Shown here piece after piece: positions 1 through 64,000 of a stretch of DNA of 64,000 nt. The notes beneath the pieces are model-generated. The model was not told where the DNA came from and did no database searches. It worked only from the letters and a program-made list of their open reading frames with translations. The first letter of the stretch is position 1, and every line of letters begins with the position of its first letter. The translations under genes and the position numbers were made by a program. The stretch comes from Mycobacteroides abscessus ATCC 19977 (GTDB taxonomy: Bacteria; Actinomycetota; Actinomycetes; Mycobacteriales; Mycobacteriaceae), in assembly GCF_000069185.1 (NCBI RefSeq), contig NC_010397.1, forward strand, positions 4,402,001 to 4,466,000. The letters run 5' to 3'.

Positions 1-169
1 AGGCGCAGCGGGTGGCGAACCGCATTGAGGCCGGAATGGTTTTCGTGAACGGAGTCGGTGCTGACGGTGCCGAACTGCCATTCGGCGGTATCAAGCGCTC
101 CGGCTTCGGCCGCGAGCTGGGCCGGTTCGGCATGGAGGAATTCGTCAACAAGAAACTCATCCGCACCCT

Positions 170-173
<4 letters not shown>
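1..173 (+). CDS. NAD(P)-dependent aldehyde dehydrogenase, C-terminal end only
   Basis: Only the last 56 residues lie in the window, read from base 3 to the TGA at 171-173. They carry the C-terminal aldehyde dehydrogenase signature: an oligomerisation strand, VFVNG, PFGGIKRSGFGRELG, then a FVNKKLIRTL tail. This pattern is typical of succinate-semialdehyde dehydrogenase-type enzymes, which oxidise an aldehyde to an acid in the cytosol. The catalytic Cys and Glu lie upstream, outside the window. The stop overlaps the GTG start of the amino acid permease (GTGA at 170-173), so the two are translationally coupled and may handle one amino-acid-derived substrate. Confidence 0.85.
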
Positions 174-2825
<2,652 letters not shown>

Positions 2826-2836
2826 TTATGTCGGCG

Positions 2837-3943
2837 TCAGGGACGATCGGTCTTCGCGGGTTTGCCCGGCGCAGCCGGCTTCTTCGCGCCGACATCGCCG
2901 AACGCCTTTTTGATCGCCCCGCCCAGCCCGCTCATTGGGTTCGGCTGCTTGATCTTCGCGGCACTGCCCGGATCAGGTCTCGACGAAAGAGCCGGTGGTC
3001 TCGGCAACGAAGCCTGCCGGTTGGACTTCGGATCAAGGCGCACCACCGGAGTTTTCGCCTGCGGCGCCATCGTCTTGACCAGCTCTACGCTGGCGGCCGG
3101 CGCCCGGGGATGGGCGGCGGTGACGTCCGGCGCCTTCCCTTCATCCTTGGCGGCTGTCGCGGGAGTGATCGGAATCGGCTTGGTCAGCGCGTCTCGGACG
3201 GGCGCGACCGATTCGGAGATCGTGGTCGCCACCGCTTCCCCTGCCGCTTGCACGGCCTTACCCACATTGCCGGTGCTGCCCAATGTCGTCAGAAACGCGT
3301 TCGGTACCCGGGTCACTATGAGCGTGAGTTGTTCGGGCCCATGGAAAGCCACCGCCCAGAACACCTCGGTGCCGCGTACCGCGGCAGCCTCCAGCGGTGT
3401 GTGTACCGCAGGCAGTGGCTCGGGCCCCGGCGGATTGTTCAATGCCCCGAACAGATCGGAGCGGACCTGCCCCAGCGCCCCGGGCAGACCGCCGGGCTGG
3501 GTGATCGCCGCCTCGCCGATCCGCACGAGCCCCACCGCGATCACCTCGGTACCGAACTGCGTGCGTGGAACCACCTGATCCAGATCGGTGCGAATGAGCC
3601 CGGTCCAAATCTCGTTGGCCGTCCCGCTTACCGTCGCGCCGGTCAGCCCGAGCGCTTGCACCACTGGCTGCCCGGCCCGCAGCCGGGTCACCAAGGTGGC
3701 CGGTGCCGCCAGCACCGAGGCCGGGATCTGCACGGCACCCTGCACCACGAACGGGCAGATCAACGAGCAGTTCTGTACCTGGTTGGCCAGAAACTGGGTG
3801 AGCAGCGCCCCGGGCGCCGGCTGCACCGACGCCGTCAGACCCACGTCGAATACCGCGCTGCGCTCAGCCGTACCCGGCGGAGCACTTACTCCGGCACCGG
3901 CCGTGAGTATCGCTGACGCACATGCCACCGCGAGAAGTCTCAC
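2837..3943 (-). CDS. Secreted proline/alanine-rich protein of unknown function
   Basis: About 368 residues, beginning with a Sec-type signal peptide (MRLLAVACASAILTAGAGVSA) after the GTG at 3943; a TTG six codons upstream is an alternative start. The mature part has a globular region (about 25-240) with two close cysteines in a QNCSLICPF segment. It is followed by a low-complexity, Lys/Pro/Ala-rich tail of about 120 residues with PAAPGKPAKTDRP at the end. I recognise no catalytic family. It looks like a mycobacterial exported protein whose basic tail could contact the envelope. It lies 53 bp downstream of the GNAT gene start on the same strand. Confidence 0.65.
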   Translation of the reverse strand: MRLLAVACASAILTAGAGVSAPPGTAERSAVFDVGLTASVQPAPGALLTQFLANQVQNCSLICPFVVQGAVQIPASVLAAPATLVTRLRAGQPVVQALGLTGATVSGTANEIWTGLIRTDLDQVVPRTQFGTEVIAVGLVRIGEAAITQPGGLPGALGQVRSDLFGALNNPPGPEPLPAVHTPLEAAAVRGTEVFWAVAFHGPEQLTLIVTRVPNAFLTTLGSTGNVGKAVQAAGEAVATTISESVAPVRDALTKPIPITPATAAKDEGKAPDVTAAHPRAPAASVELVKTMAPQAKTPVVRLDPKSNRQASLPRPPALSSRPDPGSAAKIKQPNPMSGLGGAIKKAFGDVGAKKPAAPGKPAKTDRP

Positions 3944-3994
3944 GTTGTAACCACGAACCAACCCGGTGCCGGGTTCGACCGCGACGAAAACGGG

Positions 3995-4405
3995 TTAGGC
4001 CCCGGCTTCCTCCGCCACGTCGTGGCGCACCACACGAACCTTGCCGCGCGGCAGACTTGCCACGTATCCGTGGTACTTGCCATAGATCTCCCACGCCGTG
4101 TCGAAGTCGTGGTGCGGCACGTCGATCACGTGGTCGTCGGAGAACTCCATGTGCAAATCGCCTGCGTCGTTCCATCTGGCCTCGGTACAGGTGGAACCCG
4201 AGATGCTGAAGAGCGGACGCTCCTCATCCAGAATGGCCTTCGGATCGACGCAGACGATTTCCCGTGGCCACTTTCCCGCTGGGGGAAGCGTGAGCCACAT
4301 CGGCACGGCGATAACCACCTCGTTGTAGTCACCCAGGCTGATCACCAATCCGTCACGGAACATGATCCGCTGGACTGGACAGCCCTCAATCCATGCTTCG
4401 GACAT
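3995..4405 (-). CDS. DUF6188-like small mycobacterial protein
   Basis: This 136-residue protein begins MSEAWIEGCPVQRIMFRDGL. The open frame runs 17 codons further upstream without support, so I chose the ATG at 4405. It is rich in beta strands with a WNDAGDLHMEF stretch, a conserved DTAWEIYGKYHGYVASLP segment near residue 110, and no membrane segment. It resembles the uncharacterised DUF6188 family found next to many mycobacterial genes. The assignment is from memory of the family's opening and WELYGKYHG-type motif. No function can be assigned. Confidence 0.6.
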   Translation of the reverse strand: MSEAWIEGCPVQRIMFRDGLVISLGDYNEVVIAVPMWLTLPPAGKWPREIVCVDPKAILDEERPLFSISGSTCTEARWNDAGDLHMEFSDDHVIDVPHHDFDTAWEIYGKYHGYVASLPRGKVRVVRHDVAEEAGA

Positions 4406-4668
4406 ACCTTCACTCTGAACCCGCCCGTCAGCTAGCACAAGGGCTTGACGGCACAAGTTTTATTGTCAAAACTGGTCGAAACGTAAACGTAATTTGCGCT
4501 GCCTAAAACCCCTGGCGGCACCCCTTTTTTTGCATGAAATCCAGCCCTCTCCGCCGGCCTCCACCGAGTTGACGGCTTCGTCGTCTTGACGAACGAATTT
4601 CGCACAGGTGCCCTAGCATTCGCTATGAGCTAGCAGCGTGGCTAGCACCCGGGCGAAAGGGACACCCG

Positions 4669-5853
4669 ATGACAGCGGAACTGTCGGAACACATCGAACA
4701 GCCGCGGATCACCCCGCGACCTGCCCCCACCGCACGCCCGCAGCTGCCCCGTCCCGGTGATCTGACCCTGCGGGAACGCGCGATGGTCGAGACGTCCGCT
4801 CTCACCGACATCGCCCTACGCACCGTCGGCGCCTTGTCCGTGATGGGGGTCGTTGCCCCCAGCCTGGTCATCGACCGCGAGTTCGTGGCGCGTGAACGTG
4901 ACAACCTGGCCTTCTACGGCGAACTGGCCGCGATGGGCGATGCCGATCTGTCCTTTCCCGAACCGGAGATCACGCCCGTGGTGTTCTCCCGGCCTGCGGG
5001 CCGCGTCGCACAGGCCCTCGCCAAGGCCACCGTCGAGAACCTGGACTTCGAGAGCCCGTACCAGACCCGCAATCCCGCGCTGCGCGACTATTGGAAACGA
5101 TTCCCACACAACAGTGTGGCCCGCGCCCAGCATTGGCGTCACGATGACGGCCCACGGCCCACGCTCTGCGTCATCCACGGGTTTTTCGGCTCGCCGTATC
5201 TGTTGAACGGAGCATTTTTCGCGCTGCCCTGGTTCTTCCGTAACGGCTACGACGTGTTGCTGTACACCTTGCCTTTTCACGGCCGCCGGGCCGAGAAGTA
5301 CTCACCGTTCAGCGGCGCCGGATACTTCAGCCACGGATTCACCGGCTTCTCCGAATCGATGTGCCAGGCGGTGCACGATTTTCGGATCTTCGTGAACTAC
5401 CTACGCGGTACCGGCGTGGAAAAGATCGGCCTGACGGGGTTGTCGCTGGGCGGCTATACCACCGGACTGATCTCCACCGTGGAGCGCCGGATCGACGTCA
5501 CCATTCCCAATGTTCCCGTAGTGGACGTGAAATCTCTTCTGCACAGCTGGATTCCGGCCGAGCCGACAATCAAGCTCGCCGCCCGGCTCGGGCATCTCGA
5601 CCAGGGCCGGCTCGACGGTGCGCTGTCCTATTCGTCGCCCTTGACCTATCAGCCGGTGGTACCCAGAGAGCAGCGGCTCATCATCACCGGGCTCGGCGAC
5701 CGCCTGGCCCCGCCGGAGCAATCCGAAATGCTCTGGGAACACTGGGATCGCTGCGCGTTGCACTGGTTTCCCGGGAATCACATCCTGCACGTCAACCAGG
5801 GTGACTACCTACGCCGCATGACCGAGTTCCTCGACCGCCATCTGAATGTCTAG
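4669..5853 (+). CDS. Alpha/beta hydrolase (DUF2048/abhydrolase-18 type)
   Basis: This 394-residue protein has a long N-terminal helical region and then an alpha/beta hydrolase core from about residue 160. CVIHGFFGS is the oxyanion strand, GLSLGG places the nucleophile Ser near residue 259, GLGDRLAPP carries the likely acid, and FPGNHILHV the likely His. It is therefore an apparently intact serine hydrolase acting on an ester or amide. A GAAAGGGA run serves as ribosome binding site for the ATG at 4669. The TAG stop forms a shared CTAG with the stop of the convergent methyltransferase gene. Substrate unknown. Confidence 0.8.
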   Translation: MTAELSEHIEQPRITPRPAPTARPQLPRPGDLTLRERAMVETSALTDIALRTVGALSVMGVVAPSLVIDREFVARERDNLAFYGELAAMGDADLSFPEPEITPVVFSRPAGRVAQALAKATVENLDFESPYQTRNPALRDYWKRFPHNSVARAQHWRHDDGPRPTLCVIHGFFGSPYLLNGAFFALPWFFRNGYDVLLYTLPFHGRRAEKYSPFSGAGYFSHGFTGFSESMCQAVHDFRIFVNYLRGTGVEKIGLTGLSLGGYTTGLISTVERRIDVTIPNVPVVDVKSLLHSWIPAEPTIKLAARLGHLDQGRLDGALSYSSPLTYQPVVPREQRLIITGLGDRLAPPEQSEMLWEHWDRCALHWFPGNHILHVNQGDYLRRMTEFLDRHLNV

Positions 5854-6752
5854 CCCTTGACGGCCGACACCAGACTGATCGAATTGAACATGTACCACGC
5901 GGGCTGGCTCGGCTCTGGCAACGTGCGGCCGGAAAAGTTCAGGTAATCCAACAGCTCGGTGCGCTCCGAATCCCAACCATGGCAACGGAACCAGGTGGCA
6001 GCCTCGCTGCGCTGCTCGTTGTAGATCAGCGAAAAGAAGTCGGAATTCGCCTGGTCGCCGCTTTCATTGGCACCCGCCACCAGCATGGCGAACACCACGT
6101 CGGCATAGGTCGTCATCTGTTCGATGCCGACGAAGCTGCCCGGGGCGGCCAGCTGATCGATCGACTCGAACAGACGCTCCTGAGCGTCTGCCGGCAAGTA
6201 GATCAGCAGCCCTTCGACAAGCCAGGCCGACGGCTCGGACGGATCGAACCCCTTGTCCTGTAACGCCTTACCCCAATCCTCACGCAGGTCGACGGAGATC
6301 TCCGCACGGACGGCCTTGGGCTCGGCCCCGTGCTGGTCGAGCGCCTCGCGCTTGAACTGATGCACCAAGGGCTGGTCCAGCTCGAAGACCGTCGTCCCCG
6401 GTGCCCAATCCAGCCGATACGCCCGCGAGTCGAGCCCGGAGGCCAAGATCACCACCTGCTTGACGCCGGCCTCGATTGCCTTGCCGAAGTAGGTATCGAA
6501 GTAGCGCGTGCGGGCGCCTTGAAAGCTCACGAAATATTGGCCGAAGTCTTCCGATCGCAACGGATGCTCGGGTACACCGCCGGCAACCAGCTCGGCCCAT
6601 TCCCCACCCGCGGCACGACAGAACACCTCGGCGTACTGATCTGCCGCCAGCGGTGCGGGTTTCGTCGCCTCGAGAGCCCGACTGGCCGCCACGAACAAAG
6701 CGGTGGAGCCGACGCTTGTGTTGATGTCCCAGTTATCTCGATCGGTGCGCAT
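5850..6752 (-). CDS. Class I SAM-dependent O-methyltransferase, TIGR00027 family
   Basis: This 300-residue protein has the family opening (DNWDINTSVGSTALFVAASRA), then VILASGLDSRAYRLDW (the SAM-binding loop), FELDQP (acidic residue for the ribose), and a WLVEGLLIYLP segment. This family is greatly expanded in mycobacteria and related to the PPM/leucine carboxyl methyltransferases; substrates are largely unknown. The open frame extends 25 codons further, but the family starts at MRTDRDNWD, and a -10-like TATTGT ends 7 nt before that ATG. It is therefore probably expressed from a leaderless transcript. Confidence 0.88.
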   Translation of the reverse strand: MRTDRDNWDINTSVGSTALFVAASRALEATKPAPLAADQYAEVFCRAAGGEWAELVAGGVPEHPLRSEDFGQYFVSFQGARTRYFDTYFGKAIEAGVKQVVILASGLDSRAYRLDWAPGTTVFELDQPLVHQFKREALDQHGAEPKAVRAEISVDLREDWGKALQDKGFDPSEPSAWLVEGLLIYLPADAQERLFESIDQLAAPGSFVGIEQMTTYADVVFAMLVAGANESGDQANSDFFSLIYNEQRSEAATWFRCHGWDSERTELLDYLNFSGRTLPEPSQPAWYMFNSISLVSAVKG

Positions 6753-6757
6753 GATCG

Positions 6758-6768
6758 CGACAATACTC
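6758..6768 (-). promoter_or_regulatory. Leaderless promoter -10 of the methyltransferase gene
   Basis: On the minus strand TATTGT (complement of 6760-6765) fits the mycobacterial TANNNT -10 and stands 7 nt before the ATG at 6752. Transcription would start at or next to the A of the start codon. No purine-rich ribosome binding site is present. No clear -35 is seen. Confidence 0.4.
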
Positions 6769-6834
6769 TGCGAGGGTGACAACCAAGTTGACATGCATCG
6801 GCGCCCAGATGTAGCTGCTTTGGCCAAATCATGC

Positions 6835-7773
6835 TCAGACCAGTGGGCGGCCCGTACGAATGCGCCAGTCGAGGTCCAGCATCAACGCGTTGAAGGGGAA
6901 GCGCCGCAACCCGTTGGGCAGCAGACGGGCCGCCAGCCCGAGCACGGCGAGCAGCCACCGGAACATCCGCTCCCGGGAAGGGTCCCAGGCGAACCCCATC
7001 TCATCGCGGAATCGTTGCGGCAAGAACCCGGTGGTGATGAAGCGCGAAAAGGCACCCACTGGACCGCGCATGAACGGCGGCACCGCGATGGACGCCGATG
7101 CGATGCGGTACAGATACGGACGGACGTGATCGTCGATATGCACCAGATCCATGGACTGTGCCCAGTACTCGTCGAATTCCGCGCACGACTTCGGCCACAT
7201 CGCCAGCGGCATCTGCAAGGTGGTGCCCATGACGGCCCCTTCCTGCAAGCACCGCTCGGCCGTCTCGCCGGTCAGCGGCCCCACGAAGGCCTCGTACACA
7301 TCGACGAATCCCTTGTAGAGGCAGACCGCCACCCACTTCTGCAGTTCCGGATCAAAGGCGTTGTACTGGACCTTGTCGCCCGGCTGCGAGTGCACCTGCG
7401 CGTGTGCCCGATTGGTCGCCTTTCGGAAGGCCGCCTTCTGCTCCGGAGTGCCCAGTGTGGCGACCGCCAGGAATGTGAAGGTGGTTCGCGCCCGTTTGAT
7501 GGGATGCAGATCTGCACGCCCGCTCTCGACCTTGCTGTCGACGACGCCATACCCCACTCCGGGCCGCGCGAGCTGCATGATGATGTTGGCCGGTCCGCCC
7601 AGCAAGGCCAGACCCATGAAGTTGTCCGCCACCGTGGGCCGGCGCCGCCAAGACCACCACGGGGACAGCGGCGCGGCCGGCGGCACCGGCTCATTGCGGC
7701 GGCTCCGCGTGCCCGGGCCGCCATCGCCCGCGAGCTGCGCTTCAGCTTCCGACACCTGTTCGATAGTCACCAT
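6835..7773 (-). CDS. Oxygenase MpaB family protein (DUF2236)
   Basis: This 312-residue protein belongs to the DUF2236/latex-clearing-protein family. LLGGPANIIMQLARPGVGYGV opens the helical fold, and NRAHAQVHSQPG carries the histidines of the heme-pocket motif. Helical segments QKWVAVCLYKGFVDVYEAFVGPLT and a terminal LRRFPFNALMLDLDWRIRTGR follow. Family members bind b-type heme and oxidise diverse substrates; the mycobacterial ones are mostly uncharacterised. It is transcribed divergently from a TetR regulator across about 70 bp that contains a strong palindrome, so that regulator probably controls it. It corresponds in position to Rv0276 next to a VOC and TetR gene in M. tuberculosis. Confidence 0.82.
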   Translation of the reverse strand: MVTIEQVSEAEAQLAGDGGPGTRSRRNEPVPPAAPLSPWWSWRRRPTVADNFMGLALLGGPANIIMQLARPGVGYGVVDSKVESGRADLHPIKRARTTFTFLAVATLGTPEQKAAFRKATNRAHAQVHSQPGDKVQYNAFDPELQKWVAVCLYKGFVDVYEAFVGPLTGETAERCLQEGAVMGTTLQMPLAMWPKSCAEFDEYWAQSMDLVHIDDHVRPYLYRIASASIAVPPFMRGPVGAFSRFITTGFLPQRFRDEMGFAWDPSRERMFRWLLAVLGLAARLLPNGLRRFPFNALMLDLDWRIRTGRPLV

Positions 7774-7782
7774 TGACCCCTA

Positions 7783-7810
7783 ATATCTGCGAACGCTTGT
7801 TCTCAAATAT
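7783..7810. promoter_or_regulatory. 28-bp palindromic operator between MpaB-like and TetR genes
   Basis: The site reads ATATCTGCGAAC, then GCTT, then GTTCTCAAATAT. Ten of 14 base pairs of the dyad match, including ATAT at the ends and GAAC/GTTC around the centre. It begins 10 bp upstream of the MpaB-like ATG and lies before the TetR start, the usual place for a TetR operator. Confidence 0.55.
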
Positions 7811-7841
7811 CGTCCAGTGGAGCACCACCTGTCAAGATGTA

Positions 7842-8444
7842 GTGGTGTCGTCATCGCGGGTATACGGGGGCGTCGAGGCTCCCGACCGCCAGGCCGAGCG
7901 CCGTAATCGGCTGTTGGACGCGGGCCTGGACCTGCTCACCTCCGGCCCTGCCCCGAATCTGACGGTCCGCGGTGTGTGCAAGCACGCGGGCGTGGTCGCC
8001 CGATACTTCTACGAGAACTTCACCGATCTCGACCAGCTCAGCGCGGAGGTCTTCGACAGGGCCATCGGCCATGTCGCGACAACAACCCAGCAGGCCGTGG
8101 ATGCGGCGCCCCTGCCCGAGAAAACTTCCGCCGGCATCGCCAACCTCGTACGCGTCATCGAAGGCGACCCGCGAATCGGGACGCTGATGTTCGGCAACAA
8201 CCCGGCCAACTCGGTGATTGCCGAACGCCGCCAAGCGGCCTGGGACATGTTCGCGGCCCTGTCCGGCCAACACATGAACAAGACATATCAGGCCACCAAC
8301 GACGAAACACTTAGGGCCGTTTCCTATTACACGGTTGGCGGCGTCGGGCACACGCTGGCCGCCTGGGTCTCCGGTCAGCTCAAGCTCCCGGGCACCGAAC
8401 TCGTCAGGGTATTGACCGAGCTGCTGCAGCCCGTCAGGCGGTAG
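7842..8444 (+). CDS. TetR-family transcriptional regulator
   Basis: About 200 residues. The N-terminal helix-turn-helix is clear: RRNRLLDAGLDLL, LTVRGVCKHAGVVARYFYENF, then TDLDQLSAEVFDRAI. The C-terminal ligand domain is unassigned. The start is uncertain; GTG codons at 7842 and 7845 precede the family's usual first helix, with no strong ribosome binding site. It faces the MpaB-like gene, with the 7783-7810 palindrome between them, and overlaps the 3' end of the convergent VOC gene by 11 bp. In position it matches Rv0275c of M. tuberculosis. Confidence 0.85.
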   Translation: MVSSSRVYGGVEAPDRQAERRNRLLDAGLDLLTSGPAPNLTVRGVCKHAGVVARYFYENFTDLDQLSAEVFDRAIGHVATTTQQAVDAAPLPEKTSAGIANLVRVIEGDPRIGTLMFGNNPANSVIAERRQAAWDMFAALSGQHMNKTYQATNDETLRAVSYYTVGGVGHTLAAWVSGQLKLPGTELVRVLTELLQPVRR

Positions 8445-9021
8445 CGACCTCCCGCGGCGTGCGCTCAGCGGCCGTCTTCGGTGCCACGGCGACATCCGCG
8501 GCGGTAAACTCCTTTGTCCAGCAAGCGAACTCAAGAGTGATCCCGTCCGGATCCAAGAAATAGAACGAGCGCACATACACGCCCGGATGCAGCTCCCTGG
8601 ATACCTGGAATTCGCTCTCGTCGTGGTTGAGAATGGGCCCCACCCGCACGCCCTTGGCCTTGAGCTTGACGCGGTACTCGTCGAACTTCTCGGCGGGCAC
8701 ATGCAGTGAGATGTGGTTCATGGAGCTGACGGCGCTCACGATGTCGCCGATCCCCGGAATCGCGGCAGGCGCCGATATCCCCGGGACGCCGTCCGGCGCA
8801 TCCTTGAACCAGAAGAATGCCAGGCTGTCGCCACCGCCCGCGTCGAAGAAGAAATGCTGCCCCTGCCCCATGGGCAGATCCAGCGACTTGATGAGCGGCA
8901 TACCCAACACGTTGGAGTAGAAGTCGACAGTGCGTTCCATGTCCGAACACACAAGCGCCACATGGTTGAAACCGCCGAACTCGAATTCGGAGTTGGGGTT
9001 GTTCGGTTTGATCATCGTCAT
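8434..9021 (-). CDS. VOC (glyoxalase/extradiol-fold) family protein
   Basis: This 195-residue protein has two beta-alpha-beta-beta-beta modules. FNHVALVCSDMERTVDFYSNVLGM starts the first, and MNHISLHVPAEKFDEYRVKLKAKGV with FLDPDGITLEFACW the second. Candidate metal ligands are His in FNHVAL, His in MNHISLH and Glu in ITLEFA, so a metal-dependent lyase, isomerase or dioxygenase role is possible. AAGGAGG six bases before the ATG at 9021 fixes the start. It is transcribed divergently from a second TetR regulator across a 22-bp palindrome. The order recalls Rv0274 in M. tuberculosis. Confidence 0.85.
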   Translation of the reverse strand: MTMIKPNNPNSEFEFGGFNHVALVCSDMERTVDFYSNVLGMPLIKSLDLPMGQGQHFFFDAGGGDSLAFFWFKDAPDGVPGISAPAAIPGIGDIVSAVSSMNHISLHVPAEKFDEYRVKLKAKGVRVGPILNHDESEFQVSRELHPGVYVRSFYFLDPDGITLEFACWTKEFTAADVAVAPKTAAERTPREVATA

Positions 9022-9071
9022 GGGGAGCCTCCTTGATCCGACCGCATGACCACCTTGCGTTTTACGCTAAC

Positions 9072-9093
9072 CTGAATCTAACATCAGATTCAG
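9072..9093. promoter_or_regulatory. Perfect inverted repeat, probable TetR operator
   Basis: CTGAATCT and AGATTCAG form a perfect 8-bp inverted repeat with a 6-bp spacer. It sits between the divergent VOC gene (start 9021) and TetR gene (start about 9135). Position and symmetry fit an autoregulated TetR site controlling both. Confidence 0.65.
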
Positions 9094-9134
9094 AAACGGG
9101 TCAATACCCGTGCGGCAAGTAGACAGGGGTGAGC

Positions 9135-9740
9135 ATGGTCCAACCCACCGTGCGCGGCCGTCAGACCCAGGCGGCTATCGACGAGGCTGCACGAACGGTG
9201 ATCGCCCGCAAGGGAATCCTGTCCACCACCGTGGCCGACATAGCCGCCGAGGCCGGCCGGTCCACGGCATCGTTCTACAACTACTACGACTCAAAAGAGG
9301 CGATGGTGGCGCAGTGGGCCATGCGATTTCGCACCGAAGCGCAGGAGCGCGTATCGGCCGCGATCAGACATGGGCGCTCCAACAAACAGCGCGCACGCGA
9401 TATCGCCACCGCGCACTGGCTCACCTGGCGTCATCAGCTGGCCGAGATGATCAGCGTGTCCCAGCTGGCCATGATCAATACCGAGTTCGCCGAATTCTGG
9501 AACCAGATGTGCTCCGAGCCAATCGATTTCCTCACCACTACGATCAAGCGCGCACAGCGCGACGGGTACAGCCCGGGCAATGATCCCCACCTGATGGCCA
9601 GCGCGATCGTCTCGATGATGAATCAGTTCGCCTACAACCAGCTCAGCCAGGGCAATTCGGCCACCGTCGACGATGATGCCTGCATAGACACTCTGGCCGG
9701 AATCTGTTACCGCGCGATCTATTCCAAGGAGGTCTGCTGA
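9135..9740 (+). CDS. TetR-family transcriptional regulator
   Basis: 201 residues. The DNA-binding domain is QAAIDEAARTVIARKGI, TTVADIAAEAGRSTASFYNYYDSKEAMVAQWA, a canonical TetR helix-turn-helix. AGGGG at 9125-9129 is well spaced for the ATG at 9135; a GTG at 9129 is the alternative. Its stop directly abuts the ATG of the following hydrolase (9741), so the two are cotranscribed. It probably binds 9072-9093 and controls the VOC gene and its own downstream genes. Positional counterpart of Rv0273c. Confidence 0.88.
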   Translation: MVQPTVRGRQTQAAIDEAARTVIARKGILSTTVADIAAEAGRSTASFYNYYDSKEAMVAQWAMRFRTEAQERVSAAIRHGRSNKQRARDIATAHWLTWRHQLAEMISVSQLAMINTEFAEFWNQMCSEPIDFLTTTIKRAQRDGYSPGNDPHLMASAIVSMMNQFAYNQLSQGNSATVDDDACIDTLAGICYRAIYSKEVC

Positions 9741-10862
9741 ATGCCCACCCAAGTGACCGTCGAGCGAGAGTTCATCGGGCTACCCTCACCGACCGCGGGA
9801 CGGGGCGGCGCCGGCGGACATCCCTGCCAGGGTCTGTATCACCGGGCGGCAGGCACCAAACCCAAGGTCGCCTTTATCGCCACCCACTATCAGATCGACT
9901 TTTCCGAGCACTACATCGCCGAGTATCTAGCCCGGCACGGGTACGGATTCCTCGGCTGGAACACCCGGTTCCGGGGGTTTGAAAGCCAGTTCCTACTGGA
10001 CCACGCCCTGGTCGACATCGGTGTGGGCGTGCGCTGGCTACAAGAGCAGGCAGGAGTGGAAACGGTACTACTGCTGGGCAATTCCGGCGGTGGTTCACTG
10101 ATGGCGGCCTATCAGTCCCAGGCGACCGCACCCAAGGTGAAGCCGCTGGAGGGCATGCGGCCCGCGGAAGGGCTGGACGGCCTGCTCCCGGCAGCGGGCT
10201 ACGTCGCCACCGCCGCGCATCTCGGCCGCCCCGATGTCCTCACCGACTGGATGGACGCCTCGGTGATAGACGAAAGCGATCCGGCCTCAACAGACCCGGC
10301 ACTGGATCTGTTCAACCAAGCCAACGGCCCGGCCTACGCACCCGAGTTCGTCGTCAAATACCGAGAAGGCCAGGCAGCGCGGAATCACCGGATCACGGCG
10401 TGGGCGCTCGAGGAACTCGCGCGGGTGCGTGCGGCCGGGTTCAGCGATCGCGCCTTCACCGTGCACCGCACCTGGGCCGACCCGCGCATGGTCGACCCCA
10501 CGCTGGAGCCCACCAAGCGCCCTGCCAACCTGTGCTACGCCGGTGTTCCGGTGAAGGCCAACCGATCCACATTCGGAATCGGGGGTGCCACCACCTTGAA
10601 GAACTGGCTCGGCATGTGGAGCCTGTCGCACGCACAGACCCGTGCCGAACCCCACCTGGCCGATGTCACCGTCCCCGCCCTGGTCATCAACGCCGACGGC
10701 GACACCGGCGTCTTTCCCTCGGATGCGCGGCGGATCTACGGCGCACTGGGCGCGACCGACAAATCGCAGGCAACGATCGATGCCGACCACTACTTCCAGA
10801 ACCCGGGAGCCCGCCAGGAGCAGGCCGATACCATTGCGGAGTGGGCAAGCAAGCGGTGGTGA
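9741..10862 (+). CDS. Alpha/beta hydrolase family protein (Rv0272c-like)
   Basis: This 373-residue protein has an alpha/beta hydrolase core: VAFIATHYQIDFSEHYIAEYLARHGYGFLGWN, then LLLGNSGGGSLMAAYQ with the nucleophile Ser in GNSGGG (about residue 114). A candidate acid lies in VINADGDTGVFPSD, and IDADHYFQNPG supplies the His. It begins at the base after the TetR stop and is followed after one base by a hydroxyacid dehydrogenase, so it is the second gene of a TetR-led operon. Substrate is unknown; the lipid-type neighbourhood suggests an acyl ester or thioester. Confidence 0.8.
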   Translation: MPTQVTVEREFIGLPSPTAGRGGAGGHPCQGLYHRAAGTKPKVAFIATHYQIDFSEHYIAEYLARHGYGFLGWNTRFRGFESQFLLDHALVDIGVGVRWLQEQAGVETVLLLGNSGGGSLMAAYQSQATAPKVKPLEGMRPAEGLDGLLPAAGYVATAAHLGRPDVLTDWMDASVIDESDPASTDPALDLFNQANGPAYAPEFVVKYREGQAARNHRITAWALEELARVRAAGFSDRAFTVHRTWADPRMVDPTLEPTKRPANLCYAGVPVKANRSTFGIGGATTLKNWLGMWSLSHAQTRAEPHLADVTVPALVINADGDTGVFPSDARRIYGALGATDKSQATIDADHYFQNPGARQEQADTIAEWASKRW

Positions 10863-10863
10863 G

Positions 10864-11826
10864 ATGAGCCTCTCGGGTGAAAATCATCGGGTAAGGGTTC
10901 TCGCACACTTTCCGTCCGGTCCACGGGTCCTCGAACAGCTTGCACCGCACGCCGATTGGCTTGATGTCCGCTTCTGCGCCGAAGATGACGACAACACGTT
11001 CTATGCCGAGCTGCCCGGTGCCGACGTGTTATGGCACGTCTTGCGTCCACTGTCGGCAGATGACGTCGCGAAGGGTGAACGGCTGCGGCTCATCCACAAG
11101 TTCGGCGCCGGGGTCAACACCATCGCGCTGGATGCCGCGGTGGAGCATGGGGTGGCCGTGGCCAACATGCCCGGCGCCAACGCCCCGTCGGTCGCCGAGG
11201 GGGCCCTGCTTCTGATGCTGGCGGCGTTACGGCAACTGCCCCGCCTGGACCGTGACATCCGCTCCGGCAACGGATGGCCCACCGATCAGTCCCTCGGCGA
11301 GAGTGTCCGCGATATCGGCTCCTGCACAATTGGATTGGTGGGCTACGGCAATATCGCCAAGTCCCTGGAGAAGATACTGCTGGCAATGGGCGCCACCGTG
11401 CTGCATACCAGCACCCGCGACGACGGCACCGCGGGCTGGCGCGGTCTGAATGACCTGCTGACCAGCAGCGATATCGTGTCGCTGCACCTCCCGCTCACCG
11501 AGGCCAGCACCGGGATGCTCGACAGCGCCGCCCTGAACCGCATGAAACCCGGATCAGTGCTGGTGAACACCTCACGCGGGGCGGTGGTCGATGAGGCGGC
11601 GCTGGTCAACGCGCTCCAGCAGGGCCCTCTTGGCGCTGCCGGTCTCGATGTCTTTGCCCAAGAGCCGGTTTCGCCAGAAAACCCACTCCTGGCGCTTCCG
11701 AATGTGGTGCTCACACCGCATGTCACCTGGTTCACCGCCGACACCATGACGCGCTACCTCCACCACGCCATCGACAACTGTCGGCGTATACATGAGGGGA
11801 TGCCGCTAGCTGACCGCGTGCGCTAG
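10864..11826 (+). CDS. D-2-hydroxyacid dehydrogenase, NAD-binding family
   Basis: 320 residues from the ATG at 10864, one base after the hydrolase stop; the frame is open further upstream but inside the hydrolase gene. The NAD domain has IGLVGYGNIAKSLEKILLAMG. The family's catalytic trio is visible as Arg in VNTSRGAVVDE, Glu in DVFAQEPVSPENPLL, and His in LTPHVTW. It should reduce a 2-keto acid or oxidise a D-2-hydroxy acid in the cytosol. Cotranscribed with the TetR regulator and hydrolase. Confidence 0.87.
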   Translation: MSLSGENHRVRVLAHFPSGPRVLEQLAPHADWLDVRFCAEDDDNTFYAELPGADVLWHVLRPLSADDVAKGERLRLIHKFGAGVNTIALDAAVEHGVAVANMPGANAPSVAEGALLLMLAALRQLPRLDRDIRSGNGWPTDQSLGESVRDIGSCTIGLVGYGNIAKSLEKILLAMGATVLHTSTRDDGTAGWRGLNDLLTSSDIVSLHLPLTEASTGMLDSAALNRMKPGSVLVNTSRGAVVDEAALVNALQQGPLGAAGLDVFAQEPVSPENPLLALPNVVLTPHVTWFTADTMTRYLHHAIDNCRRIHEGMPLADRVR

Positions 11827-11903
11827 GCTAGCGCCAAAGATTTACACTAGGCGCAATTCGTAAAGATTCGTGCAACGGATACCACAACGGCGTGGGAGGA
11901 CGA

Positions 11904-12755
11904 ATGGGAACAGCCGTACAACTCGCGGGCAAGGTCGTGGCCGTCACCGGCGGAGCGCGGGGCATCGGCCGGGCCATCGCCACGGCGTTCGCCGCCGAGG
12001 GCGCCAAGGTCGCTATCGGCGACATCGACAAAAAACTGTGCGAGAACACCGCGGCTGAGATCGGAAACAGCGCCATCGGCCTGCCGCTCGATGTCACCGA
12101 TCACGGCAGTTTCGAGGCCTTCTTCGACACCATCGCGGCCACCGTGGGGCCGGTCGACGTGATCGTGAACAACGCGGGCATCATGCCGATCACCCCGTTC
12201 GATGACGAATCCCTGGAATCCATCCAGCGCCAACTCGATATCAACGTGCGCGGAGTCATGTGGGGCAGCCAGCTCGCCATCAAGCGGATGAAGCCGCGCG
12301 GCGGTGGTGTGATCGTCAACATCGCCTCGGCCGCGGGCAAGGCGGGTTTCCCCGGGCTCGCGACCTACTGTGCGACCAAGCACGCCGTGGTGGGCCTCAG
12401 CGAAAGCCTGAGCCTGGAGTACGAACCCGCCGGAATCTCGGTGGTATGTGTGATGCCCGGCATGGTCAACACCGAGCTGATCTCCGGCCTAGACACCCAT
12501 TGGCTATTGAAAACCGTTGAACCAGAAGATATTGCGAATGCCGTCGTGAAAGCGGTACGCCGGGGCGTCTTCCCGGTTTTCGTTCCCAAGATGTTCGGCG
12601 GAATGTACCGGACCATGTCGGTGCTACCGCGCAGTACCGGCAAATTCTTGACCCGCAAGCTCGGCATCCAGGACTTCATGCTCAATGCCCATGGATCCGA
12701 TGCCCGCAAGGCCTACGAAGACCGCGCGAGCCACAGCGGGCCCAGCACCGAATAG
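11904..12755 (+). CDS. Short-chain dehydrogenase/reductase
   Basis: 283 residues from the ATG at 11904, preceded by GGGAGG; a GTG four codons earlier lies inside that ribosome site. VAVTGGARGIGRAIA is the cofactor loop, NNAGIM the NAG motif, with catalytic Ser in NIASAAGK and YCATKH as YxxxK. A basic, hydrophobic C-terminal segment (about 225-265) with FPVFVPKMFGGMYRTMSVLP suggests membrane association. It is followed 15 bp later by fadE6, suggesting a joint lipid oxidation or reduction role. Confidence 0.88.
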   Translation: MGTAVQLAGKVVAVTGGARGIGRAIATAFAAEGAKVAIGDIDKKLCENTAAEIGNSAIGLPLDVTDHGSFEAFFDTIAATVGPVDVIVNNAGIMPITPFDDESLESIQRQLDINVRGVMWGSQLAIKRMKPRGGGVIVNIASAAGKAGFPGLATYCATKHAVVGLSESLSLEYEPAGISVVCVMPGMVNTELISGLDTHWLLKTVEPEDIANAVVKAVRRGVFPVFVPKMFGGMYRTMSVLPRSTGKFLTRKLGIQDFMLNAHGSDARKAYEDRASHSGPSTE

Positions 12756-12770
12756 TGAGGAAGCATTCAG

Positions 12771-14954
12771 ATGCCGATCGCCATCAACAGTGAGCATGTA
12801 GCACTTGCGGATTCGGCACATGCGTTCGTCGAACGTGTTGTGCCCACCGAGCTGCTGCACGAGACACTCGAGACCCCGTTGCCGTGGCCTCCTCCGTTCT
12901 GGAAGAGCGCCGCCGATCAGGGCCTGACCTCCGTGCACCTCGCGGAATCGGTCGGCGGTCAGGGATTTGGCGCATTAGAGCTTGCCATCGTGGTGGCCGA
13001 GTTCGGTCGGGGCGCGGTGCCCGGGCCGTTCGTCCCCTCGGTGATCGCGAGCGCGCTCATCAGCGCACACGACCCCGATCATCCGCTGCTGAGCGACCTG
13101 GCCTCGGGCGCGTCCATCGCCACCTTCTCCTCCACGTCGTCGTTTACCGCGACGCCTGCCGGCGATGGCCTGAGCGTGGACGGGCAGGCACGCTCGGTGC
13201 TTTCGGCGACGTCCGCCACATATGTGGTGGCGCCGGTCGCCATCGACTCCGATCGGAGGTGGGTGGTACTGAGCGCCGACGATGTCACTCTTGACTCGCA
13301 GCAGAGCGTGGACCCCCTGCGACCGGTGGCGCATGTGACCGCGACCGCCGTGCAGGTTCCGGCCGATCGTGTGCTGAGCAACCTCACCGACGCTCGGGCC
13401 ACCAGCATCATCTCCACGATCGTGTCCGCCGAGGCCGTGGGCGTTGCCCGTTGGGCCACCGACACCGCGTCCGAATACGCCAAGGTGCGTGAGCAATTCG
13501 GCCGCCCCATCGGCCAATTCCAGGGCATCAAACACAAGTGCGCCACCATGGCGGCCGTCACCGAACGCGCCACCGCGGCCGTGTGGGATGCCGCTCGCGC
13601 TCTCGACGATGCCGACGAGAATCCGGGCGTGGTCGAATTCGCGGCCTCGGTGGCCGCGACGCTGGCACCGGCCGCGGCCCAGCAATGCGCGCAGGACTGC
13701 ATTCAGGTGCACGGCGGCATCGGCTACACCTGGGAACATGACGCCCACATCTACTACCGCAGAGCGCTGGGTCTCACTGCCGCTCTGGGCCGTTCCGGCG
13801 GGGCACCGGCAACCGTGGTGCGCACCGCCGTCGAACACGGCCTGCGCAAGGTTGACATCGATCTAGCGCCGGAGACCGAGGCCCTGCGCGCGGAAATCCG
13901 TGCCGAGGTCGCCGCTCTCAAAGAGATCCCGTCCGGCAAGCGCAACACCGCCATCGCCGAAGGCGGATGGGTGCTGCCGTATCTGCCCACCCCGTGGGGT
14001 CGTGCCGCCTCCCCCGTCGAGCAGGTGATCATCTCCCAGGAGTTCCTTACCGGAAAGGTGCGCCGCCCTCAGCTCGGCATCGCCACCTGGCTGGTGCCGT
14101 CCATCGTCGCGTATGGCACCGAAGAACAAAAGCAGCGGTTCCTTCCTCCCACGTTCCGCGGCGAGATGATGTGGTGCCAGCTGTTTTCCGAGCCGGGCGC
14201 GGGATCGGATCTGGCGGGCCTGTCCACCAAGGCGGTCAAGGTCGAGGGTGGCTGGCGCCTCACCGGCCAGAAGATCTGGACATCGGTGGCTCAGTTCGCC
14301 GACTGGGGTGCCTGCCTGGCCAGGACGGACCCCAGCGCCCCCAAGCACAACGGCATCACCTACTTCCTCGTCGACATGAAGAGTGAAGGAGTCACCGTTC
14401 GACCGTTGCGCGAGATGACCGGCGGCGCGCTATTCAACGAGGTCTTCATCGACGACGTGTTCGTGCCGGACGAGTTGGTGGTCGGCGAGGTCAACCGCGG
14501 CTGGGAGGTCAGCCGCAACACGCTGACCGCGGAACGCGTTTCCATCGGCAGCTCGGATCTGCCATTCCTGGCCAGCCTGGACGACCTGGTGGCGTTCGTC
14601 GGCACGCACGACCTCGGCGAGGTGGCACGCGATCGCGCCGGACAGCTCATCGCCGAAGGACACGGGGTGAAGCTACTCAACTTGCGCTCCACACTGCTGA
14701 CCCTCGCCGGTGGTGACCCGATGCCGTCGGCGGCGGTGTCCAAGCTCCTTGGCATGCGCACCGGGCAGGGGTACGCCGAGTTCGTGGTGAATCATTTCGG
14801 GCAAGACGGCGCCATCGGCGATTCCGAACAGGAACAAGGCCGCTGGGCGGACTATCTTCTAGCTAGCCGTGCCACCACTATCTACGGCGGCACCTCCGAG
14901 GTGCAGCTCAACATCATTGCCGAGCGACTGTTAGGACTGCCGCGTGACCCGTAA
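12771..14954 (+). CDS. fadE6: Acyl-CoA dehydrogenase with two fused ACAD domains, FadE6-like
   Basis: At 727 residues this is about twice the usual acyl-CoA dehydrogenase. Domain one (about 1-350) ends in QVHGGIGYTWEHDAHIYYRRA. Domain two (about 375-727) has MMWCQLFSEPGAGSDLAGL, GQKIWTS, and the terminal [25 protein letters not shown]. Such duplicated flavoproteins are typical of mycobacterial FadE6 (Rv0271c), and the flanking FadD2, TetR and hydrolase genes support the assignment. It should introduce an alpha-beta double bond in an acyl-CoA; substrate not defined. The 3' end overlaps the next hydrolase by 11 bp. Confidence 0.88.
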   Translation: MPIAINSEHVALADSAHAFVERVVPTELLHETLETPLPWPPPFWKSAADQGLTSVHLAESVGGQGFGALELAIVVAEFGRGAVPGPFVPSVIASALISAHDPDHPLLSDLASGASIATFSSTSSFTATPAGDGLSVDGQARSVLSATSATYVVAPVAIDSDRRWVVLSADDVTLDSQQSVDPLRPVAHVTATAVQVPADRVLSNLTDARATSIISTIVSAEAVGVARWATDTASEYAKVREQFGRPIGQFQGIKHKCATMAAVTERATAAVWDAARALDDADENPGVVEFAASVAATLAPAAAQQCAQDCIQVHGGIGYTWEHDAHIYYRRALGLTAALGRSGGAPATVVRTAVEHGLRKVDIDLAPETEALRAEIRAEVAALKEIPSGKRNTAIAEGGWVLPYLPTPWGRAASPVEQVIISQEFLTGKVRRPQLGIATWLVPSIVAYGTEEQKQRFLPPTFRGEMMWCQLFSEPGAGSDLAGLSTKAVKVEGGWRLTGQKIWTSVAQFADWGACLARTDPSAPKHNGITYFLVDMKSEGVTVRPLREMTGGALFNEVFIDDVFVPDELVVGEVNRGWEVSRNTLTAERVSIGSSDLPFLASLDDLVAFVGTHDLGEVARDRAGQLIAEGHGVKLLNLRSTLLTLAGGDPMPSAAVSKLLGMRTGQGYAEFVVNHFGQDGAIGDSEQEQGRWADYLLASRATTIYGGTSEVQLNIIAERLLGLPRDP

Positions 14955-15882
14955 TACCGCTACCGAAACCGCGTGGCGCCAGCATGAGGGATTCTTCACC
15001 GCGGGCGATGGCACCCGAATCGGATTCTCCGACACCGGGAACCGTAAGGCGCCCACCACCGTGCTGTTCCTGCACGGCTGGACCCAGAACCGCGAGGCCT
15101 GGGACGACGTCGCCGGCCCGCTGCACGAACGTGATCCGGAGCTGCGCATCATCGCGCTCGACCACCGTGGACACGGCAAGTCCGACGCCGCTCCCGAGGG
15201 CACAGTCAACGTTCGTCAACTCGCCACGGATGCTGCCGACTTCATCAACGCCCAGATTCCCGCCGGGCAGATCGTGATCGTCGGGCATTCGATGGGCGGC
15301 ATGACCATGATGGGCCTGGGCGAATACCACCCCGACCTGGTGGCTCAACGGATTTCCGGTGCGGTCTTCGTTGCCACGTCGGCTGGCCGGCTCCTGCACC
15401 GCCTCCGGGTGGTTCCACCGGTCTTCCAGGTCGTCAAGGCGGTGATACTGGGCGTCGTGGCGCAGGGCTGGTTCCTGCAGCAGGGTTACCTCATGCGCCC
15501 GATCATCTCGACGCTGGTATTCGGACGCGATCCGCGCCCCTACGACGTCGGCCGGGTATGGGATCAGATCCGCTCGGGCACCCCGCGTAGCTACAAGGAT
15601 GCCGCGGAGAGCATGGTGCTGCATGAGGATCTGACCGAGGGCCTGAGCGCCTATCGGGGCATGCCGACGGCAGTACTGGCCGGCGACCGCGACTTCCTCA
15701 CCCCGGCAGGCGATTCCCGCATTATTGCCGCAGCCTTGCAGACCAACGAACTGCGCACCTACCCGGGCTCGGGCCATATGCTGCCCAACGAGCGCTCCAG
15801 CGAGGTCGTCAACGAGATCGTGACGGTGCTGGAAGCCCTGGGGCAGCCGGCCGCCCCGGTTACCCGGGAATCCGCCGGCTAG
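14944..15882 (+). CDS. Alpha/beta hydrolase
   Basis: 312 residues starting with GTG at 14944, inside the end of fadE6, so translation is coupled. [45 protein letters not shown] (nucleophile Ser), AGDRDFLTP (acid) and GSGHMLPNE (His) give a complete catalytic triad. A hydrophobic lid runs from about 135 to 185. An esterase, thioesterase or epoxide-type hydrolase is possible; coupling to the dehydrogenase favours an acyl substrate. Confidence 0.85.
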
Positions 15883-16343
15883 CTGTACCGGGCCTGAAGT
15901 CGCCGCAGAGTGGCCTCGATCCCCTTCGCGTTCGCCTTGACGAAGCCGGGAAGTTTGTAGTTCAGCAGGCTCTGGATCGGTCCGGCATTCCGGAAGTCGA
16001 ATGTCTCGGTGACGCGGGTGCTGGTCGGCGACAACGCGACGAACTCCCACCGCCATCGGTGGCCCAGAGGATGACGCCATTCGACAACTTTGTCGGGGTC
16101 CAACTCGGTGACGGTGCTGGTGATGCGGTACGGAAGCCCGAACATCCGCATGCCAGTGGAGAATCGTGAGCCAACCTGAAGATGGTCGGGCGTACGGATG
16201 TTTTGGCCCACCGTGCCGGAACCGTCGAGTTCATGATGGCGCCGCGGATCCGCCGCAATGGCGAACAATTCCGTTGCCGGGGCGGATACTTCGACTGAGC
16301 GGCTGATCTGCTGCGGGCCTGGGTCTACTACCGATACGGACAT
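15879..16343 (-). CDS. SRPBCC family (polyketide cyclase/START-like) protein
   Basis: This 154-residue protein has the helix-grip pattern of mycobacterial SRPBCC proteins: [31 protein letters not shown] at the start, [16 protein letters not shown] in the middle, and a C-terminal helix ending LRRLQARYS. Family members bind a hydrophobic ligand in a central cavity, and no catalytic residue can be identified. Its stop shares a CTAG with the convergent hydrolase stop. It lies 30 bp after the start of the saccharopine-dehydrogenase-like gene on the same strand, so the two may be cotranscribed. Confidence 0.82.
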
Positions 16344-16373
16344 ACCTGCACTCCAATCATTTGGCGGAGAGTC

Positions 16374-17621
16374 TTAGAGCCGTTCAACCTCGACGGTCAC
16401 ACCCCGGGCGGCACGCAGCCGTTCGAGTAAGGGGTCGCCCATGGCCGCCGCGGGCGTCAAAACGCCCAGCCGGTCCGGCAGTTCAGTGCGATCCAAGGCC
16501 AAGGTCAGGCCGCTCTCGCCAAGCAGCACGGCGGTCGCCTTGTAGCCGGGGTCACCTTCCTGAGCGATGATCGCCCGATACCGCACACCCTCGGTTGTGG
16601 TGGTGTAGGTCTCCACCCGATAGTGGCCCCGTTCCCGGGTACGTTCACTCGGCCCGGTTCCCGGCTTCGGAAGTACGCGCTGGGCAATGAATTTCGGCAG
16701 CGGCACACGTGTTCCTAGACCGAAGCCAACCGTCAGGGCTCCGGTTACCGCGGCCGCCGCCACCGGGGCCACTACCGAGCTGCCCAAACTCATCGCCTCG
16801 CGGTACCGCATCCGGGTGCCGTATGCCCAATCGAGCAGCGCGTTGCTGCGACGCACAATCCTGGTGTTGACGGGGCCCATGAAGAACGCGCCCAGCCATT
16901 TGCCCGTCAACTCGGGCGCAACGGATTCGCCGCGCAATGTCTGAAATTCGCGCTGCCGGCCCACCTCGGGTTCGGCCGGACGATCCGGGCTCAGCGAGTA
17001 GGGATCCTGCGCGTTGCGGCGCACTTCCGGGTCTTCGGCACTGGCCTCCATCACCTCCACCATCGACGCCGCCGTGCCACCGCTGACTCCGCCCCGGAAC
17101 TTGCTCAGCACATACGTGGTGTCAAGAAGCTCGCCGGTGCCATCTTCCTGCGCCCGCCGGTACAGTGCGTACACACTCAAATCCGATGGGATGGAGTCGA
17201 ATCCGCAGCAGTGGACAATCCGGGCGCCGGTGTCTGCTGCCTGCTTGCCGTATACGTCGATGCTTTCCCGGACAAAGTTGACCTCGCCGGTCAGATCCGC
17301 GTAGTCGGTGCCCGCCTCGGCGCACGCGGCCACCAGCGGGAGCCCGTACTTTGTGTACGGCCCGACCGTGGTCAACACCACCTGTGTGGATGCCGCCATG
17401 GCCGCCAGCGTCGCGGGCCGCGTCGTGTCGGCTTCGATCAGCGGCCAGTCCCGCGCGGCGGGGCCGCAAGCATCACGCACGGCGGCGAGCTTTTCGGTGC
17501 TACGCCCGGCCAGCGCGATCCGCGCACCGGTGGCCTCCACCCGTCCAGCCAAGTACAGAGCCGTCAGCTTCCCGACGTATCCCGTTGCCCCGTACAGCAC
17601 GATGTCGTGTTCGCGGGACAT
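16374..17621 (-). CDS. Saccharopine dehydrogenase-like NAD(P)-binding reductase
   Basis: This 415-residue protein has the Rossmann start DIVLYGATGYVGKLTALYLA, then LAGRSTEKLAAVR, TTVGPYTKYGLPLVAACAEAGTDYADLTGE and HCCGFDSIPSDLSVY. This is the family of mycobacterial trans-acting enoyl reductases (Rv2953, Rv2449c types) and related lipid-modifying reductases. A hydrophobic stretch around 285-315 suggests membrane contact. It follows fadD2 by 3 bp on the same strand, which links it to activated acyl chains. The exact reaction is not known. Confidence 0.82.
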   Translation of the reverse strand: MSREHDIVLYGATGYVGKLTALYLAGRVEATGARIALAGRSTEKLAAVRDACGPAARDWPLIEADTTRPATLAAMAASTQVVLTTVGPYTKYGLPLVAACAEAGTDYADLTGEVNFVRESIDVYGKQAADTGARIVHCCGFDSIPSDLSVYALYRRAQEDGTGELLDTTYVLSKFRGGVSGGTAASMVEVMEASAEDPEVRRNAQDPYSLSPDRPAEPEVGRQREFQTLRGESVAPELTGKWLGAFFMGPVNTRIVRRSNALLDWAYGTRMRYREAMSLGSSVVAPVAAAAVTGALTVGFGLGTRVPLPKFIAQRVLPKPGTGPSERTRERGHYRVETYTTTTEGVRYRAIIAQEGDPGYKATAVLLGESGLTLALDRTELPDRLGVLTPAAAMGDPLLERLRAARGVTVEVERL

Positions 17622-17624
17622 TGG

Positions 17625-19295
17625 CTACACCTCCAGCTCGCGCAGCTCACGCTTGAGAATCTTTCCGGATGGGTTGCGCGGCAAGACATCCAGAAACACG
17701 ACGTCGCGCGGCACCTTGTATCGGGCCAGATTATCGCGCACATAGGCGCGGATGCCGTCGGCGTCCACGGTCGAGTCGGGATGGCGGACCACGAACGCAC
17801 GCAGCCGTGCGCCCCATTCCGGATCGTCCACCCCGAGCGCCGTGGCCTCAATGACCTCCGGATGCCCGCTGATCAGGTCTTCGACCTCGGCGGGGAACAC
17901 GTTCTCACCGCCCGAGACAATCATCTCGTCATCACGGCCGGAGACGTAGAGCAGTCCATGCTCGTCGAAGTAGCCGACGTCGCCACTGGACATGAGGCCG
18001 TCGATGATCTGCTTGTGTCCGCCGCCGGTGTAACCGTCGAACGGGATCGCGTTACTGACGAAGATGCGCCCGACCGTTCCCTGTGAGACCGGTTTGCCTT
18101 CGTCGTCAAGGATTTTCACGGTCGCGCCCTTGACCACCGGGCCCACTGTGGACGGGTTGATGGCCAGATCCTGGGGCCGCGCGATGGTGGCGAACGCCAC
18201 CTCGGTGGACCCGTACAGGTTGTAGATGACCGGCCCCAGGGTGTCCATCGCCCGGGAGGCCAATTCGCCGCCCAGCTGCGATCCGGACACGAAAACGATA
18301 CGCAGGGACGATAAGTCGGGCTTCACGGACAACTCGTCGAGAGCATTGAGCAGGCGATTGAGCATCACCGGCACCACCACGATCGCGGTGACCTTGAACT
18401 TCTCGACATCGGCAAGCACGTTCTCGGGCTTGAACTTCCGGCGCAGGATCAGGGTACATCCCAGCGTCAGCGCCAGGCTCTGGTGCAGATAACCCAATGC
18501 GTGGAACATCGGTGCGGGCACCGAGGTGACCTCGCCCGAACGGAACGGGACATGCGAGAACATGCCGCCGACGGGCGCCAGGGTCAGCGCCAGCTTGCGC
18601 GGGGCTCCCTTGGGCGTGCCGGTGGTGCCGCTGGTGAGAATCACCAACGACGAGTACTTCGAAGGACGCGGAGCCGGCGAGGTGCTGTTGCGCTTGATCA
18701 CCGACGCGATGGTCTCGTCGGTCGAGGCCGGCTGGTCCGGGTTGTCCGGGTTGGTCGGCAACGCCATGATCCGGCCCAGCTCGGGGCTGTACCCGTCCAG
18801 GAACTCGGCGTACTCGGCGTCATAGATCAGGACACGGGCGCCTTCACGCTCGGCGACCTCCTTGGTCTGCGGCCCCGAGAAGTCGGTGTTGAGCAAGATG
18901 ACGCGGGCACCTGCGCGATGCGCGGCATAGTTGGCGATGATGAACCAGCGGTGGTTGCGCGCCAGGATCGCGACGCCGTCGCCGCCCTTGATCCCGAGCC
19001 GATTCAGGCCGTGCGCCAGGGCGTTCACCGCGTCGTTCAGTTCGGCGTAGGTGATGGACCCCTCGTCATCGATGATCGCGGTCCGCGATGGGCTGCGGTG
19101 CGCCCCGAACGCGGGCACCGCGCCGATCTCGCCGAACCGGTAAAAGTCGCGAACGAGGCCCGCCAGCACGTTCGGCGGATCCAATTTGAGCATCCCCGCC
19201 TCGATGACCTTGCGAAGATAATGCAGCTCAGCGCCACCGCGCTTCGCAAGGGTCTGAAGTTTCGAGAAGAGCGGCCGTTCGGCGGTGATCGACAT
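17625..19295 (-). CDS. fadD2: Fatty-acid-CoA ligase FadD2-like
   Basis: 556 residues from the ATG at 19295 (MSITAERPLFSK); the frame is open 20 codons further but without support. Adenylate-forming motifs: ILTSGTTGTPKGAPR (P-loop), YNLYGSTEVAFATIA, SGDVGYFDEHGLLYVSGRDDEMIVSGGENVFP, and PRNPSGKILKREL with the catalytic Lys. It activates a carboxylic acid with ATP and CoA. Length and neighbours (LigD-type polymerase on one side, FadE6 on the other) match the Rv0269c-Rv0271c region, from which I take the name. Confidence 0.82.
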   Translation of the reverse strand: MSITAERPLFSKLQTLAKRGGAELHYLRKVIEAGMLKLDPPNVLAGLVRDFYRFGEIGAVPAFGAHRSPSRTAIIDDEGSITYAELNDAVNALAHGLNRLGIKGGDGVAILARNHRWFIIANYAAHRAGARVILLNTDFSGPQTKEVAEREGARVLIYDAEYAEFLDGYSPELGRIMALPTNPDNPDQPASTDETIASVIKRNSTSPAPRPSKYSSLVILTSGTTGTPKGAPRKLALTLAPVGGMFSHVPFRSGEVTSVPAPMFHALGYLHQSLALTLGCTLILRRKFKPENVLADVEKFKVTAIVVVPVMLNRLLNALDELSVKPDLSSLRIVFVSGSQLGGELASRAMDTLGPVIYNLYGSTEVAFATIARPQDLAINPSTVGPVVKGATVKILDDEGKPVSQGTVGRIFVSNAIPFDGYTGGGHKQIIDGLMSSGDVGYFDEHGLLYVSGRDDEMIVSGGENVFPAEVEDLISGHPEVIEATALGVDDPEWGARLRAFVVRHPDSTVDADGIRAYVRDNLARYKVPRDVVFLDVLPRNPSGKILKRELRELEV

Positions 19296-19404
19296 GATCG
19301 ACAGCCTATGTGACCTCCCTCTCAACGGCACAGCCAACCGGTCGGTCGGGGGCACGTCACGAAGTACGCCCAGGAAAGTCGGTCTGCGGCCCTACGATGG
19401 CGCC

Positions 19405-20634
19405 ATGGCGGATGGTCTTCGCGCAAGCGGCTCATCCAAGGCAGACCTTGTGCTGCAGGTCGCGGGGCGCGATGTCACCATCACGCACCCGGATAAAGTG
19501 ATTTTTCCCGACTCGGGCATCACCAAGGGCAACCTGGTCCACTACTACCTCGATGTCGCAGAGGGAGCGCTGCGCGGGGTACGCGACCGGCCCATGATCT
19601 TGAAGCGGTTCGTCAAGGGCATCGCGCAGGAGGCGGTGTTTCAGAAGCGCGTGCCGGAAAAGCGCCCGGATTGGATCGCCTCGGCCGAGCTGCACTATGC
19701 GCGCGGGACCTCCGCCCGGGAGGCCGTCGTCACCGATGCGGCATCGCTGGCCTGGGTGGTCAATCTCGGCTGTGTCGATCTCAATCCGCATCCGGTGCGT
19801 GCCGATGACCTGGACCACCCCGACGAGCTGCGCATCGACCTGGACCCGGTGCCGGGGGTGCCATGGAGCCAGATCCTGGATGTCGCGTTTGTCGTTCGCG
19901 GGGTGTTGGAAGATCACGGGCTGACCGCCTGGCCCAAGACGTCCGGTTCCCGGGGCTTTCACATCTATGCCCCGGTCGCACGGCGGTGGACGTACCGGGA
20001 ACTGCGGCTGGCCGCCGAGACGGTGGCCCGCGAGGTTGAACGCCGCGCCCCCGAACTGGCGACCAGCCGCTGGTGGAAGGAGGAGCGCCATGGGGTGTTC
20101 GTCGACTTCAACCAGAACGCGAAGGACCGTACTGTCGCCTCTGCCTATTCGGTGCGTGCCACCCCGGATGCCCGGGTGTCGACTCCGCTGCGCTGGGACG
20201 AGGTGGCCGGCTGCCGCCCCGAGTCCTTCACCCTGCACACGGTGCGAGAACGGTTCGCCGATATCGATGACCCCTGGCGGGGCATGGACGATGCGACCGG
20301 GACACTCGATCAGCTGCTGGAGTTGGCCGCCGAGCTGGGGCCCGCGGAAAAGGCGCCCAAGGGTGCCTCGCGTGACGGACGCCGCCGGCCGACGATGCCC
20401 CTCATCGAAATCGCGAGGACCAAGACCAAGCCAGAAGCCCAAGCAGCCCTTGATGTCTGGCGCGATACCTATCCACGAGTGGCCGGTCTACTTGAACCAC
20501 AAGACATTCTGATCGACGGTATGCGCGGGCCGAGCTCCGTCTGGTACCGGGTGCGGATCAACCTGGTACATGTCCCCGAAGGACAAAGGCCCGCACAGGA
20601 GGAGCTGATCGCCGACTACTCGCCGTGGAGCTAG
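19405..20634 (+). CDS. Stand-alone LigD-type polymerase/primase domain protein (PolD2-like)
   Basis: 409 residues from the ATG at 19405. THPDKVIFPDSGITKGNLVHYYLDVA, MILKRFVKGI, ELRIDLDP (the DxD metal-binding acidic pair), WPKTSGSRGFHIYAPV and KDRTVASAYSVRATPDARVSTPLRWDEV are the motifs of the archaeo-eukaryotic primase-type polymerase domain of LigD. No ligase or nuclease domain is present. Mycobacteria carry such autonomous polymerases (Rv3730c and Rv0269c types), which add ribo- or deoxynucleotides in repair. Divergent from fadD2, as in M. tuberculosis. Confidence 0.87.
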   Translation: MADGLRASGSSKADLVLQVAGRDVTITHPDKVIFPDSGITKGNLVHYYLDVAEGALRGVRDRPMILKRFVKGIAQEAVFQKRVPEKRPDWIASAELHYARGTSAREAVVTDAASLAWVVNLGCVDLNPHPVRADDLDHPDELRIDLDPVPGVPWSQILDVAFVVRGVLEDHGLTAWPKTSGSRGFHIYAPVARRWTYRELRLAAETVAREVERRAPELATSRWWKEERHGVFVDFNQNAKDRTVASAYSVRATPDARVSTPLRWDEVAGCRPESFTLHTVRERFADIDDPWRGMDDATGTLDQLLELAAELGPAEKAPKGASRDGRRRPTMPLIEIARTKTKPEAQAALDVWRDTYPRVAGLLEPQDILIDGMRGPSSVWYRVRINLVHVPEGQRPAQEELIADYSPWS

Positions 20635-21068
20635 GCCTCACTCAACATCGCACGTAACTCGCCGTAGGCGGGCGATCCCAGCAGATCTTCCCAGACCTCG
20701 AATAACGGCGCAGGAAGCGCCTCATCCAACCCATACCACCGGTGCTCCGCGTACTTGTCCGGCTCCATCACTACCGGTTCACCGGATACCCAACGCGCAA
20801 CCACCCATAGCGTGACCGAGCACATCCCCTCGGGGTGCGATGTCGTCGTGGCACCCGCTACGCGTGCGTCCACGACCAGCATTCCCGTCTCCTCACGAAC
20901 CTCGCGAATAGCCGCGGCCTCCGGGCTCTCCCCCCATTCGATCCAGCCACCCGGCACGGACCATGTGCCGGCGCCATGCGCACCGTGCCGGCGCCCCATG
21001 AGAAAACGACCGTTTCGCACCACGAAACATCCGATGCCGGGGTGCGGGCGCGGGCAGTCTGTGGTCAT
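20631..21068 (-). CDS. NUDIX hydrolase
   Basis: This 145-residue protein starts at the ATG at 21068, preceded by AAGGAG. The complete Nudix box is present: Gly, five residues, Glu, seven residues, then REVREETGM, around residues 40-62. The HPGIGCFVVRNGRFLMGRRHGAHGAGTWSVPGG opening suggests an NTP or nucleotide-sugar pyrophosphatase acting on a damaged or excess nucleotide. Its end overlaps the convergent polymerase gene by 4 bp, and it may be functionally linked to nucleotide pool cleaning. Confidence 0.87.
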   Translation of the reverse strand: MTTDCPRPHPGIGCFVVRNGRFLMGRRHGAHGAGTWSVPGGWIEWGESPEAAAIREVREETGMLVVDARVAGATTTSHPEGMCSVTLWVVARWVSGEPVVMEPDKYAEHRWYGLDEALPAPLFEVWEDLLGSPAYGELRAMLSEA

Positions 21069-21131
21069 TGGACACTCCTTGATCTGAAGCAAGCAGTTGA
21101 CGGCTGCCCTCCCAAAGTATGTCTATAGCGT

Positions 21132-21710
21132 TCATCTGTCAGCGACCACCACCACAGCCGGTTGATCGGGTGCTGATCCCAGGATCTGCTCTCGCTGTTC
21201 GGCCGTGGTTGCTCCCCACACACCGAATGCCTCACGCCTTTCCAGCGCATATCCTCGACATTCTGCGACGACTCGGCAACCTCGGCAGATGATCAGTGCA
21301 CGGCGCTCGCGTTCTCTGCGCCGTGCGCCGCGCTCGTCGTCCGGCGAATAGAAGAAATCCCATGGCATTCCCCGGCACAACGCATCATGTCGCCAACCGG
21401 ACTGCGATGCGCTCGCTGTGGTCGGATGTACAAGCGCAGCCACTGCGGTGTCTTCTAAGCTCCGCGCACTCGCGACATCGGTGCCGCACGGGCTGGCGCC
21501 GTCCAGGAAGGCCAAGGCTTCGGCGGCCTGTCCATGCCGTCCGTCCCAGTCCAGCGAGTCCGGACAGAGGCGGCCATGGATATCTCGCACCCGAGCAACC
21601 AACTGATCGTTCAGGAGGCCGAATTCCGCCAGTGACTCCCCCGGTGGCGGGCCGCCATACGGAATCCACTTGGTGACGAACGCAATGATCTCGCTATCGA
21701 ATCGGTCCAC
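21132..21710 (-). CDS. WhiB-family iron-sulfur regulator with DUF3263-like N-terminal domain
   Basis: This 192-residue protein carries the WhiB cluster ligands in the exact spacing Cys-x29-Cys-x2-Cys-x5-Cys between about residues 112 and 150. The turn motif is GVWGA where most WhiB proteins have G[VI]WGG, followed by TTAEQREQIL. WhiB proteins bind [4Fe-4S] and act with the primary sigma factor. The N-terminal 60 residues (MDRFDSEIIAFVTKWIPYGG and following) look like the small DUF3263 domain, an unusual extension for WhiB. The GTG start at 21710 is 4 bp after the gdh stop, so it is the last gene of the mmsA-aminotransferase-gdh operon. Confidence 0.83.
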   Translation of the reverse strand: MDRFDSEIIAFVTKWIPYGGPPPGESLAEFGLLNDQLVARVRDIHGRLCPDSLDWDGRHGQAAEALAFLDGASPCGTDVASARSLEDTAVAALVHPTTASASQSGWRHDALCRGMPWDFFYSPDDERGARRRERERRALIICRGCRVVAECRGYALERREAFGVWGATTAEQREQILGSAPDQPAVVVVADR

Positions 21711-21714
21711 CGCA

Positions 21715-24700
21715 TCAGCTCAGATTCGCCATCGACCGGACGTAACGCGCGGCCACCGATAGCGATGCCACATCATGAGATGCCTTGCCGGCCAGTTCCT
21801 CCAACCGCGCGCCGGCCCTTTGCACATGAGCCCAGTTGTCGCGTTCCCATTCTGCTATGAGCCGATCGGCGTTCCCGCCCACCGCCGCCTCCGTTACAAC
21901 ATCGCGCGTAAGCAGCCGCACCGAGCGGTACAGATCCTCCCGTAGCGTCAACCGCGCCAGGGTGTGCCACCGATCCCTCCGCGGCAAAGCTGACACGGCG
22001 ATAAGCCATCTGTCGATATCAAGCCGGTCCGACAGCGTGAAGTACGTTGACGCCACCATCTCGACAGTCAGTCCCGTCTCCGACGCCACCTCGATGATGT
22101 CCAGCAAGCTGTAGCGATAGAGGCCGTCTGCCAACCGCTTAGCCGTCGAATCTCCGATCCCCTTAGTGACGAACTCTTCTCGGATCAGCCGCATCGCGGC
22201 AAGCTCGTTGCCACACAGCAGATCTGACACCAACCCCGAGTGTTTACGGATGTGGTCCCGAAATCGCGCGATCTCCGCGTCCACCGCCAAGGGCTGCTGG
22301 CGGTTGGCCAGGAACCAACGCGACGCGCGATCAAGGAGCCGTCTCACCTCCGCAATCATCGAGTATTCCACTGCAGGCCGGGCCTGCTCAGCCACGATGT
22401 CGTCCCATAGTTGGCGTATATCAAACACTTCCGTCACGACAACAAAGGCACGCAAGATGTCCTCCGGTGTCGCACCGGTTTCCTCCCACAGCCGATGGGC
22501 GTAGGTGATGCCGCCCATCTCGAAGATGTCGTTCACCAGCTCGGTAGCCAGGATTTCGTTCCGGAGCGGATGCACGTCAACGGCCACAACATCTGCCAGT
22601 CGCACAGGAAAGTACCCTGCCATTAGGTCCGAGAACACGGGACCGGCGAATGCGCCGCACTGAGTAAGCCCCGCTTTGAGATCCAGTTTGGCATGCGCGA
22701 GCAGAGTCGCAAGCTCCGGCGACGTCAGGCCCTTGCCCTCGGCAGCCAAAACACCGAGTTCTTCGGGGCCCGGCAACGCTTCCAATTCACGGTCCAGTCC
22801 TCGCCTCGCAACCAAATCGTTGATCATTCGGCCATGTACATCGATCTGAAGATGCGCATGCGAACGTGCCTCACCCAGCAGTCGGTTCTGGCCCGCGTTG
22901 TCACGGAGGACCAGCCTGGATACCTCGTCCGTCAATGACGCAAGGAACTGCGAGCGGTCAGAGCTCGCGCCCGGCCCGTCTTGAATCGCGCCACCAAGAA
23001 GAATCTTGATATTGACCTCGCGGTCTGAGCAGTCCACCCCCGCCGAGTTGTCCAGTGCATCCGTGTTGATTCGTCCGCCGCTGCGGGCATATTCAATGCG
23101 CGCCAACGAGGTGAGTCCGAGGTTGCCTCCCTCAGCTATCACCCGGCACCGTAGGGCATTCGCATCCACACGGACAATGTCATTGGCCTTGTCACCGGCT
23201 GCTAAATGTGACTCGCCTGAACTTTTCACATAGGTGCCAATACCGCCGTTGAACAGCAGGTCGACAGGTGCACTCAGAATCGCCTGAATCATCGCAGGGG
23301 GCGTCAACACTGACACCTCTGGGCCCAGGCCCAACACCGCCCGCATCTGATCAGACACCGGTATCGACTTGATGTCCCGCGGCCACACACCGCCTCCCGC
23401 GCTAATGGCATGGGGAGCGTAGTCCGCCCACGACGACCCCGGTAGCTCAAACAGCCGCCTGCGCTCGTGCCATGAACGTTCAACATCAGGTGCGGGGTCG
23501 ATGAACACGTGCCTATGGTCAAATGCCGCGACTAACGCGAGACTTCGACTCAGCAGCATCGCGTTACCGAAGACGTCACCGCTCATATCACCAATCCCGG
23601 CCACTGCAAACGAATCTCGGTCGACGTCGATTTCCATCTCGGAGAGATGGCGGCGCACGCTGACCCAAGCCCCCTTGGCGGTGATGCCCATCTTCTTGTG
23701 GTCATAACCCACCGAACCACCCGATGCGAAGGCATCACCAAGCCAGTATTCATGCTCGGCAGCAATCTCATTCGCCACGTCCGCGAAGGTCGCCGTGCCC
23801 TTGTCCGCCGCCACAACAAGGTAGGGGTCGAAGCCATCACGGCAGACCACATCGCCGGGATGACTGGGTTCGCCGTCGGCCGAGAGATTGTCAGTGATTT
23901 CCAACAGACCCGTGATGAACTGTCGATAGCATCGGCGGCCCGCCTGCTCGTGCGCCCTATGATCCGCCTGGAGATTCCCGGTGGGCGACGGCGGCCTGCG
24001 CACCACGAAGCCTCCCTTGGCTCCCGCAGGAACGATCACCGCGTTCTTCACCGACTGAGCCTTGGCTAGCCCGAGGACCTCGGTTCGATAGTCATCGAGG
24101 CGGTCAGACCATCGCACTCCCCCTCGAGCGATCTGCCCGAACCGAATATGCACGCCCTCTACCTCGGGAGAGTAGACAAAGATCTCACGGGGTGGCCGAG
24201 GCCGGGGAAGTTCCTCGATCTCTTCTGATCTGAACTTCAATGAGATGTGGTTTCGATCCGGGCCCAAGCCTCCCGACAGGTAGTAGTTGGTACGGGAGGT
24301 AGCCGATATGAGTGTCAAATAGGCATTCAGCGTCCTATGTGCGTCCAAACCGCTGACCTGTTCCAACTGTTCTTTTACCCTGGCCAACTGTTGATCCACT
24401 CGCTTCGCGCGGACATCATCAGATGAGCACAGCGCAGGGTCGAACTGCCGGTGGAAGAGCTCGACCAAAGCTGCGGAAACCTCAGGATGGGAGAGCAGAA
24501 CCGCGTGAATCCGATTCTGGCTCAGTGGGACAACAGTGTGTCGGAGGAATCGGCCATACGCGCGTAGCAACGCCGTATCCTGCCAGCTCAGCCCCGCACT
24601 CACGGTAAGGACCGCCAGCCGATCAACCTCGACCCATCCCGCCCACATCGCTGACATGGCCGCAGTCATCGGACGATACGTACTGTCGTCGTTCCACAAA

Positions 24701-25026
24701 TTGACTGCCGGTTCGTGTTTGGGTTCGGCCTCGAATTCGTGCACAGTACACAGCAGCGCGTCGGGACGCCGGATGGTCATCGCCACCTGACTGACGACAT
24801 CGAGATCACAGCTCGCCAGCAGGCTCAGTACCCGTTCAAGCGAAACGGTCCCTTCCGCGGTGTAAAGCGTCACTCGCAGCTGGCCGTTGTCACCTCTGCG
24901 AATCCGGAACTCGAAGCCGTCGGCGGCGAGCAAGTCGAGCGTTGCGGTGTCTACCTCCGGGTAACGTTCCGCTTCACCTATGTACCCTGCGGGCAGCACA
25001 ACCCCGCAGGACGACGTCGTGATCAT
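21715..25026 (-). CDS. gdh: Short NAD-specific glutamate dehydrogenase (GDH2-type, lacking the N-terminal ACT1/ACT2 part)
   Basis: 1103 residues from the ATG at 25026, well placed after GGAGAAGG. The core is that of the large bacterial NAD-glutamate dehydrogenases: ARGGVRWSDRLDDYRTEVLGL, VPAGAKGGFVVRR (catalytic Lys), VAGIGDMSGDVFGNAML, LFNGGIGTYVK and GGNLGLTSLARIEYA. The usual mycobacterial enzyme is about 1600 residues; here the first ~480, which hold ACT-like regulatory domains, are absent, and the protein opens inside the third ACT-like module. It should oxidise glutamate to 2-oxoglutarate and ammonia. Following an aminotransferase gene, it would regenerate 2-oxoglutarate consumed in transamination. 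Confidence 0.85.
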   Translation of the reverse strand: MITTSSCGVVLPAGYIGEAERYPEVDTATLDLLAADGFEFRIRRGDNGQLRVTLYTAEGTVSLERVLSLLASCDLDVVSQVAMTIRRPDALLCTVHEFEAEPKHEPAVNLWNDDSTYRPMTAAMSAMWAGWVEVDRLAVLTVSAGLSWQDTALLRAYGRFLRHTVVPLSQNRIHAVLLSHPEVSAALVELFHRQFDPALCSSDDVRAKRVDQQLARVKEQLEQVSGLDAHRTLNAYLTLISATSRTNYYLSGGLGPDRNHISLKFRSEEIEELPRPRPPREIFVYSPEVEGVHIRFGQIARGGVRWSDRLDDYRTEVLGLAKAQSVKNAVIVPAGAKGGFVVRRPPSPTGNLQADHRAHEQAGRRCYRQFITGLLEITDNLSADGEPSHPGDVVCRDGFDPYLVVAADKGTATFADVANEIAAEHEYWLGDAFASGGSVGYDHKKMGITAKGAWVSVRRHLSEMEIDVDRDSFAVAGIGDMSGDVFGNAMLLSRSLALVAAFDHRHVFIDPAPDVERSWHERRRLFELPGSSWADYAPHAISAGGGVWPRDIKSIPVSDQMRAVLGLGPEVSVLTPPAMIQAILSAPVDLLFNGGIGTYVKSSGESHLAAGDKANDIVRVDANALRCRVIAEGGNLGLTSLARIEYARSGGRINTDALDNSAGVDCSDREVNIKILLGGAIQDGPGASSDRSQFLASLTDEVSRLVLRDNAGQNRLLGEARSHAHLQIDVHGRMINDLVARRGLDRELEALPGPEELGVLAAEGKGLTSPELATLLAHAKLDLKAGLTQCGAFAGPVFSDLMAGYFPVRLADVVAVDVHPLRNEILATELVNDIFEMGGITYAHRLWEETGATPEDILRAFVVVTEVFDIRQLWDDIVAEQARPAVEYSMIAEVRRLLDRASRWFLANRQQPLAVDAEIARFRDHIRKHSGLVSDLLCGNELAAMRLIREEFVTKGIGDSTAKRLADGLYRYSLLDIIEVASETGLTVEMVASTYFTLSDRLDIDRWLIAVSALPRRDRWHTLARLTLREDLYRSVRLLTRDVVTEAAVGGNADRLIAEWERDNWAHVQRAGARLEELAGKASHDVASLSVAARYVRSMANLS

Positions 25027-25058
25027 CGTCCTTCTCCGTTTCAAAGTGATGTGGCTAG

Positions 25059-26447
25059 CTACGGAACGACATATTCGTCCGCTATCGCCAGAGCTGTGTC
25101 CAGCGATTTGATCCCCTCTTGGACTTCAAGATCCGTCACCGAGCATGGTGGTACGGCGTGGATTCTGTTGAAGTTTGCGAAAGGCAATAGTCCCGTCGCT
25201 TTACATTCGGCCACAACGCTGTTGATGGCTGCGTTCGACGTTCCGTACGGCGAAAGCGGTTCTCTACTCTCCGGATTGGCCACCAATTCGATGGCCCAGA
25301 AGACCCCGAGGCCCCGAATTTCGCCGATAGACCGGTGGCGCTCTTTGAGCCGTTGCAACTGTGGGCCTAAGACATCGCGACCAATTCGCCGCGCGTTGCC
25401 GATCATGCCCTCTTCGTCCATCGCCTCGATGGTGGCCACCGCCGCAGCCGTGGCCAGGGGATGACCGGAGTACGTAAGTCCGCCTGGATAAGCCCTTTCC
25501 GAGAAGGTTTCGGCGATGGCCCCATTGATCGCAACCCCACCAAGCGGGACATAGCCCGAGTTCACCCCCTTGGCAAAGGTAAGCAGATCAGGGACGACAT
25601 TGAAATGATTGATGGCGAACCATTCACCGGTTCGGCCGAACCCAGCCATCACCTCATCCGCGATGAACACGATGCCGAACTGGTCGCAAAGCTCACGTAC
25701 CCCTGCCATGTACCCGGGTGGCGGCACCATGACGCCCGCCGTGCCCGGTATAGATTCGAGCACGATTGCCGCGATGGTGCTCGGCCCTTCCAGCCGAATA
25801 GTCTGCTCCAGATGAGCCAGCGCGCGTTCGGTCTCCTGCTCCTCATTCGCCGAGTTGAACACTGACCGGTACAGGAACGGGCCATGGAAGTGCACCACGC
25901 CGCTGTTGCCGTAGTCGTTGGGCCATCTCCGGGGGTCGCCGGTAAGATTGATGGCTGTATCTGTGCCACCGTGATATGAGCGGTAGCGAGCGAGCACTTT
26001 GTAACGACCGGTGTGCAGCCGTGCCATCCGGACCGCGTGTTCGTTCGCATCGGCACCACCGTTGGTGAAAAAGATTTTGTCTAGATCACCCGGCGTACGT
26101 TCCGCGATGAGACGCGCGGCCTCAGATCGGGCATCGTTGGCGTATTGCGGTGCAACGGTGCAGAGTTTGGCGGCCTGGCGCTGGATTGCGGCCACCACCT
26201 TCGGATGTTGATGCCCGATATTCGTATTGACCAGTTGTGACGAGAAGTCCAGTAGGCGACGGCCTCCGCCGTCCCAAACGTAGGAGCCGGCAGAGGCGAC
26301 AATCGTCATCGGCTTGATCTGGCTTTGCGCCGACCACGAATGAAATACATGCGCGCGGTCGAGTGTGTATGCCCGGGAAGCTTCCTGAAAAGCGTCCGCC
26401 GCCGACAACCCGTTGGGCAGGGTTTCTGTTTCTTGGGTCAGTGTCAT
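25059..26447 (-). CDS. Class III (omega-amino acid type) PLP aminotransferase
   Basis: 462 residues from the ATG at 26447; the frame is open 51 codons upstream only because it runs into mmsA. LDFSSQLVNTNIGHQHPKVVAAI, FFTNGGADANEHAVRMAR, SYHGGTDTAINLTGDPRRW, FIADEVMAGFGRTG (PLP-ring Asp) and LTFAKGVNSGYVPLGG (Schiff-base Lys) are the class III signature. This subgroup includes beta-alanine, 4-aminobutyrate and polyamine:pyruvate or 2-oxoglutarate transaminases. It sits 11 bp after mmsA and 32 bp before gdh, so the semialdehyde product would go to MmsA and the glutamate to GDH. Confidence 0.88.
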   Translation of the reverse strand: MTLTQETETLPNGLSAADAFQEASRAYTLDRAHVFHSWSAQSQIKPMTIVASAGSYVWDGGGRRLLDFSSQLVNTNIGHQHPKVVAAIQRQAAKLCTVAPQYANDARSEAARLIAERTPGDLDKIFFTNGGADANEHAVRMARLHTGRYKVLARYRSYHGGTDTAINLTGDPRRWPNDYGNSGVVHFHGPFLYRSVFNSANEEQETERALAHLEQTIRLEGPSTIAAIVLESIPGTAGVMVPPPGYMAGVRELCDQFGIVFIADEVMAGFGRTGEWFAINHFNVVPDLLTFAKGVNSGYVPLGGVAINGAIAETFSERAYPGGLTYSGHPLATAAAVATIEAMDEEGMIGNARRIGRDVLGPQLQRLKERHRSIGEIRGLGVFWAIELVANPESREPLSPYGTSNAAINSVVAECKATGLLPFANFNRIHAVPPCSVTDLEVQEGIKSLDTALAIADEYVVP

Positions 26448-26458
26448 GGTTTCGTCTT

Positions 26459-27952
26459 TCACTTGTTTTCGGGGAATCCCAGATTGATTCCGCCATGACT
26501 GGGGTCGAGCCAACGACTCGTGATTGCCTTGCCGCGGGTGTAGAAATTGACACCCTCCATGCCATGGGCGTGTGTATCGCCAAACAATGAGCTCTTCCAT
26601 CCGCCAAAGCTGTAATAGGCCATCGGAACCGGGATGGGTACGTTGATTCCCACCATGCCGACCTCCACCTCATTCTGGAATCGCCGCGCCGCGCCGCCGT
26701 CGTTGGTGAAGATTGCCGTCCCATTTCCGTACGGGCTGTTGTTGACCAGCTCTAGCGCTTCGTCATAGGTATCGACGCGCACCACCGACAAGATCGGACC
26801 GAAAATTTCGTCCGTATATACGCTCATATCCGGACCGACATGGTCGATAAGGGTTGGGCCGAGCCAAAATCCATCACTGGCTCCGTTGGCCTCGACCTCG
26901 CGGCCGTCGACCACGATGGCCGCTCCGGCTGCCCTTCCTGCCTCGATGTAGGACGCCACCCTGTCCCTGTGAGCCTTGGTTACCAATGGGCCCATATCGG
27001 CGTCGCCCGTCCCGTCACCCGTCTTGATACCGCGCGCCCTCTGGGCAATGCGTGCCACCAGCTCATCTCCGATCGAACCGACCGCCACCGCAACGGAAAT
27101 CGCCATACAACGTTCACCGGCCGAGCCGAAGCCGGCATTCACCAATGCGTCCGCAGCCAGGTCGAGATCGGCATCGGGGAGGACCACCGCATGGTTCTTC
27201 GCGCCGCCCAACGCCTGTACGCGCTTGCCCGCAGCCGACGCCGTGGCATACACGTATTGAGCAATTGGTGTGGAACCGACGAAGCTGACGGCTTTGACGG
27301 CTGGGTGTGTCAAAAGCTCGTCGACAACAGTCTTATCCCCCTGCAGCACGTTGAATACTCCCGCCGGCACACCTGCCTCGGCCAGTAGCCGCGCCAACCA
27401 CAGAGATGCGGACGGATCCTTCTCGGATGGTTTGAGCACAACGGTGTTTCCAGCCGCGAGTGCTACGGGGATGAACCAGAGGGGCACCATCGCGGGAAAG
27501 TTGAAAGGGCTGATGATCGCGACAGGGCCCACCGGCTGCCGGACCGAATAGACATCGACATTTGTCGAGGCATTCTCGGTGAAACCGCCCTTGAGAAGAT
27601 GCGGTATACCGCAGGCGAATTCAACGACCTCCTGTCCCCGCCCAACCTCTCCCAGCGCATCTGACAGCACCTTGCCGTGTTCGCTGGTGATGATGGCCGC
27701 CAACTCCTCCTTACGGGCATTGAGCAACTCACGGAAATTGAACAGAATGGCAGAACGTCTCGCGAGCGACATGTCTCGCCAGGCCGGGAATGCAACGGTG
27801 GCCGAGTCGATCACGGCACGTGCGTCTGCGACGCTGCCCAACACCACTTCACCGGTGACTGCGCCGGTCGCCGGATTCGTGACGGGTGCCAGCCGCCCGC
27901 CGACTCCCGGGTAGGTCTTGCCGTTCATCCAATGCGTGATGCTCTGTGTCAT
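26459..27952 (-). CDS. mmsA: Methylmalonate/malonate-semialdehyde dehydrogenase (CoA-acylating)
   Basis: 497 residues from the ATG at 27952 (MTQSITHWMNGKTYPG). The aldehyde dehydrogenase fold is intact, with GFGSAGERCMAISVAV carrying the catalytic Cys, and FNFPAMVPLWFIPVALAAGNTVVLKPSEKDP and GRGQEVVEFACGIPHLLKGGF characteristic of MmsA rather than acid-forming enzymes. It converts methylmalonate or malonate semialdehyde to propionyl-CoA or acetyl-CoA, releasing CO2. First gene of the operon with the aminotransferase, gdh and whiB; divergent from a PucR regulator 80 bp away. Confidence 0.9.
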   Translation of the reverse strand: MTQSITHWMNGKTYPGVGGRLAPVTNPATGAVTGEVVLGSVADARAVIDSATVAFPAWRDMSLARRSAILFNFRELLNARKEELAAIITSEHGKVLSDALGEVGRGQEVVEFACGIPHLLKGGFTENASTNVDVYSVRQPVGPVAIISPFNFPAMVPLWFIPVALAAGNTVVLKPSEKDPSASLWLARLLAEAGVPAGVFNVLQGDKTVVDELLTHPAVKAVSFVGSTPIAQYVYATASAAGKRVQALGGAKNHAVVLPDADLDLAADALVNAGFGSAGERCMAISVAVAVGSIGDELVARIAQRARGIKTGDGTGDADMGPLVTKAHRDRVASYIEAGRAAGAAIVVDGREVEANGASDGFWLGPTLIDHVGPDMSVYTDEIFGPILSVVRVDTYDEALELVNNSPYGNGTAIFTNDGGAARRFQNEVEVGMVGINVPIPVPMAYYSFGGWKSSLFGDTHAHGMEGVNFYTRGKAITSRWLDPSHGGINLGFPENK

Positions 27953-28019
27953 GGCTGAGACTCTGCCTGGCCCGCGGCCGAATATCGGGTTACGGACTGT
28001 ATGTCTTGAGCTGCTTGTG

Positions 28020-28034
28020 ATTACATTGTGTAAT
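28020..28034. promoter_or_regulatory. 15-bp palindrome at the PucR start, probable operator
   Basis: ATTACA-TTG-TGTAAT is a perfect 6-bp inverted repeat with a 3-bp spacer. It overlaps the annotated ATG of the PucR gene (28033) and lies in the divergent region with mmsA. It may be an autoregulatory or activator site. Confidence 0.5.
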
Positions 28035-29640
28035 GCACATGACGGTGGCAGAGATTCTCGCCCTTCCGGTCGTGCTCGCCGGCGATCCGCAGGTGGTCGG
28101 GGGCGGCTCTCTGGATCGACCGGTTCGCTGGGTCCATGTTTCCGACGTTGCCGACCTCTCGGGTCTGCTACAAGGAGGCGAGCTGGTACTGACCACAGGC
28201 GGGCCACTGGCTGATCCCGATGCGTGCACGAGATACCTCGGTGGCCTGTTCGCCGCGGGCGCCGCCGGGGTCGTCGTAGAACTTGGAACCTCTTTGCAGG
28301 CCATACCTTCGGGGGTTGCACGGGAGGCAGACAAACTGCAGCTCCCCGTCATCGCACTGCATCGAAAAATTCGATTTGTCGACGTCACCGAGCAGGTCCA
28401 CCGGTCGATAGTGGCCGAGCAATACGACGAGGTGGCTTTCGCCAGACACGTGCACGAGGTTTTCACTGAGCTGACCATGCGCCGAGCAACGCTCGGCGAA
28501 ATCGTGGACGCTTGCGGACAGATCGCCGAGTCAGCGATCGTACTGGAAGACCTCAATCGTCAGGTCGTCGCGTTCACCACACATGGTGACTCCCCCACTG
28601 GCGTCATCCACGATTGGGAGCGCCGTTCTCGACTCACACCGGTATTGCCGGAAACCGGTGAGACTGGACCGGAATCGTGGCTGACCACACCCGTCGGCCC
28701 TGGACGACAGGAATGGGGCCGTTTGATCGCCCCATCCGGGGGATCCTCTCTACGGGGCCGCATGGCGCTCGAACGGGCAGCGCAGGCATTGGCACTGCAC
28801 CGCATGATTGAACAGCATCAGACCACGCTCGAACAGCAGGCACAGAGCGGGCTGGTGGAGGAGCTACGCCGCGGACGAATCAAAGACGAGGCGGAAGCCT
28901 CCGCCCGAGCCAGGGCGCTCGGAGTCAAGCCCGCTCTAAGCTATATTCCGTTGACGGTTCGCGTCAGGGAAGAACCCTGCGCCGATCAGGTTCTGTTGCA
29001 GCGCCGCCAGATTCGACTGCTTGATGCAGTCCGACACGCGGTCAGGACCGCACGATTATCCGCCCTGACAGCCAACCCCCGGCCCGGCCAAATCGATGTG
29101 CTGTTGTCCCAGACCCATGCGAGTTCGGCAGAAGAGATCCTGACCAATGTTTCCTCCGTTATTCGAGCGTCGCTGCAGCGTCTTGATGACATCTCCCGGT
29201 GCGTGGTGGGAGTAGGACCAGCTTCGACCCGCCTCATCGACGCCGCCGTGTCACTTGATGATTCGGCGCACGTAGCCGAGGTCGCGCTCTCGCTTCCTGA
29301 CGATGCAAAGGCATTCCACCGTGCATCGGACACCCGACTACGCGGACTACTGGCACTCATCCGGTCCGATCCACGGGTGCAGGCATTCGCTGAAGTAGAG
29401 CTGCGTGGAGTACTCGAGAATCGAGCCCGCCACGGTGACGATCTGTTTCAGTTGCTTCGCGAATTCCTCAATACAGGCGGCAACAAGACCGAACTGGCCA
29501 AACGCCTGCACCTGTCACGGCCCACCCTGTACACGAAACTGGCGATCGTCCAGCGGCTACTGGGGGTCGATCTGGATGACGCGGAGTCACGTACGTCGTT
29601 GCACACAGCCATGCTGGTGCTGGATCACGTCAATCCCTGA
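28033..29640 (+). CDS. PucR-family transcriptional regulator
   Basis: 535 residues. The N-terminal PucR domain (about 1-125) reads MTVAEILALPVVLAGDPQVVGGGSLDRPVRWVHVSDVADLSGLLQGGELVLTTG-like; a GGDEF-like linker follows. The C-terminal helix-turn-helix is in FLNTGGNKTELAKRLHLSRPTLYTKLAIVQRLLGVDLDD. PucR regulators activate purine, amine or amino acid catabolism in actinobacteria. It lies between two minus-strand operons of nitrogen-compound metabolism and probably controls both. The start may be the second ATG at 28039, since the first lies within a palindrome and neither has a clear ribosome site. Confidence 0.9.
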   Translation: MHMTVAEILALPVVLAGDPQVVGGGSLDRPVRWVHVSDVADLSGLLQGGELVLTTGGPLADPDACTRYLGGLFAAGAAGVVVELGTSLQAIPSGVAREADKLQLPVIALHRKIRFVDVTEQVHRSIVAEQYDEVAFARHVHEVFTELTMRRATLGEIVDACGQIAESAIVLEDLNRQVVAFTTHGDSPTGVIHDWERRSRLTPVLPETGETGPESWLTTPVGPGRQEWGRLIAPSGGSSLRGRMALERAAQALALHRMIEQHQTTLEQQAQSGLVEELRRGRIKDEAEASARARALGVKPALSYIPLTVRVREEPCADQVLLQRRQIRLLDAVRHAVRTARLSALTANPRPGQIDVLLSQTHASSAEEILTNVSSVIRASLQRLDDISRCVVGVGPASTRLIDAAVSLDDSAHVAEVALSLPDDAKAFHRASDTRLRGLLALIRSDPRVQAFAEVELRGVLENRARHGDDLFQLLREFLNTGGNKTELAKRLHLSRPTLYTKLAIVQRLLGVDLDDAESRTSLHTAMLVLDHVNP

Positions 29641-29651
29641 ACTCAGCTGGG

Positions 29652-29674
29652 TTGCACCGCTAACCAGGGTGCGA
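29652..29674. terminator. Hairpin between convergent genes, possible bidirectional terminator
   Basis: TTGCACC and GGTGCGA form a 7-bp stem (one G-U pair) with a 9-nt loop in the 37-bp gap between the PucR stop and the nitrilase stop. No U-tract follows on either strand, so it is a weak candidate. Confidence 0.3.
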
Positions 29675-29677
29675 ATG

Positions 29678-30499
29678 TCAATCCCCTGGCTCGTGCCGTC
29701 TGATCAGCCGCTGGTTGAGTTCCGGGCGTGTATCCGACAGATAGGGATTACGCTTGCGTGCGCTCCTTACCGCGTGGCCGTCCACGATGCCGTAGATAAT
29801 CCCGGTCGCCGACAGTATCCTGCCTAGCACGGTGGCATCCGGCGCTACGATGCTGCTGCGACCGACGTAAGCCGTTTGCCGTTCTCGTCCCGCATGATTG
29901 ATATATGCCACGTACATTTGGTTCTCCCACGCACGCGTGCGAATCACCGAATCGGCGACAAACTCGAACGGCTTCATCTGAGCAGTCGGAACGGCCAGAA
30001 GATCAACACCTTCCAGTGCGGCCATGCGCGGATTCTCCGGAAATTCGACGTCGTAGCAGATCATCATCCCAACCTTGAGACCCAGATAGTCGACAACCGT
30101 GACAGCGTCGGATCCCGCTGTGAAGTACTGACGGTCGAGCGGCCCGAACAAATGCGTCTTTCGATGCGTTGCACGCACCTGCCCTTGCTGATCCACGAAT
30201 ACCGCACTGTTATAAAGCTTTTCGCCCACAGCTTCCGGAATCCCGACAACAAGGGCTATCCCGTGCTCTTCCGCTATGCGCTTAAGGGGTGACAGCAGAT
30301 CCTGCGCCGCGAGTTCATAGATCACGTCGCCGATGTCGTATCCCGTGACGAACAACTCAGGCGTAATGAGTAGTTGCGCTCCCTCACCAGCGGCTGCGCA
30401 CGCCGCCGAGGCGAGCTCATCGAGATTGGCGGCTATGTCTCCCGGCGTCCCGCTGGTCTGTAATCCCGCCACCTTCAGCCTGCCGGTCGATAGGGTCAT
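29678..30499 (-). CDS. Carbon-nitrogen (nitrilase-superfamily) hydrolase
   Basis: 273 residues with the complete Glu-Lys-Cys triad: Glu in LLITPELFVTGYD, Lys in THRKTHLFGPLD, and Cys in MMICYDVEFPENPR. The family cleaves amides, N-carbamoyl groups or nitriles. It overlaps the DUF1989 gene by 4 bp (ATGA), so it is the third gene of the permease operon. Context (aminotransferase, MmsA, PucR) suggests it releases ammonia or a carbamoyl group from an amino compound, for example an N-carbamoyl beta-amino acid; this is inference. Confidence 0.88.
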   Translation of the reverse strand: MTLSTGRLKVAGLQTSGTPGDIAANLDELASAACAAAGEGAQLLITPELFVTGYDIGDVIYELAAQDLLSPLKRIAEEHGIALVVGIPEAVGEKLYNSAVFVDQQGQVRATHRKTHLFGPLDRQYFTAGSDAVTVVDYLGLKVGMMICYDVEFPENPRMAALEGVDLLAVPTAQMKPFEFVADSVIRTRAWENQMYVAYINHAGRERQTAYVGRSSIVAPDATVLGRILSATGIIYGIVDGHAVRSARKRNPYLSDTRPELNQRLIRRHEPGD

Positions 30500-31092
30500 G
30501 CGTCACCCGAAATTTCAACAGTGACGGGACGGGGAGATCCGTCTCCGCCGTTCGTGGGATAGTGATCGTCGGGGCAAGCGGAAACAACAATCACCAAATC
30601 AGTCAGCGCCTTGAGCGTCACCGACATCCCCGGCTGCATGGGCGGACGAGCATATTGGATAGCTCCGTCAGTACGCACTTGCGCAGTCATGAACAGATTC
30701 CAAGGTTGAGGCGGATCAGCCGCTGCCCGTTCCGGCAATGCCTCATGGTAGTTCGAAGTACAGCTGCGATGATCGGGATCCAAGCCCAGGAAGCCGTACA
30801 TCGCCCTACTACACGGAGCGATCAAGGTGTCGTGAAGAATCCCGGTGTCGTCGGCCATCACAGTGAGCATCGCGTTGTACCTATTGCTAATGAGGGTATC
30901 TCCGGTCCGGAAGTAGATTCTTTCCAGCACTTCCCGGCATTGGCCCAGGCCCAGATGCTCCGACAGATCTGCGCGCTGGTGCGCCCAGAAATCGACTACT
31001 TGAGTTCCGGCCGGATTCACGATCTTGATCAGACTGCCGGCGTCGACCGTCATCGCCGATCCGTACCCTCCGGGTACCTCTACAACTGTCAT
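30496..31092 (-). CDS. Urea carboxylase-associated/DUF1989 family protein
   Basis: 198 residues. VEVPGGYGSAMTVDAGSLIKIVNPAGTQVVDFWAH at the start, SNRYNAMLTVMADDTGILHDTLIAPCS in the middle and HEALPERAAADPPQPWNLFM with VVSACPDDHYPTNGG near the end match DUF1989. Members accompany urea carboxylase, nitrilase and permease genes; the biochemical role is little known, but conserved Cys and His residues suggest metal binding. Here it sits between permease and amidase, with 4-bp overlaps on both sides, which implies balanced translation of the three. Confidence 0.85.
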   Translation of the reverse strand: MTVVEVPGGYGSAMTVDAGSLIKIVNPAGTQVVDFWAHQRADLSEHLGLGQCREVLERIYFRTGDTLISNRYNAMLTVMADDTGILHDTLIAPCSRAMYGFLGLDPDHRSCTSNYHEALPERAAADPPQPWNLFMTAQVRTDGAIQYARPPMQPGMSVTLKALTDLVIVVSACPDDHYPTNGGDGSPRPVTVEISGDA

Positions 31093-32531
31093 CGGCGGTG
31101 TACTCCCTTCTTTTGAACCAAGCCGTAGATCAAGGCCGCGATCGGAAGCGCGGCCAGCACGGTGCTGATCACCGTCGACTGATCGGTCACCAGCGTGAAG
31201 TTTTTGAGAACCAGGTACACACTGGCGGACAAGCCGATGGTCGCCACGATCGGCGCCACATAGGTGGTCAATACCCGGCCGGCCCGGGCGGAGTCGTCTC
31301 GTGAGAAAAACAACGGCACGGCAACAGAAGTCAGGATCAACAGCATGAGCATGCCCACCGTGGAGATACCCGCCATCGACGAGAATACCTGCACCATAGG
31401 GTCTAGCCCGACAGCCGCCACCAGCACCACAAAGGCCACAGCGGTGATTGATTGCAATGCAGAAGAGATATGCGGAGATCTCTCGGTGGGATGCACCCGC
31501 CCCACGGGAGCGGGCAACACTCCCTTATTGGCCAGCGCGAATTGGTACCGGGCGATCACATTATGGAAGGACAGAACACAGGCAAAAAGACTCGTCACCA
31601 AAAGGATCTGCATGATGTCCCGGAACACGGCCCCGACATATGCCTCCGCGGTATCCAACAGCGCGTTACCGCCTGAATCCAGCGACTTCTGAACGACGTC
31701 CTTGACGTTCGCAGGCCCCCAAGCCTCCACTACCGCCCAACACGAAACGGCATAGAACACACCAATAATCGCCACCGAAAGATACGTCGCGCGGGGGATA
31801 GTGCGCTCCGGCTGGCGTGCCTCGTCGCGAAACACGGCGGTGGCCTCGAATCCCATGAACCCTGCGAATGCAAACAGGATCGCAATGCCCAAGGGACCGG
31901 AGGCCGCGGCCTCCGGAGTGAACGAGTAGGCCGAGATTCCATCGCGTCCGCCCTGGAACACAATCGCGGCATCGGTGACGAGGACAACAGCGATCTCGAG
32001 CACCAGAGCAATGCCGAGAACCTTTGAACTGAGCTCGATATTGCGGTACCCCAGGTATGCCACGAGGCCGAGCGTCACGATTGCCCAAAGCCACCATGGT
32101 AATTCGGGACCACCGTACGAGGTGACGAGATCGTTCAGCGCCCAACCCATGTAGCCATACATACCCACCTGAATGGCCGTGTAGGTCACCAAAGCTACGA
32201 ACGCAGCACCGAGGCCCCAGCGTTCGCCCAGCCCCTTGGTGATGTACGAGAAGAAGGCGCCGGCTTCGGATACGAACGGCGTCATCGTCACGAATCCCAC
32301 AGCGAACGCCATCAATAGCAGGCCCGCGATCAAGAAGCCGAGCGGCGCGCCCGGCCCAGGCCCACTGGCGATGGCCAGCAGCCCATCACCGCCGATGACC
32401 GTCAACGGCGCCGCAGCGGCGATAACCATCAGGACAATGCCTATCACTCCCAGCTGACCGTCCAGCTTCTGTGGCCGGTCGGATTCCGCGGCCGAGCCGT
32501 GGCCCTGGCATGCCCGTTTCGAAGCCGTCAA
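31089..32531 (-). CDS. APC-superfamily amino acid/amine permease
   Basis: 480 residues with about 12 membrane segments; the first helix has MVIAAAAPLTVIGGDG and the third GERWGLGAAFVALVTYTAI. It would import an amino acid or amine at the inner membrane. The start is TTG at 32531, chosen because GAGGAG stands six bases before it and the DNA encodes SKRACQGHGSAAESDRPQKLDGQLG, a soluble N-tail, before the first helix. First gene of the operon with the DUF1989 protein and amidase. Confidence 0.85.
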   Translation of the reverse strand: MTASKRACQGHGSAAESDRPQKLDGQLGVIGIVLMVIAAAAPLTVIGGDGLLAIASGPGPGAPLGFLIAGLLLMAFAVGFVTMTPFVSEAGAFFSYITKGLGERWGLGAAFVALVTYTAIQVGMYGYMGWALNDLVTSYGGPELPWWLWAIVTLGLVAYLGYRNIELSSKVLGIALVLEIAVVLVTDAAIVFQGGRDGISAYSFTPEAAASGPLGIAILFAFAGFMGFEATAVFRDEARQPERTIPRATYLSVAIIGVFYAVSCWAVVEAWGPANVKDVVQKSLDSGGNALLDTAEAYVGAVFRDIMQILLVTSLFACVLSFHNVIARYQFALANKGVLPAPVGRVHPTERSPHISSALQSITAVAFVVLVAAVGLDPMVQVFSSMAGISTVGMLMLLILTSVAVPLFFSRDDSARAGRVLTTYVAPIVATIGLSASVYLVLKNFTLVTDQSTVISTVLAALPIAALIYGLVQKKGVHRR

Positions 32532-32850
32532 CTATCACTCCTCATCATGAATTCCGCCGCCGCCCGGACAGCTGTGTCTCAAGTCATGGTTCGCCCGCCA
32601 GAGTGAGACATCCAGCGACACTGTGTATGAAAGTCAGCCAACGTCTTTACGACACGTAGCAGGCCCCGGGTCTTGATGTGCTCTCTAGGACGACCATCGC
32701 GGATGGGATACGCCCTGCGCACCGCGCGCATTCCCGTGGGTTCCTCTGGGCGGAACGCCTCCTTCGCCGGTTGCCGTCTCGCTACAACAATGACTCGTCG
32801 TGAATGAGACCTGCGCCACAATATGCCCGCCAAGTGCGGCAAGTCATAGA
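32532..32850. other. Intergenic region between permease and lipase-like gene
   Basis: This 319-bp gap separates divergent genes. It holds the GAGGAG ribosome site of the TTG-started permease at its left edge, and a short ACACTGTGT palindrome near 32618-32626. I find no convincing gene, promoter pair or long repeat. The two short open frames that cross it (32579-32842 minus, and the first codons of the plus-strand frame from 32800) lack a ribosome site and any recognisable motif. Confidence 0.5.
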
Positions 32851-34152
32851 ATGGCGTCTCCTGCGATGCGCCTGTGGAGACTGACGGCAGCCCTCGCGAT
32901 CACAATCGTTTCTTTGTGGCAGTTGATGCCTACCGCACGCGCCGACGATCGCCACTATGAAGAGTTCTACACACCTCCAAATCCGCTACCCGCCGGCCAA
33001 GCCGGCGATCTGATCCGCACCGAGCCGCAACGGTTGGTGCTCGAGCCGTCGGGGCAGCTGGGCGCCTACATGGGCACAGGTACCCGAATCATGTACCGCA
33101 GCAACGATGCCCGGGGCAACCCGGTAGCGGTGACCGGGACCTATATCGAGCCGTCCGTGCCGTGGACGGGCCGCGGCCCCAGGCCGCTGCTGGCATACGC
33201 GACGCTTCCGTATGGGATGGGCGAGCAATGCGCTCCATCGCGCCTCTTCGACCAAGGCATCCACTTCTCGCAAGGGATGGACCTCATGTTCAACATCGAG
33301 GAGGGATTTGTCGCAACATTGTTGGCCCGCGGCTTTGCGATAGTGGTGACCGACGGAATCGGCATGGGCGTTCATGGCCCCCAATCACCACAGTTCTTGA
33401 ACCGGGTGGCGGCAGGCACCGCCCTGATCGACGCAGCCCGGGCAGCGATGAAACTGGTTGACACTTCCCTAGACCCGCACGGTCCGGTGGCGTTCTGGGG
33501 ATTTGCATCCGGCGCGCATGCGTCGCTGTCTGCCGCTGAACAGGTGGGAAGCTACGCGCCGGAGCTAAACGTCGTGGGCACCTATGCCTACAGCCCCATG
33601 ACTGATCTGGCGGCCGAGCTTCCCGGTATCGACGGCAGCTTCATGGCCGGGACAACAGGGTACATATTGCGTGGCCTCTTTGCCTCGTATCCCGAGCTGG
33701 AACAACCCATTCGCGAGTCACTGACGCCGCGCGGCTTGCAAATGCTGGATTGGTCCGGACACACCTGCATCATGCAGACAGGGATCGACTACGCCTTCCG
33801 ACATCTACAGTTCTGGTTCAACGACGACATCACCCACTTGGCACAGCTCGAGCCGTTCAAGACCCTGCTTGCCGCGCAACGCGTGGGGAACACCAAACCC
33901 ACGGGACCGGTCTACATCGCGATCAATCGCTTCGATCCCTTGAACGACTACAACGCCGCGCGTCAGTCCGGCCTCGACTACTGCGCAATGAACGCAGATG
34001 TGACGTTCTGGACCAACGAGCAGCCGCCGCTATTCAACAAACTAGCCATCAACACCTTCCTTCCCGTCTTCGTCGACGGCGAAAGGAGCATGGCCTGGGT
34101 AACCGACCGGTTCAACGGCGTTACGACCAGTCCGAATTGTGGTCATTTCTAA
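32851..34152 (+). CDS. Secreted lipase-family (PF03583-like) protein with altered nucleophile elbow
   Basis: 433 residues if started at the ATG at 32851 (MASPAMRLWRL); 32866 is also possible. A signal peptide with cleavage after MPTARA precedes DDRHYEEFYTPPNPLPAGQAGDLIR, the usual opening of secretory LIP lipases. GTGTRIMYRSNDARGNPVAVTGTYIEPS and LLARGFAIVVTDGIGMG also fit. The nucleophile elbow expected as GYSGG is GFASGAH here (codons at 33499-33519), so the serine position holds Ala (about residue 219). I also find no His in the expected C-terminal place. It may be a non-catalytic lipid-binding relative. No close neighbour partner. Confidence 0.7.
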   Translation: MASPAMRLWRLTAALAITIVSLWQLMPTARADDRHYEEFYTPPNPLPAGQAGDLIRTEPQRLVLEPSGQLGAYMGTGTRIMYRSNDARGNPVAVTGTYIEPSVPWTGRGPRPLLAYATLPYGMGEQCAPSRLFDQGIHFSQGMDLMFNIEEGFVATLLARGFAIVVTDGIGMGVHGPQSPQFLNRVAAGTALIDAARAAMKLVDTSLDPHGPVAFWGFASGAHASLSAAEQVGSYAPELNVVGTYAYSPMTDLAAELPGIDGSFMAGTTGYILRGLFASYPELEQPIRESLTPRGLQMLDWSGHTCIMQTGIDYAFRHLQFWFNDDITHLAQLEPFKTLLAAQRVGNTKPTGPVYIAINRFDPLNDYNAARQSGLDYCAMNADVTFWTNEQPPLFNKLAINTFLPVFVDGERSMAWVTDRFNGVTTSPNCGHF

Positions 34153-34177
34153 CAGGTTTCGAAGACCCCGGCCGCCG

Positions 34178-34777
34178 CTAGCCGCTGCGCGGCGAAAGAA
34201 GTCCCCTACAGAGGAGGGTGAGCTGTTCGGCGGCACGGGACGAACGCTCACTCGGCGCCGCTGCCGCATACATGCCGGATTCGTTGATAGCACCCAGGAT
34301 CAATTGCGCGGCCATTTGCGGATCGACCGCCTCAACAAGCTCCCCGCGCCGATACAGCTCCTCAAGGATGTCCTGGATCAGGCCCAGCGATCGCCCGCCA
34401 TCAAGGGCTCTCCAGCGGCTCCATCCCAATGCCATAGGCGCTTCGACAAAGACGATGCGCTGAACAATCGGCTCGCGGGCGAGTACGTCAAGCACGGCAG
34501 ATCCTATGGCGAGAAAGCGCTCTGCGGGACTTTCGATGCTCGTAAGTGAGTGGTTCACCTCGGCCACCAAGAATCCTTCGGCCCGCTCGAAGACAGCCTC
34601 CATGACCTCGGTCATGTTCGCGAAGTGGTGGTACAGGGCGCCGCGTGTCATGCCCGACGCCTCGCTCAGCGACGTGGTGGTCACGCTCGTGAATCCATGC
34701 AACGCGAAGAGTTCCGTTGCCACATCTACCAATCGCTGACGGGTTGCGAGGGCCTGCGCCTGCCTCAACGGAACCAT
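34178..34777 (-). CDS. TetR-family transcriptional regulator
   Basis: 199 residues. RQRLVDVATELFALHGFTSVTTTSLSEASGMTRGALYHHFANMTEVMEAVF is a textbook TetR DNA-binding domain. The C-terminal part (HSLTSIESPAERFLAIGSAVL and EAPMALGWSRWRALDGGRSLGLIQDIL) resembles the common TetR_C ligand domain of mycobacterial efflux or lipid regulators. It faces the thioesterase gene; two tandem 18-bp repeats lie between the genes and are the likely operator. Confidence 0.88.
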   Translation of the reverse strand: MVPLRQAQALATRQRLVDVATELFALHGFTSVTTTSLSEASGMTRGALYHHFANMTEVMEAVFERAEGFLVAEVNHSLTSIESPAERFLAIGSAVLDVLAREPIVQRIVFVEAPMALGWSRWRALDGGRSLGLIQDILEELYRRGELVEAVDPQMAAQLILGAINESGMYAAAAPSERSSRAAEQLTLLCRGLLSPRSG

Positions 34778-34796
34778 GGCCCCATCCTAACCTTGA

Positions 34797-34832
34797 CATA
34801 CACGCTGCATGTGACATTCACTCTGCATGTGA
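34797..34832. promoter_or_regulatory. Tandem 18-bp repeats between TetR and thioesterase genes
   Basis: Two adjacent 18-bp units at 34797-34814 and 34815-34832 differ at two positions only; both contain CTGCATGTGA after a CAC triplet. The second unit contains the dyad TCAC-7-GTGA. A TTGACA (34793-34798) stands at the left edge and would fit a -35 box for the thioesterase gene. Confidence 0.6.
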
Positions 34833-35263
34833 CTAATGAACAAACTCCGCAGGCGGCCAAGAATGGCACCGATCTGATGTCGCTCTTCCTGCCCGTATCG
34901 CCATTTGTCGAACTGCTCGATATACGGGCCGAGAAACTCACCGATGACGAAGCCGTGCTGCGAATGCCATGGCGGCCTGAGCTGGCAACGACCGCCGATA
35001 TGGTCCACGGCGGAGCCATCGCAGCCCTCGCCGATATCACCGCCATGGTGTCGGCTTGGTGCGGCCGCGAGTTACCCGAGCAGCTCCGCGGGGTGACGAC
35101 CTCTCTCGCCCTTGAATTTTTGGAGCCCGCCCGGGCCGAGGATCTGCTTGGCACGGGCCGCGCGCTGCGCCGCGGCAAGACCCTGACGGCATGCGAGGTC
35201 GATATCGTCACCGTCGCCGGCACCCGCGTCGCAAAGGCTCTCGCCAGCTACAAGGTGGGATGA
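34829..35263 (+). CDS. PaaI-type hotdog-fold thioesterase
   Basis: 144 residues from a GTG at 34829, or 128 from the ATG at 34877. The hotdog signature is clear: ADMVHGGAIAALADITAMVSAW with HGG and the catalytic acidic residue, then LRGVTTSLALEFLEPARAEDLLGTGRALRRGKTLTACEVDIVTVAGTRVAKALASY. It hydrolyses acyl- or aryl-CoA esters. The GTG lies within the tandem repeat, which favours the later start or a leaderless transcript. It ends in an ATGA overlap with the DUF1272 gene. A role with the neighbouring aryl-CoA-forming genes is plausible but not proven. Confidence 0.85.
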   Translation: MTNEQTPQAAKNGTDLMSLFLPVSPFVELLDIRAEKLTDDEAVLRMPWRPELATTADMVHGGAIAALADITAMVSAWCGRELPEQLRGVTTSLALEFLEPARAEDLLGTGRALRRGKTLTACEVDIVTVAGTRVAKALASYKVG

Positions 35264-35502
35264 CCATGCTCAAGATGAAAACTAAATGTGAACTCTGCAC
35301 GCAAAAACTGGCCCACGACGCCACAGCCTGGATCTGCTCCTACGAGTGCACTTACTGCCCCGACTGTCAATCAACGCTCAACGCGTGTCCGAACTGCGCG
35401 GGCGAATTGGTACCCAGGCCTCGGCGCACCACAGGCGTCGCCGAGATCGCCACCCGGACTCCCTCCCGAATCGCACGGCGGCTCTGCCGCCATCGCGGCT
35501 AA
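35260..35502 (+). CDS. DUF1272 small zinc-binding protein
   Basis: 80 residues. MLKMKTKCELCTQKLAHDATAWICSYECTYCPDCQSTLNACPNCAGELVPRPRR shows four CxxC-like pairs typical of DUF1272, probably binding two zinc ions. Its ATG shares bases with the stop of the thioesterase (ATGA at 35260-35263), so translation is coupled. Function of the family is unknown; a basic, arginine-rich tail (RRTTGVAEIATRTPSRIARRLCRHRG) is seen here. A long hairpin follows the stop by 8 bp. Confidence 0.8.
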   Translation: MTMLKMKTKCELCTQKLAHDATAWICSYECTYCPDCQSTLNACPNCAGELVPRPRRTTGVAEIATRTPSRIARRLCRHRG

Positions 35503-35510
35503 GCCCCAGG

Positions 35511-35560
35511 CCCTTTGCAGGGCGATTCGATTATGGTGAATCGCATTGCCCTGCAAAGGG
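35511..35560. terminator. 50-bp long hairpin after DUF1272, probable terminator
   Basis: CCCTTTGCAGGGC (35511-35523) and GCCCTGCAAAGGG (35548-35560) are a perfect 13-bp inverted repeat. A further GATTC/GAATC pairing continues beyond a 3-nt bulge on the right arm. The hairpin starts 8 bp after the DUF1272 stop and is followed by a mildly T-rich ATCTATTTCT. It is the strongest hairpin I noticed and may end transcription from the thioesterase operon. Confidence 0.6.
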
Positions 35561-35631
35561 ATCTATTTCTCCCGCGGCGCGCTTGCGTCACATGCGCTTC
35601 GAGGTACGACCCAACAGGGACAACGCACATT

Positions 35632-35673
35632 CTCTTGACTGCAAGCCATGAGTCTCTTAATCTCAAATCAAGA
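35632..35673 (+). promoter_or_regulatory. Promoter of the RutE-FAH operon with shared CTCTTGACT element and dyad
   Basis: TTGACT (35635-35640) and TAATCT (35658-35663) are -35 and -10 with 17-bp spacing. The extended element CTCTTGACTGCAAGCCATG recurs near-identically before the second FAH gene. A dyad TCTT-n-AT ... AT-n-AAGA at 35655-35673 overlaps the -10, so a repressor there would block transcription. Confidence 0.65.
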
Positions 35674-35712
35674 AGCCTATCTGCCGACCGGCTCAACAGT
35701 TAAGGACCCTCC

Positions 35713-36339
35713 GTGACCGACTCAAATGGCCATATCGCCGTCGCCTCTCTGCCCGTCCTGGATGAGGCAGGACGCGCAACACTTTTCACGCACGCTCGCA
35801 CCGCCAATAGCTTCGCCGACACCCCCATCGCGCGGGAAAAACTCCTTGAAGCGTGGGAGCTAGCCCGCTGGGCGCCGACCTCGGTCAATACCCAACCACT
35901 TCGAATTCTCTTCGTAGACAAGGGCGAAGCACGTGACCGCTTGATCCCACACATGTTCGATCCCAACAAGGCCAAGACATCTACCGCTCCCGCCGTTGCG
36001 ATACTGGCAACCGACACCCGATTCCACGACCAGATACCCACCGTGTTCCCCCTCATGCCAGAGATGGCCGAGCTTTTCGAAGCGAACAGCGAATTACGTT
36101 CTTCTACTGGGATATTCAATGCAGCGTTGCAATCGGCCTACTTCATCATGGCCATCCGCGCGGTCGGTCTGGCCGCCGGGCCGATGGGCGGGTTCGATGC
36201 GGACGGCGTGGACCGCGAGTTCTTCCCGGACAACGACTGGTCAACTGTTCTGGTGGTGAACATCGGCCACCCCGGCGAGAATCCGTGGTTTGGCCGGCTA
36301 CCGCGGCTCGACCCTGCCGATGTCGTCCGCTGGGCATAG
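35713..36339 (+). CDS. RutE/HadB-type nitroreductase family protein (malonic semialdehyde reductase-like)
   Basis: 208 residues, GTG start at 35713. FTHARTANSFADTPIAREKLLEAWELARWAPTSVNTQPLRILFV and GIFNAALQSAYFIMAIRAVGLAAGPMGGFD are typical of RutE, the FMN enzyme that reduces malonic semialdehyde to 3-hydroxypropionate in pyrimidine breakdown, and of related quinone or nitro reductases. It leads an operon with an FAH hydrolase, 3 bp apart, behind the shared promoter. In this setting it may remove a toxic semialdehyde or reduce a quinone formed during ring cleavage; which one is not shown. Confidence 0.82.
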   Translation: MTDSNGHIAVASLPVLDEAGRATLFTHARTANSFADTPIAREKLLEAWELARWAPTSVNTQPLRILFVDKGEARDRLIPHMFDPNKAKTSTAPAVAILATDTRFHDQIPTVFPLMPEMAELFEANSELRSSTGIFNAALQSAYFIMAIRAVGLAAGPMGGFDADGVDREFFPDNDWSTVLVVNIGHPGENPWFGRLPRLDPADVVRWA

Positions 36340-36342
36340 ACG

Positions 36343-37242
36343 ATGCGTCTTTACACGACAGATCGCGGCATTGCCCGCCAGGGGGCCGACGGCCATTTCT
36401 CGCTACTCGATCTGCCGTTCGATGACATTGGAGCACTGCTGCGATATTCGGACACGGATACCGCAGCACGGGCCCTCGCGTCGCGCGTGGTCGATAGCGA
36501 CCACGTATCGCTAGCGCCGGTAATCCTCCGTCCTGGCAAGATTCTCGCGGTCGGCCTCAACTATCTGAGCCACGCGGAAGAAGCCCTGGAAAAGTTCGCA
36601 TCTATTGGGCGCCGCGATGTTCAGTTGCCCGCAGAGCCGAACATTCAGATTGTCGCCGGCTCGGCGGTTCAGGCTGATGGACGGCCGCTGATGCTGCCCG
36701 TCGCCACCCCACACCATGTCGACTATGAAGGAGAGCTGGCGGTAGTCATCGGGCGAGCGGGCTTCGCCATACGCACCGACCAGGCGTGGGGCCACGTCGC
36801 GGGGCTAAGCATCATCAACGACGTCAGTGCCCGCGACATTCAGCAGCGGGCCTACACAGGCGACCCCGCGGCCTCGATCGGCATCGCGAAAAGTTTCGAT
36901 ACATTCAAGCCGCTGGGGCCGTGTTTGGTCACGGCAGACGAATTCACCGAAAAGGTCGACCTCCGACTGCAGACACGGGTCAACGGCGATCTACGCCAAG
37001 ATGACCGTACGGGCAATCTCATTCACTCGATACCCGAACTCATCGCGTACATTTCGCGATACCACACGCTGGAGCCTGGTGACGTGATCGCTACCGGCAG
37101 TCCGAGGGGCGCCGGTCAGTTCACCGACCGCTATCTGCGACCCGGCGATGTTGTCGAAATTTCGATTGAACACCTTGGCACCCTTACTAATTCGGTACAG
37201 GCTCGCCAATCGACAGGAACCGGCCAATCGCCCTTGCGGTAG
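36343..37242 (+). CDS. Fumarylacetoacetate hydrolase family protein, copy 1
   Basis: 299 residues, with an N-terminal MRLYTTDRGIARQG leader and then the FAH core: ILAVGLNYLSHAEE, VDYEGELAVVIGR (metal-binding Glu), INDVSARDIQ, AKSFDTFKPLGPCLVT, GDLRQDDRTGNLIHSIPELIAYISRYHTLEPGDVIATGSPRG. Family members use Mg or Mn to hydrolyse or decarboxylate acylpyruvates and meta-cleavage products. Closely related to the FAH gene at 43695, including its promoter. The last 56 bp overlap the 3' end of the convergent IOR gene. Confidence 0.88.
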   Translation: MRLYTTDRGIARQGADGHFSLLDLPFDDIGALLRYSDTDTAARALASRVVDSDHVSLAPVILRPGKILAVGLNYLSHAEEALEKFASIGRRDVQLPAEPNIQIVAGSAVQADGRPLMLPVATPHHVDYEGELAVVIGRAGFAIRTDQAWGHVAGLSIINDVSARDIQQRAYTGDPAASIGIAKSFDTFKPLGPCLVTADEFTEKVDLRLQTRVNGDLRQDDRTGNLIHSIPELIAYISRYHTLEPGDVIATGSPRGAGQFTDRYLRPGDVVEISIEHLGTLTNSVQARQSTGTGQSPLR

Positions 37243-40200
37243 CTGCCCGGTAGCGGTCCACACTCGCGAGCTTGATCGATTCGTACCCGCGCACCATATC
37301 CGGCAGATCGGCAATCTCCACCGCTGCCGAAAGATTGGCGTTGCTCAACTCACTCAACACAGTGTCGATGGTTTCCTTGTACTCGACAACCAGTCGGCGT
37401 TCGCATCGGCGCACCTTCGCCAACCCGAACAAGTCCGCCCTCGTCCCACGTAATCTTCTTGCCGCTACCAGAATTCGATAGACTGGGCGAAACCAAGGCC
37501 CGAGCACAAGCTTGCGCTTGAGCCCCAACGCCCGCAGCACCGGTGGATGAAGCCGGTACGCAATGCGCGCACCCTCGCCGAATTCCGCAGTCACCGCGGC
37601 CACAACCGCCGGGCTAAGCGATAGTCGCGCAACCTCGTATTCATCCTTGTATGCCATCAGCTTGTACAACTGACGAGCCACCGTAGCCGACAGAGCTTCC
37701 GATCCAGCGCACCGTTCCCGTTCCATGTGCACCACATCCGCGACATACCGGACATATTCCCTGGCGTAGCCCAGGCTCTGGTAGTCGACCAGATCCGGGA
37801 CACGGATCCGCAACAAGCGCTCCAGTTCACCGCCGGGCAGCGCTCCCACTTGCTGAACCAGCTTTTCCACCGCCGCAGATCTTCTGGTGCTCGAAGGGGC
37901 TGGGGGTTCGGTTATCCTCCTGAAGGTTTCCGGTTCTGCTACCGCCAGCCTTCCATAACGAAAGGCCGCAATGTTTGACTGCACGCCGGCTCCGTTCAGC
38001 GCGATGGCTTTCTCGATCGCCGCCGGCGACAGGGGCAGCGAACCAAGTTGCACTGCCGCCCCTGCCAATAGCAAGTTGGCGTATTGGTCGCTACCCAGCA
38101 GCTGTACAGACACCGCCCGGGCGTCGATAAAAACTGTGTCGCGCACGGCCTCTCGCAGAAGCGCTTTCAGTGGGCCGGGTTCAGGAAAGGAAACGCCCGG
38201 GTCGATCACCATCTGGCCGGTCGGTACCTCACTCGTCGATATCACCGCCGTCGTGCGGGAGCTGTCGGCGGCATTCAAATACTTCTCGTCGGCTGCCACC
38301 AATAGATCGCAGCCCAGGTACAGATCACACTCGGCGCTTGCCGCCTTGCTCGGTTCAGCTATTTCCGCCTTGCTCATCTTGATGTCCGAAACCACTGCAC
38401 CGCCTTTCTGAGCCAAGCCGGTTTGATCAAGCGTTCGTACCTGCCAGCCAGACGAGGTCGCCGCCACACTGAGTACCTGCGCCAGAGTCACCACACCAGT
38501 ACCGCCCACTCCCGCAATACGTGTGGTGTGTGCGTGTGCTGCAGCCAGAAGCTGGGGAGGATCAGGAAGGTCAGCCAACGAATCGTCCGGAATATGTTTG
38601 AGTCGTTTCGCATTGGGGTCGGGGATCACGGTGATGAAGGAGGGGCAGTCTCCTTCCAGACAGGAAAGGTCTTTGTTGCAGGACGACTGATCAATCCTCG
38701 TCTTACGGCCGAACTCCGTGGATACGGGTTGCACGGACAAGCAATTGGACTTCTGGCCGCAATCGCCACAACCTTCACAAACTCGCTCATTGATAAGGAC
38801 CCGCTCCGCGGGCTCCGATACCAGCCCCCGCTTACGTTTTCTGCGTAGCTCAGTGGCACATTCCTGATCGTGGATTAACAGAGTCACTCCGACGGTGTCG
38901 GCCAGAACCCGCTGCGCCTCAATCAATCGACTGCGGTCCCATACCATAACGCCCTTGGGCAACTTGGCTTTCCGATAGGCTTTAGCATTGTCGGTGGTGA
39001 TGATGATTCGCGAGACTCCCTCTGCCAGCATCGCCATACATATCTGGCCCACCGACATGGCGCCGACCGCCTGCTGGCCACCGGTCATCGCCACCGCGGA
39101 GTTGTAAAGCAACTTGTAGGTGATGTGCGCGCCGGCAGCGATAGCGGCTCGGATGGCCAAACTGCCCGAATGATGAAATGTTCCGTCACCCAGATTCTGA
39201 ATCAGATGATCTCGCCTGAGAAACGGCGCCATGCCGATCCATTGCGTGCCCTCCCCACCCATCTGGGTCATGCCGGCAACCTCGCCAACCTGACGCTCGT
39301 CCATCATCGTCACCAGGGCATGACATCCAATCCCCGCGCCGACCATCGACCCTTCGGGGATCTTTGTGGAGGTGTTGTGAGGGCATCCCGAACAGAAGTA
39401 CGGGGTGCGTGTCAACAGCGGCAAGCTGACAGGTCCCCGCCGTCCGCGCTGAATCCGCGGCTCGGATGCCGGTAGGGCTCCGAACCGCTCAAGCACAGGC
39501 CTGAGTTGATCTGCGATGGCTTCCGTGTCGAGTTCTCCGTCGGCAGGAAACATATTGTTCCCGTCTGGGTTTCGCTTTCCATAGATCATGGGAGCTCCCG
39601 CCGTCCCATACAGCACGTCTTTGAGCCCTAGTTCGATCAATGGACGCTTCTCCTCGACCACGATGATGTAGTCAAGGTTCTCAGCGAACTGGGCGATGAC
39701 ACCGGGCTCCAGCGGATGAATCATTCCCAAACGCAAGACTCGTACCCCGTTGTCCACGCCGAGTGTCCGTAAAGCCTGCACGAGGTCCAGATATGTCTTG
39801 CCCGCCGCGACGATGCCGACCCTATCTCCCGGCGCCTGCTTGGTGATCTGGTTCAACCCGTTCAGCGCCGCGTACTTGCGGGCGATCTCCAGACGGATCC
39901 CGTCACGGCTGCGCTCCAGTGCACCGAGCGTAGGTTGCAGCATGTGAGCCGTCACCGTGTGCCGATAGTCTTCGCCATCGATTTTCGTCTCGGGGAACGC
40001 AGGCCTGACGCGATCCGGATTCAATTCGACGGTGCCCGATCCGTCGGCCACGTTGGTGACGACTTTCATCGCGACCCACAGCCCGCTACACCGGGACATG
40101 GCAATACCATGGCGGCCAAAGTCCAAGGCCTGCTGCGGATCTGAAGGATACAGGATCGGCAGGCCGAGGTCCGCCAACAACAATTCAGAAGCGCCCGGGA

Positions 40201-40684
40201 CGCTCGAGGACTTTGCCGCAGGATCGTCACCGACCAACGCAAGCACGCCGCCCTGTGGATGAGTACCCATCAGGTTTGCATGCCGGATGGCATCTGCCGC
40301 TCGGTCCAGTCCCGGCGACTTCCCGTACCAGATCGCCGCCACTCCGTCTACCCGCCTGTCCGGCTGGGTCACCGCCATCTGGGTCCCCTGCACCGCGGTG
40401 GCTGCCAACTCTTCATTGACCCCCGGCACAAAAACGATCTCGTGCTCGTCCAGCAGAGCCGAATTGCGAATCAACTCGGTGTCGTAACCGGCCAACGGCG
40501 ACCCCTCGTAGCCGGATATGAATCCGGCTGTCGACCGCCCGTCTCGGCGATCATCGCGCCGTTGATCCAAAACCAACCGAACCAAAGCCTGAATACCGCT
40601 GAGGTGAACCGTACCCCGAACAGCGGTGTATCGCTCCGACGGTGTGACGAGAGGCTGGCGCACGAAATTCCTTCCTACGGCCAT
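37187..40684 (-). CDS. Fused indolepyruvate/2-oxoacid:ferredoxin oxidoreductase (IorA-IorB in one chain)
   Basis: 1165 residues combining all modules: SGYEGSPLAGYD near the N-terminus, SGCPHNTSTKIPEG, TQMGGEGTQWIGM and LGDGTFHHSGSLAIRAAIAAG for thiamine diphosphate and Mg. An iron-sulfur segment ERVCEGCGDCGQKSNCLSVQP with CLEGDCPSF follows, and a gamma domain IAGVGGTGVVTLAQVLSVAA. The reaction is oxidative decarboxylation of an aryl or other 2-oxoacid to an acyl-CoA with reduction of ferredoxin. Its ATG abuts the FAD hydroxylase stop (40685), so it is the third gene of the ring-cleavage operon. Such enzymes are better known in amino acid catabolism. Confidence 0.9.
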   Translation of the reverse strand: MAVGRNFVRQPLVTPSERYTAVRGTVHLSGIQALVRLVLDQRRDDRRDGRSTAGFISGYEGSPLAGYDTELIRNSALLDEHEIVFVPGVNEELAATAVQGTQMAVTQPDRRVDGVAAIWYGKSPGLDRAADAIRHANLMGTHPQGGVLALVGDDPAAKSSSVPGASELLLADLGLPILYPSDPQQALDFGRHGIAMSRCSGLWVAMKVVTNVADGSGTVELNPDRVRPAFPETKIDGEDYRHTVTAHMLQPTLGALERSRDGIRLEIARKYAALNGLNQITKQAPGDRVGIVAAGKTYLDLVQALRTLGVDNGVRVLRLGMIHPLEPGVIAQFAENLDYIIVVEEKRPLIELGLKDVLYGTAGAPMIYGKRNPDGNNMFPADGELDTEAIADQLRPVLERFGALPASEPRIQRGRRGPVSLPLLTRTPYFCSGCPHNTSTKIPEGSMVGAGIGCHALVTMMDERQVGEVAGMTQMGGEGTQWIGMAPFLRRDHLIQNLGDGTFHHSGSLAIRAAIAAGAHITYKLLYNSAVAMTGGQQAVGAMSVGQICMAMLAEGVSRIIITTDNAKAYRKAKLPKGVMVWDRSRLIEAQRVLADTVGVTLLIHDQECATELRRKRKRGLVSEPAERVLINERVCEGCGDCGQKSNCLSVQPVSTEFGRKTRIDQSSCNKDLSCLEGDCPSFITVIPDPNAKRLKHIPDDSLADLPDPPQLLAAAHAHTTRIAGVGGTGVVTLAQVLSVAATSSGWQVRTLDQTGLAQKGGAVVSDIKMSKAEIAEPSKAASAECDLYLGCDLLVAADEKYLNAADSSRTTAVISTSEVPTGQMVIDPGVSFPEPGPLKALLREAVRDTVFIDARAVSVQLLGSDQYANLLLAGAAVQLGSLPLSPAAIEKAIALNGAGVQSNIAAFRYGRLAVAEPETFRRITEPPAPSSTRRSAAVEKLVQQVGALPGGELERLLRIRVPDLVDYQSLGYAREYVRYVADVVHMERERCAGSEALSATVARQLYKLMAYKDEYEVARLSLSPAVVAAVTAEFGEGARIAYRLHPPVLRALGLKRKLVLGPWFRPVYRILVAARRLRGTRADLFGLAKVRRCERRLVVEYKETIDTVLSELSNANLSAAVEIADLPDMVRGYESIKLASVDRYRAATARAIGRFLSIGEPVPN

Positions 40685-42340
40685 TTACGTTGCAATTTCG
40701 GACAGTGGTTTACCGCAAAGTGTTTCGACAGCAAGGCTGATCTCCTCGACGGGGTCAACGGCCAGACCGGTGCCGATCCACGCGATATGACCGTCCGGGC
40801 GCACCAGCACCGCGCCGTTGCCTTCCGCACCAGGAATCGCACCGCCAATCGGCTCCAAGTCGCGGCCAACAAGATAGACCTGCAACGGAATCCGCATTTC
40901 GCGGATCTTCGGCGCGTCGATCCATTCCGCGCCCTCTGGTCCTGCGATCAGGACGAATCCGACCCCGACAAGGTCCAATGTCGAGATTCGCCGATCACCG
41001 AGGTTCACCCAGTGATGGGGCATTCGGCCACCCATGACAGCCGTGGTGATCGGATCGACGGCATCATTATGTCCACCATAAACGTACCCAAGCTCCAGCT
41101 CCAGATAGTCGAAGTGCGGGCGTTGTTCCGGCACAGCCGCCGCCATCCGGCTACGTTCGGCAGCGGCAACTGCCGGGATATCACTTTCCAGCTTCGCCGC
41201 AACCGCCATGGTGTTCGGGCCAATTCCGGCATCGGCCATCTTCATCACATTGGCGATGCTGCTTTCAGCGTTGGCCAGTGCGACCGGCCGCCGCTCGGAT
41301 TCATATGTATCCAACAACTGTGTGTGTGCCCATCCTTGTAGAACGGCGGCAAGCTTCCAGCCCAAGTTGTCGGCATCGACCAGACCCGTGTTCATTCCCA
41401 GACCACCCGTTGGCGGAAACTGATGCGCCGCATCGCCTACCAGGAATACACGTCCCTTGCGGTACTGACGTGCCGTGCTCGCGCCCAACACCCATGTTCC
41501 GACCGAGCGCATATCGATTTCCAGCTCGGGAGCGCCTACCGCCAGCCTGATCAATTCGCGACAACGTTCCGGTGTGTAGTCACTGACAGCTTCGCGCGCT
41601 GGGTCGAATCCCGTATGAAATGTCCACCGGTTACCGCCCAAACGGATGAATACTCCAGGGCACCCGGTGTTGAGGACCCAGAACAATAGTTCAGACTCCT
41701 GGTCGGTCCATTCGGACAGATCGGCGTGGAAATACATATTGATCTGATGCCCGAATTCGGGAATACCCTCCACGTCGATACCGATACTCTGGCGCAGCCG
41801 CGCGGCCGCTCCCTCAGCGTCAACAACGTATTCGGCTCTCAGCGTCTCCGCGTGCCCATCCTTTTCCAGATACACGTCGACGTGGTCTTCGTGGGCACCC
41901 ACGGCCGAAACCTTGGTCCGGTAACGCACTTCGGTCATACCTGAGCTGCGAACCGCCTCCAGAAGCCGCCCCTGTACACGGTCCTGTGCACACGAACCGA
42001 TGGTGACCGGAGATGCGTTCAGACGCCGCGCCAGGTGTGCTTCCGGTACGTCGGCTAGATCGAGCCGTCCGAATTCCTCACCCGCGACGGTGTGCTTCCA
42101 CAGCACATTGATCCCGCGATTGAAGTCGATCGCGTCCGCGATGATCTCGTCGTAGATTCCCCAGTTACGCAGCAGTTCCATCGATCTGGTGTTCACGACA
42201 TGGGCGCGTGGATGCGGATTTACGCCGTCGTATTGATCACACACGATGCTGCGCACACCTAGCCGGCCCAAAACATAGGCGGTGGCCAGCCCAGTGGGCC
42301 CTGCACCGACGATGACCACGGGCGTGATGACGGTGCTCAT
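40685..42340 (-). CDS. FAD-dependent aromatic hydroxylase (MhpA/PheA type)
   Basis: 551 residues from the ATG at 42340, chosen because it overlaps the dioxygenase stop as ATGA. TPVVIVGAGPTGLATAYVLGRLGVRSIVCDQ is the FAD GxGxxG loop, RAHVVNTRSMELLRNWGI follows, and GRVFLVGDAAHQFPPTGGLGMNTGLVDADNLGWKL is the second FAD motif. These are group A flavoprotein monooxygenases that ortho-hydroxylate phenols. The C-terminal thioredoxin-like domain of the PheA type is partly present (LVGRDLEPIGGAIPGAEGNGAVLVRPDGHIAWIG). It would make a catechol for the extradiol enzyme encoded just upstream. Confidence 0.88.
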   Translation of the reverse strand: MSTVITPVVIVGAGPTGLATAYVLGRLGVRSIVCDQYDGVNPHPRAHVVNTRSMELLRNWGIYDEIIADAIDFNRGINVLWKHTVAGEEFGRLDLADVPEAHLARRLNASPVTIGSCAQDRVQGRLLEAVRSSGMTEVRYRTKVSAVGAHEDHVDVYLEKDGHAETLRAEYVVDAEGAAARLRQSIGIDVEGIPEFGHQINMYFHADLSEWTDQESELLFWVLNTGCPGVFIRLGGNRWTFHTGFDPAREAVSDYTPERCRELIRLAVGAPELEIDMRSVGTWVLGASTARQYRKGRVFLVGDAAHQFPPTGGLGMNTGLVDADNLGWKLAAVLQGWAHTQLLDTYESERRPVALANAESSIANVMKMADAGIGPNTMAVAAKLESDIPAVAAAERSRMAAAVPEQRPHFDYLELELGYVYGGHNDAVDPITTAVMGGRMPHHWVNLGDRRISTLDLVGVGFVLIAGPEGAEWIDAPKIREMRIPLQVYLVGRDLEPIGGAIPGAEGNGAVLVRPDGHIAWIGTGLAVDPVEEISLAVETLCGKPLSEIAT

Positions 42341-42855
42341 GCTGACGGCCACCTCACCAGCTCGGCAAAAGATTCGCCCGCATCGAAGCGCTCAATCAGA
42401 GCCTCGGGCTCAAAAGTGATGCCAACAGGGTTGGCCGCGAAGGCTTCTGACGTGATGAAGTCCTGGGTCTCTTCGTTGGTCATGCTGTCGATCTGGAGCT
42501 CAATCTGATTGCCGTCCGGATCCCGGTAGTACATCGACAGCGTGGGACCGTGATTGACACACCAAAAAGGCAGTAGTCCTTGGTCTTTGAGACGAAGGTA
42601 GTTGTCCAGCAGCCCTCGCAGCGAGCTGTATGTGAATGCGACGTGATGCAAACCGGTATGCCGGTCCTCCGGTGGCTCCGAGGCGCCGGTCGCAAGGAAG
42701 GCCAGTCGATGGTGCTCTTCGTCGTACGTGATGAACGCGATCATGGGATTGGCGAAAGCGACCTTGCCGTCAAGGAGCTGGAGGTACCAATCGGTCATCT
42801 CTTGTACACGACCGGTGCGGAGCACCACGTGGGCAAGTTTCTCTGGTGAGGGCAT
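42337..42855 (-). CDS. One-domain type I extradiol ring-cleavage dioxygenase
   Basis: 172 residues from the ATG at 42855, preceded by AGGAG. It has a single VOC pair instead of the usual two, like the small one-domain BphC-type enzymes of rhodococci. Predicted metal ligands are His in KLAHVVLR, His in HTGLHHVAFTYS and Glu in DGNQIELQID. Extradiol enzymes open a catechol ring next to the hydroxyls. First gene of the operon with the hydroxylase and IOR, with the CTCTTGACT element 82 bp upstream. Confidence 0.85.
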   Translation of the reverse strand: MPSPEKLAHVVLRTGRVQEMTDWYLQLLDGKVAFANPMIAFITYDEEHHRLAFLATGASEPPEDRHTGLHHVAFTYSSLRGLLDNYLRLKDQGLLPFWCVNHGPTLSMYYRDPDGNQIELQIDSMTNEETQDFITSEAFAANPVGITFEPEALIERFDAGESFAELVRWPSA

Positions 42856-42920
42856 CGGAAAGCTCCTGGCTGTAGCGGGGCATACACACCCCTCTTGAAT
42901 GTGATACAAGACACGGTAAT

Positions 42921-42945
42921 CATTCTCATGAATGGAAGTCAAGAG
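42921..42945 (-). promoter_or_regulatory. Promoter element of the extradiol-hydroxylase-IOR operon
   Basis: On the minus strand CTCTTGACT (complement of 42937-42945) is followed by a perfect palindrome CATTC-ATGA-GAATG (42921-42934), immediately downstream of the -35-like TTGACT. About 17 of 22 positions agree with the element at 35632. A -10 box is not clear. Confidence 0.5.
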
Positions 42946-43020
42946 GCCGAGATCGCGCAAATCCCAAGCAGCACAAAGACGCCGGATTTCGGCAAGACCT
43001 ACAGCGGGGACGAAAGAGGG

Positions 43021-43596
43021 TTAGGAGCCGCGCTTCGTGACAGCTACGGCAACAAGCGCATCCACCACGAGACCGATAAGCTCACCGGCCGATCGATCTA
43101 GTCGACGACTGCTGATCAGTATCCCCTCGAAGAGCACATGTGCCGCGTCGGCGACAAGCTCAGAATTCACGCCGCCGCGGTTTCGCTGGGCGATCGCGGC
43201 CAGCAACCGCTCGTCAAGCCAGGACTGTACGTGTTCGTACGCGGCGCGAACCGCCTCCGAGCCCTCCATCCGCTCATAGGCTTCGCGATGCAAATTGCGA
43301 TACGACTGGGATTCGGAAAGCAGTGCCACCAGTTCGCCGTATGGCTCGCCATTGATCGACGGGTCTGCCTCGACCCGCTCCCGCACGGAATCGAAGATGG
43401 ACGTGACGGCCGCCGCGAATAGGTCATCCTTGGTCGGGTAGTACCAGTGCACCGCCGCAGGGGCCACACCCGCGGCGCGCCCCACCGCCGCCACGCTGGT
43501 TCCCCTATAGCCGTTGGCCGCAAAGAGTTCCACAGCCTGCTCAAGGATCGCAGACTCCCGCTCAGCCCGCGGTATCTGCTGACGGTTCCTTGGCAT
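43021..43596 (-). CDS. TetR-family transcriptional regulator
   Basis: 191 residues from the ATG at 43596 (MPRNRQQIPRAER); the upstream 15 codons have no support. ILEQAVELFAANGYRGTSVAAVGRAAGVAPAAVHWYYPTKDDLFAAAV is the TetR helix-turn-helix. It lies upstream of, and on the same strand as, the extradiol operon and divergent from the second FAH operon; the 98-bp gap holds the shared CTCTTGACT element and a dyad. It is the prime candidate for the regulator of that element. Confidence 0.88.
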   Translation of the reverse strand: MPRNRQQIPRAERESAILEQAVELFAANGYRGTSVAAVGRAAGVAPAAVHWYYPTKDDLFAAAVTSIFDSVRERVEADPSINGEPYGELVALLSESQSYRNLHREAYERMEGSEAVRAAYEHVQSWLDERLLAAIAQRNRGGVNSELVADAAHVLFEGILISSRRLDRSAGELIGLVVDALVAVAVTKRGS

Positions 43597-43623
43597 GGGG
43601 AAAGGATACCGATTCCCCCAACA

Positions 43624-43668
43624 CTCTTGACTGCCAGCCAAGCGTTGCTCTTAACTAAAAGACAAGAG
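43624..43668 (+). promoter_or_regulatory. Promoter of the FAH-ligase operon with shared CTCTTGACT element and dyad
   Basis: CTCTTGACT at 43624-43632 continues as GCCAGCCAAGCGT; over 22 bases it differs from the 35632 element at three positions. TTGACT is a -35 candidate, with TTAACT (43651-43656) downstream. The dyad CTCTTnnCT-n3-AGnnAAGAG (43648-43668) overlaps it, as at the other site. Confidence 0.6.
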
Positions 43669-43694
43669 ACGACGGCGAGGCCGAGGAGGAGCCC

Positions 43695-44561
43695 ATGCGC
43701 CTGTATACAACTGATCGAGGGATCGGCCGCGAAGATCGCCATGGCATCCTCGCGCTGCTCGATCTTCCCCACCGTGACCTGGGCGAACTGCTATCGGACA
43801 CCGGCTTGGATCCAGCCCGCGACGCGACCGTCACCGACGAGGTCGCACTGACGGACGTTGCGGTACTGGCGCCGGTGATCCGCCCGGGAAAGATCCTCAT
43901 CATCGGCCTGAATTACCCAAGTCATGCGAAGGAAGCGCTTGCGGCCTTCGCAGCCATGGGACGCGATGACATCGTCATGCCGACAGAACCCAATATGCAA
44001 CTGATCGCGGGGTCGGCCACCACGGGTACCGATCACACCATCAAACTGCCTGCGATCGCTCCCGACGAGGTGGACTATGAGGGTGAACTGGCCGTTGTGA
44101 TCGGCCGCAGCACCCATGCCGTCTCGGTGGAAGAGGCATGGAAGCACGTGGCCGGACTGACAATCGCCAACGACGTCGGAGCGCGCGATATTCAACGTCG
44201 CGCAATGACGGGTGATGCCGCCGCGTCGATCGGGGTGGCCAAGAGCTTCGACACGTTCAAGCCCCTCGGACCATGCTTGGTCACGGCGGACGAGTTCTCC
44301 GACGGGGTAGACCTCACACTCCAGACGTATGTGAATGGTGAACTACGACAAGATGATCGGACGGGTAGCTTCATATACCCCATCCCGGAGTTGATCGCAC
44401 ATCTGTCGCGGTATCAGACCCTGCAACCCGGCGACGTGATCTGCACCGGCACGCCATGCGGCGCCGGCGCATTCACTGGCCGCTTTCTGCGGTCCGGCGA
44501 TACCGTCGAGGTCGCAATCGAACGTATCGGGCTACTGCGCAACAGGGTATCTGCCGCATGA
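43695..44561 (+). CDS. Fumarylacetoacetate hydrolase family protein, copy 2
   Basis: 288 residues. The whole FAH core is present: ILIIGLNYPSHAKE, VDYEGELAVVIGR, ANDVGARDIQ, AKSFDTFKPLGPCLVTADEF, ELRQDDRTGSFIYPIPELIAHLSRYQTLQPGDVICTGTP. It is strongly similar to the copy at 36343 from the first residues onward, with the divergence concentrated in the N-terminal third. Its ATG follows GAGGAG. It ends in an ATGA overlap with the acyl-CoA ligase gene. It may act on the ring-cleavage product, with the other copy acting on a related intermediate. Confidence 0.88.
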   Translation: MRLYTTDRGIGREDRHGILALLDLPHRDLGELLSDTGLDPARDATVTDEVALTDVAVLAPVIRPGKILIIGLNYPSHAKEALAAFAAMGRDDIVMPTEPNMQLIAGSATTGTDHTIKLPAIAPDEVDYEGELAVVIGRSTHAVSVEEAWKHVAGLTIANDVGARDIQRRAMTGDAAASIGVAKSFDTFKPLGPCLVTADEFSDGVDLTLQTYVNGELRQDDRTGSFIYPIPELIAHLSRYQTLQPGDVICTGTPCGAGAFTGRFLRSGDTVEVAIERIGLLRNRVSAA

Positions 44562-46414
44562 GCACCAGGGCGGCGGCGCTGTCGGAACTCGACCTGCCCG
44601 CCACGATCTATGACTTGCTCGCCCGCTCGGCGGCACAGCACGCGAACAAGCCCGCTCTACGGCTGCTCAAGGGCGGCCGTGAGTGGCTATCACCCACCAC
44701 CTGGACATACAACGAGCTGTTGGGACGAGTCACCCAGGCGGCCAACATGTATCACGCTCTGGGGCTCGGCGGAGGTGGAGTGGTGGGCCTCTTGCTGCCA
44801 AACACTCCGGCGAGCTATCCGGCTCTACTCGGCGCGCAAGCCGTCGGTATCGCCAATCCCGTCAACCCTATGCTGACAACCGCGCACATCATCGACATTC
44901 TCGGACTTACCGGCGCCCAGATCCTCATTGCACCTGCGCCCGCGCTTGATCCCGACGGCTGGCAGAAGGCCCGCGATGTCCTGGACGCGTTACCCGAAAT
45001 CGCCACACTCATCACGGTTGGCGGCGATGTCCCGCACCCGCCTGACCGCTGGGCCGGCGACTTCGATGATTTGTTATCAACCCATATCACAACACATTTA
45101 GATGCCAAGACGCAGAGAACCAGCTCCGACATCGCAGCCTACTTCCATACTGGCGGCACTACCGGAACACCGAAGGTGGCACCGCATACCCATGCGAATG
45201 AGATCTACGTCGCGTGGGCGCTGAGCCAACACAACGCCTTTGGCGGTGATCTGGCCGTACTGTCTGGCTTGCCCCTGTTCCATGTCAACGCGGTGCTGGT
45301 CTCCACCCTTACCCCGCTGCTCGCGGGCGGAACAACGGTGGCACTAGGGCCACTTGGTTTTCGTGACCGGGACGCGGTGGCCGATTTCTGGAGAATTATC
45401 GAGCACTATCGCATCACCACCTTTTCTACCGTGCCCACCGTGTATGCCTCCCTGCCCCCACTGCCCGAGGATGTCGATATCTCAAGCCTGCGAGCCGGAA
45501 TCGTGGGGGCAGCCACACTACCCACCGCGGTTCGAACGAACTTCGAACGCGTAACCGGGGTGCCGATGATCGAGGGATATGGCCTCACCGAAGGCACCTG
45601 CGCCAGCACCTTCATGCCCCTGGGCGACACCCGATATGGCAGCGTCGGACCACCACTGCCGTACCAGCGCGTCAAGGCGCTGAGGCTGGACACAGAAGGT
45701 CGTCCCACGGGCGATTGCGCCGCCGGAGAAACAGGGATGCTCGCCATATCGGGCCCCGCCGTCTTTCCGGGCTATCTAAGGCCTGGACCCGATGGCCCGG
45801 CACCGGATCCAGCTGGTGTGATCCAGGACGGCTGGCTCCTGACCGGAGATCTCGGCAGGTTGGATACGGACGGGTTCGTGTATATGACAGGACGGGCCAA
45901 GGACCTGATCATCCGCGGAGGCCACAACATCGACCCGCGACCGATTGAGGAGGCGATGCTGTCTCATTCTGATGTTGTTGCTGCGGCAGCAGTTCCGCGG
46001 CCCGACGTACATTCCGGTGAGGTGCCCGTCGTCTATCTTGTGCTGCGCGAGGGCGCTAATCCGCCCGAAACCGAGCTTCAGCAGTGGGCGGCCGACCATT
46101 GCGCGGAGCCAGCTTCTATACCCAAGTTCTTCCATGTCGTGGATTCCATACCTGTCACCGCCGTGGGTAAGGTGCACAAAGTTCCGCTGATACACGATTC
46201 CGTTCGCCGGGCCGTGCTACACCAATTAGGTACGGCAGGACTCACCGCTGAGGTCAGCGTGAGTGACACAGATGGCCGTCCTGTTGCCCAAATTCATCTG
46301 ACGAACGGTGCGGGGAGCGAAGGACGACACGAAGCGCAAAAGCTCTTGTCACGCTTCGGTATCAGCTTTCATATCAGCGAATCGGATCGAACTGACGTAT
46401 CTGCGGCAAGGTAG
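44558..46414 (+). CDS. AMP-forming acyl/aryl-CoA ligase
   Basis: 618 residues from the ATG at 44558, overlapping the FAH stop. YFHTGGTTGTPKVAPHTH (P-loop), IEGYGLTEGTCASTF, LTGDLGRLDTDGFVYMTGRAKDLIIRGGHNI and SIPVTAVGKVHKVPL (catalytic Lys) define an adenylate-forming ligase. A C-terminal extension of about 80 residues after the Lys loop is not part of the core. It activates a carboxylic acid, possibly the aromatic substrate or its side-chain acid. Its 3' end overlaps the convergent XRE gene by 41 bp. Confidence 0.85.
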   Translation: MSTRAAALSELDLPATIYDLLARSAAQHANKPALRLLKGGREWLSPTTWTYNELLGRVTQAANMYHALGLGGGGVVGLLLPNTPASYPALLGAQAVGIANPVNPMLTTAHIIDILGLTGAQILIAPAPALDPDGWQKARDVLDALPEIATLITVGGDVPHPPDRWAGDFDDLLSTHITTHLDAKTQRTSSDIAAYFHTGGTTGTPKVAPHTHANEIYVAWALSQHNAFGGDLAVLSGLPLFHVNAVLVSTLTPLLAGGTTVALGPLGFRDRDAVADFWRIIEHYRITTFSTVPTVYASLPPLPEDVDISSLRAGIVGAATLPTAVRTNFERVTGVPMIEGYGLTEGTCASTFMPLGDTRYGSVGPPLPYQRVKALRLDTEGRPTGDCAAGETGMLAISGPAVFPGYLRPGPDGPAPDPAGVIQDGWLLTGDLGRLDTDGFVYMTGRAKDLIIRGGHNIDPRPIEEAMLSHSDVVAAAAVPRPDVHSGEVPVVYLVLREGANPPETELQQWAADHCAEPASIPKFFHVVDSIPVTAVGKVHKVPLIHDSVRRAVLHQLGTAGLTAEVSVSDTDGRPVAQIHLTNGAGSEGRHEAQKLLSRFGISFHISESDRTDVSAAR

Positions 46415-46949
46415 TCACCAGGTGGGCGACAACGCGAGGGCTGATGCTCTCGTGACGGTGCGGGACGTCGCCGGGAAACCGCGCAAAGTCACCGGTCCTC
46501 AATTCCACGGGGTCATTGAGAGGACCCGTGCGCAGGATGCCTTCAATGACATACACATGGTGCAAGGTCCCCGGAGCATGCGCACCGATTTCCTCGCCTG
46601 CCTGCGCGGTCCGTTCGAGACGGACAACCAGGTTGCGTACGTACCCTGATCCGTAGATCTCATCCAAGAGCCTCTCCGATCGGGCACCTTTGTCGACCCA
46701 GCCGTCCTCACTTGCCCGCTGCACAAACACGGGAGTGCCCCACTCCGTTAGCAGTCGCTGAGGCGGAACCTGTAACGCCTCGCCCAGCAGTGCCAACGTT
46801 TCTACGGTCGGATTACCAACGCCCTGCTCGATTTTCGATACTGTCTGCTTGGACAGCCCAGACCGTCGAGCCAGGTCGCCCAACGAGAGCGCGCGTTCTT
46901 GGCGGTATCTGCGGACGTTGCGGGCGACCAAAGTGTTGTGGTCCGTCAT
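46374..46949 (-). CDS. XRE-family regulator with C-terminal cupin domain
   Basis: 191 residues from the ATG at 46949. Helix-turn-helix: NVRRYRQERALSLGDLARRSGLSKQTVSKIEQGVGNPTVETLALLGEAL (about 10-60). Cupin: EEIGAHAPGTLHHVYVIEGILRTGPLNDPVELRTGDFARFPGDVPHRHESISPRVVAHLVTT, with His residues that could bind a metal or ligand. This class senses small metabolites. It faces the IclR gene across 109 bp. Confidence 0.87.
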   Translation of the reverse strand: MTDHNTLVARNVRRYRQERALSLGDLARRSGLSKQTVSKIEQGVGNPTVETLALLGEALQVPPQRLLTEWGTPVFVQRASEDGWVDKGARSERLLDEIYGSGYVRNLVVRLERTAQAGEEIGAHAPGTLHHVYVIEGILRTGPLNDPVELRTGDFARFPGDVPHRHESISPRVVAHLVTTLPQIRQFDPIR

Positions 46950-46979
46950 CGTGCCTCGATTCGGTAACAAGCCATCGGT

Positions 46980-47026
46980 GTCACTTTTAATGTACTAGCC
47001 GTCACTCTTGACTGACGATCAACCGC
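46980..47026. promoter_or_regulatory. Regulatory region between XRE-cupin and IclR genes
   Basis: CTCTTGACT (47005-47013) matches the first part of the shared element and puts TTGACT 17 bp before CAGGAT (47031-47036), a possible promoter of the IclR gene. Two GTCACT direct repeats (46980-46985, 47001-47006) stand 21 bp apart, about two helical turns. Confidence 0.45.
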
Positions 47027-47058
47027 GGGTCAGGATGGCAGAAATACCGTGATTTGAG

Positions 47059-47895
47059 GTGCCCATGTCTTCCCGTTCCGTCTCTGCCGCTCATCAAACA
47101 CCGCTCCTGCCAAAAGATCACGGCCACAGCTCGAATGCTGCAATAGACAAAGCGGTGAACCTGCTCGCCGCTTTTCGGGATGAAGGCAGCAGCGGAGTGG
47201 GGGTGAGCGAACTCGCACGACGCGCAGACATGTATAAGTCCACCGCGTATCGCGTACTGGAAATACTCGAACGCAATGGGATGGTTGAGCGCGTAGGTAC
47301 TTGCTACCGTCTGGGAAGACGGCTCTACGAGATCGGCCATGGGCCAATGAACGAGCGAAGGGATACGCTGCGGGACAGCCTGATTCCGTTTGTTGTCGAT
47401 GTCCATCAGCACATCGGAGAAACAACGCACCTCGCTGTGCTGGACGGCAGTGACGTCGTATACCTGGCCAAGTTATATGGATACCGACAAGTGCGCTCAC
47501 CATCACGCGTGGGTGGCCGCACCCCGGCGCACTGCACAGCCGTGGGAAAGGCCCTACTCGCCTACGAACGGCCGCCGAAAGCTCAGAAAAGGCCCGTGCT
47601 GCAGCGATATACAAGTCGAACCATAACCGATCCGACGGAACTCGACATGCAGCTTGCTCGCATACGCCGATCCGGAATCGCCTTTGACGACGAGGAAATA
47701 CAACCGGGCCTCCGTTGTGTCGCAGTACCCGTATTCGGACCAAACGGGATACCCGTCGCGGCACTGTCGATTTCAGGGCCTACCGACCGTATCGACGGCC
47801 GAAAGCACACGCCGATCTTGCGCCGCATCGCATCGTCGGCAAGCACTCTGCTTGTCAGCAGGGCACCGAGTTCAAGTCAACATAGCCGTCGGTGA
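47059..47895 (+). CDS. IclR-family transcriptional regulator
   Basis: 278 residues. Winged helix: NAAIDKAVNLLAAFRDEGSSGVGVSELARRADMYKSTAYRVLEILERNGMVERVG (about 25-85). Ligand domain: AVLDGSDVVYLAKLYGYRQVRSPSRVGGRTPAHCTAVGKALLAY and FDDEEIQPGLRCVAVPVFGPNGIPVAALSISGP. IclR proteins control aromatic pathways such as mhp and hmg. It is located between the two aromatic clusters, and either may be its target. Its 3' end overlaps the convergent small gene by 41 bp. Confidence 0.88.
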   Translation: MPMSSRSVSAAHQTPLLPKDHGHSSNAAIDKAVNLLAAFRDEGSSGVGVSELARRADMYKSTAYRVLEILERNGMVERVGTCYRLGRRLYEIGHGPMNERRDTLRDSLIPFVVDVHQHIGETTHLAVLDGSDVVYLAKLYGYRQVRSPSRVGGRTPAHCTAVGKALLAYERPPKAQKRPVLQRYTSRTITDPTELDMQLARIRRSGIAFDDEEIQPGLRCVAVPVFGPNGIPVAALSISGPTDRIDGRKHTPILRRIASSASTLLVSRAPSSSQHSRR

Positions 47896-48220
47896 CCCAC
47901 TGCGGCTCACACACAAGAATCTTGACGGTGGCGCCCGGCAGGTCCACCTCGACAACCATCCGGAACCCCGCGCGCTCAGCCACTTCGATGGAATCGACAT
48001 CGTCTGTATCGGGGGCGAACACAACACGACGGCAGGCGGGATCACCCTCAAATATCGATGAAGCCGCATCACATAGGCCCTCAACGGTGGCGGCGTCGGC
48101 ATCGATGACTATCTGTACATCATGGCTACCCACTGGATATGCGTTGCGTAGCTGACCCGTAAGGCAAAGTTGCCGCCGAAATCCGGGACCGATCCGGGGT
48201 GGCTCCGACTCCGAGGCCAT
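47855..48220 (-). CDS. Small protein of unknown function, GNAT-like tail
   Basis: 121 residues. The ATG at 48220 overlaps the stop of the dihydrodiol dehydrogenase (TGATG), so it is the last gene of the dioxygenase operon. HDVQIVIDADAATVEGLCDAA opens a beta-alpha unit; VVFAPDTDDVDSIEVAERAGFRMVVEVDLPGATVKILVCE looks like the last strands of a GNAT acetyltransferase without the acetyl-CoA loop. It could be a degenerate or half-size acetyltransferase. I do not assign a function. Confidence 0.55.
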   Translation of the reverse strand: MASESEPPRIGPGFRRQLCLTGQLRNAYPVGSHDVQIVIDADAATVEGLCDAASSIFEGDPACRRVVFAPDTDDVDSIEVAERAGFRMVVEVDLPGATVKILVCEPQWVTDGYVDLNSVPC

Positions 48221-49056
48221 CAAAGATGCTCACCGCCTGCAGGTTTGACGAATCCCCGGACACCTATGCCCCCATCTATCGCGATAGCCTCTCCGGTGAT
48301 GGGACCGCTCTGTTCCCGCGAGGCCAGCAGCACGTACGGGCCAGTGAAATCTGCCGGATCGGTGCTGGAGTCATGCAACGGAATCAGGGGAGCCGAGGCA
48401 TCATGGCCTCGTTTCGCAAAGGAAGTCGAGATCGACCGATCGGCAAGTGACAGTGCCTCGGGCCCCCGCAGATCAGTATTCATGCCTCCGCACGCGACGC
48501 CATTGACCCGTACCTTCGGGGCCAGTTCAAAAGCCAACTCACGCATCAGCCCGAGGCAGGCATGTTTACTGGCCGTATAGATCGGCCCTCCGCCGTTCAC
48601 ATAGAACGAGGCATTCGAGAGCGTCATGATGATGCTGCCACGCGTCTTCACAAGCTCGCGCCACGCCGCCTCTGCTGCCAGGAGATAACCCTTGACGTTC
48701 ACGGAAAACACCTCATGGAAGCTTGCCGTCAACTCGGACGCGGTGAGCCGGGTGAGCGGCCGCTGGTAGTCCCACACCCCGGCGTTCGCGACCAGCGTGT
48801 CGAGTTGCCCAAAACGGCTGACCGTCTGGACAACAGCATCATGTAACTGATCGCTCTCACGGGTGTCCGCCACCACTGTGTGCAATCGATCTGGCGCAGA
48901 ACTCTCGGCGTGCACGCGGTCCAGCTGCTCGGGGCGATGCCCAACGATCGTGACGGACGCTCCCTCTGCAAGGTAACGCTCTGTCACCGCGCGCCCGATA
49001 CCCGAGCCGCCTCCCGTGATCAACGCGACATAGCCGCCGAGCCACCCACCACTCAT
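48220..49056 (-). CDS. cis-Dihydrodiol dehydrogenase (BphB/HcaB-type SDR)
   Basis: 278 residues from the ATG at 49056, which overlaps the hydrolase stop (ATGA). ALITGGGSGIGRAVTERYLAEG is the NAD loop; VANAGVWD, the Ser in TLSNASFYVNGGG, and YTASKHACLGLMRELAFELAPKVRVNGVACGGMNTDLRGPEAL are the BphB signature. It oxidises the cis-dihydrodiol made by the Rieske dioxygenase to a catechol. An open frame extends 69 codons upstream inside the hydrolase gene and is not used. Confidence 0.9.
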   Translation of the reverse strand: MSGGWLGGYVALITGGGSGIGRAVTERYLAEGASVTIVGHRPEQLDRVHAESSAPDRLHTVVADTRESDQLHDAVVQTVSRFGQLDTLVANAGVWDYQRPLTRLTASELTASFHEVFSVNVKGYLLAAEAAWRELVKTRGSIIMTLSNASFYVNGGGPIYTASKHACLGLMRELAFELAPKVRVNGVACGGMNTDLRGPEALSLADRSISTSFAKRGHDASAPLIPLHDSSTDPADFTGPYVLLASREQSGPITGEAIAIDGGIGVRGFVKPAGGEHL

Positions 49057-49922
49057 GCCGGCTCCCCCAGGAAATCCGCCACTAGCCGATCGAATTCGGC
49101 CTGCCGTTCCAGCTGCACCCAGTGCCCACAGCGACCGAAGACGTGCAGCTGAACGTCGGAAATGTGCTTGAGCATCATCTGGGCACCTTCGAGGGTGATG
49201 GTGCGGTCGTCGCGCCCCCACAGCAGCAATGTGGGCGCCGTGATGGTGTGCAGATCCCGCCACAGCGGATCCATTCCGTTCCTCTTGGCGAAGGCAGCGT
49301 TGTAGTGGTGATAGAACTCGATATGGCCTTCGTCGAGAGATGCCTGGTATCGCCTGCTCACCACATCTCGGCCGAACTGCTTGTGATCAAAGACCATTGC
49401 ACGAATAAAGGCAGCCATCTTCTTCTCGGTCGGCCCCTCCCCGTTGAAGTACCGGAACATTTCTTTCTGTCCCTCGGTGGGGGTAGGGCCGAAGGGCAGC
49501 CATCCGCCGCCGGGAGCCATCAACACGAGTCTGGTAACCCGCTCCGGACGCAGCTGAGCCATCCGAATCGCCGCGGCCCCTCCCAGACTGTTGCCTAAGA
49601 GGTGAAACGAGCCAACCGCCAGATCGTCCAACACCTGGAACAGCGCATCCACGGTTATCTCCGTGATCGACCGCTCATCCAGATCAGCGCCGGTAGGGCG
49701 ATAGCTCCCGCCAAAGCCCGGCTGGTCGGGTAGCAGAATGCGAAAAGTACGCGAAAGCGCTGGAATATTCTGCTCGTAGTTACTCAATCCCGACGCGCCA
49801 GGGCCGCCCCCGTGCAGCATCACCAACGTCGGCGCGTCCGCGCCGCCTGCCGCCGGGACATCGTGAACAGCGATCTCCCCCAAAGTAGTAGAGATGCTTT
49901 GCAGATGGGTGTGGATGGTCAT
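49053..49922 (-). CDS. Meta-cleavage product C-C hydrolase (MhpC/BphD type)
   Basis: 289 residues. LVMLHGGGPGASGLSNYEQNI is the family-specific oxyanion loop; the triad is Ser in LLGNSLGGAAAIR, Asp in LLLWGRDDRTITLE and His in RCGHWVQLERQAEFD. It cleaves the C-C bond of a 2-hydroxy-6-oxo-dienoate, giving a 2-hydroxypentadienoate for MhpD and an acid. Fifth enzyme gene of the operon after the beta subunit. Confidence 0.9.
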   Translation of the reverse strand: MTIHTHLQSISTTLGEIAVHDVPAAGGADAPTLVMLHGGGPGASGLSNYEQNIPALSRTFRILLPDQPGFGGSYRPTGADLDERSITEITVDALFQVLDDLAVGSFHLLGNSLGGAAAIRMAQLRPERVTRLVLMAPGGGWLPFGPTPTEGQKEMFRYFNGEGPTEKKMAAFIRAMVFDHKQFGRDVVSRRYQASLDEGHIEFYHHYNAAFAKRNGMDPLWRDLHTITAPTLLLWGRDDRTITLEGAQMMLKHISDVQLHVFGRCGHWVQLERQAEFDRLVADFLGEPA

Positions 49923-49936
49923 GTGGTCCGCCTCGA

Positions 49937-50491
49937 TCAGAAGAAGGTACAGATGTTCTTGGCTTGCAGGATGTTTTGGTCGAGAAGGATGAACCGACGC
50001 GCTATCAGGAAGCGATGATCATCAACTCTGCGCAACGAATCGGTGCGTGCTCCGGCAAAAATGTTTTCTTCGCGCTCCAGCCGGTTGCGGTAGACCAAGA
50101 ATGCCGAGCGGGCCACCAGATCGCACGCCTCGGCACCTTTATCAGGTTCGGCGTACCGCACAGAGATGTTGGTGATCAGATGCCGGGTACGCGATGGTGG
50201 GTCCTCGGCCCAAGCCATCCCGGAATCGAACCTCCGGATCCGCCAGGCCAGACTCTCCTTGGTCTCGTCGTAGTAGGCGGCTTCGCCGCGCGCCGCGACC
50301 GAGAGCGCTTGCTGACGTCGCAATCGATTAGTACGTAACGGCATCCAGTAGTCCACGTCGTCGGCGAGCAATTCGAGCCAGTCCACGTAACGTCCCTCGT
50401 CGAGGAGTTCGGCCTCTGAATAGTAGAACTGTGCGACATCGAAATGGGTGTCACGATCTGCGAGCGCGCCCGGTATGATTTTGGCGTCCAT
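49937..50491 (-). CDS. Ring-hydroxylating dioxygenase, beta subunit
   Basis: 184 residues. AQFYYSEAELLDEGRYVDWLELLADDVDYWMPLRTNRLRR at the start, then WAEDPPSRTRHLITNISV and FLVYRNRLEREENIFAGARTDSLRRVDDHRFLIARRFILLDQNIL are the standard beta-subunit motifs of the BphA2/HcaF family. It forms the structural half of an alpha3-beta3 oxygenase. Its start codon overlaps the reductase stop by one base. The gene order alpha, ferredoxin, reductase, beta is less usual than alpha, beta, ferredoxin, reductase. Confidence 0.9.
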   Translation of the reverse strand: MDAKIIPGALADRDTHFDVAQFYYSEAELLDEGRYVDWLELLADDVDYWMPLRTNRLRRQQALSVAARGEAAYYDETKESLAWRIRRFDSGMAWAEDPPSRTRHLITNISVRYAEPDKGAEACDLVARSAFLVYRNRLEREENIFAGARTDSLRRVDDHRFLIARRFILLDQNILQAKNICTFF

Positions 50492-51738
50492 CAGTCCTCA
50501 CCCCTTCCCGAAATCCGAACACTTCGTTGCTGTTTCAAGAGTTCCCGTAGGTCGGAATGAGGGTCGCCGAGGACCTCGGCCGTCAGTTGCACTCCCCTAT
50601 CGATCAACCGCCGAGCCGCCCGGACAATATTAGGCTGGTTGACCGATGCTGCCCCTACCAGCGCACCATCACGCAGCCCAAAGACTGCAAAACCGGGATC
50701 GCCCACATCGCCGCGTAGGACGGTGTGGTCGGCGCCGCTCATCTGCCCAACCGCCTCAACGTGATCACCATGTCTGTCAGTCCAAAACCAGGGTGCACTC
50801 GCGGGCGGTGGATCTGCACCCATCAAGGTGGCAGCAGCTCGTCCGCCACTGGCACCGGCCCCATCCCAATGCTCAGATCGAGCCAGCAGCCGACCGTCTT
50901 TCCGAATTCGCGCGACATCACCCACCGCAAGAATCGCGGGGTTGCTGGTCAACTGCCGGACATCGACCACCACCGCACCATCCACTTCGAGACCGGCCGC
51001 CGTGGCCAGAGATGTCCGAGGAACCATCCCCACGGCAAGCACGACCACATCGGCGACTTGTGGTCGATACTCGCCCTGAAGAGATACTTCAATCTCACCA
51101 ATCCGCTGATGAAATGCCTCGACGCCGGCCTGCAATGTGACAACGCCGCGCTCGCGGTGTTTGTGATGCAGCCAATCCGCCATGTCCGCTCCTACGGCTG
51201 CGACCAGTGGCGGCCTTACAGGGTCAACCAGCACCACTGAGCACCCAAGATCAACTGCAGTTGAAGCGATTTCGGCGCCCACCAGCCCCGCACCGACAAT
51301 TAGCACCCTGACGCCGGAGCGCAGACCATCGCGCAATCGTTGCGCGTCAGCGACATCACGCAGCACATGGATGGCCGCATTCTCGGAGCCAGGTATCGGA
51401 GGCCTGGCGGCGCCCCCGCCCGTCGCCAGTACCACACGATCGGCTGCCAGCAAGGTGCCGTCAGCCGTCTCCACAGCCCCCAGCGCGGGCCGCAAGACGG
51501 CGACGGTGGACTCACTGATCAGTCGCACCTGCTGGTCCCGGTACCACTGCTCGGGCCGCAGCTCGATATCGGCTAATTTCACTTTGCCAGAAAGGTAGTC
51601 CTTAGAAAGAGGCGGGCGATCGTAGGGACTACCGCCCGCGTCGATCATCGTGATGTCACCGTCGTACCCGTTGGCGCGCAGTCCGCCGACGGTCGAGACG
51701 CCTGCGATACCGCCACCCACCACAACAATGCGCTTCAT
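50491..51738 (-). CDS. Ferredoxin reductase of the dioxygenase (BphA4/HcaD type)
   Basis: 415 residues. RIVVVGGGIAGVSTVGGLRANGY is the FAD loop, DRPPLSKDYL follows, RVLIVGAGLVGAEIASTAVDLGCSVVLVD is the NAD loop, and NPAILAVGDVARI closes the FAD domain. It passes electrons from NADH to the Rieske ferredoxin encoded just upstream. Its start overlaps the ferredoxin stop by 4 bp. Confidence 0.9.
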   Translation of the reverse strand: MKRIVVVGGGIAGVSTVGGLRANGYDGDITMIDAGGSPYDRPPLSKDYLSGKVKLADIELRPEQWYRDQQVRLISESTVAVLRPALGAVETADGTLLAADRVVLATGGGAARPPIPGSENAAIHVLRDVADAQRLRDGLRSGVRVLIVGAGLVGAEIASTAVDLGCSVVLVDPVRPPLVAAVGADMADWLHHKHRERGVVTLQAGVEAFHQRIGEIEVSLQGEYRPQVADVVVLAVGMVPRTSLATAAGLEVDGAVVVDVRQLTSNPAILAVGDVARIRKDGRLLARSEHWDGAGASGGRAAATLMGADPPPASAPWFWTDRHGDHVEAVGQMSGADHTVLRGDVGDPGFAVFGLRDGALVGAASVNQPNIVRAARRLIDRGVQLTAEVLGDPHSDLRELLKQQRSVRISGRGED

Positions 51739-52079
51739 AGCGGTCGCGGCTTCTCGCCGGGAAAGAGGAAGATATCGCCGTCACGCACCTCGATGCGGTG
51801 TGGGCACGTATCCTTGGTGGCCGGAAGACCGTCCACTGCCCCAGTTTTCAGGCAAAACTTACTGGAATGCAGTGGACATTCCACGTAGCCATCCTCAACC
51901 CAGCCTTCTGCCAGAGAGGCGTCGGCATGCGTGCAGGTGTCGTCGAGAGCCCATACGCTCCCATCAGCGTCTCTCAGCAATGCGACATTGTCTGCGGTAC
52001 CCGCGATGGCCTTGGCAACAACGATGCCCTCGCCCTCGGGGATGTCTTCCAGCGCGGCTACCCGGATGCCGCTACTCAT
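51735..52079 (-). CDS. Rieske ferredoxin of the dioxygenase
   Basis: 114 residues from the ATG at 52079, overlapping the alpha-subunit stop (ATGA). CTHADASLAEG and CPLHSSKF give the Cys-x-His and Cys-x2-His ligands of a [2Fe-2S] Rieske centre. The rest is the short beta fold of BphA3-type ferredoxins, ending DGDIFLFPGEKPRPL. It shuttles electrons from the reductase to the alpha subunit. Confidence 0.92.
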   Translation of the reverse strand: MSSGIRVAALEDIPEGEGIVVAKAIAGTADNVALLRDADGSVWALDDTCTHADASLAEGWVEDGYVECPLHSSKFCLKTGAVDGLPATKDTCPHRIEVRDGDIFLFPGEKPRPL

Positions 52080-53413
52080 ACGTGTTCCTCGTGCCAGGCC
52101 TTGGTGTTCATGAGATCTCTCCACCGCGCATAGAAGGATCGGCCCGCGGCGTCGCTGTAAAGTTCGCTCGTCAGCCCCGGATGCCTTCCATCTTCACGCT
52201 CGGAATCCAATCCCATTTGATAGTTGAGTGCAACGCTGTTTGTGACGAACCCCCGTGAAATGCTTTGCACTTCACTCCAATTCTCGCCGTCATCCTGCTC
52301 GAAAATCCCTGTAGGCCCGAAAGTCCGCAGGTTGTATAGCCTCTGCGCATCCCGAACCTCCTCCGGCATTGACCTGTCGACAATCGTCCAAGCCCACACC
52401 TCCATCTTGTCGGGGCCTTTCGGATGCCAAATTCGAACAGACCCATTGACCGGGAGATACGACAGATTCGGGAAGACCGTGGCATGCCCATTGGTGAGCG
52501 GCCCCTGAACGCGAGCCTCGCCCAGCCGCTCACGCAATGCCCCGTAATCGGTCCACTGATGTACGACGCGGGCGTCGAATCTGTTCTTCGGATGGACCGG
52601 AAAGCCGGCTCCGTGCCCGTTGGGGTCAACGTACTGTCGCCCGGTGCGGTGCACGATCTCGTCCTTAGGCGCCTTTCCTTGTGGCGCCATCACCATCAGC
52701 GCCGAAGCATGGCTCATGTTGACGTGGTACCAGTCAGTGGCGAACTGCTCCGCGGCGAGTTTCCAGTTACCGTCAAGGACCCACTTATGCACTCCGCCCA
52801 CCACAACGGTGCCTTCGGAATCGTGATCCAGCATCGCATCCATGTACCAGGCCATGTCGCCCAGCGACTCCCGTAGCCCGACAGGTGCCGGATTCCACGT
52901 GCCAAAGATGAGGCCGTGATAGCTGTCGACGTGAGGCACCTCGACCAGGCCCCAATCGTCGGTGGAGAACGAGTCGGGGTAACCCTCCTCATTCGGCACG
53001 CTGATCAGCTTGCCTTCAAGGTCGTACGCCCAGCCGTGATATGTGCAGGTAAAGCCACGGGTAACGCCGTAGTCCGCCCGGCACACCCTTGCGCCGCGGT
53101 GTCGGCATGAGTTCAGGAATGCCCTGATGCGCCGGTTCTTGTCCATCGAGACAATAACGGGGTCCTCGCCCATATAAGTGGTGAAAAAATCTCCAGGCCT
53201 GTGGAATTGATCGGCATGCGCCAGAAACAGCCAGCTGGGCGCAAACACCCGACGGAGCTCCTGTCGATACAGCTCGCCGTCTGTGAAGATCACCCGGTCG
53301 AGTAAGCCCCCATGTGAATCCACCAGCCCCGACACGTCGATGTCACGGACCAGAGCCTGCGGGCGGCACAATGCCCCTTGGGCAACCGCGACCGGTCTCG
53401 GGAGAGATGCCAT
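52076..53413 (-). CDS. Aromatic ring-hydroxylating dioxygenase, alpha subunit (HcaE/BphA1-like)
   Basis: 445 residues. Rieske ligands are in CRHRGARVC and CTYHGWAYD (about 92-120). The mononuclear iron site is in NWKLAAEQFATDWYHVNMSHAS, with the bridging Asp and two His. It catalyses cis-dihydroxylation of an aromatic ring. The mhp-type downstream enzymes suggest 3-phenylpropionate or cinnamate, but biphenyl- or ethylbenzene-type substrates are possible. First gene of the six-enzyme operon, divergent from the MDR-mhpB operon. Confidence 0.9.
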   Translation of the reverse strand: MASLPRPVAVAQGALCRPQALVRDIDVSGLVDSHGGLLDRVIFTDGELYRQELRRVFAPSWLFLAHADQFHRPGDFFTTYMGEDPVIVSMDKNRRIRAFLNSCRHRGARVCRADYGVTRGFTCTYHGWAYDLEGKLISVPNEEGYPDSFSTDDWGLVEVPHVDSYHGLIFGTWNPAPVGLRESLGDMAWYMDAMLDHDSEGTVVVGGVHKWVLDGNWKLAAEQFATDWYHVNMSHASALMVMAPQGKAPKDEIVHRTGRQYVDPNGHGAGFPVHPKNRFDARVVHQWTDYGALRERLGEARVQGPLTNGHATVFPNLSYLPVNGSVRIWHPKGPDKMEVWAWTIVDRSMPEEVRDAQRLYNLRTFGPTGIFEQDDGENWSEVQSISRGFVTNSVALNYQMGLDSEREDGRHPGLTSELYSDAAGRSFYARWRDLMNTKAWHEEHV

Positions 53414-53454
53414 GGTGCCAGAAAACCCGTAGCGCCGACCTCACGCCAGTGCCC

Positions 53455-53471
53455 GTTCCTCTGGCAGGAAC
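53455..53471. promoter_or_regulatory. Perfect 17-bp palindrome between the two divergent aromatic operons
   Basis: GTTCCT-CTGGC-AGGAAC is a perfect 6-bp inverted repeat with a 5-bp spacer, 42 bp from each of the two start codons (53413 minus, 53513 plus). This is the expected place for an operator controlling both halves of the pathway, possibly bound by the nearby IclR regulator. Confidence 0.6.
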
Positions 53472-53512
53472 ACCAGCTGGGTAAAAGACTCCCGGACAGG
53501 CACATTGGGCAC

Positions 53513-54490
53513 ATGCTCGCTGCCGTTGCCGAATCACAGAGCGCCGCAGATCCACTGGCCGGTCTGGTGCTCAAGGACCTTCCCATTCCGACGCCGCCTT
53601 CTGGATGGTCTGTCGTACGCGTTGTTTCCTCATCTTTGAACATGCACGACCTGTGGACATTGCGGGGCGTGGGGCACCCCGCCGACCGGCTGCCGATCGT
53701 GCTGGGCTGTGACGCCGCCGGGTTCGACCAAGACGGCAACGAGGTCATCGTGTATCCGGTGATCGCCAACCCGGACGCCGGAATGGGCGATGAAACGCTG
53801 GATCCAGATCGCGCGTTACTGTCAGAGCGCCATGACGGCGCCTTCGCCGAATATCTGACTGTGCCAACCCGTAACCTGGTGCCGAAGCCAGCCTGGTTGT
53901 CCTTTGACGAGGCTGCATGCCTCCCCGTCGCATGGACCACGGCCTACCGAATGCTCTTCACCCACGCCAAGATCACCGCAGGCGCCCGGGTACTCGTGCA
54001 GGGAGTGGGCGGCGGCGTTGCGTCTGCGGCCATCCGCCTCGCTTCCGCCGCGGGGGCGGTTGTATACGCAACCAGCCGCTCAGAAGCCAAACGGCAGACT
54101 GCGATTTCCTGGGGCGCGCGTGACGCGTACGCGACCGGCGAACGGCTTCCTGAACGAGTAGATGTTGTCATCGAGACAGTGGGCGAAGCCACCTGGTCGC
54201 ATTCACTGAAGTCTCTGCGTCCGGGCGGGTGCATCGTAATAGCAGGCGCAACAACCGGTATGAATCCGCCGGCCGATCTCGGCCGGGTGTTCTACCTGCA
54301 ACAACGCATCCTGGGATCCACCGGCTGCACACGCAGTGAACTCATCGCCATGCTCAGAATGCTGGATGCCACCGGCATCCGGCCTGTTATCGATCGCACG
54401 ATGCCTCTGGCCGAAATCCACAAGGCCTTTCAGCTCATGATCGACGGCGGGTTAACAGGCAAGCTCGTCATTCATCCGGACCCGAACTAG
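53513..54490 (+). CDS. MDR-family zinc-free alcohol dehydrogenase/quinone oxidoreductase
   Basis: 325 residues from the ATG at 53513. VLGCDAAGFDQDGNEVIVYPV, GAFAEYLTVPTRNLVPKPAWLSFDEAACLPVAWTTAYRML and VLVQGVGGGVASAAIRLASAAGAVVYATSRS (NADP loop) define a medium-chain reductase. The structural and catalytic zinc cysteines are absent, so a quinone- or enoyl-reductase role is likelier than alcohol oxidation. It leads the mhpB-D-F-E operon and may saturate an unsaturated side chain such as that of cinnamate; this is a guess. Confidence 0.82.
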   Translation: MLAAVAESQSAADPLAGLVLKDLPIPTPPSGWSVVRVVSSSLNMHDLWTLRGVGHPADRLPIVLGCDAAGFDQDGNEVIVYPVIANPDAGMGDETLDPDRALLSERHDGAFAEYLTVPTRNLVPKPAWLSFDEAACLPVAWTTAYRMLFTHAKITAGARVLVQGVGGGVASAAIRLASAAGAVVYATSRSEAKRQTAISWGARDAYATGERLPERVDVVIETVGEATWSHSLKSLRPGGCIVIAGATTGMNPPADLGRVFYLQQRILGSTGCTRSELIAMLRMLDATGIRPVIDRTMPLAEIHKAFQLMIDGGLTGKLVIHPDPN

Positions 54491-54503
54491 CGAGGTTATG
54501 CTC

Positions 54504-55451
54504 ATGACTTGCGCTCTCGTGGGACTTTCCCACTCACCACTTGTCGGCAAGAACGATCCGGCATCAGATACCTTGGCGCGCATCAACTCCGCCATCGAAC
54601 ATGCTCGCAGCTTTGTTCATGAGTTCAGGCCGGAACTGGTTGTGCTCTACGCACCCGATCACTACAACGGCTTCTTCTACAAGGAGATGCCGCCGTTCTG
54701 CCTCGCTACCGAAGCACATGCAGTGGGCGACTTCGGTTCACCTGCGGGTCAGCTCTCGGTGGACTCCGATGCGGCGCAACTCCTCGCACGGGGCGTGTTG
54801 AGCCGAAATGTCGATCTGACTGTGTCAGCCAGAATGACCGTCGACCATGGATTCACCCAACCACTGGAGATGCTGTTCGGTGGTATCGATCGAGTGCCGA
54901 TGGTGCCGATATTCATCAATGGAGTCGCCGGTCCCTTCGGCCCGCTGAATCGCATACGCGCATTGGGCACTGCGCTCGGGCATGAGGCGGCGGCGCTAGG
55001 CAGGAGGGTGCTCTTCCTTGCTTCCGGCGGTCTATCCCATGATCCGCCGGTGCCTGTGCTCCAAGGCGCGCCTCCGCGCGTCGCGGACGCACTCATAGAG
55101 GGCCACCCACCCAGCCCCGAACAACGTGCACGCGGCGAGGAACGGGTCTTAGCTGCCGGCCGCGAATACGCCGCAGGTAGCTCCTCACGGATTCCGATCA
55201 ACCCAATATGGGACAACGAGGTTCTCGACACGTTCGAGAGCGGCGACCTTGAGGCAATCGACAGCTGGACCCCGGAATGGATGGGAAGCGAGGGCGGCGG
55301 CTCGGCGCATGAAGTGCGCACCTGGGTCGCTGCCTACTCCTCGCTAGCCGCAAGCGGGCCGTACCAAATGCTTACCCGTTTCTACGCAGCCGTACCCGAA
55401 TGGATCGCCGGCTTCGCAGTCAGTACGGCCATGAGGCAGGTCGGCCCGTGA
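54504..55451 (+). CDS. mhpB: 3-carboxyethylcatechol 2,3-dioxygenase (MhpB), class III extradiol
   Basis: 315 residues. The ATG at 54504 follows GAGG by 8 bases; an ATG at 54498 is too close to it. CALVGLSHSPLVG, VVLYAPDHYNGFFYKEMPPFCLATEA, MTVDHGFTQPLEMLFGG and LFLASGGLSHDPP are MhpB signatures with the iron-binding His residues. It opens the ring of 2,3-dihydroxyphenylpropionate. The stop overlaps the GTG of mhpD. Confidence 0.92.
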   Translation: MTCALVGLSHSPLVGKNDPASDTLARINSAIEHARSFVHEFRPELVVLYAPDHYNGFFYKEMPPFCLATEAHAVGDFGSPAGQLSVDSDAAQLLARGVLSRNVDLTVSARMTVDHGFTQPLEMLFGGIDRVPMVPIFINGVAGPFGPLNRIRALGTALGHEAAALGRRVLFLASGGLSHDPPVPVLQGAPPRVADALIEGHPPSPEQRARGEERVLAAGREYAAGSSSRIPINPIWDNEVLDTFESGDLEAIDSWTPEWMGSEGGGSAHEVRTWVAAYSSLAASGPYQMLTRFYAAVPEWIAGFAVSTAMRQVGP

Positions 55452-56269
55452 TCGCTGGCGCGGACATTCGCACCGCAGCGGAGCGGCTGGAATTCGCTGC
55501 CGTTACTGGTATTCCGTGTGCCCCGGTACGTGACATCATCGGTGCTGACGACATCGATACCGCTTATCTGGTGCAACGGTCTGTCATTGATCGACGAGTG
55601 ACCAGGGGGGCATCGGTGGCCGGCCATAAGATCGGGCTCACGTCCGAAGCCGTCCAGCGTCAGCTGGGTGTCCACCAACCCGATTTCGGCGTGTTGTTAT
55701 CCGACATGGATGTCTCGGCCTTACAGCACGTGCCGAGTGACCGTCTCCTGCAACCGAAAATCGAGGCCGAGATCGCATTCCGGCTAGGTGAAGACCTCGA
55801 TAACGGTGACCTCGGTCCATCGCAGGTGCGTGCTGCGGTCGACGCCATATGCGCTGCGCTGGAAATCGTGGATAGCAGGATCGCGAACTGGGACATCACC
55901 ATCGCCGATACCGTCGCCGACAACGGCTCATCCGGCCTGTACGTACTGAACGGGCATTGGACCGGCCTCGATGCCTGCGAACCGCGCGAGGTGACCATGC
56001 GGATGTACACCGGTGACCTGCGAGTGTGCGAAGGCACAGGAACCGCGTGCCTGGGCGACCCACTGATCGCATTGGCGTGGCTGGCGCGTACAACTCGCAA
56101 GTTGGGACGGCCATTGCGTGCGGGACAGATTGTTTTGTCGGGCGCGCTAGGGCCAATGATCACTCCGTTACCCAACACCACGATTCGGGCCGAGTTGTCG
56201 GGGCTCGGCACCGTAACCGCACGCTTTCCGCCGCAATCGCAGGGAAACGACGATGACGCTTCCGTCTGA
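55448..56269 (+). CDS. mhpD: 2-keto-4-pentenoate hydratase (MhpD)
   Basis: 273 residues from the GTG at 55448 (GTGA overlap with mhpB). [45 protein letters not shown] and [27 protein letters not shown] are the hydratase signatures with the metal-binding Glu residues. It hydrates 2-hydroxypentadienoate to 4-hydroxy-2-oxovalerate. It overlaps mhpF by 17 bp. Confidence 0.92.
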
Positions 56270-57221
56270 AACTCCGAAAACACCTGTGGCCATTATCGGT
56301 TCGGGGAACATAGGTACCGACTTGATGATCAAGGTGATTCGGAGGTCCCGGATACTGAGCATGGGTGCGATGGTGGGCATCGACCCCACCTCGGACGGGC
56401 TGGCACGCGCGGCACGTCTCGGCGTGGCCACCACCGCCGACGGGGTAGAAGGCTTGATCCACATGGAACAATTCGCGGAGGTGGCAATCATCTTCGATGC
56501 AACTTCGGCCGCAACACATCGTGAGAACGCAGCACGATTGGCTCCCTACGATAAGCGACTGATCGACCTCACTCCGGCCGCAGTCGGGCCATATGTCGTC
56601 CCGCCGGTAAACCTTGGCGCTCACATCGCCAGTGGTGCAACAAATCTCAACATGGTCACATGCGGTGGGCAGGCAACAATACCGATTGTGCATGCCGTAT
56701 CGCGAGTAGCCCCCGTAGTATACGCGGAAATCGTGGCATCGATATCCTCTCGTTCTGCCGGTCCCGGTACGCGCGCCAACATCGATGAATTCACCGAAAC
56801 CACAGCCCGGGCCATCGAACAGGTAGGTGGAGCGGCGCGCGGTAAGGCGATCATCGTTCTGAATCCTGCCGACCCACCACCGCTTATGCGTGACACCGTA
56901 TTCTGCCTAGTCGGTGACGCCGACCACGGTACGATTCGGCGCTCGGTCAAGGAGATGATCGCTGAGGTCTCCACCTACGTTCCTGGATATCGCCTCAAAC
57001 AAGACGTGCAGTTCGACCGAGTCGACGAACCGATGCGTGCTCTGCTTCGCGACACCACCGGGACGGTGACCACCAAAGTGTCGGTGTTCCTGGAGGTGGA
57101 GGGCGCCGGACACTATCTACCCAGCTACGCCGGCAATCTCGACATCATGACGTCTGCGGCCCTGCACACCGCGGAGTCAATGGTCCGTGGCGGCGATTCA
57201 TCGCAGGAGTTCGGCATATGA
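56253..57221 (+). CDS. mhpF: Acetaldehyde dehydrogenase, acylating (MhpF)
   Basis: 322 residues. [17 protein letters not shown] is the NAD loop, GVEGLIHM follows, and [22 protein letters not shown] carries the catalytic Cys. It turns acetaldehyde into acetyl-CoA and works as a channelling complex with MhpE. The 3' end overlaps mhpE as ATGA. Confidence 0.93.
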
Positions 57222-58219
57222 CACAGCTCTACATCCAAGATGTGACGCTGCGTGACGGCATGCACGCCATAAGGCACCAGATAAGCCCCACGGCGGTCGC
57301 CCGGATCGCCTCGGCACTGGAAGCCGCGGGTGTCAACGCGATCGAGGTTGCGCATGGCGATGGCTTAGCCGGCGGCTCGGTCAATTACGGTCCCGGGAGC
57401 AACACCGACTGGGAATGGATCGAAGCCGCCGCCGATGCTGTCACCACCGCGAAGCTCACCACCCTGCTGCTCCCCGGGATAGGCACCGTCGCAGAGCTGA
57501 AGCGGGCATACTCCCTTGGGGTGCGCTCCATCCGCGTGGCCGCACACTGCACCGAAGCCGATATCACCGCTCAGCACATCACGATGGCGCGCGAACTCGG
57601 CATGGACGTATCAGGGTTCCTCATGCTCAGCCACATGGCTTCGGCCGAGACACTCGCCGAACAGGCGAAACTCATGGAGACTTTCGGTGCGCACTGTGTT
57701 TACGTCACAGATTCGGGTGGCCGGTTGACCATGCCGATGGTGCGCGATCGGGTCCGGGCCTACCGAGATGTACTGGATTCGCACACCGAGATCGGCATAC
57801 ACGCCCATGAAAACCTTTCTCTATCCGTGGCCAACAGTGTTGTAGCGGTGGAAGAAGGCGCAACCAGAATCGATGCCAGCCTTGCTGGTCATGGCGCAGG
57901 GGCAGGCAATTGCCCGCTGGAGGCGTTCGTCGCCGTCGCCGATTTACATGGTTGGGGGCACTCGTGCGATCTATTCGCTTTGCAGGACGCCGCCGACGAC
58001 CTGGTGCGACCATTGCATGACCGGCCCGTGCGCGTCGATCGCGAGACGTTGACCCTCGGATATGCGGGCGTGTATTCCAGCTTCTTGCGGCATGCAGAGG
58101 CAGCGGCACAGCGTTACGACGTCGACGTGCGAAGCATCCTGATCGAGGCCGGCAGGCGCCGGCTCGTCGGCGGGCAAGAAGACATGCTCGTGGACATCGC
58201 TCTGAGCCTGTCTACCTAG
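57218..58219 (+). CDS. mhpE: 4-hydroxy-2-oxovalerate aldolase (MhpE)
   Basis: 333 residues. [15 protein letters not shown] (catalytic Arg and metal Asp), [42 protein letters not shown] and [15 protein letters not shown] (metal His pair) are the DmpG/MhpE signatures. It splits 4-hydroxy-2-oxovalerate into pyruvate and acetaldehyde. Last gene of the operon; it ends 15 bp before the convergent acetoacetyl-CoA synthetase gene. Confidence 0.93.
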
Positions 58220-58234
58220 CAGGACGAAATTCTC

Positions 58235-60118
58235 CTACCACCTGTGGTCACGGCCCCGTTCCCGGTACCAGTCGACGAGGTCCGGGTTGTCGATAGATCG
58301 GGGATCCAAGGACACGTCGACACGCCCGGCCAGCACACCGCAGATCGGAACCTCAAGCTTCTTGCCGGTGCGGGTGTGTGGAATTCCGGGTGCCTCGATC
58401 ACCTCGTCGGGAACATGCCGGGGCGACAGGCGATCCCGGATCTCCCGTGCCACTTGATCTCCCAGGGCATCATCGAACGTATGCCCCGGCGCCATGGTGA
58501 TGAACAACGGCATCCAGTAGGCGCCATTCGGTCCGTCAACGCCCAGGACGAATCCCTCGGCGATTTGATCCATCGATTCCACTACTTCGTAGATGTCCGC
58601 CGAACCCATGCGGATTCCGTTGCGGTTCAACGTGGCATCGCTACGCCCGTGGATGACCAGCGATCCGCGTTCGGTGACTGTCACCCAATCACCGTGCCGC
58701 CAGACCCCCGGCGCTTGACCATCGGCCCATTCGTGCTCGAAATATGCAGCCTTGTAGCGAGATCCGTCTGGGTCGTCCCAGAAGCGGATAGGCATACAGG
58801 GCATCGGCTGCAGGATCACCATCTCGCCCACTTCTCCGATCAGGGAGCGGCGATCCGGCGACCAGCTGTGCAGATCGACACCCAGGTAGCGGGCGGGCAG
58901 CTCACCAGGATGGGTGGGCACTTCCGGCGTACCGCCGGCGAAGGCGGTACAGACATCGGTACCCCCCGACAGCGAAGAAACTGTGGCCCCGGTATGCGCA
59001 CCCGCCCATTGGAAAAGATCCGCCGAGAGCGGTGAACCGCTGCTACCCAAGGTCTTCAGCACTGCCAGGTCGTGCTCCGATGACGGCTCCAAGCCCGCCT
59101 TCTTGCTCGCATGTAAGTGTCCGGGACTGGTGCCGAAGTAAGTGACCCGCTCCGCTTCCAGCAGCTCCCATAGCCGATCGGCATTGGGGTACAACGGATG
59201 TCCGCTATAGCAGACGACCGTCGCCCCCACCAACAGCCCGGCCAGACGAAAATTCCACATCATCCATGACAGCGCCGTCTGCCAGAAGAACACGTCGCCC
59301 GGTCCCAGATCACAGTGCAGCCCAGCTCCCTTGAGATGCTCCAGCAGCATGCCGCCGTGGCCGTGGACGATGCCCTTGGGCTTCCCCGTGGTGCCGGAGC
59401 TGAACAATACCCAGATCGGATGATCGAACGGCACCATTTCCACAACAGGATCTTCACTGCCCGTAGGTAATTCGATAATCAGTGCGGGTTCGCCGGGCAA
59501 TAGTCGGTGCAGTACCTCGGTGTCGGCCTGCTTGCTCACCCAGCGGCCGTTGTAACGGTAGCCCCGCCCGGAGATGAGTACCTTTGGCGTGAGTTGAGCC
59601 AGCCGGGCCGCCGCCCCCTCCGGGGCGTAGTCCTGCCCACACCCCGCCCACACGGCGCCCACCGACGCGGTGGCCAGAAAGGCCACCATCGCATCGGGCA
59701 CGTCCGGCAGGTATGCGGCCACACAGTCCCCACGCCCCACACCGAGACGACGCAGTTCCGCGGCCACGGCACCGATCCGGCCGGGCAATTCCCGCCAGCT
59801 GATCTCGGAGCGCTCCCCTGCCTCATCCACACCGACGATAGCGGCACCATCGCGATGCACATGGCGTAGCATCTGGGCCACGTAGTTGAGCTCAACACCG
59901 GGAAACCATTGTGCCGCAGGCATCGCCGAATTGGCCAGCACTCCCGCATCACCGTCGCGCAATCCCCGGCCCGGTACTTCGAAAAACTCCCAGAGCGCCC
60001 GCCAAAACTGCGGCACGGACTCGACCGACCAGCGCCACATGTCCTCGTAGTCGTTGCACGGCACTGCATACCGCCGTGAGACGTGGTCGACGAATCGATC
60101 GTAGGCGCTACTGCTCAT
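58235..60118 (-). CDS. Acetoacetyl-CoA synthetase (acetoacetate-CoA ligase)
   Basis: 627 residues. An N-terminal ACS-type region (YEDMWRWSVESVPQFWRALWEFFEV) precedes WVLFSSGTTGKPKGIVHGHGG, SLSGGTDVCTAFAGG, THPGELPARYLGVDLHSW and PHTRTGKKLEVPI (catalytic Lys), as in acetoacetyl-CoA synthetases. It makes acetoacetyl-CoA from acetoacetate. Its ATG overlaps the end of the FadD35-like gene by 11 bp. Confidence 0.88.
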   Translation of the reverse strand: MSSSAYDRFVDHVSRRYAVPCNDYEDMWRWSVESVPQFWRALWEFFEVPGRGLRDGDAGVLANSAMPAAQWFPGVELNYVAQMLRHVHRDGAAIVGVDEAGERSEISWRELPGRIGAVAAELRRLGVGRGDCVAAYLPDVPDAMVAFLATASVGAVWAGCGQDYAPEGAAARLAQLTPKVLISGRGYRYNGRWVSKQADTEVLHRLLPGEPALIIELPTGSEDPVVEMVPFDHPIWVLFSSGTTGKPKGIVHGHGGMLLEHLKGAGLHCDLGPGDVFFWQTALSWMMWNFRLAGLLVGATVVCYSGHPLYPNADRLWELLEAERVTYFGTSPGHLHASKKAGLEPSSEHDLAVLKTLGSSGSPLSADLFQWAGAHTGATVSSLSGGTDVCTAFAGGTPEVPTHPGELPARYLGVDLHSWSPDRRSLIGEVGEMVILQPMPCMPIRFWDDPDGSRYKAAYFEHEWADGQAPGVWRHGDWVTVTERGSLVIHGRSDATLNRNGIRMGSADIYEVVESMDQIAEGFVLGVDGPNGAYWMPLFITMAPGHTFDDALGDQVAREIRDRLSPRHVPDEVIEAPGIPHTRTGKKLEVPICGVLAGRVDVSLDPRSIDNPDLVDWYRERGRDHRW

Positions 60119-61748
60119 CGGTCCGACCCGGCTCTGGCAATCCGAAAATTTGGATGGTCTGCTGCCGCATCTCGATCTTGCGAACCTTTCCAGTAACGGT
60201 CATCGGGAAGCTCTCGACGACATGCACATAACGCGGAATCTTGTAATGTGCGAGCCGCCCCGAGGCGAACGCACGGATCGCAACGGCGTCGATGACCACA
60301 CGGTCTGGCCTCATTCGAACCCAGGCGCACAGCTCTTCGCCATACTTCTCATCGGGTACCCCCACAACGTGGACATCCTCGATGTCCGGATGGGTCAGCA
60401 GGAACTCCTCGATTTCACGCGGGTAGATGTTCTCGCCGCCGCGTATCACCATATCCTTGAGCCGCCCAATGATGGTGCAGTAGCCGTCATCTCGCATCAC
60501 CGCCAGGTCGCCGGTATGCATCCAGCCATCGGTGTCGAGCACCTCTCGGGTGTGCGCCTCGTCGTTCCAGTAACCAAGCATCACCGAATAGCCACGCGTG
60601 CACAACTCACCGGATTGCCCGCGCTGCACCGTCTCTCCGCTGTTGGGGTCGACGATCTTGATCTCGATATGCGGATGCGCGCGCCCGACTGTCGCGGTGC
60701 GCCGATCCAGGTCATCGTCGAAGAGTGTCTGACAGGAGACCGGCGAGGTTTCTGTCATGCCGTATGCGATGGCGACCCCGGCCATATGCATTTCATCGAT
60801 GCACCGCTTCATCACCTCGACGGGACACACTGAGCCGGCCATGATCCCGGTCCGTAACGTCGAGAGGTCGCGGTGGGCGAAGCCGGGGTCAGCGAGCATG
60901 GCGATGAACATGGTCGGCACCCCGTACACCCCCACACAGCGCTCACGTTCAATGGCCTCGAGAGTGCGACCGGGATCGAATCCCGGTGCCGGCATCACGA
61001 TGGTGGCACCGTGCGTCGTGCACCCAAGATTGCCCATGACCATCCCGAAGCAGTGATAGAAGGGCACGGGGATGCACAGCCGGTCACCTGCTTGGAGCTG
61101 GATCGACTCCGCCACAAAGAAGCCATTGTTGAGCACGTTGCGGTGCGATAGCGTCGCACCCTTCGGGTAACCCGTTGTGCCCGAGGTGTATTGGATATTG
61201 ATCGGATCGGTGTTGGATAACTGCGACATCCTGGCACGCAACGCGGTCTCGGTAACGCGCTCGGCACCTGCCACCAGTTCCGTCCAATCAGAGGTGCCGA
61301 TGAACACGACATCACGCAAGCCGGGTGCATCCGGCATCACCTGGCTCGCCATGGCCACGTAATCGGACGACTTGAAAGCCTTGGCGCAGATCAGCGTTCG
61401 AACGCCCGATTGGTTGAGCGCGTAGGCCAGCTCGTGAGTGCGGTAGGCGGGATTGATATTGACCAGAATCGCACCGATCTTCGCGGTGGCATACTGCACC
61501 AGCACCCACTCGGCGCAGTTCGGAGCCCAGATACCGACCCGGTCACCGGCCGCGACGCCCAGCGACATGAGCCCACGTGCAACGCGATTGATCTCCGCAT
61601 CAAGCTCACGATAGGTCCATCTGCGGTCGCCCGATACATCGACGAGGGCACCGACATCGGGATGAGCTCGGGCTATCCGTTCGAAGTTTTCCCCGATCGT
61701 TTCCTCGATGATCGGCGAGAGGGTAGCCCCGGCGTCATAGGCCTTCAT
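60108..61748 (-). CDS. fadD35: AMP-forming acyl-CoA ligase, FadD35-like
   Basis: 546 residues, about the length of Rv2505c. [25 protein letters not shown] (P-loop), [47 protein letters not shown] and [15 protein letters not shown] are the ligase motifs. Activates a fatty or branched-chain acid. Nearby CitE and MaoC genes match the Rv2498c-Rv2506 leucine-catabolism region, from which I take the name. Confidence 0.8.
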
Positions 61749-61872
61749 CGTCTCGCTTCACCACCTAAAACGCCGGACCGTGTGTACGGATGAACGGAGC
61801 GAGTCCAACACGACCTTAATGACCTGTCCAAGTCGGCGCTCAAGCTTCCGCCGCACCACCCTCGAATCGTTC

Positions 61873-62700
61873 TCACTCGCACAGCCCGCCGGTCAGGGCG
61901 CTCAGCTGGATGATCCGCTCCGCTCTGCGCAGCACGGGGGCATCCACCATCACACCCTCGAACTGGAACACTCCCCGCTCGCGCCCCGCCAGCTCCAGCA
62001 CGCCACGCGCCCAGTACACCTGCTTAGCCGTCGGCTCGTAGGCCGCACGAATGACGTTTACCTGGGTGGGGTGGATCGCCACCTTGGCGTCGAACCCCAC
62101 CGCCACCGCGTCGTCCGCCTCCGCGCGCAGTCCGTCCAGAGCCTTGATGTCGAGATACACCGCATCCAGGGCAATTCGGCCGAATGCCTTTGCCGCCAAG
62201 AGAGTCTGAGAACGAACATGCTGTGCGACATCGCGATAGCTGCCGTCGGGCCATCTGTTGTTGGTGCCCCACGTCGCGGCGAATAGGTCCTCTGCACCCC
62301 ACATCGCCGCGACGACGTTTCCTGGGCGCACCAGTTCGGCGACATTGAGTGCGCCCATCGGGGTTTCGACCAGCACCACCACGTTAAGTGGGGCCAGGCC
62401 CAGCACCTGGTCCGCGTGCTCACTCTTGGCCAGGATCACCGTGGTGTACTCGGTCTGCGCGAGGGCCTCGAGGTCCAGCGCATGATCGGCGGTAGCGGCA
62501 GGGTTGAGCCGAACAACTGTGCGGCCGGGATCGAGTGGGGTGCTGATCAACGCATCGCGCGCGGCGGGCCGATCCGCGGCAGCCACCCCGTCCTCAAGAT
62601 CGAGAATCACTACATCTGCTGCTACAGCGGCCTTCTCGAACCGCTCCGGGCGATCGGCCGGACAAAAGAGCCAGCCGGGCCCGGCCGTGGCGACGGTCAT
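61873..62700 (-). CDS. citE: CitE/HpcH-like CoA ester lyase
   Basis: 275 residues. WLFCPADRPERFEKAAVAADVVILDLEDGVAAADRPAARDAL, VVRLNPAAT, VLVETPMGALNVAEL and GAEDLFAATWGT are the CitE-family TIM-barrel motifs with the metal-binding Glu. It cleaves or hydrolyses a malyl- or citramalyl-CoA ester; the mycobacterial CitE next to MaoC corresponds to Rv2498c. It overlaps the MaoC gene by 4 bp. Confidence 0.85.
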   Translation of the reverse strand: MTVATAGPGWLFCPADRPERFEKAAVAADVVILDLEDGVAAADRPAARDALISTPLDPGRTVVRLNPAATADHALDLEALAQTEYTTVILAKSEHADQVLGLAPLNVVVLVETPMGALNVAELVRPGNVVAAMWGAEDLFAATWGTNNRWPDGSYRDVAQHVRSQTLLAAKAFGRIALDAVYLDIKALDGLRAEADDAVAVGFDAKVAIHPTQVNVIRAAYEPTAKQVYWARGVLELAGRERGVFQFEGVMVDAPVLRRAERIIQLSALTGGLCE

Positions 62701-63200
62701 GACGGCTGTTCCGCGGGACGCCTTCGCACCATGGTTTTACGCGTCGCCGTGGCAACCACATCACCGCGCTGGTTCCTCCCGGTATGCGCGAAGGTCACAA
62801 TACCCTCGCCGGGCCGGCTCTTGGATTCGCGTTTGTCGATCACTTCGGACTCCGCGTACAGGGTGTCGCCGTGGAACAGCGGCGCGGGAAAGGCGATCTC
62901 GGAGAATCCCAGATTGCCGACGATCGTGCCCTGGGTCAGTTGCGCGACCGACAGCCCGACCACGGTCGAGAGCGTGAACATCGAGTTCACCAGGCGCTGA
63001 TTGAATGGTGGTAGCGCATCCGAAAACGCCGCGTCGAGGTGCAGTGCCTGAGTGTTCATGGTCAACGTCGTGAACAGCACGTTGTCGGCCTCGGTGATGG
63101 TGCGGCCGGGTCGGTGCAGATAAAGCACATCAGTCTCGAACTCCTCGAACCATAGGCCACGCTGCTCGACGGTTCGCCTTTCGCTCACAACCACCTCCAT
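62697..63200 (-). CDS. MaoC-type dehydratase (Rv2499c-like)
   Basis: 167 residues from the ATG at 63200; an ATG at 63230 is an alternative. RGLWFEEFETDVLYLHRPGRTITEADNVLFTTLTMNTQALHLDAAF contains the hotdog hydratase D-x4-H-type site, and PLFHGDTLYAESEVIDKRESKSRPGEGIVTFAHTGRNQRGDVV follows. It hydrates an enoyl-CoA or a related thioester. First gene of the MaoC-citE pair, facing the IclR regulator. Confidence 0.82.
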   Translation of the reverse strand: MEVVVSERRTVEQRGLWFEEFETDVLYLHRPGRTITEADNVLFTTLTMNTQALHLDAAFSDALPPFNQRLVNSMFTLSTVVGLSVAQLTQGTIVGNLGFSEIAFPAPLFHGDTLYAESEVIDKRESKSRPGEGIVTFAHTGRNQRGDVVATATRKTMVRRRPAEQPS

Positions 63201-63267
63201 GCCCAGCTGGGCGTCCACTTGACGGTGCATCGACACCTTGGATGAAAGCCCGCTACAAGGCAAGGAT

Positions 63268-63326
63268 GGTGAACAAAACTCCCGCCCGGTGAACAGTTGA
63301 ACGCACCAACGTCCACTCAATGGACG
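63268..63326. promoter_or_regulatory. Direct repeats and palindrome between MaoC and IclR genes
   Basis: GGTGAACA occurs at 63268-63275 and 63288-63295, 20 bp apart. CGTCCA-CTCAA-TGGACG (63310-63326) is a perfect 6-bp inverted repeat that overlaps the proposed ATG of the IclR gene at 63320. Both are candidate IclR sites. Confidence 0.5.
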
Positions 63327-64000
63327 CGTATGGTGACCTGGTGACCGAAGCTCCCAGCGTGGTGAACCGCACCGCGGCACTGCTGCGTGCGGTCTCGTCC
63401 GACACCGGAACCGGCGTCAGCACCACCGAACTGGCGCGCCGCACGGGCATTCCTCGGGCCACCGCGCATCGCCTGCTGGAGTCGCTGGCAACCGAGGGCC
63501 TCGTGGAACGCGACGCACGGTCCGGCCAATGGTTCCTGGGCCCCGAGATCTATGTCCTGGGTGCCGCATCGGCGCCCCGCTACAACATCACCGAGAAGGC
63601 GGCGGCCGACGTGGCGGCGCTGGCACGCGACACCGGCGAGAGCGCCTTCTTTTCCCTGCGCCGCGGCGATCACACCGTCGTGCTGCTCGCCGAGGACGGC
63701 GACTTCCCGATTCGCTCGCACGTGCTGTACGAGGGCGCACGATTTCCACTTGGAGTGGTCTCGTCAGGCATGGCCGTCCTGGCATATCTACCCGACGCGG
63801 CGATTCACGCCTACCTGGAGAGGGCAGACCTACAGTCGGAATGGGGCAACGGCTTTCGTATCGATGCCGTGTGGGAACGCGTCGCTCTGACCCGTAAGAC
63901 CGGCTGGGCCGTCAATCCCGGCCAGGTAGTGGAAGGTTCCTGGGGGATGGCGGCAGCAGTCTTCGATGCCAACCAAAACCCCATCGGCGCACTGACTTTG
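63320..64000 (+). CDS. IclR-family transcriptional regulator, cut by the window end
   Basis: 227 residues are visible from the ATG at 63320; a GTG at 63341 is an alternative, preferred if the palindrome is an operator. SVVNRTAALLRAVSSDTGTGVSTTELARRTGIPRATAHRLLESLATEGLVERD is the winged helix. RSHVLYEGARFPLGVVSSGMAVLAYLPD and TGWAVNPGQVVEGSWGMAAAVFDANQNPIGALTL belong to the ligand domain, with only a short end missing. It probably controls the MaoC-citE-fadD35 genes, in the place where TetR regulator Rv2506 stands in M. tuberculosis. Confidence 0.87.
   Translation, partial: MDAYGDLVTEAPSVVNRTAALLRAVSSDTGTGVSTTELARRTGIPRATAHRLLESLATEGLVERDARSGQWFLGPEIYVLGAASAPRYNITEKAAADVAALARDTGESAFFSLRRGDHTVVLLAEDGDFPIRSHVLYEGARFPLGVVSSGMAVLAYLPDAAIHAYLERADLQSEWGNGFRIDAVWERVALTRKTGWAVNPGQVVEGSWGMAAAVFDANQNPIGALTL

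Follow-up and report, generated by a model that had tools for sequence, protein, structure and literature searches.

The genes for a one-domain extradiol dioxygenase (VOC), an FAD-dependent aromatic hydroxylase (FADmo) and a fused 2-oxoacid:ferredoxin oxidoreductase (IOR) of Mycobacteroides abscessus ATCC 19977 probably form the core of an eight-gene catabolic regulon under one repressor, in which the IOR would decarboxylate a 2-oxoacid derived from ring fission to an acyl-CoA. The window is the whole stretch of 64,000 nucleotides that was analysed. It carries the following features:

35632-35652 and 35654-35674: two candidate operators 5' of rutE-fah1 (motif match)
35713..36339, plus strand: RutE-type flavin reductase, malonic semialdehyde reductase family (NF003768, 254 bits, cut-off 152)
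36343..37242, plus strand: FAH1, FAH-superfamily protein (PF01557, 206 bits)
37187..40684, minus strand: fused IOR, 1165 aa (NF009589; DUF6537 and POR domains)
40685..42340, minus strand: FADmo, FAD aromatic hydroxylase, 551 aa from the ATG (stop 40685-40687; PF01494 and Rng_hyd_C)
42337..42855, minus strand: one-domain VOC extradiol dioxygenase, 172 aa (ATG at 42855, stop 42337-42339; PF00903)
42892-42912 and 42925-42945: two candidate operators 5' of VOC-FADmo-IOR (motif match)
43021..43596, minus strand: TetR-type regulator (PF00440; start ATG)
43624-43644 and 43648-43668: two candidate operators in the divergent tetR/fah2 promoter (copy at 43648 with 0 mismatches)
43695..44561, plus strand: FAH2, FAH-superfamily hydrolase/isomerase, 288 aa (PF01557, 212 bits)
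44456..46414, plus strand: acyl-CoA synthetase (ligase, acs; PRK07529, 664 bits, cut-off 632); the coordinates are those of the ORF from its first ATG, and the true start is probably later

Gene families and translational coupling

The trio is read from the minus strand in the order VOC, FADmo, IOR, and the layout and families given in the earlier note were confirmed: the VOC stop and the FADmo start share a 4-bp ATGA overlap (42337-42340), and the ATG of the IOR at 40684 lies immediately 3' of the FADmo stop, which ends at 40685. An in-frame GTG at 42352 is an alternative start for FADmo. An RTGA overlap of the VOC stop with the hydroxylase start is present in all 11 loci compared, and this coupling is more than chance. 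The ends of fah1 and the IOR gene overlap tail-to-tail by 56 bp.

The VOC protein scores 50 bits against Glyoxalase/dioxygenase (PF00903). Among 40 sequences, H9, H48, H49, H71, H102 and E119 are invariant and Y109 is almost invariant; from the roles known in BphC and XylE, we take H9, H71 and E119 to be the metal ligands (2-His-1-Glu) and H48/H49, H102 and Y109 to serve in acid-base catalysis. The predicted structure (pLDDT 91.4) has the VOC fold, and both residues and fold place the protein among the one-domain type I (VOC) extradiol dioxygenases. FADmo scores 280 bits against FAD_binding_3 (PF01494), with Rng_hyd_C in addition; its GAGPTG is the N-terminal GxGxxG and GDAAHQFPPTGG the GD motif, as in class A flavin aromatic hydroxylases. 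Its sequence relatives in the PDB include the monooxygenase 8fhj, 2-hydroxybiphenyl 3-monooxygenase and RdmE.

The IOR belongs to the PRK13030 family, with 1433 bits against NF009589 ('indolepyruvate ferredoxin oxidoreductase family', cut-off 816); no PDB relatives were found at E 0.001. It has Cys motifs at residues 431, 636 and 669 and the motif GDGTFHHSG at 499, which presumably bind Fe-S clusters and ThDP, respectively. In an alignment of 110 sequences that includes the window's, every one retains all the motif cysteines (CxxC, CxxCGxC...C, C...C...C) and the GDG. Two points count against the proposed role of the IOR: IORs from anaerobes are oxygen-sensitive, and no ferredoxin gene is present within the regulon.

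Operator-like sites and probable extent of the regulon

A 21-bp palindrome derived from tetR/fah2 intergenic regions was then found at two other module promoters. Because it is also paired in front of rutE-fah1 and VOC-FADmo-IOR, the eight genes (rutE-fah1; tetR; VOC-FADmo-IOR; fah2-acs) look like one catabolic regulon under one repressor; this paired palindrome, linking three promoters and eight genes, looks to be the new element here and offers a motif by which the regulon can be recognized. Inverted-repeat detection returned no pairs in the three promoters because the palindromes are imperfect. We infer that the TetR protein binds the palindromes and is autoregulated; the inducer would be the substrate or a pathway intermediate.

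The window contains 14 operator matches with up to 3 mismatches versus 1.23 expected, a number reached by 0 of 100 shuffles, and all five matches in the whole genome with up to 1 mismatch lie inside the module. With up to 2 mismatches, 30 sites were found in 10 module stretches (0.19 Mb) versus 0 in 99 IOR-centred stretches (1.89 Mb), a comparison in which the window is uncounted, locus L054 is omitted from the IOR-centred set and the distant Embleya cluster L091 is part of that set. A related TetR (38-70% identity) is present at all 10 other module loci. Operator pairs occupy the corresponding VOC-FADmo-IOR position in L199, L198, L204 and L054, and one or two sites do so in L153; operator-like sites also precede rutE in L204 and, on a separate contig, in L252. 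Regarding matches outside the module, L252 is this rutE, L259 and L260 carry identical 21 letters, which we took, by eye, for a tRNA-like stretch, and L253 has a further match.

Neither acyl-CoA dehydrogenase nor MaoC hydratases nor thiolase were found in the eight regulon genes or the annotated ORFs between 28.0 and 58.2 kb, where some ORFs are unannotated. The classical meta set (fission-product hydrolase or semialdehyde dehydrogenase, hydratase, aldolase) is likewise missing among the operator-bearing genes, unless an FAH protein is the hydrolase. Nearby, hca/mhp-like genes at 48.2-58.2 kb include classical meta enzymes and have no operator match. The window also encodes an HsaD-like hydrolase.

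Recurrence of the module in other genomes

The trio also occurs in other genomes of the same genus, in two further genera of the family and in Streptomyces, with a rearranged version in Embleya, and is thus not restricted to this strain, the outcome that the earlier note had named as refuting its proposal. Module loci were defined as close VOC-hydroxylase pairs with a hydroxylase of at least 500 bits (n = 11, window included). The IOR lies in the fetched stretch in 7 of the 11, and in 5 it follows the hydroxylase immediately and in the same orientation (five genomes, four genera). L054 (Streptomyces atratus) was found via its IOR and the L204 genome was chosen because it bears one; without these two and the window, the counts are 5/8 and 3/8. 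L199 has the same order as the window (FAH1+, IOR-, FADmo-, VOC-, TetR-, FAH2+, ACS+) at 64-70% identity; it is limited by contig ends, and its RutE is the one on L252, behind an operator. VOC-FADmo-IOR is also kept in L198, L153 and L054. Because one operator motif is shared in the window and most of these genes recur together in other genera, the data support the earlier proposal that groups the IOR with the ring-hydroxylating and ring-cleaving enzymes and with RutE, the two FAH proteins and the ligase.

FAH is missing from only one module (L200), whereas the IOR is missing from the fetched stretch in four of the 11 (L152, L155, L200, L204); the hydroxylase-dioxygenase pair can therefore manage without a linked IOR, a point against the proposed pathway. 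The genome of L155 has no IOR match, and in this module an acetoacetate--CoA ligase takes the place of the IOR, hinting at a 3-oxoacyl-CoA product. S. elongata, the source of L204, has an IOR elsewhere in its genome (L067). The four modules also bear on the arylpyruvate substrate suggested as an alternative in the earlier note, for which nothing specific was found. It is improbable that the IOR makes arylacetyl-CoA from a 2-oxoacid of aromatic amino acid origin before ring hydroxylation: this activity names the IOR family, and a figure legend in the accessible part of a paper on R. ruber places iorAB under amino acids (PMC6498646), but the regulon contains no aminotransferase, the ring genes precede the IOR in the operon, and the pair occurs without the IOR in these modules.

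IOR genes are frequent in other places as well, with 26 of 100 relatives and, at E 1e-100, 173 of 376 alphaproteobacterial genomes positive, as would suit an enzyme of general 2-oxoacid metabolism placed downstream by accident. Such a chance neighbourhood is very hard to credit given the same-operon IOR in five genomes of four genera, the shared operator and the rarity of such VOC proteins near IORs in general. Among 100 IOR-centred stretches, which reach up to about 10 kb per side, many being shorter, a convincing VOC of the family was present in two (235 and 312 bits), a third match scoring 25 bits; in one of the 100 (L033, genome G009) the VOC lies about 14 kb off, beyond the stretch.

In the IOR tree, which omits the later-fetched L198 and L199, the VOC-linked IORs are not one clade, which also speaks against the proposed pathway. 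The window IOR falls in a clade of six (support 1.0) with L085 and L052, from genomes without a VOC match at E 1e-20; in L052 a distant FAD hydroxylase adjoins the IOR. Of 387 genomes in the order, a strict VOC search picked out two, one being that of the window, and the module is rare and patchy. A phylum-wide hydroxylase search yielded the window alone (1/396), which says little because scoring covered only 3 of the 11-41 candidates in each listed genome.

VOC places outside the count of 11 (L156-L170, L201-L203, L205-L208) have a best hydroxylase relative below 500 bits or none. In one of them, L164 (G285), where the VOC adjoins YceI and Mce genes, about 4 kb separate it from the IOR (1537 bits). 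In G009, G286, G217 and G907 VOC and IOR are no more than about 15 kb apart, but all the hydroxylases are distant. The distant clusters L091, L202 and L207 combine VOC, FADmo, IOR and FAH without the operator; on scanning, L091 and L207 gave no match and L202 one match with 3 mismatches.

Proposed pathway and comparison with known systems

In the proposed route, the FAD hydroxylase would add a second hydroxyl beside an existing phenolic one, and the one-domain VOC enzyme would then cleave the ring in extradiol fashion. An FAH-family protein may make a 2-oxoacid from the fission product, by tautomerisation/isomerisation or by C-C hydrolysis. The IOR most likely turns this 2-oxoacid and CoA into acyl-CoA, CO2 and reduced ferredoxin by oxidative decarboxylation; the rest of the molecule would be processed by RutE and the ligase.

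The first version in the earlier note, in which FAH first splits the fission product by hydrolysis and the released 2-oxoacid then passes to the IOR, is rather unlikely. The constancy of FAH in the modules speaks for it, as do the PDB relatives of FAH2, which include acylpyruvase FAHD1 and diketo-acid hydrolase besides HpaG/HpcE; were pyruvate released, however, a dedicated IOR would add little beyond the cell's pyruvate dehydrogenase. More speculative, and to be doubted as it stands, is an aerobic route for a resorcinol-type ring, in which the IOR would convert a 2,4-dioxoacid fission product (or vinylogue) to 3-oxoacyl-CoA and reduced ferredoxin in one step, and sister modules would reach the same product class via acetoacetate--CoA ligase from an FAH-released 3-oxoacid, the two enzymes being exchangeable in one regulon. 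This natural swap offers a handle for predicting the product class.

Among known systems, the 2-hydroxybiphenyl (hbp) pathway resembles the regulon in its hydroxylase: few proteins of solved structure are closer to FADmo than 2-hydroxybiphenyl 3-monooxygenase. In that pathway an alpha/beta hydrolase acts after cleavage, whereas none was found in this regulon. The A-ring pathways fde (naringenin, Herbaspirillum) and ifc (isoflavone, Variovorax) likewise combine an FAD monooxygenase (FdeE) with a glyoxalase-type dioxygenase (FdeC) (PMC11069340, PMC8552027); the ifc paper differs in naming an alpha/beta hydrolase, and its main text does not contain the word 'ferredoxin'. Flavonoid (fde/ifc) and orcinol/thymol routes were considered and set aside: two FAH proteins and an acetoacetate ligase would suit their chemistry, but no link to an IOR emerged from the open-licence literature searched. 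The aph alkylphenol pathway of Rhodococcus is an actinobacterial meta-cleavage yielding pyruvate and acyl-CoA, but has a two-component hydroxylase and a semialdehyde dehydrogenase, and 'ferredoxin' is absent from the main text of its description (PMC6710988).

The closest likeness is to the edc/oec genes of Novosphingobium/Caenibius tardaugens and Sphingomonas sp. KC8, where, in the accessible descriptions, a putative flavin monooxygenase (OecB) or a P450 (EdcA) is followed by a glyoxalase-like dioxygenase (OecC/EdcB) and EdcC. In the 4,5-seco pathway of estrogen degradation, the meta-cleavage product is the substrate of EdcC, a member of the IOR family (accessible parts of PMC7793797 and PMC12507874). 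The chemistry suspected of being an undescribed degradation route is therefore already known in kind. The edcC mutant of N. tardaugens is described in the accessible text as growing poorly on estradiol and accumulating a compound that fits a pyridine formed from the meta-cleavage product (PMC7793797). EdcC belongs to an aerobic pathway; its homologues are lacking in estrogen-degrading Actinomycetota according to the available part of a review (PMC12507874). No VOC of this family turned up around alphaproteobacterial IOR genes (30 loci with flanks of about 1.5 kb, against 173 positive genomes), so that no edc-like cluster was obtained for comparison. Estrogen itself, suggested as substrate by edc, was not adopted, since genes for beta-oxidation, a P450 or steroid metabolism are missing from the regulon.

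A more specific form of the favoured reading, with a real though less than even chance of being right, is that the IOR acts as EdcC does on the intact fission product, a 2-oxoacid at C1-C2, without prior C-C hydrolysis, FAH acting later or as a tautomerase only. The edc cluster, described in the parts available without FAH or an MhpC-type hydrolase, is a precedent, and the full modules L054, L153, L198 and L199 (the last cut by contig ends) have no HsaD-like hydrolase relative at E 1e-8. Against this, FAH is steadier in the module than the IOR (10/11 versus 7/11), which fits FAH acting first, and edc provides acyl-CoA dehydrogenase and MaoC genes to process its acyl-CoA, genes that this regulon lacks.

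As described in those parts, the edc cluster has no RutE or AMP-ligase, and has thiolase and hydratase genes and a TonB receptor. Because the clustered acyl-CoA dehydrogenase, MaoC and thiolase genes are missing here, the regulon may be said to work like the edc cluster, not to be one. The two share, in the same chemical order, hydroxylation adjacent to a phenol, glyoxalase-type meta-cleavage and an IOR-family step, a likeness drawn from the published description; hydroxylase, VOC dioxygenase and IOR lie together in the window, and a putative TetR regulator gene is reported, in the same parts, for edc too. In the open-licence literature found, proteobacterial estrogen degradation is the one case in which oxidative decarboxylation of a ring-fission product by an IOR has been demonstrated; the favoured reading, if true, would extend this principle to Actinomycetota, with different accessory enzymes (two FAH proteins, RutE and a ligase) and a repressor of its own.

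Core genes and conservation of the module

The window (G000:C2:4402001-4466000) lies on a contig of 5,067,172 bases in a genome of 5,090,491 bases and two contigs. The coupling claimed in the earlier note for the one-domain extradiol dioxygenase (VOC), the FAD aromatic hydroxylase (FADmo) and the fused indolepyruvate:ferredoxin oxidoreductase (IOR) was confirmed, with an ATGA overlap at 42340-42337 and a TAA stop followed immediately by ATG at 40684. Residues H9, H48, H49, H71, H102 and E119 of the VOC protein are invariant, and Y109 is nearly so (40 sequences); judged by alignment, the protein keeps the residue set typical of type I extradiol dioxygenases, the residues presumably having the roles that they have in BphC and XylE. 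Its predicted structure, modelled with confidence, has the VOC fold. FADmo is a class A FAD aromatic hydroxylase, and the names of its solved relatives refer to substituted phenols or polyketides. The ThDP and Fe-S motifs of the fused IOR, which has one match in the whole window genome, are intact.

With VOC as the query, 84 of 396 genomes of the genus (E 1e-15) and 11 of 301 of the family (E 1e-45) were positive, both figures including the window genome. The surroundings were compared for 20 of the 22 best same-genus places besides the window's (second places in G304 and G223 omitted) and for eight additional genomes of the family (G000 and G286 already covered, G302 the sole omission of the eleven), together with those in Saccharopolyspora elongata. 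The IOR surroundings comprised 80 named loci, i.e., the best 80 of 594 candidates. A FADmo of at least 500 bits beside VOC, taken here to define the module, was found at 11 loci: the window, L054 (Streptomyces atratus), L151, L152, L153, L154, L155, L198, L199, L200 and L204 (S. elongata).

The overlap of VOC stop and FADmo start and a related TetR are conserved in all 11 loci, and an FAH-superfamily protein is present in ten. IOR lies within the fetched stretch in seven (on the opposite strand in L151, upstream in L154) and directly after FADmo on the same strand in five (window, L054, L153, L198, L199). Co-occurrence of the three neighbours, for which the earlier note proposed a genome search, extends beyond this strain. 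The VOC search by itself accounts for eight of the loci (all but the window, L054 and L204); of these, IOR is present in 5/8 and directly after FADmo in 3/8. Relatives of the acyl-CoA synthetase of at least 640 bits occur in five loci (window, L153, L198, L199, L204), and a linked flavin reductase RutE in two (window, L204). L199 is laid out as the window is, with 64-70% identity and RutE on a separate contig; L204 has the full module except IOR. IOR, VOC, hydroxylase and FAH also stand together in a more distantly related type of cluster (L202, L207, Embleya L091). The operator-less cluster L207:2559-15343 contains aldehyde dehydrogenase, ligase, IOR, FADmo, SnoaL-like protein, VOC, FAH, regulator and amidohydrolase. 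A YceI-like gene is clustered with a VOC of this dioxygenase family at L164:9224-10467, L200:9461-12289 and L202:7017-10536.

Operator-like sites and neighbouring genes

The conserved gene set has common operator-like sites. When six loci were read side by side between tetR and fah2, a repeated palindrome emerged; written as CTCTTRACTNNNNNNYAAGAG, it has 14 matches in the window at up to three mismatches (both strands counted) vs 1.23 expected, a number reached by 0/100 shuffles. The sites are:

35632/35654, pair before rutE
42892/42925, pair before VOC
43624/43648, pair between tetR and fah2
47005-47025, lone weaker site with 2 mismatches, flanked by genes for XRE/cupin and IclR regulators
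13288, one further weak site

The rutE and VOC sites provide independent confirmation, since neither was used to derive the motif. Within the whole genome, all five matches at up to one mismatch are inside the module; at up to two mismatches there are 13 vs 7 for the reversed control pattern (ten in the six module sites, one at 47005, two elsewhere). Across 11 genomes including the window's, 39 matches at up to one mismatch (vs 4 for the control) comprised 35 in module loci, one before rutE on another contig (L252) and three elsewhere. G160 has no match at one mismatch, and its module stretch (L152) has a single site at two; 99 IOR stretches outside the module have none at up to two. We infer that TetR (43021-43596) is the repressor acting at these putative operators. 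Control of IOR differs between loci, because the L151 IOR sits away from any strong operator site. The XRE/cupin and IclR regulators are possibly tied to the regulon via 47005-47025.

The GC content is 60-61% over 24-56 kb of the window vs 62-65% in its first 24 kb; the lower value suggests that 24000-56000 was acquired. The surrounding genes are:

28033-32531, genes for a carbon-nitrogen hydrolase, a DUF1989 protein and a permease, with a divergently oriented PucR-type regulator, resembling a unit for uptake and breakdown of a nitrogen compound
32800-34152, secretory lipase (LIP family) close to the module, with a relative (453 bits) close to the module in L154
48220-58219, separate, complete-looking 3-phenylpropionate-type pathway, several matches being under curated cut-offs (Hca-like Rieske dioxygenase parts, dihydrodiol dehydrogenase, HsaD-like hydrolase, MhpB-type extradiol dioxygenase, hydratase, acylating acetaldehyde dehydrogenase, aldolase); no operator match in the window pattern scan
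58235-63380, acetoacetate--CoA ligase, a further acyl-CoA ligase, and genes whose similarity to RipC and RipB of itaconate degradation is below the cut-offs

Proposed reaction and known systems

The putative reactions of the module are read from its protein families. By analogy with EdcC, the IOR-family enzyme of the proteobacterial estrogen 4,5-seco pathway, IOR would convert a 2-oxoacid derived from ring fission to an acyl-CoA. The greater constancy of FAH across modules speaks for its acting ahead of IOR. Against the proposed route, IOR is missing in 4/11 modules. The VOC-linked IORs are not all in one group of the IOR tree, the deeper branches of which are weakly supported, and the window's supported clade holds two IORs from genomes without this VOC. 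Neither a ferredoxin nor a beta-oxidation gene is found among the regulon genes, and the module is rare.

The slot behind FADmo is occupied in L155 by an ATGA-coupled acetoacetate--CoA ligase (738 bits, cut-off 521), no IOR match being found in that genome. L154 combines a ligase of this kind (698 bits) with IOR; L152 and L200 have neither in the slot. In L204 an unassigned alpha/beta hydrolase adjoins rutE. A 3-oxoacyl-CoA would result either way, from an acetoacetate ligase or from IOR with a 2,4-dioxoacid as its substrate. This common product, together with the acylpyruvase and diketo-acid hydrolase among the FAH relatives, points weakly to a substrate ring of the resorcinol type.

In the open-licence literature, no paper describing this module was found; papers that join IOR with extradiol dioxygenase or meta-cleavage are sparse. 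PMC7793797, PMC12507874 and PMC8281962 concern estrogen, and PMC6498646 puts IOR under amino acids. The nearest tested case for the module IOR is EdcC. According to PMC7793797, an edcC mutant is impaired on estradiol and builds up a mass fitting pyridinestrone acid, which arises as a by-product when the meta-cleavage product is left unprocessed; the hydroxylase and dioxygenase genes edcAB together with edcC yield a mass fitting the decarboxylated acid. The earlier note's suggestion of an undescribed route stands in part: the principle is already known from EdcC and estrogen; what is new, as far as the open-licence literature was searched, is the host phylum, the set of accessory enzymes, the regulon and the exchange of IOR for a ligase.
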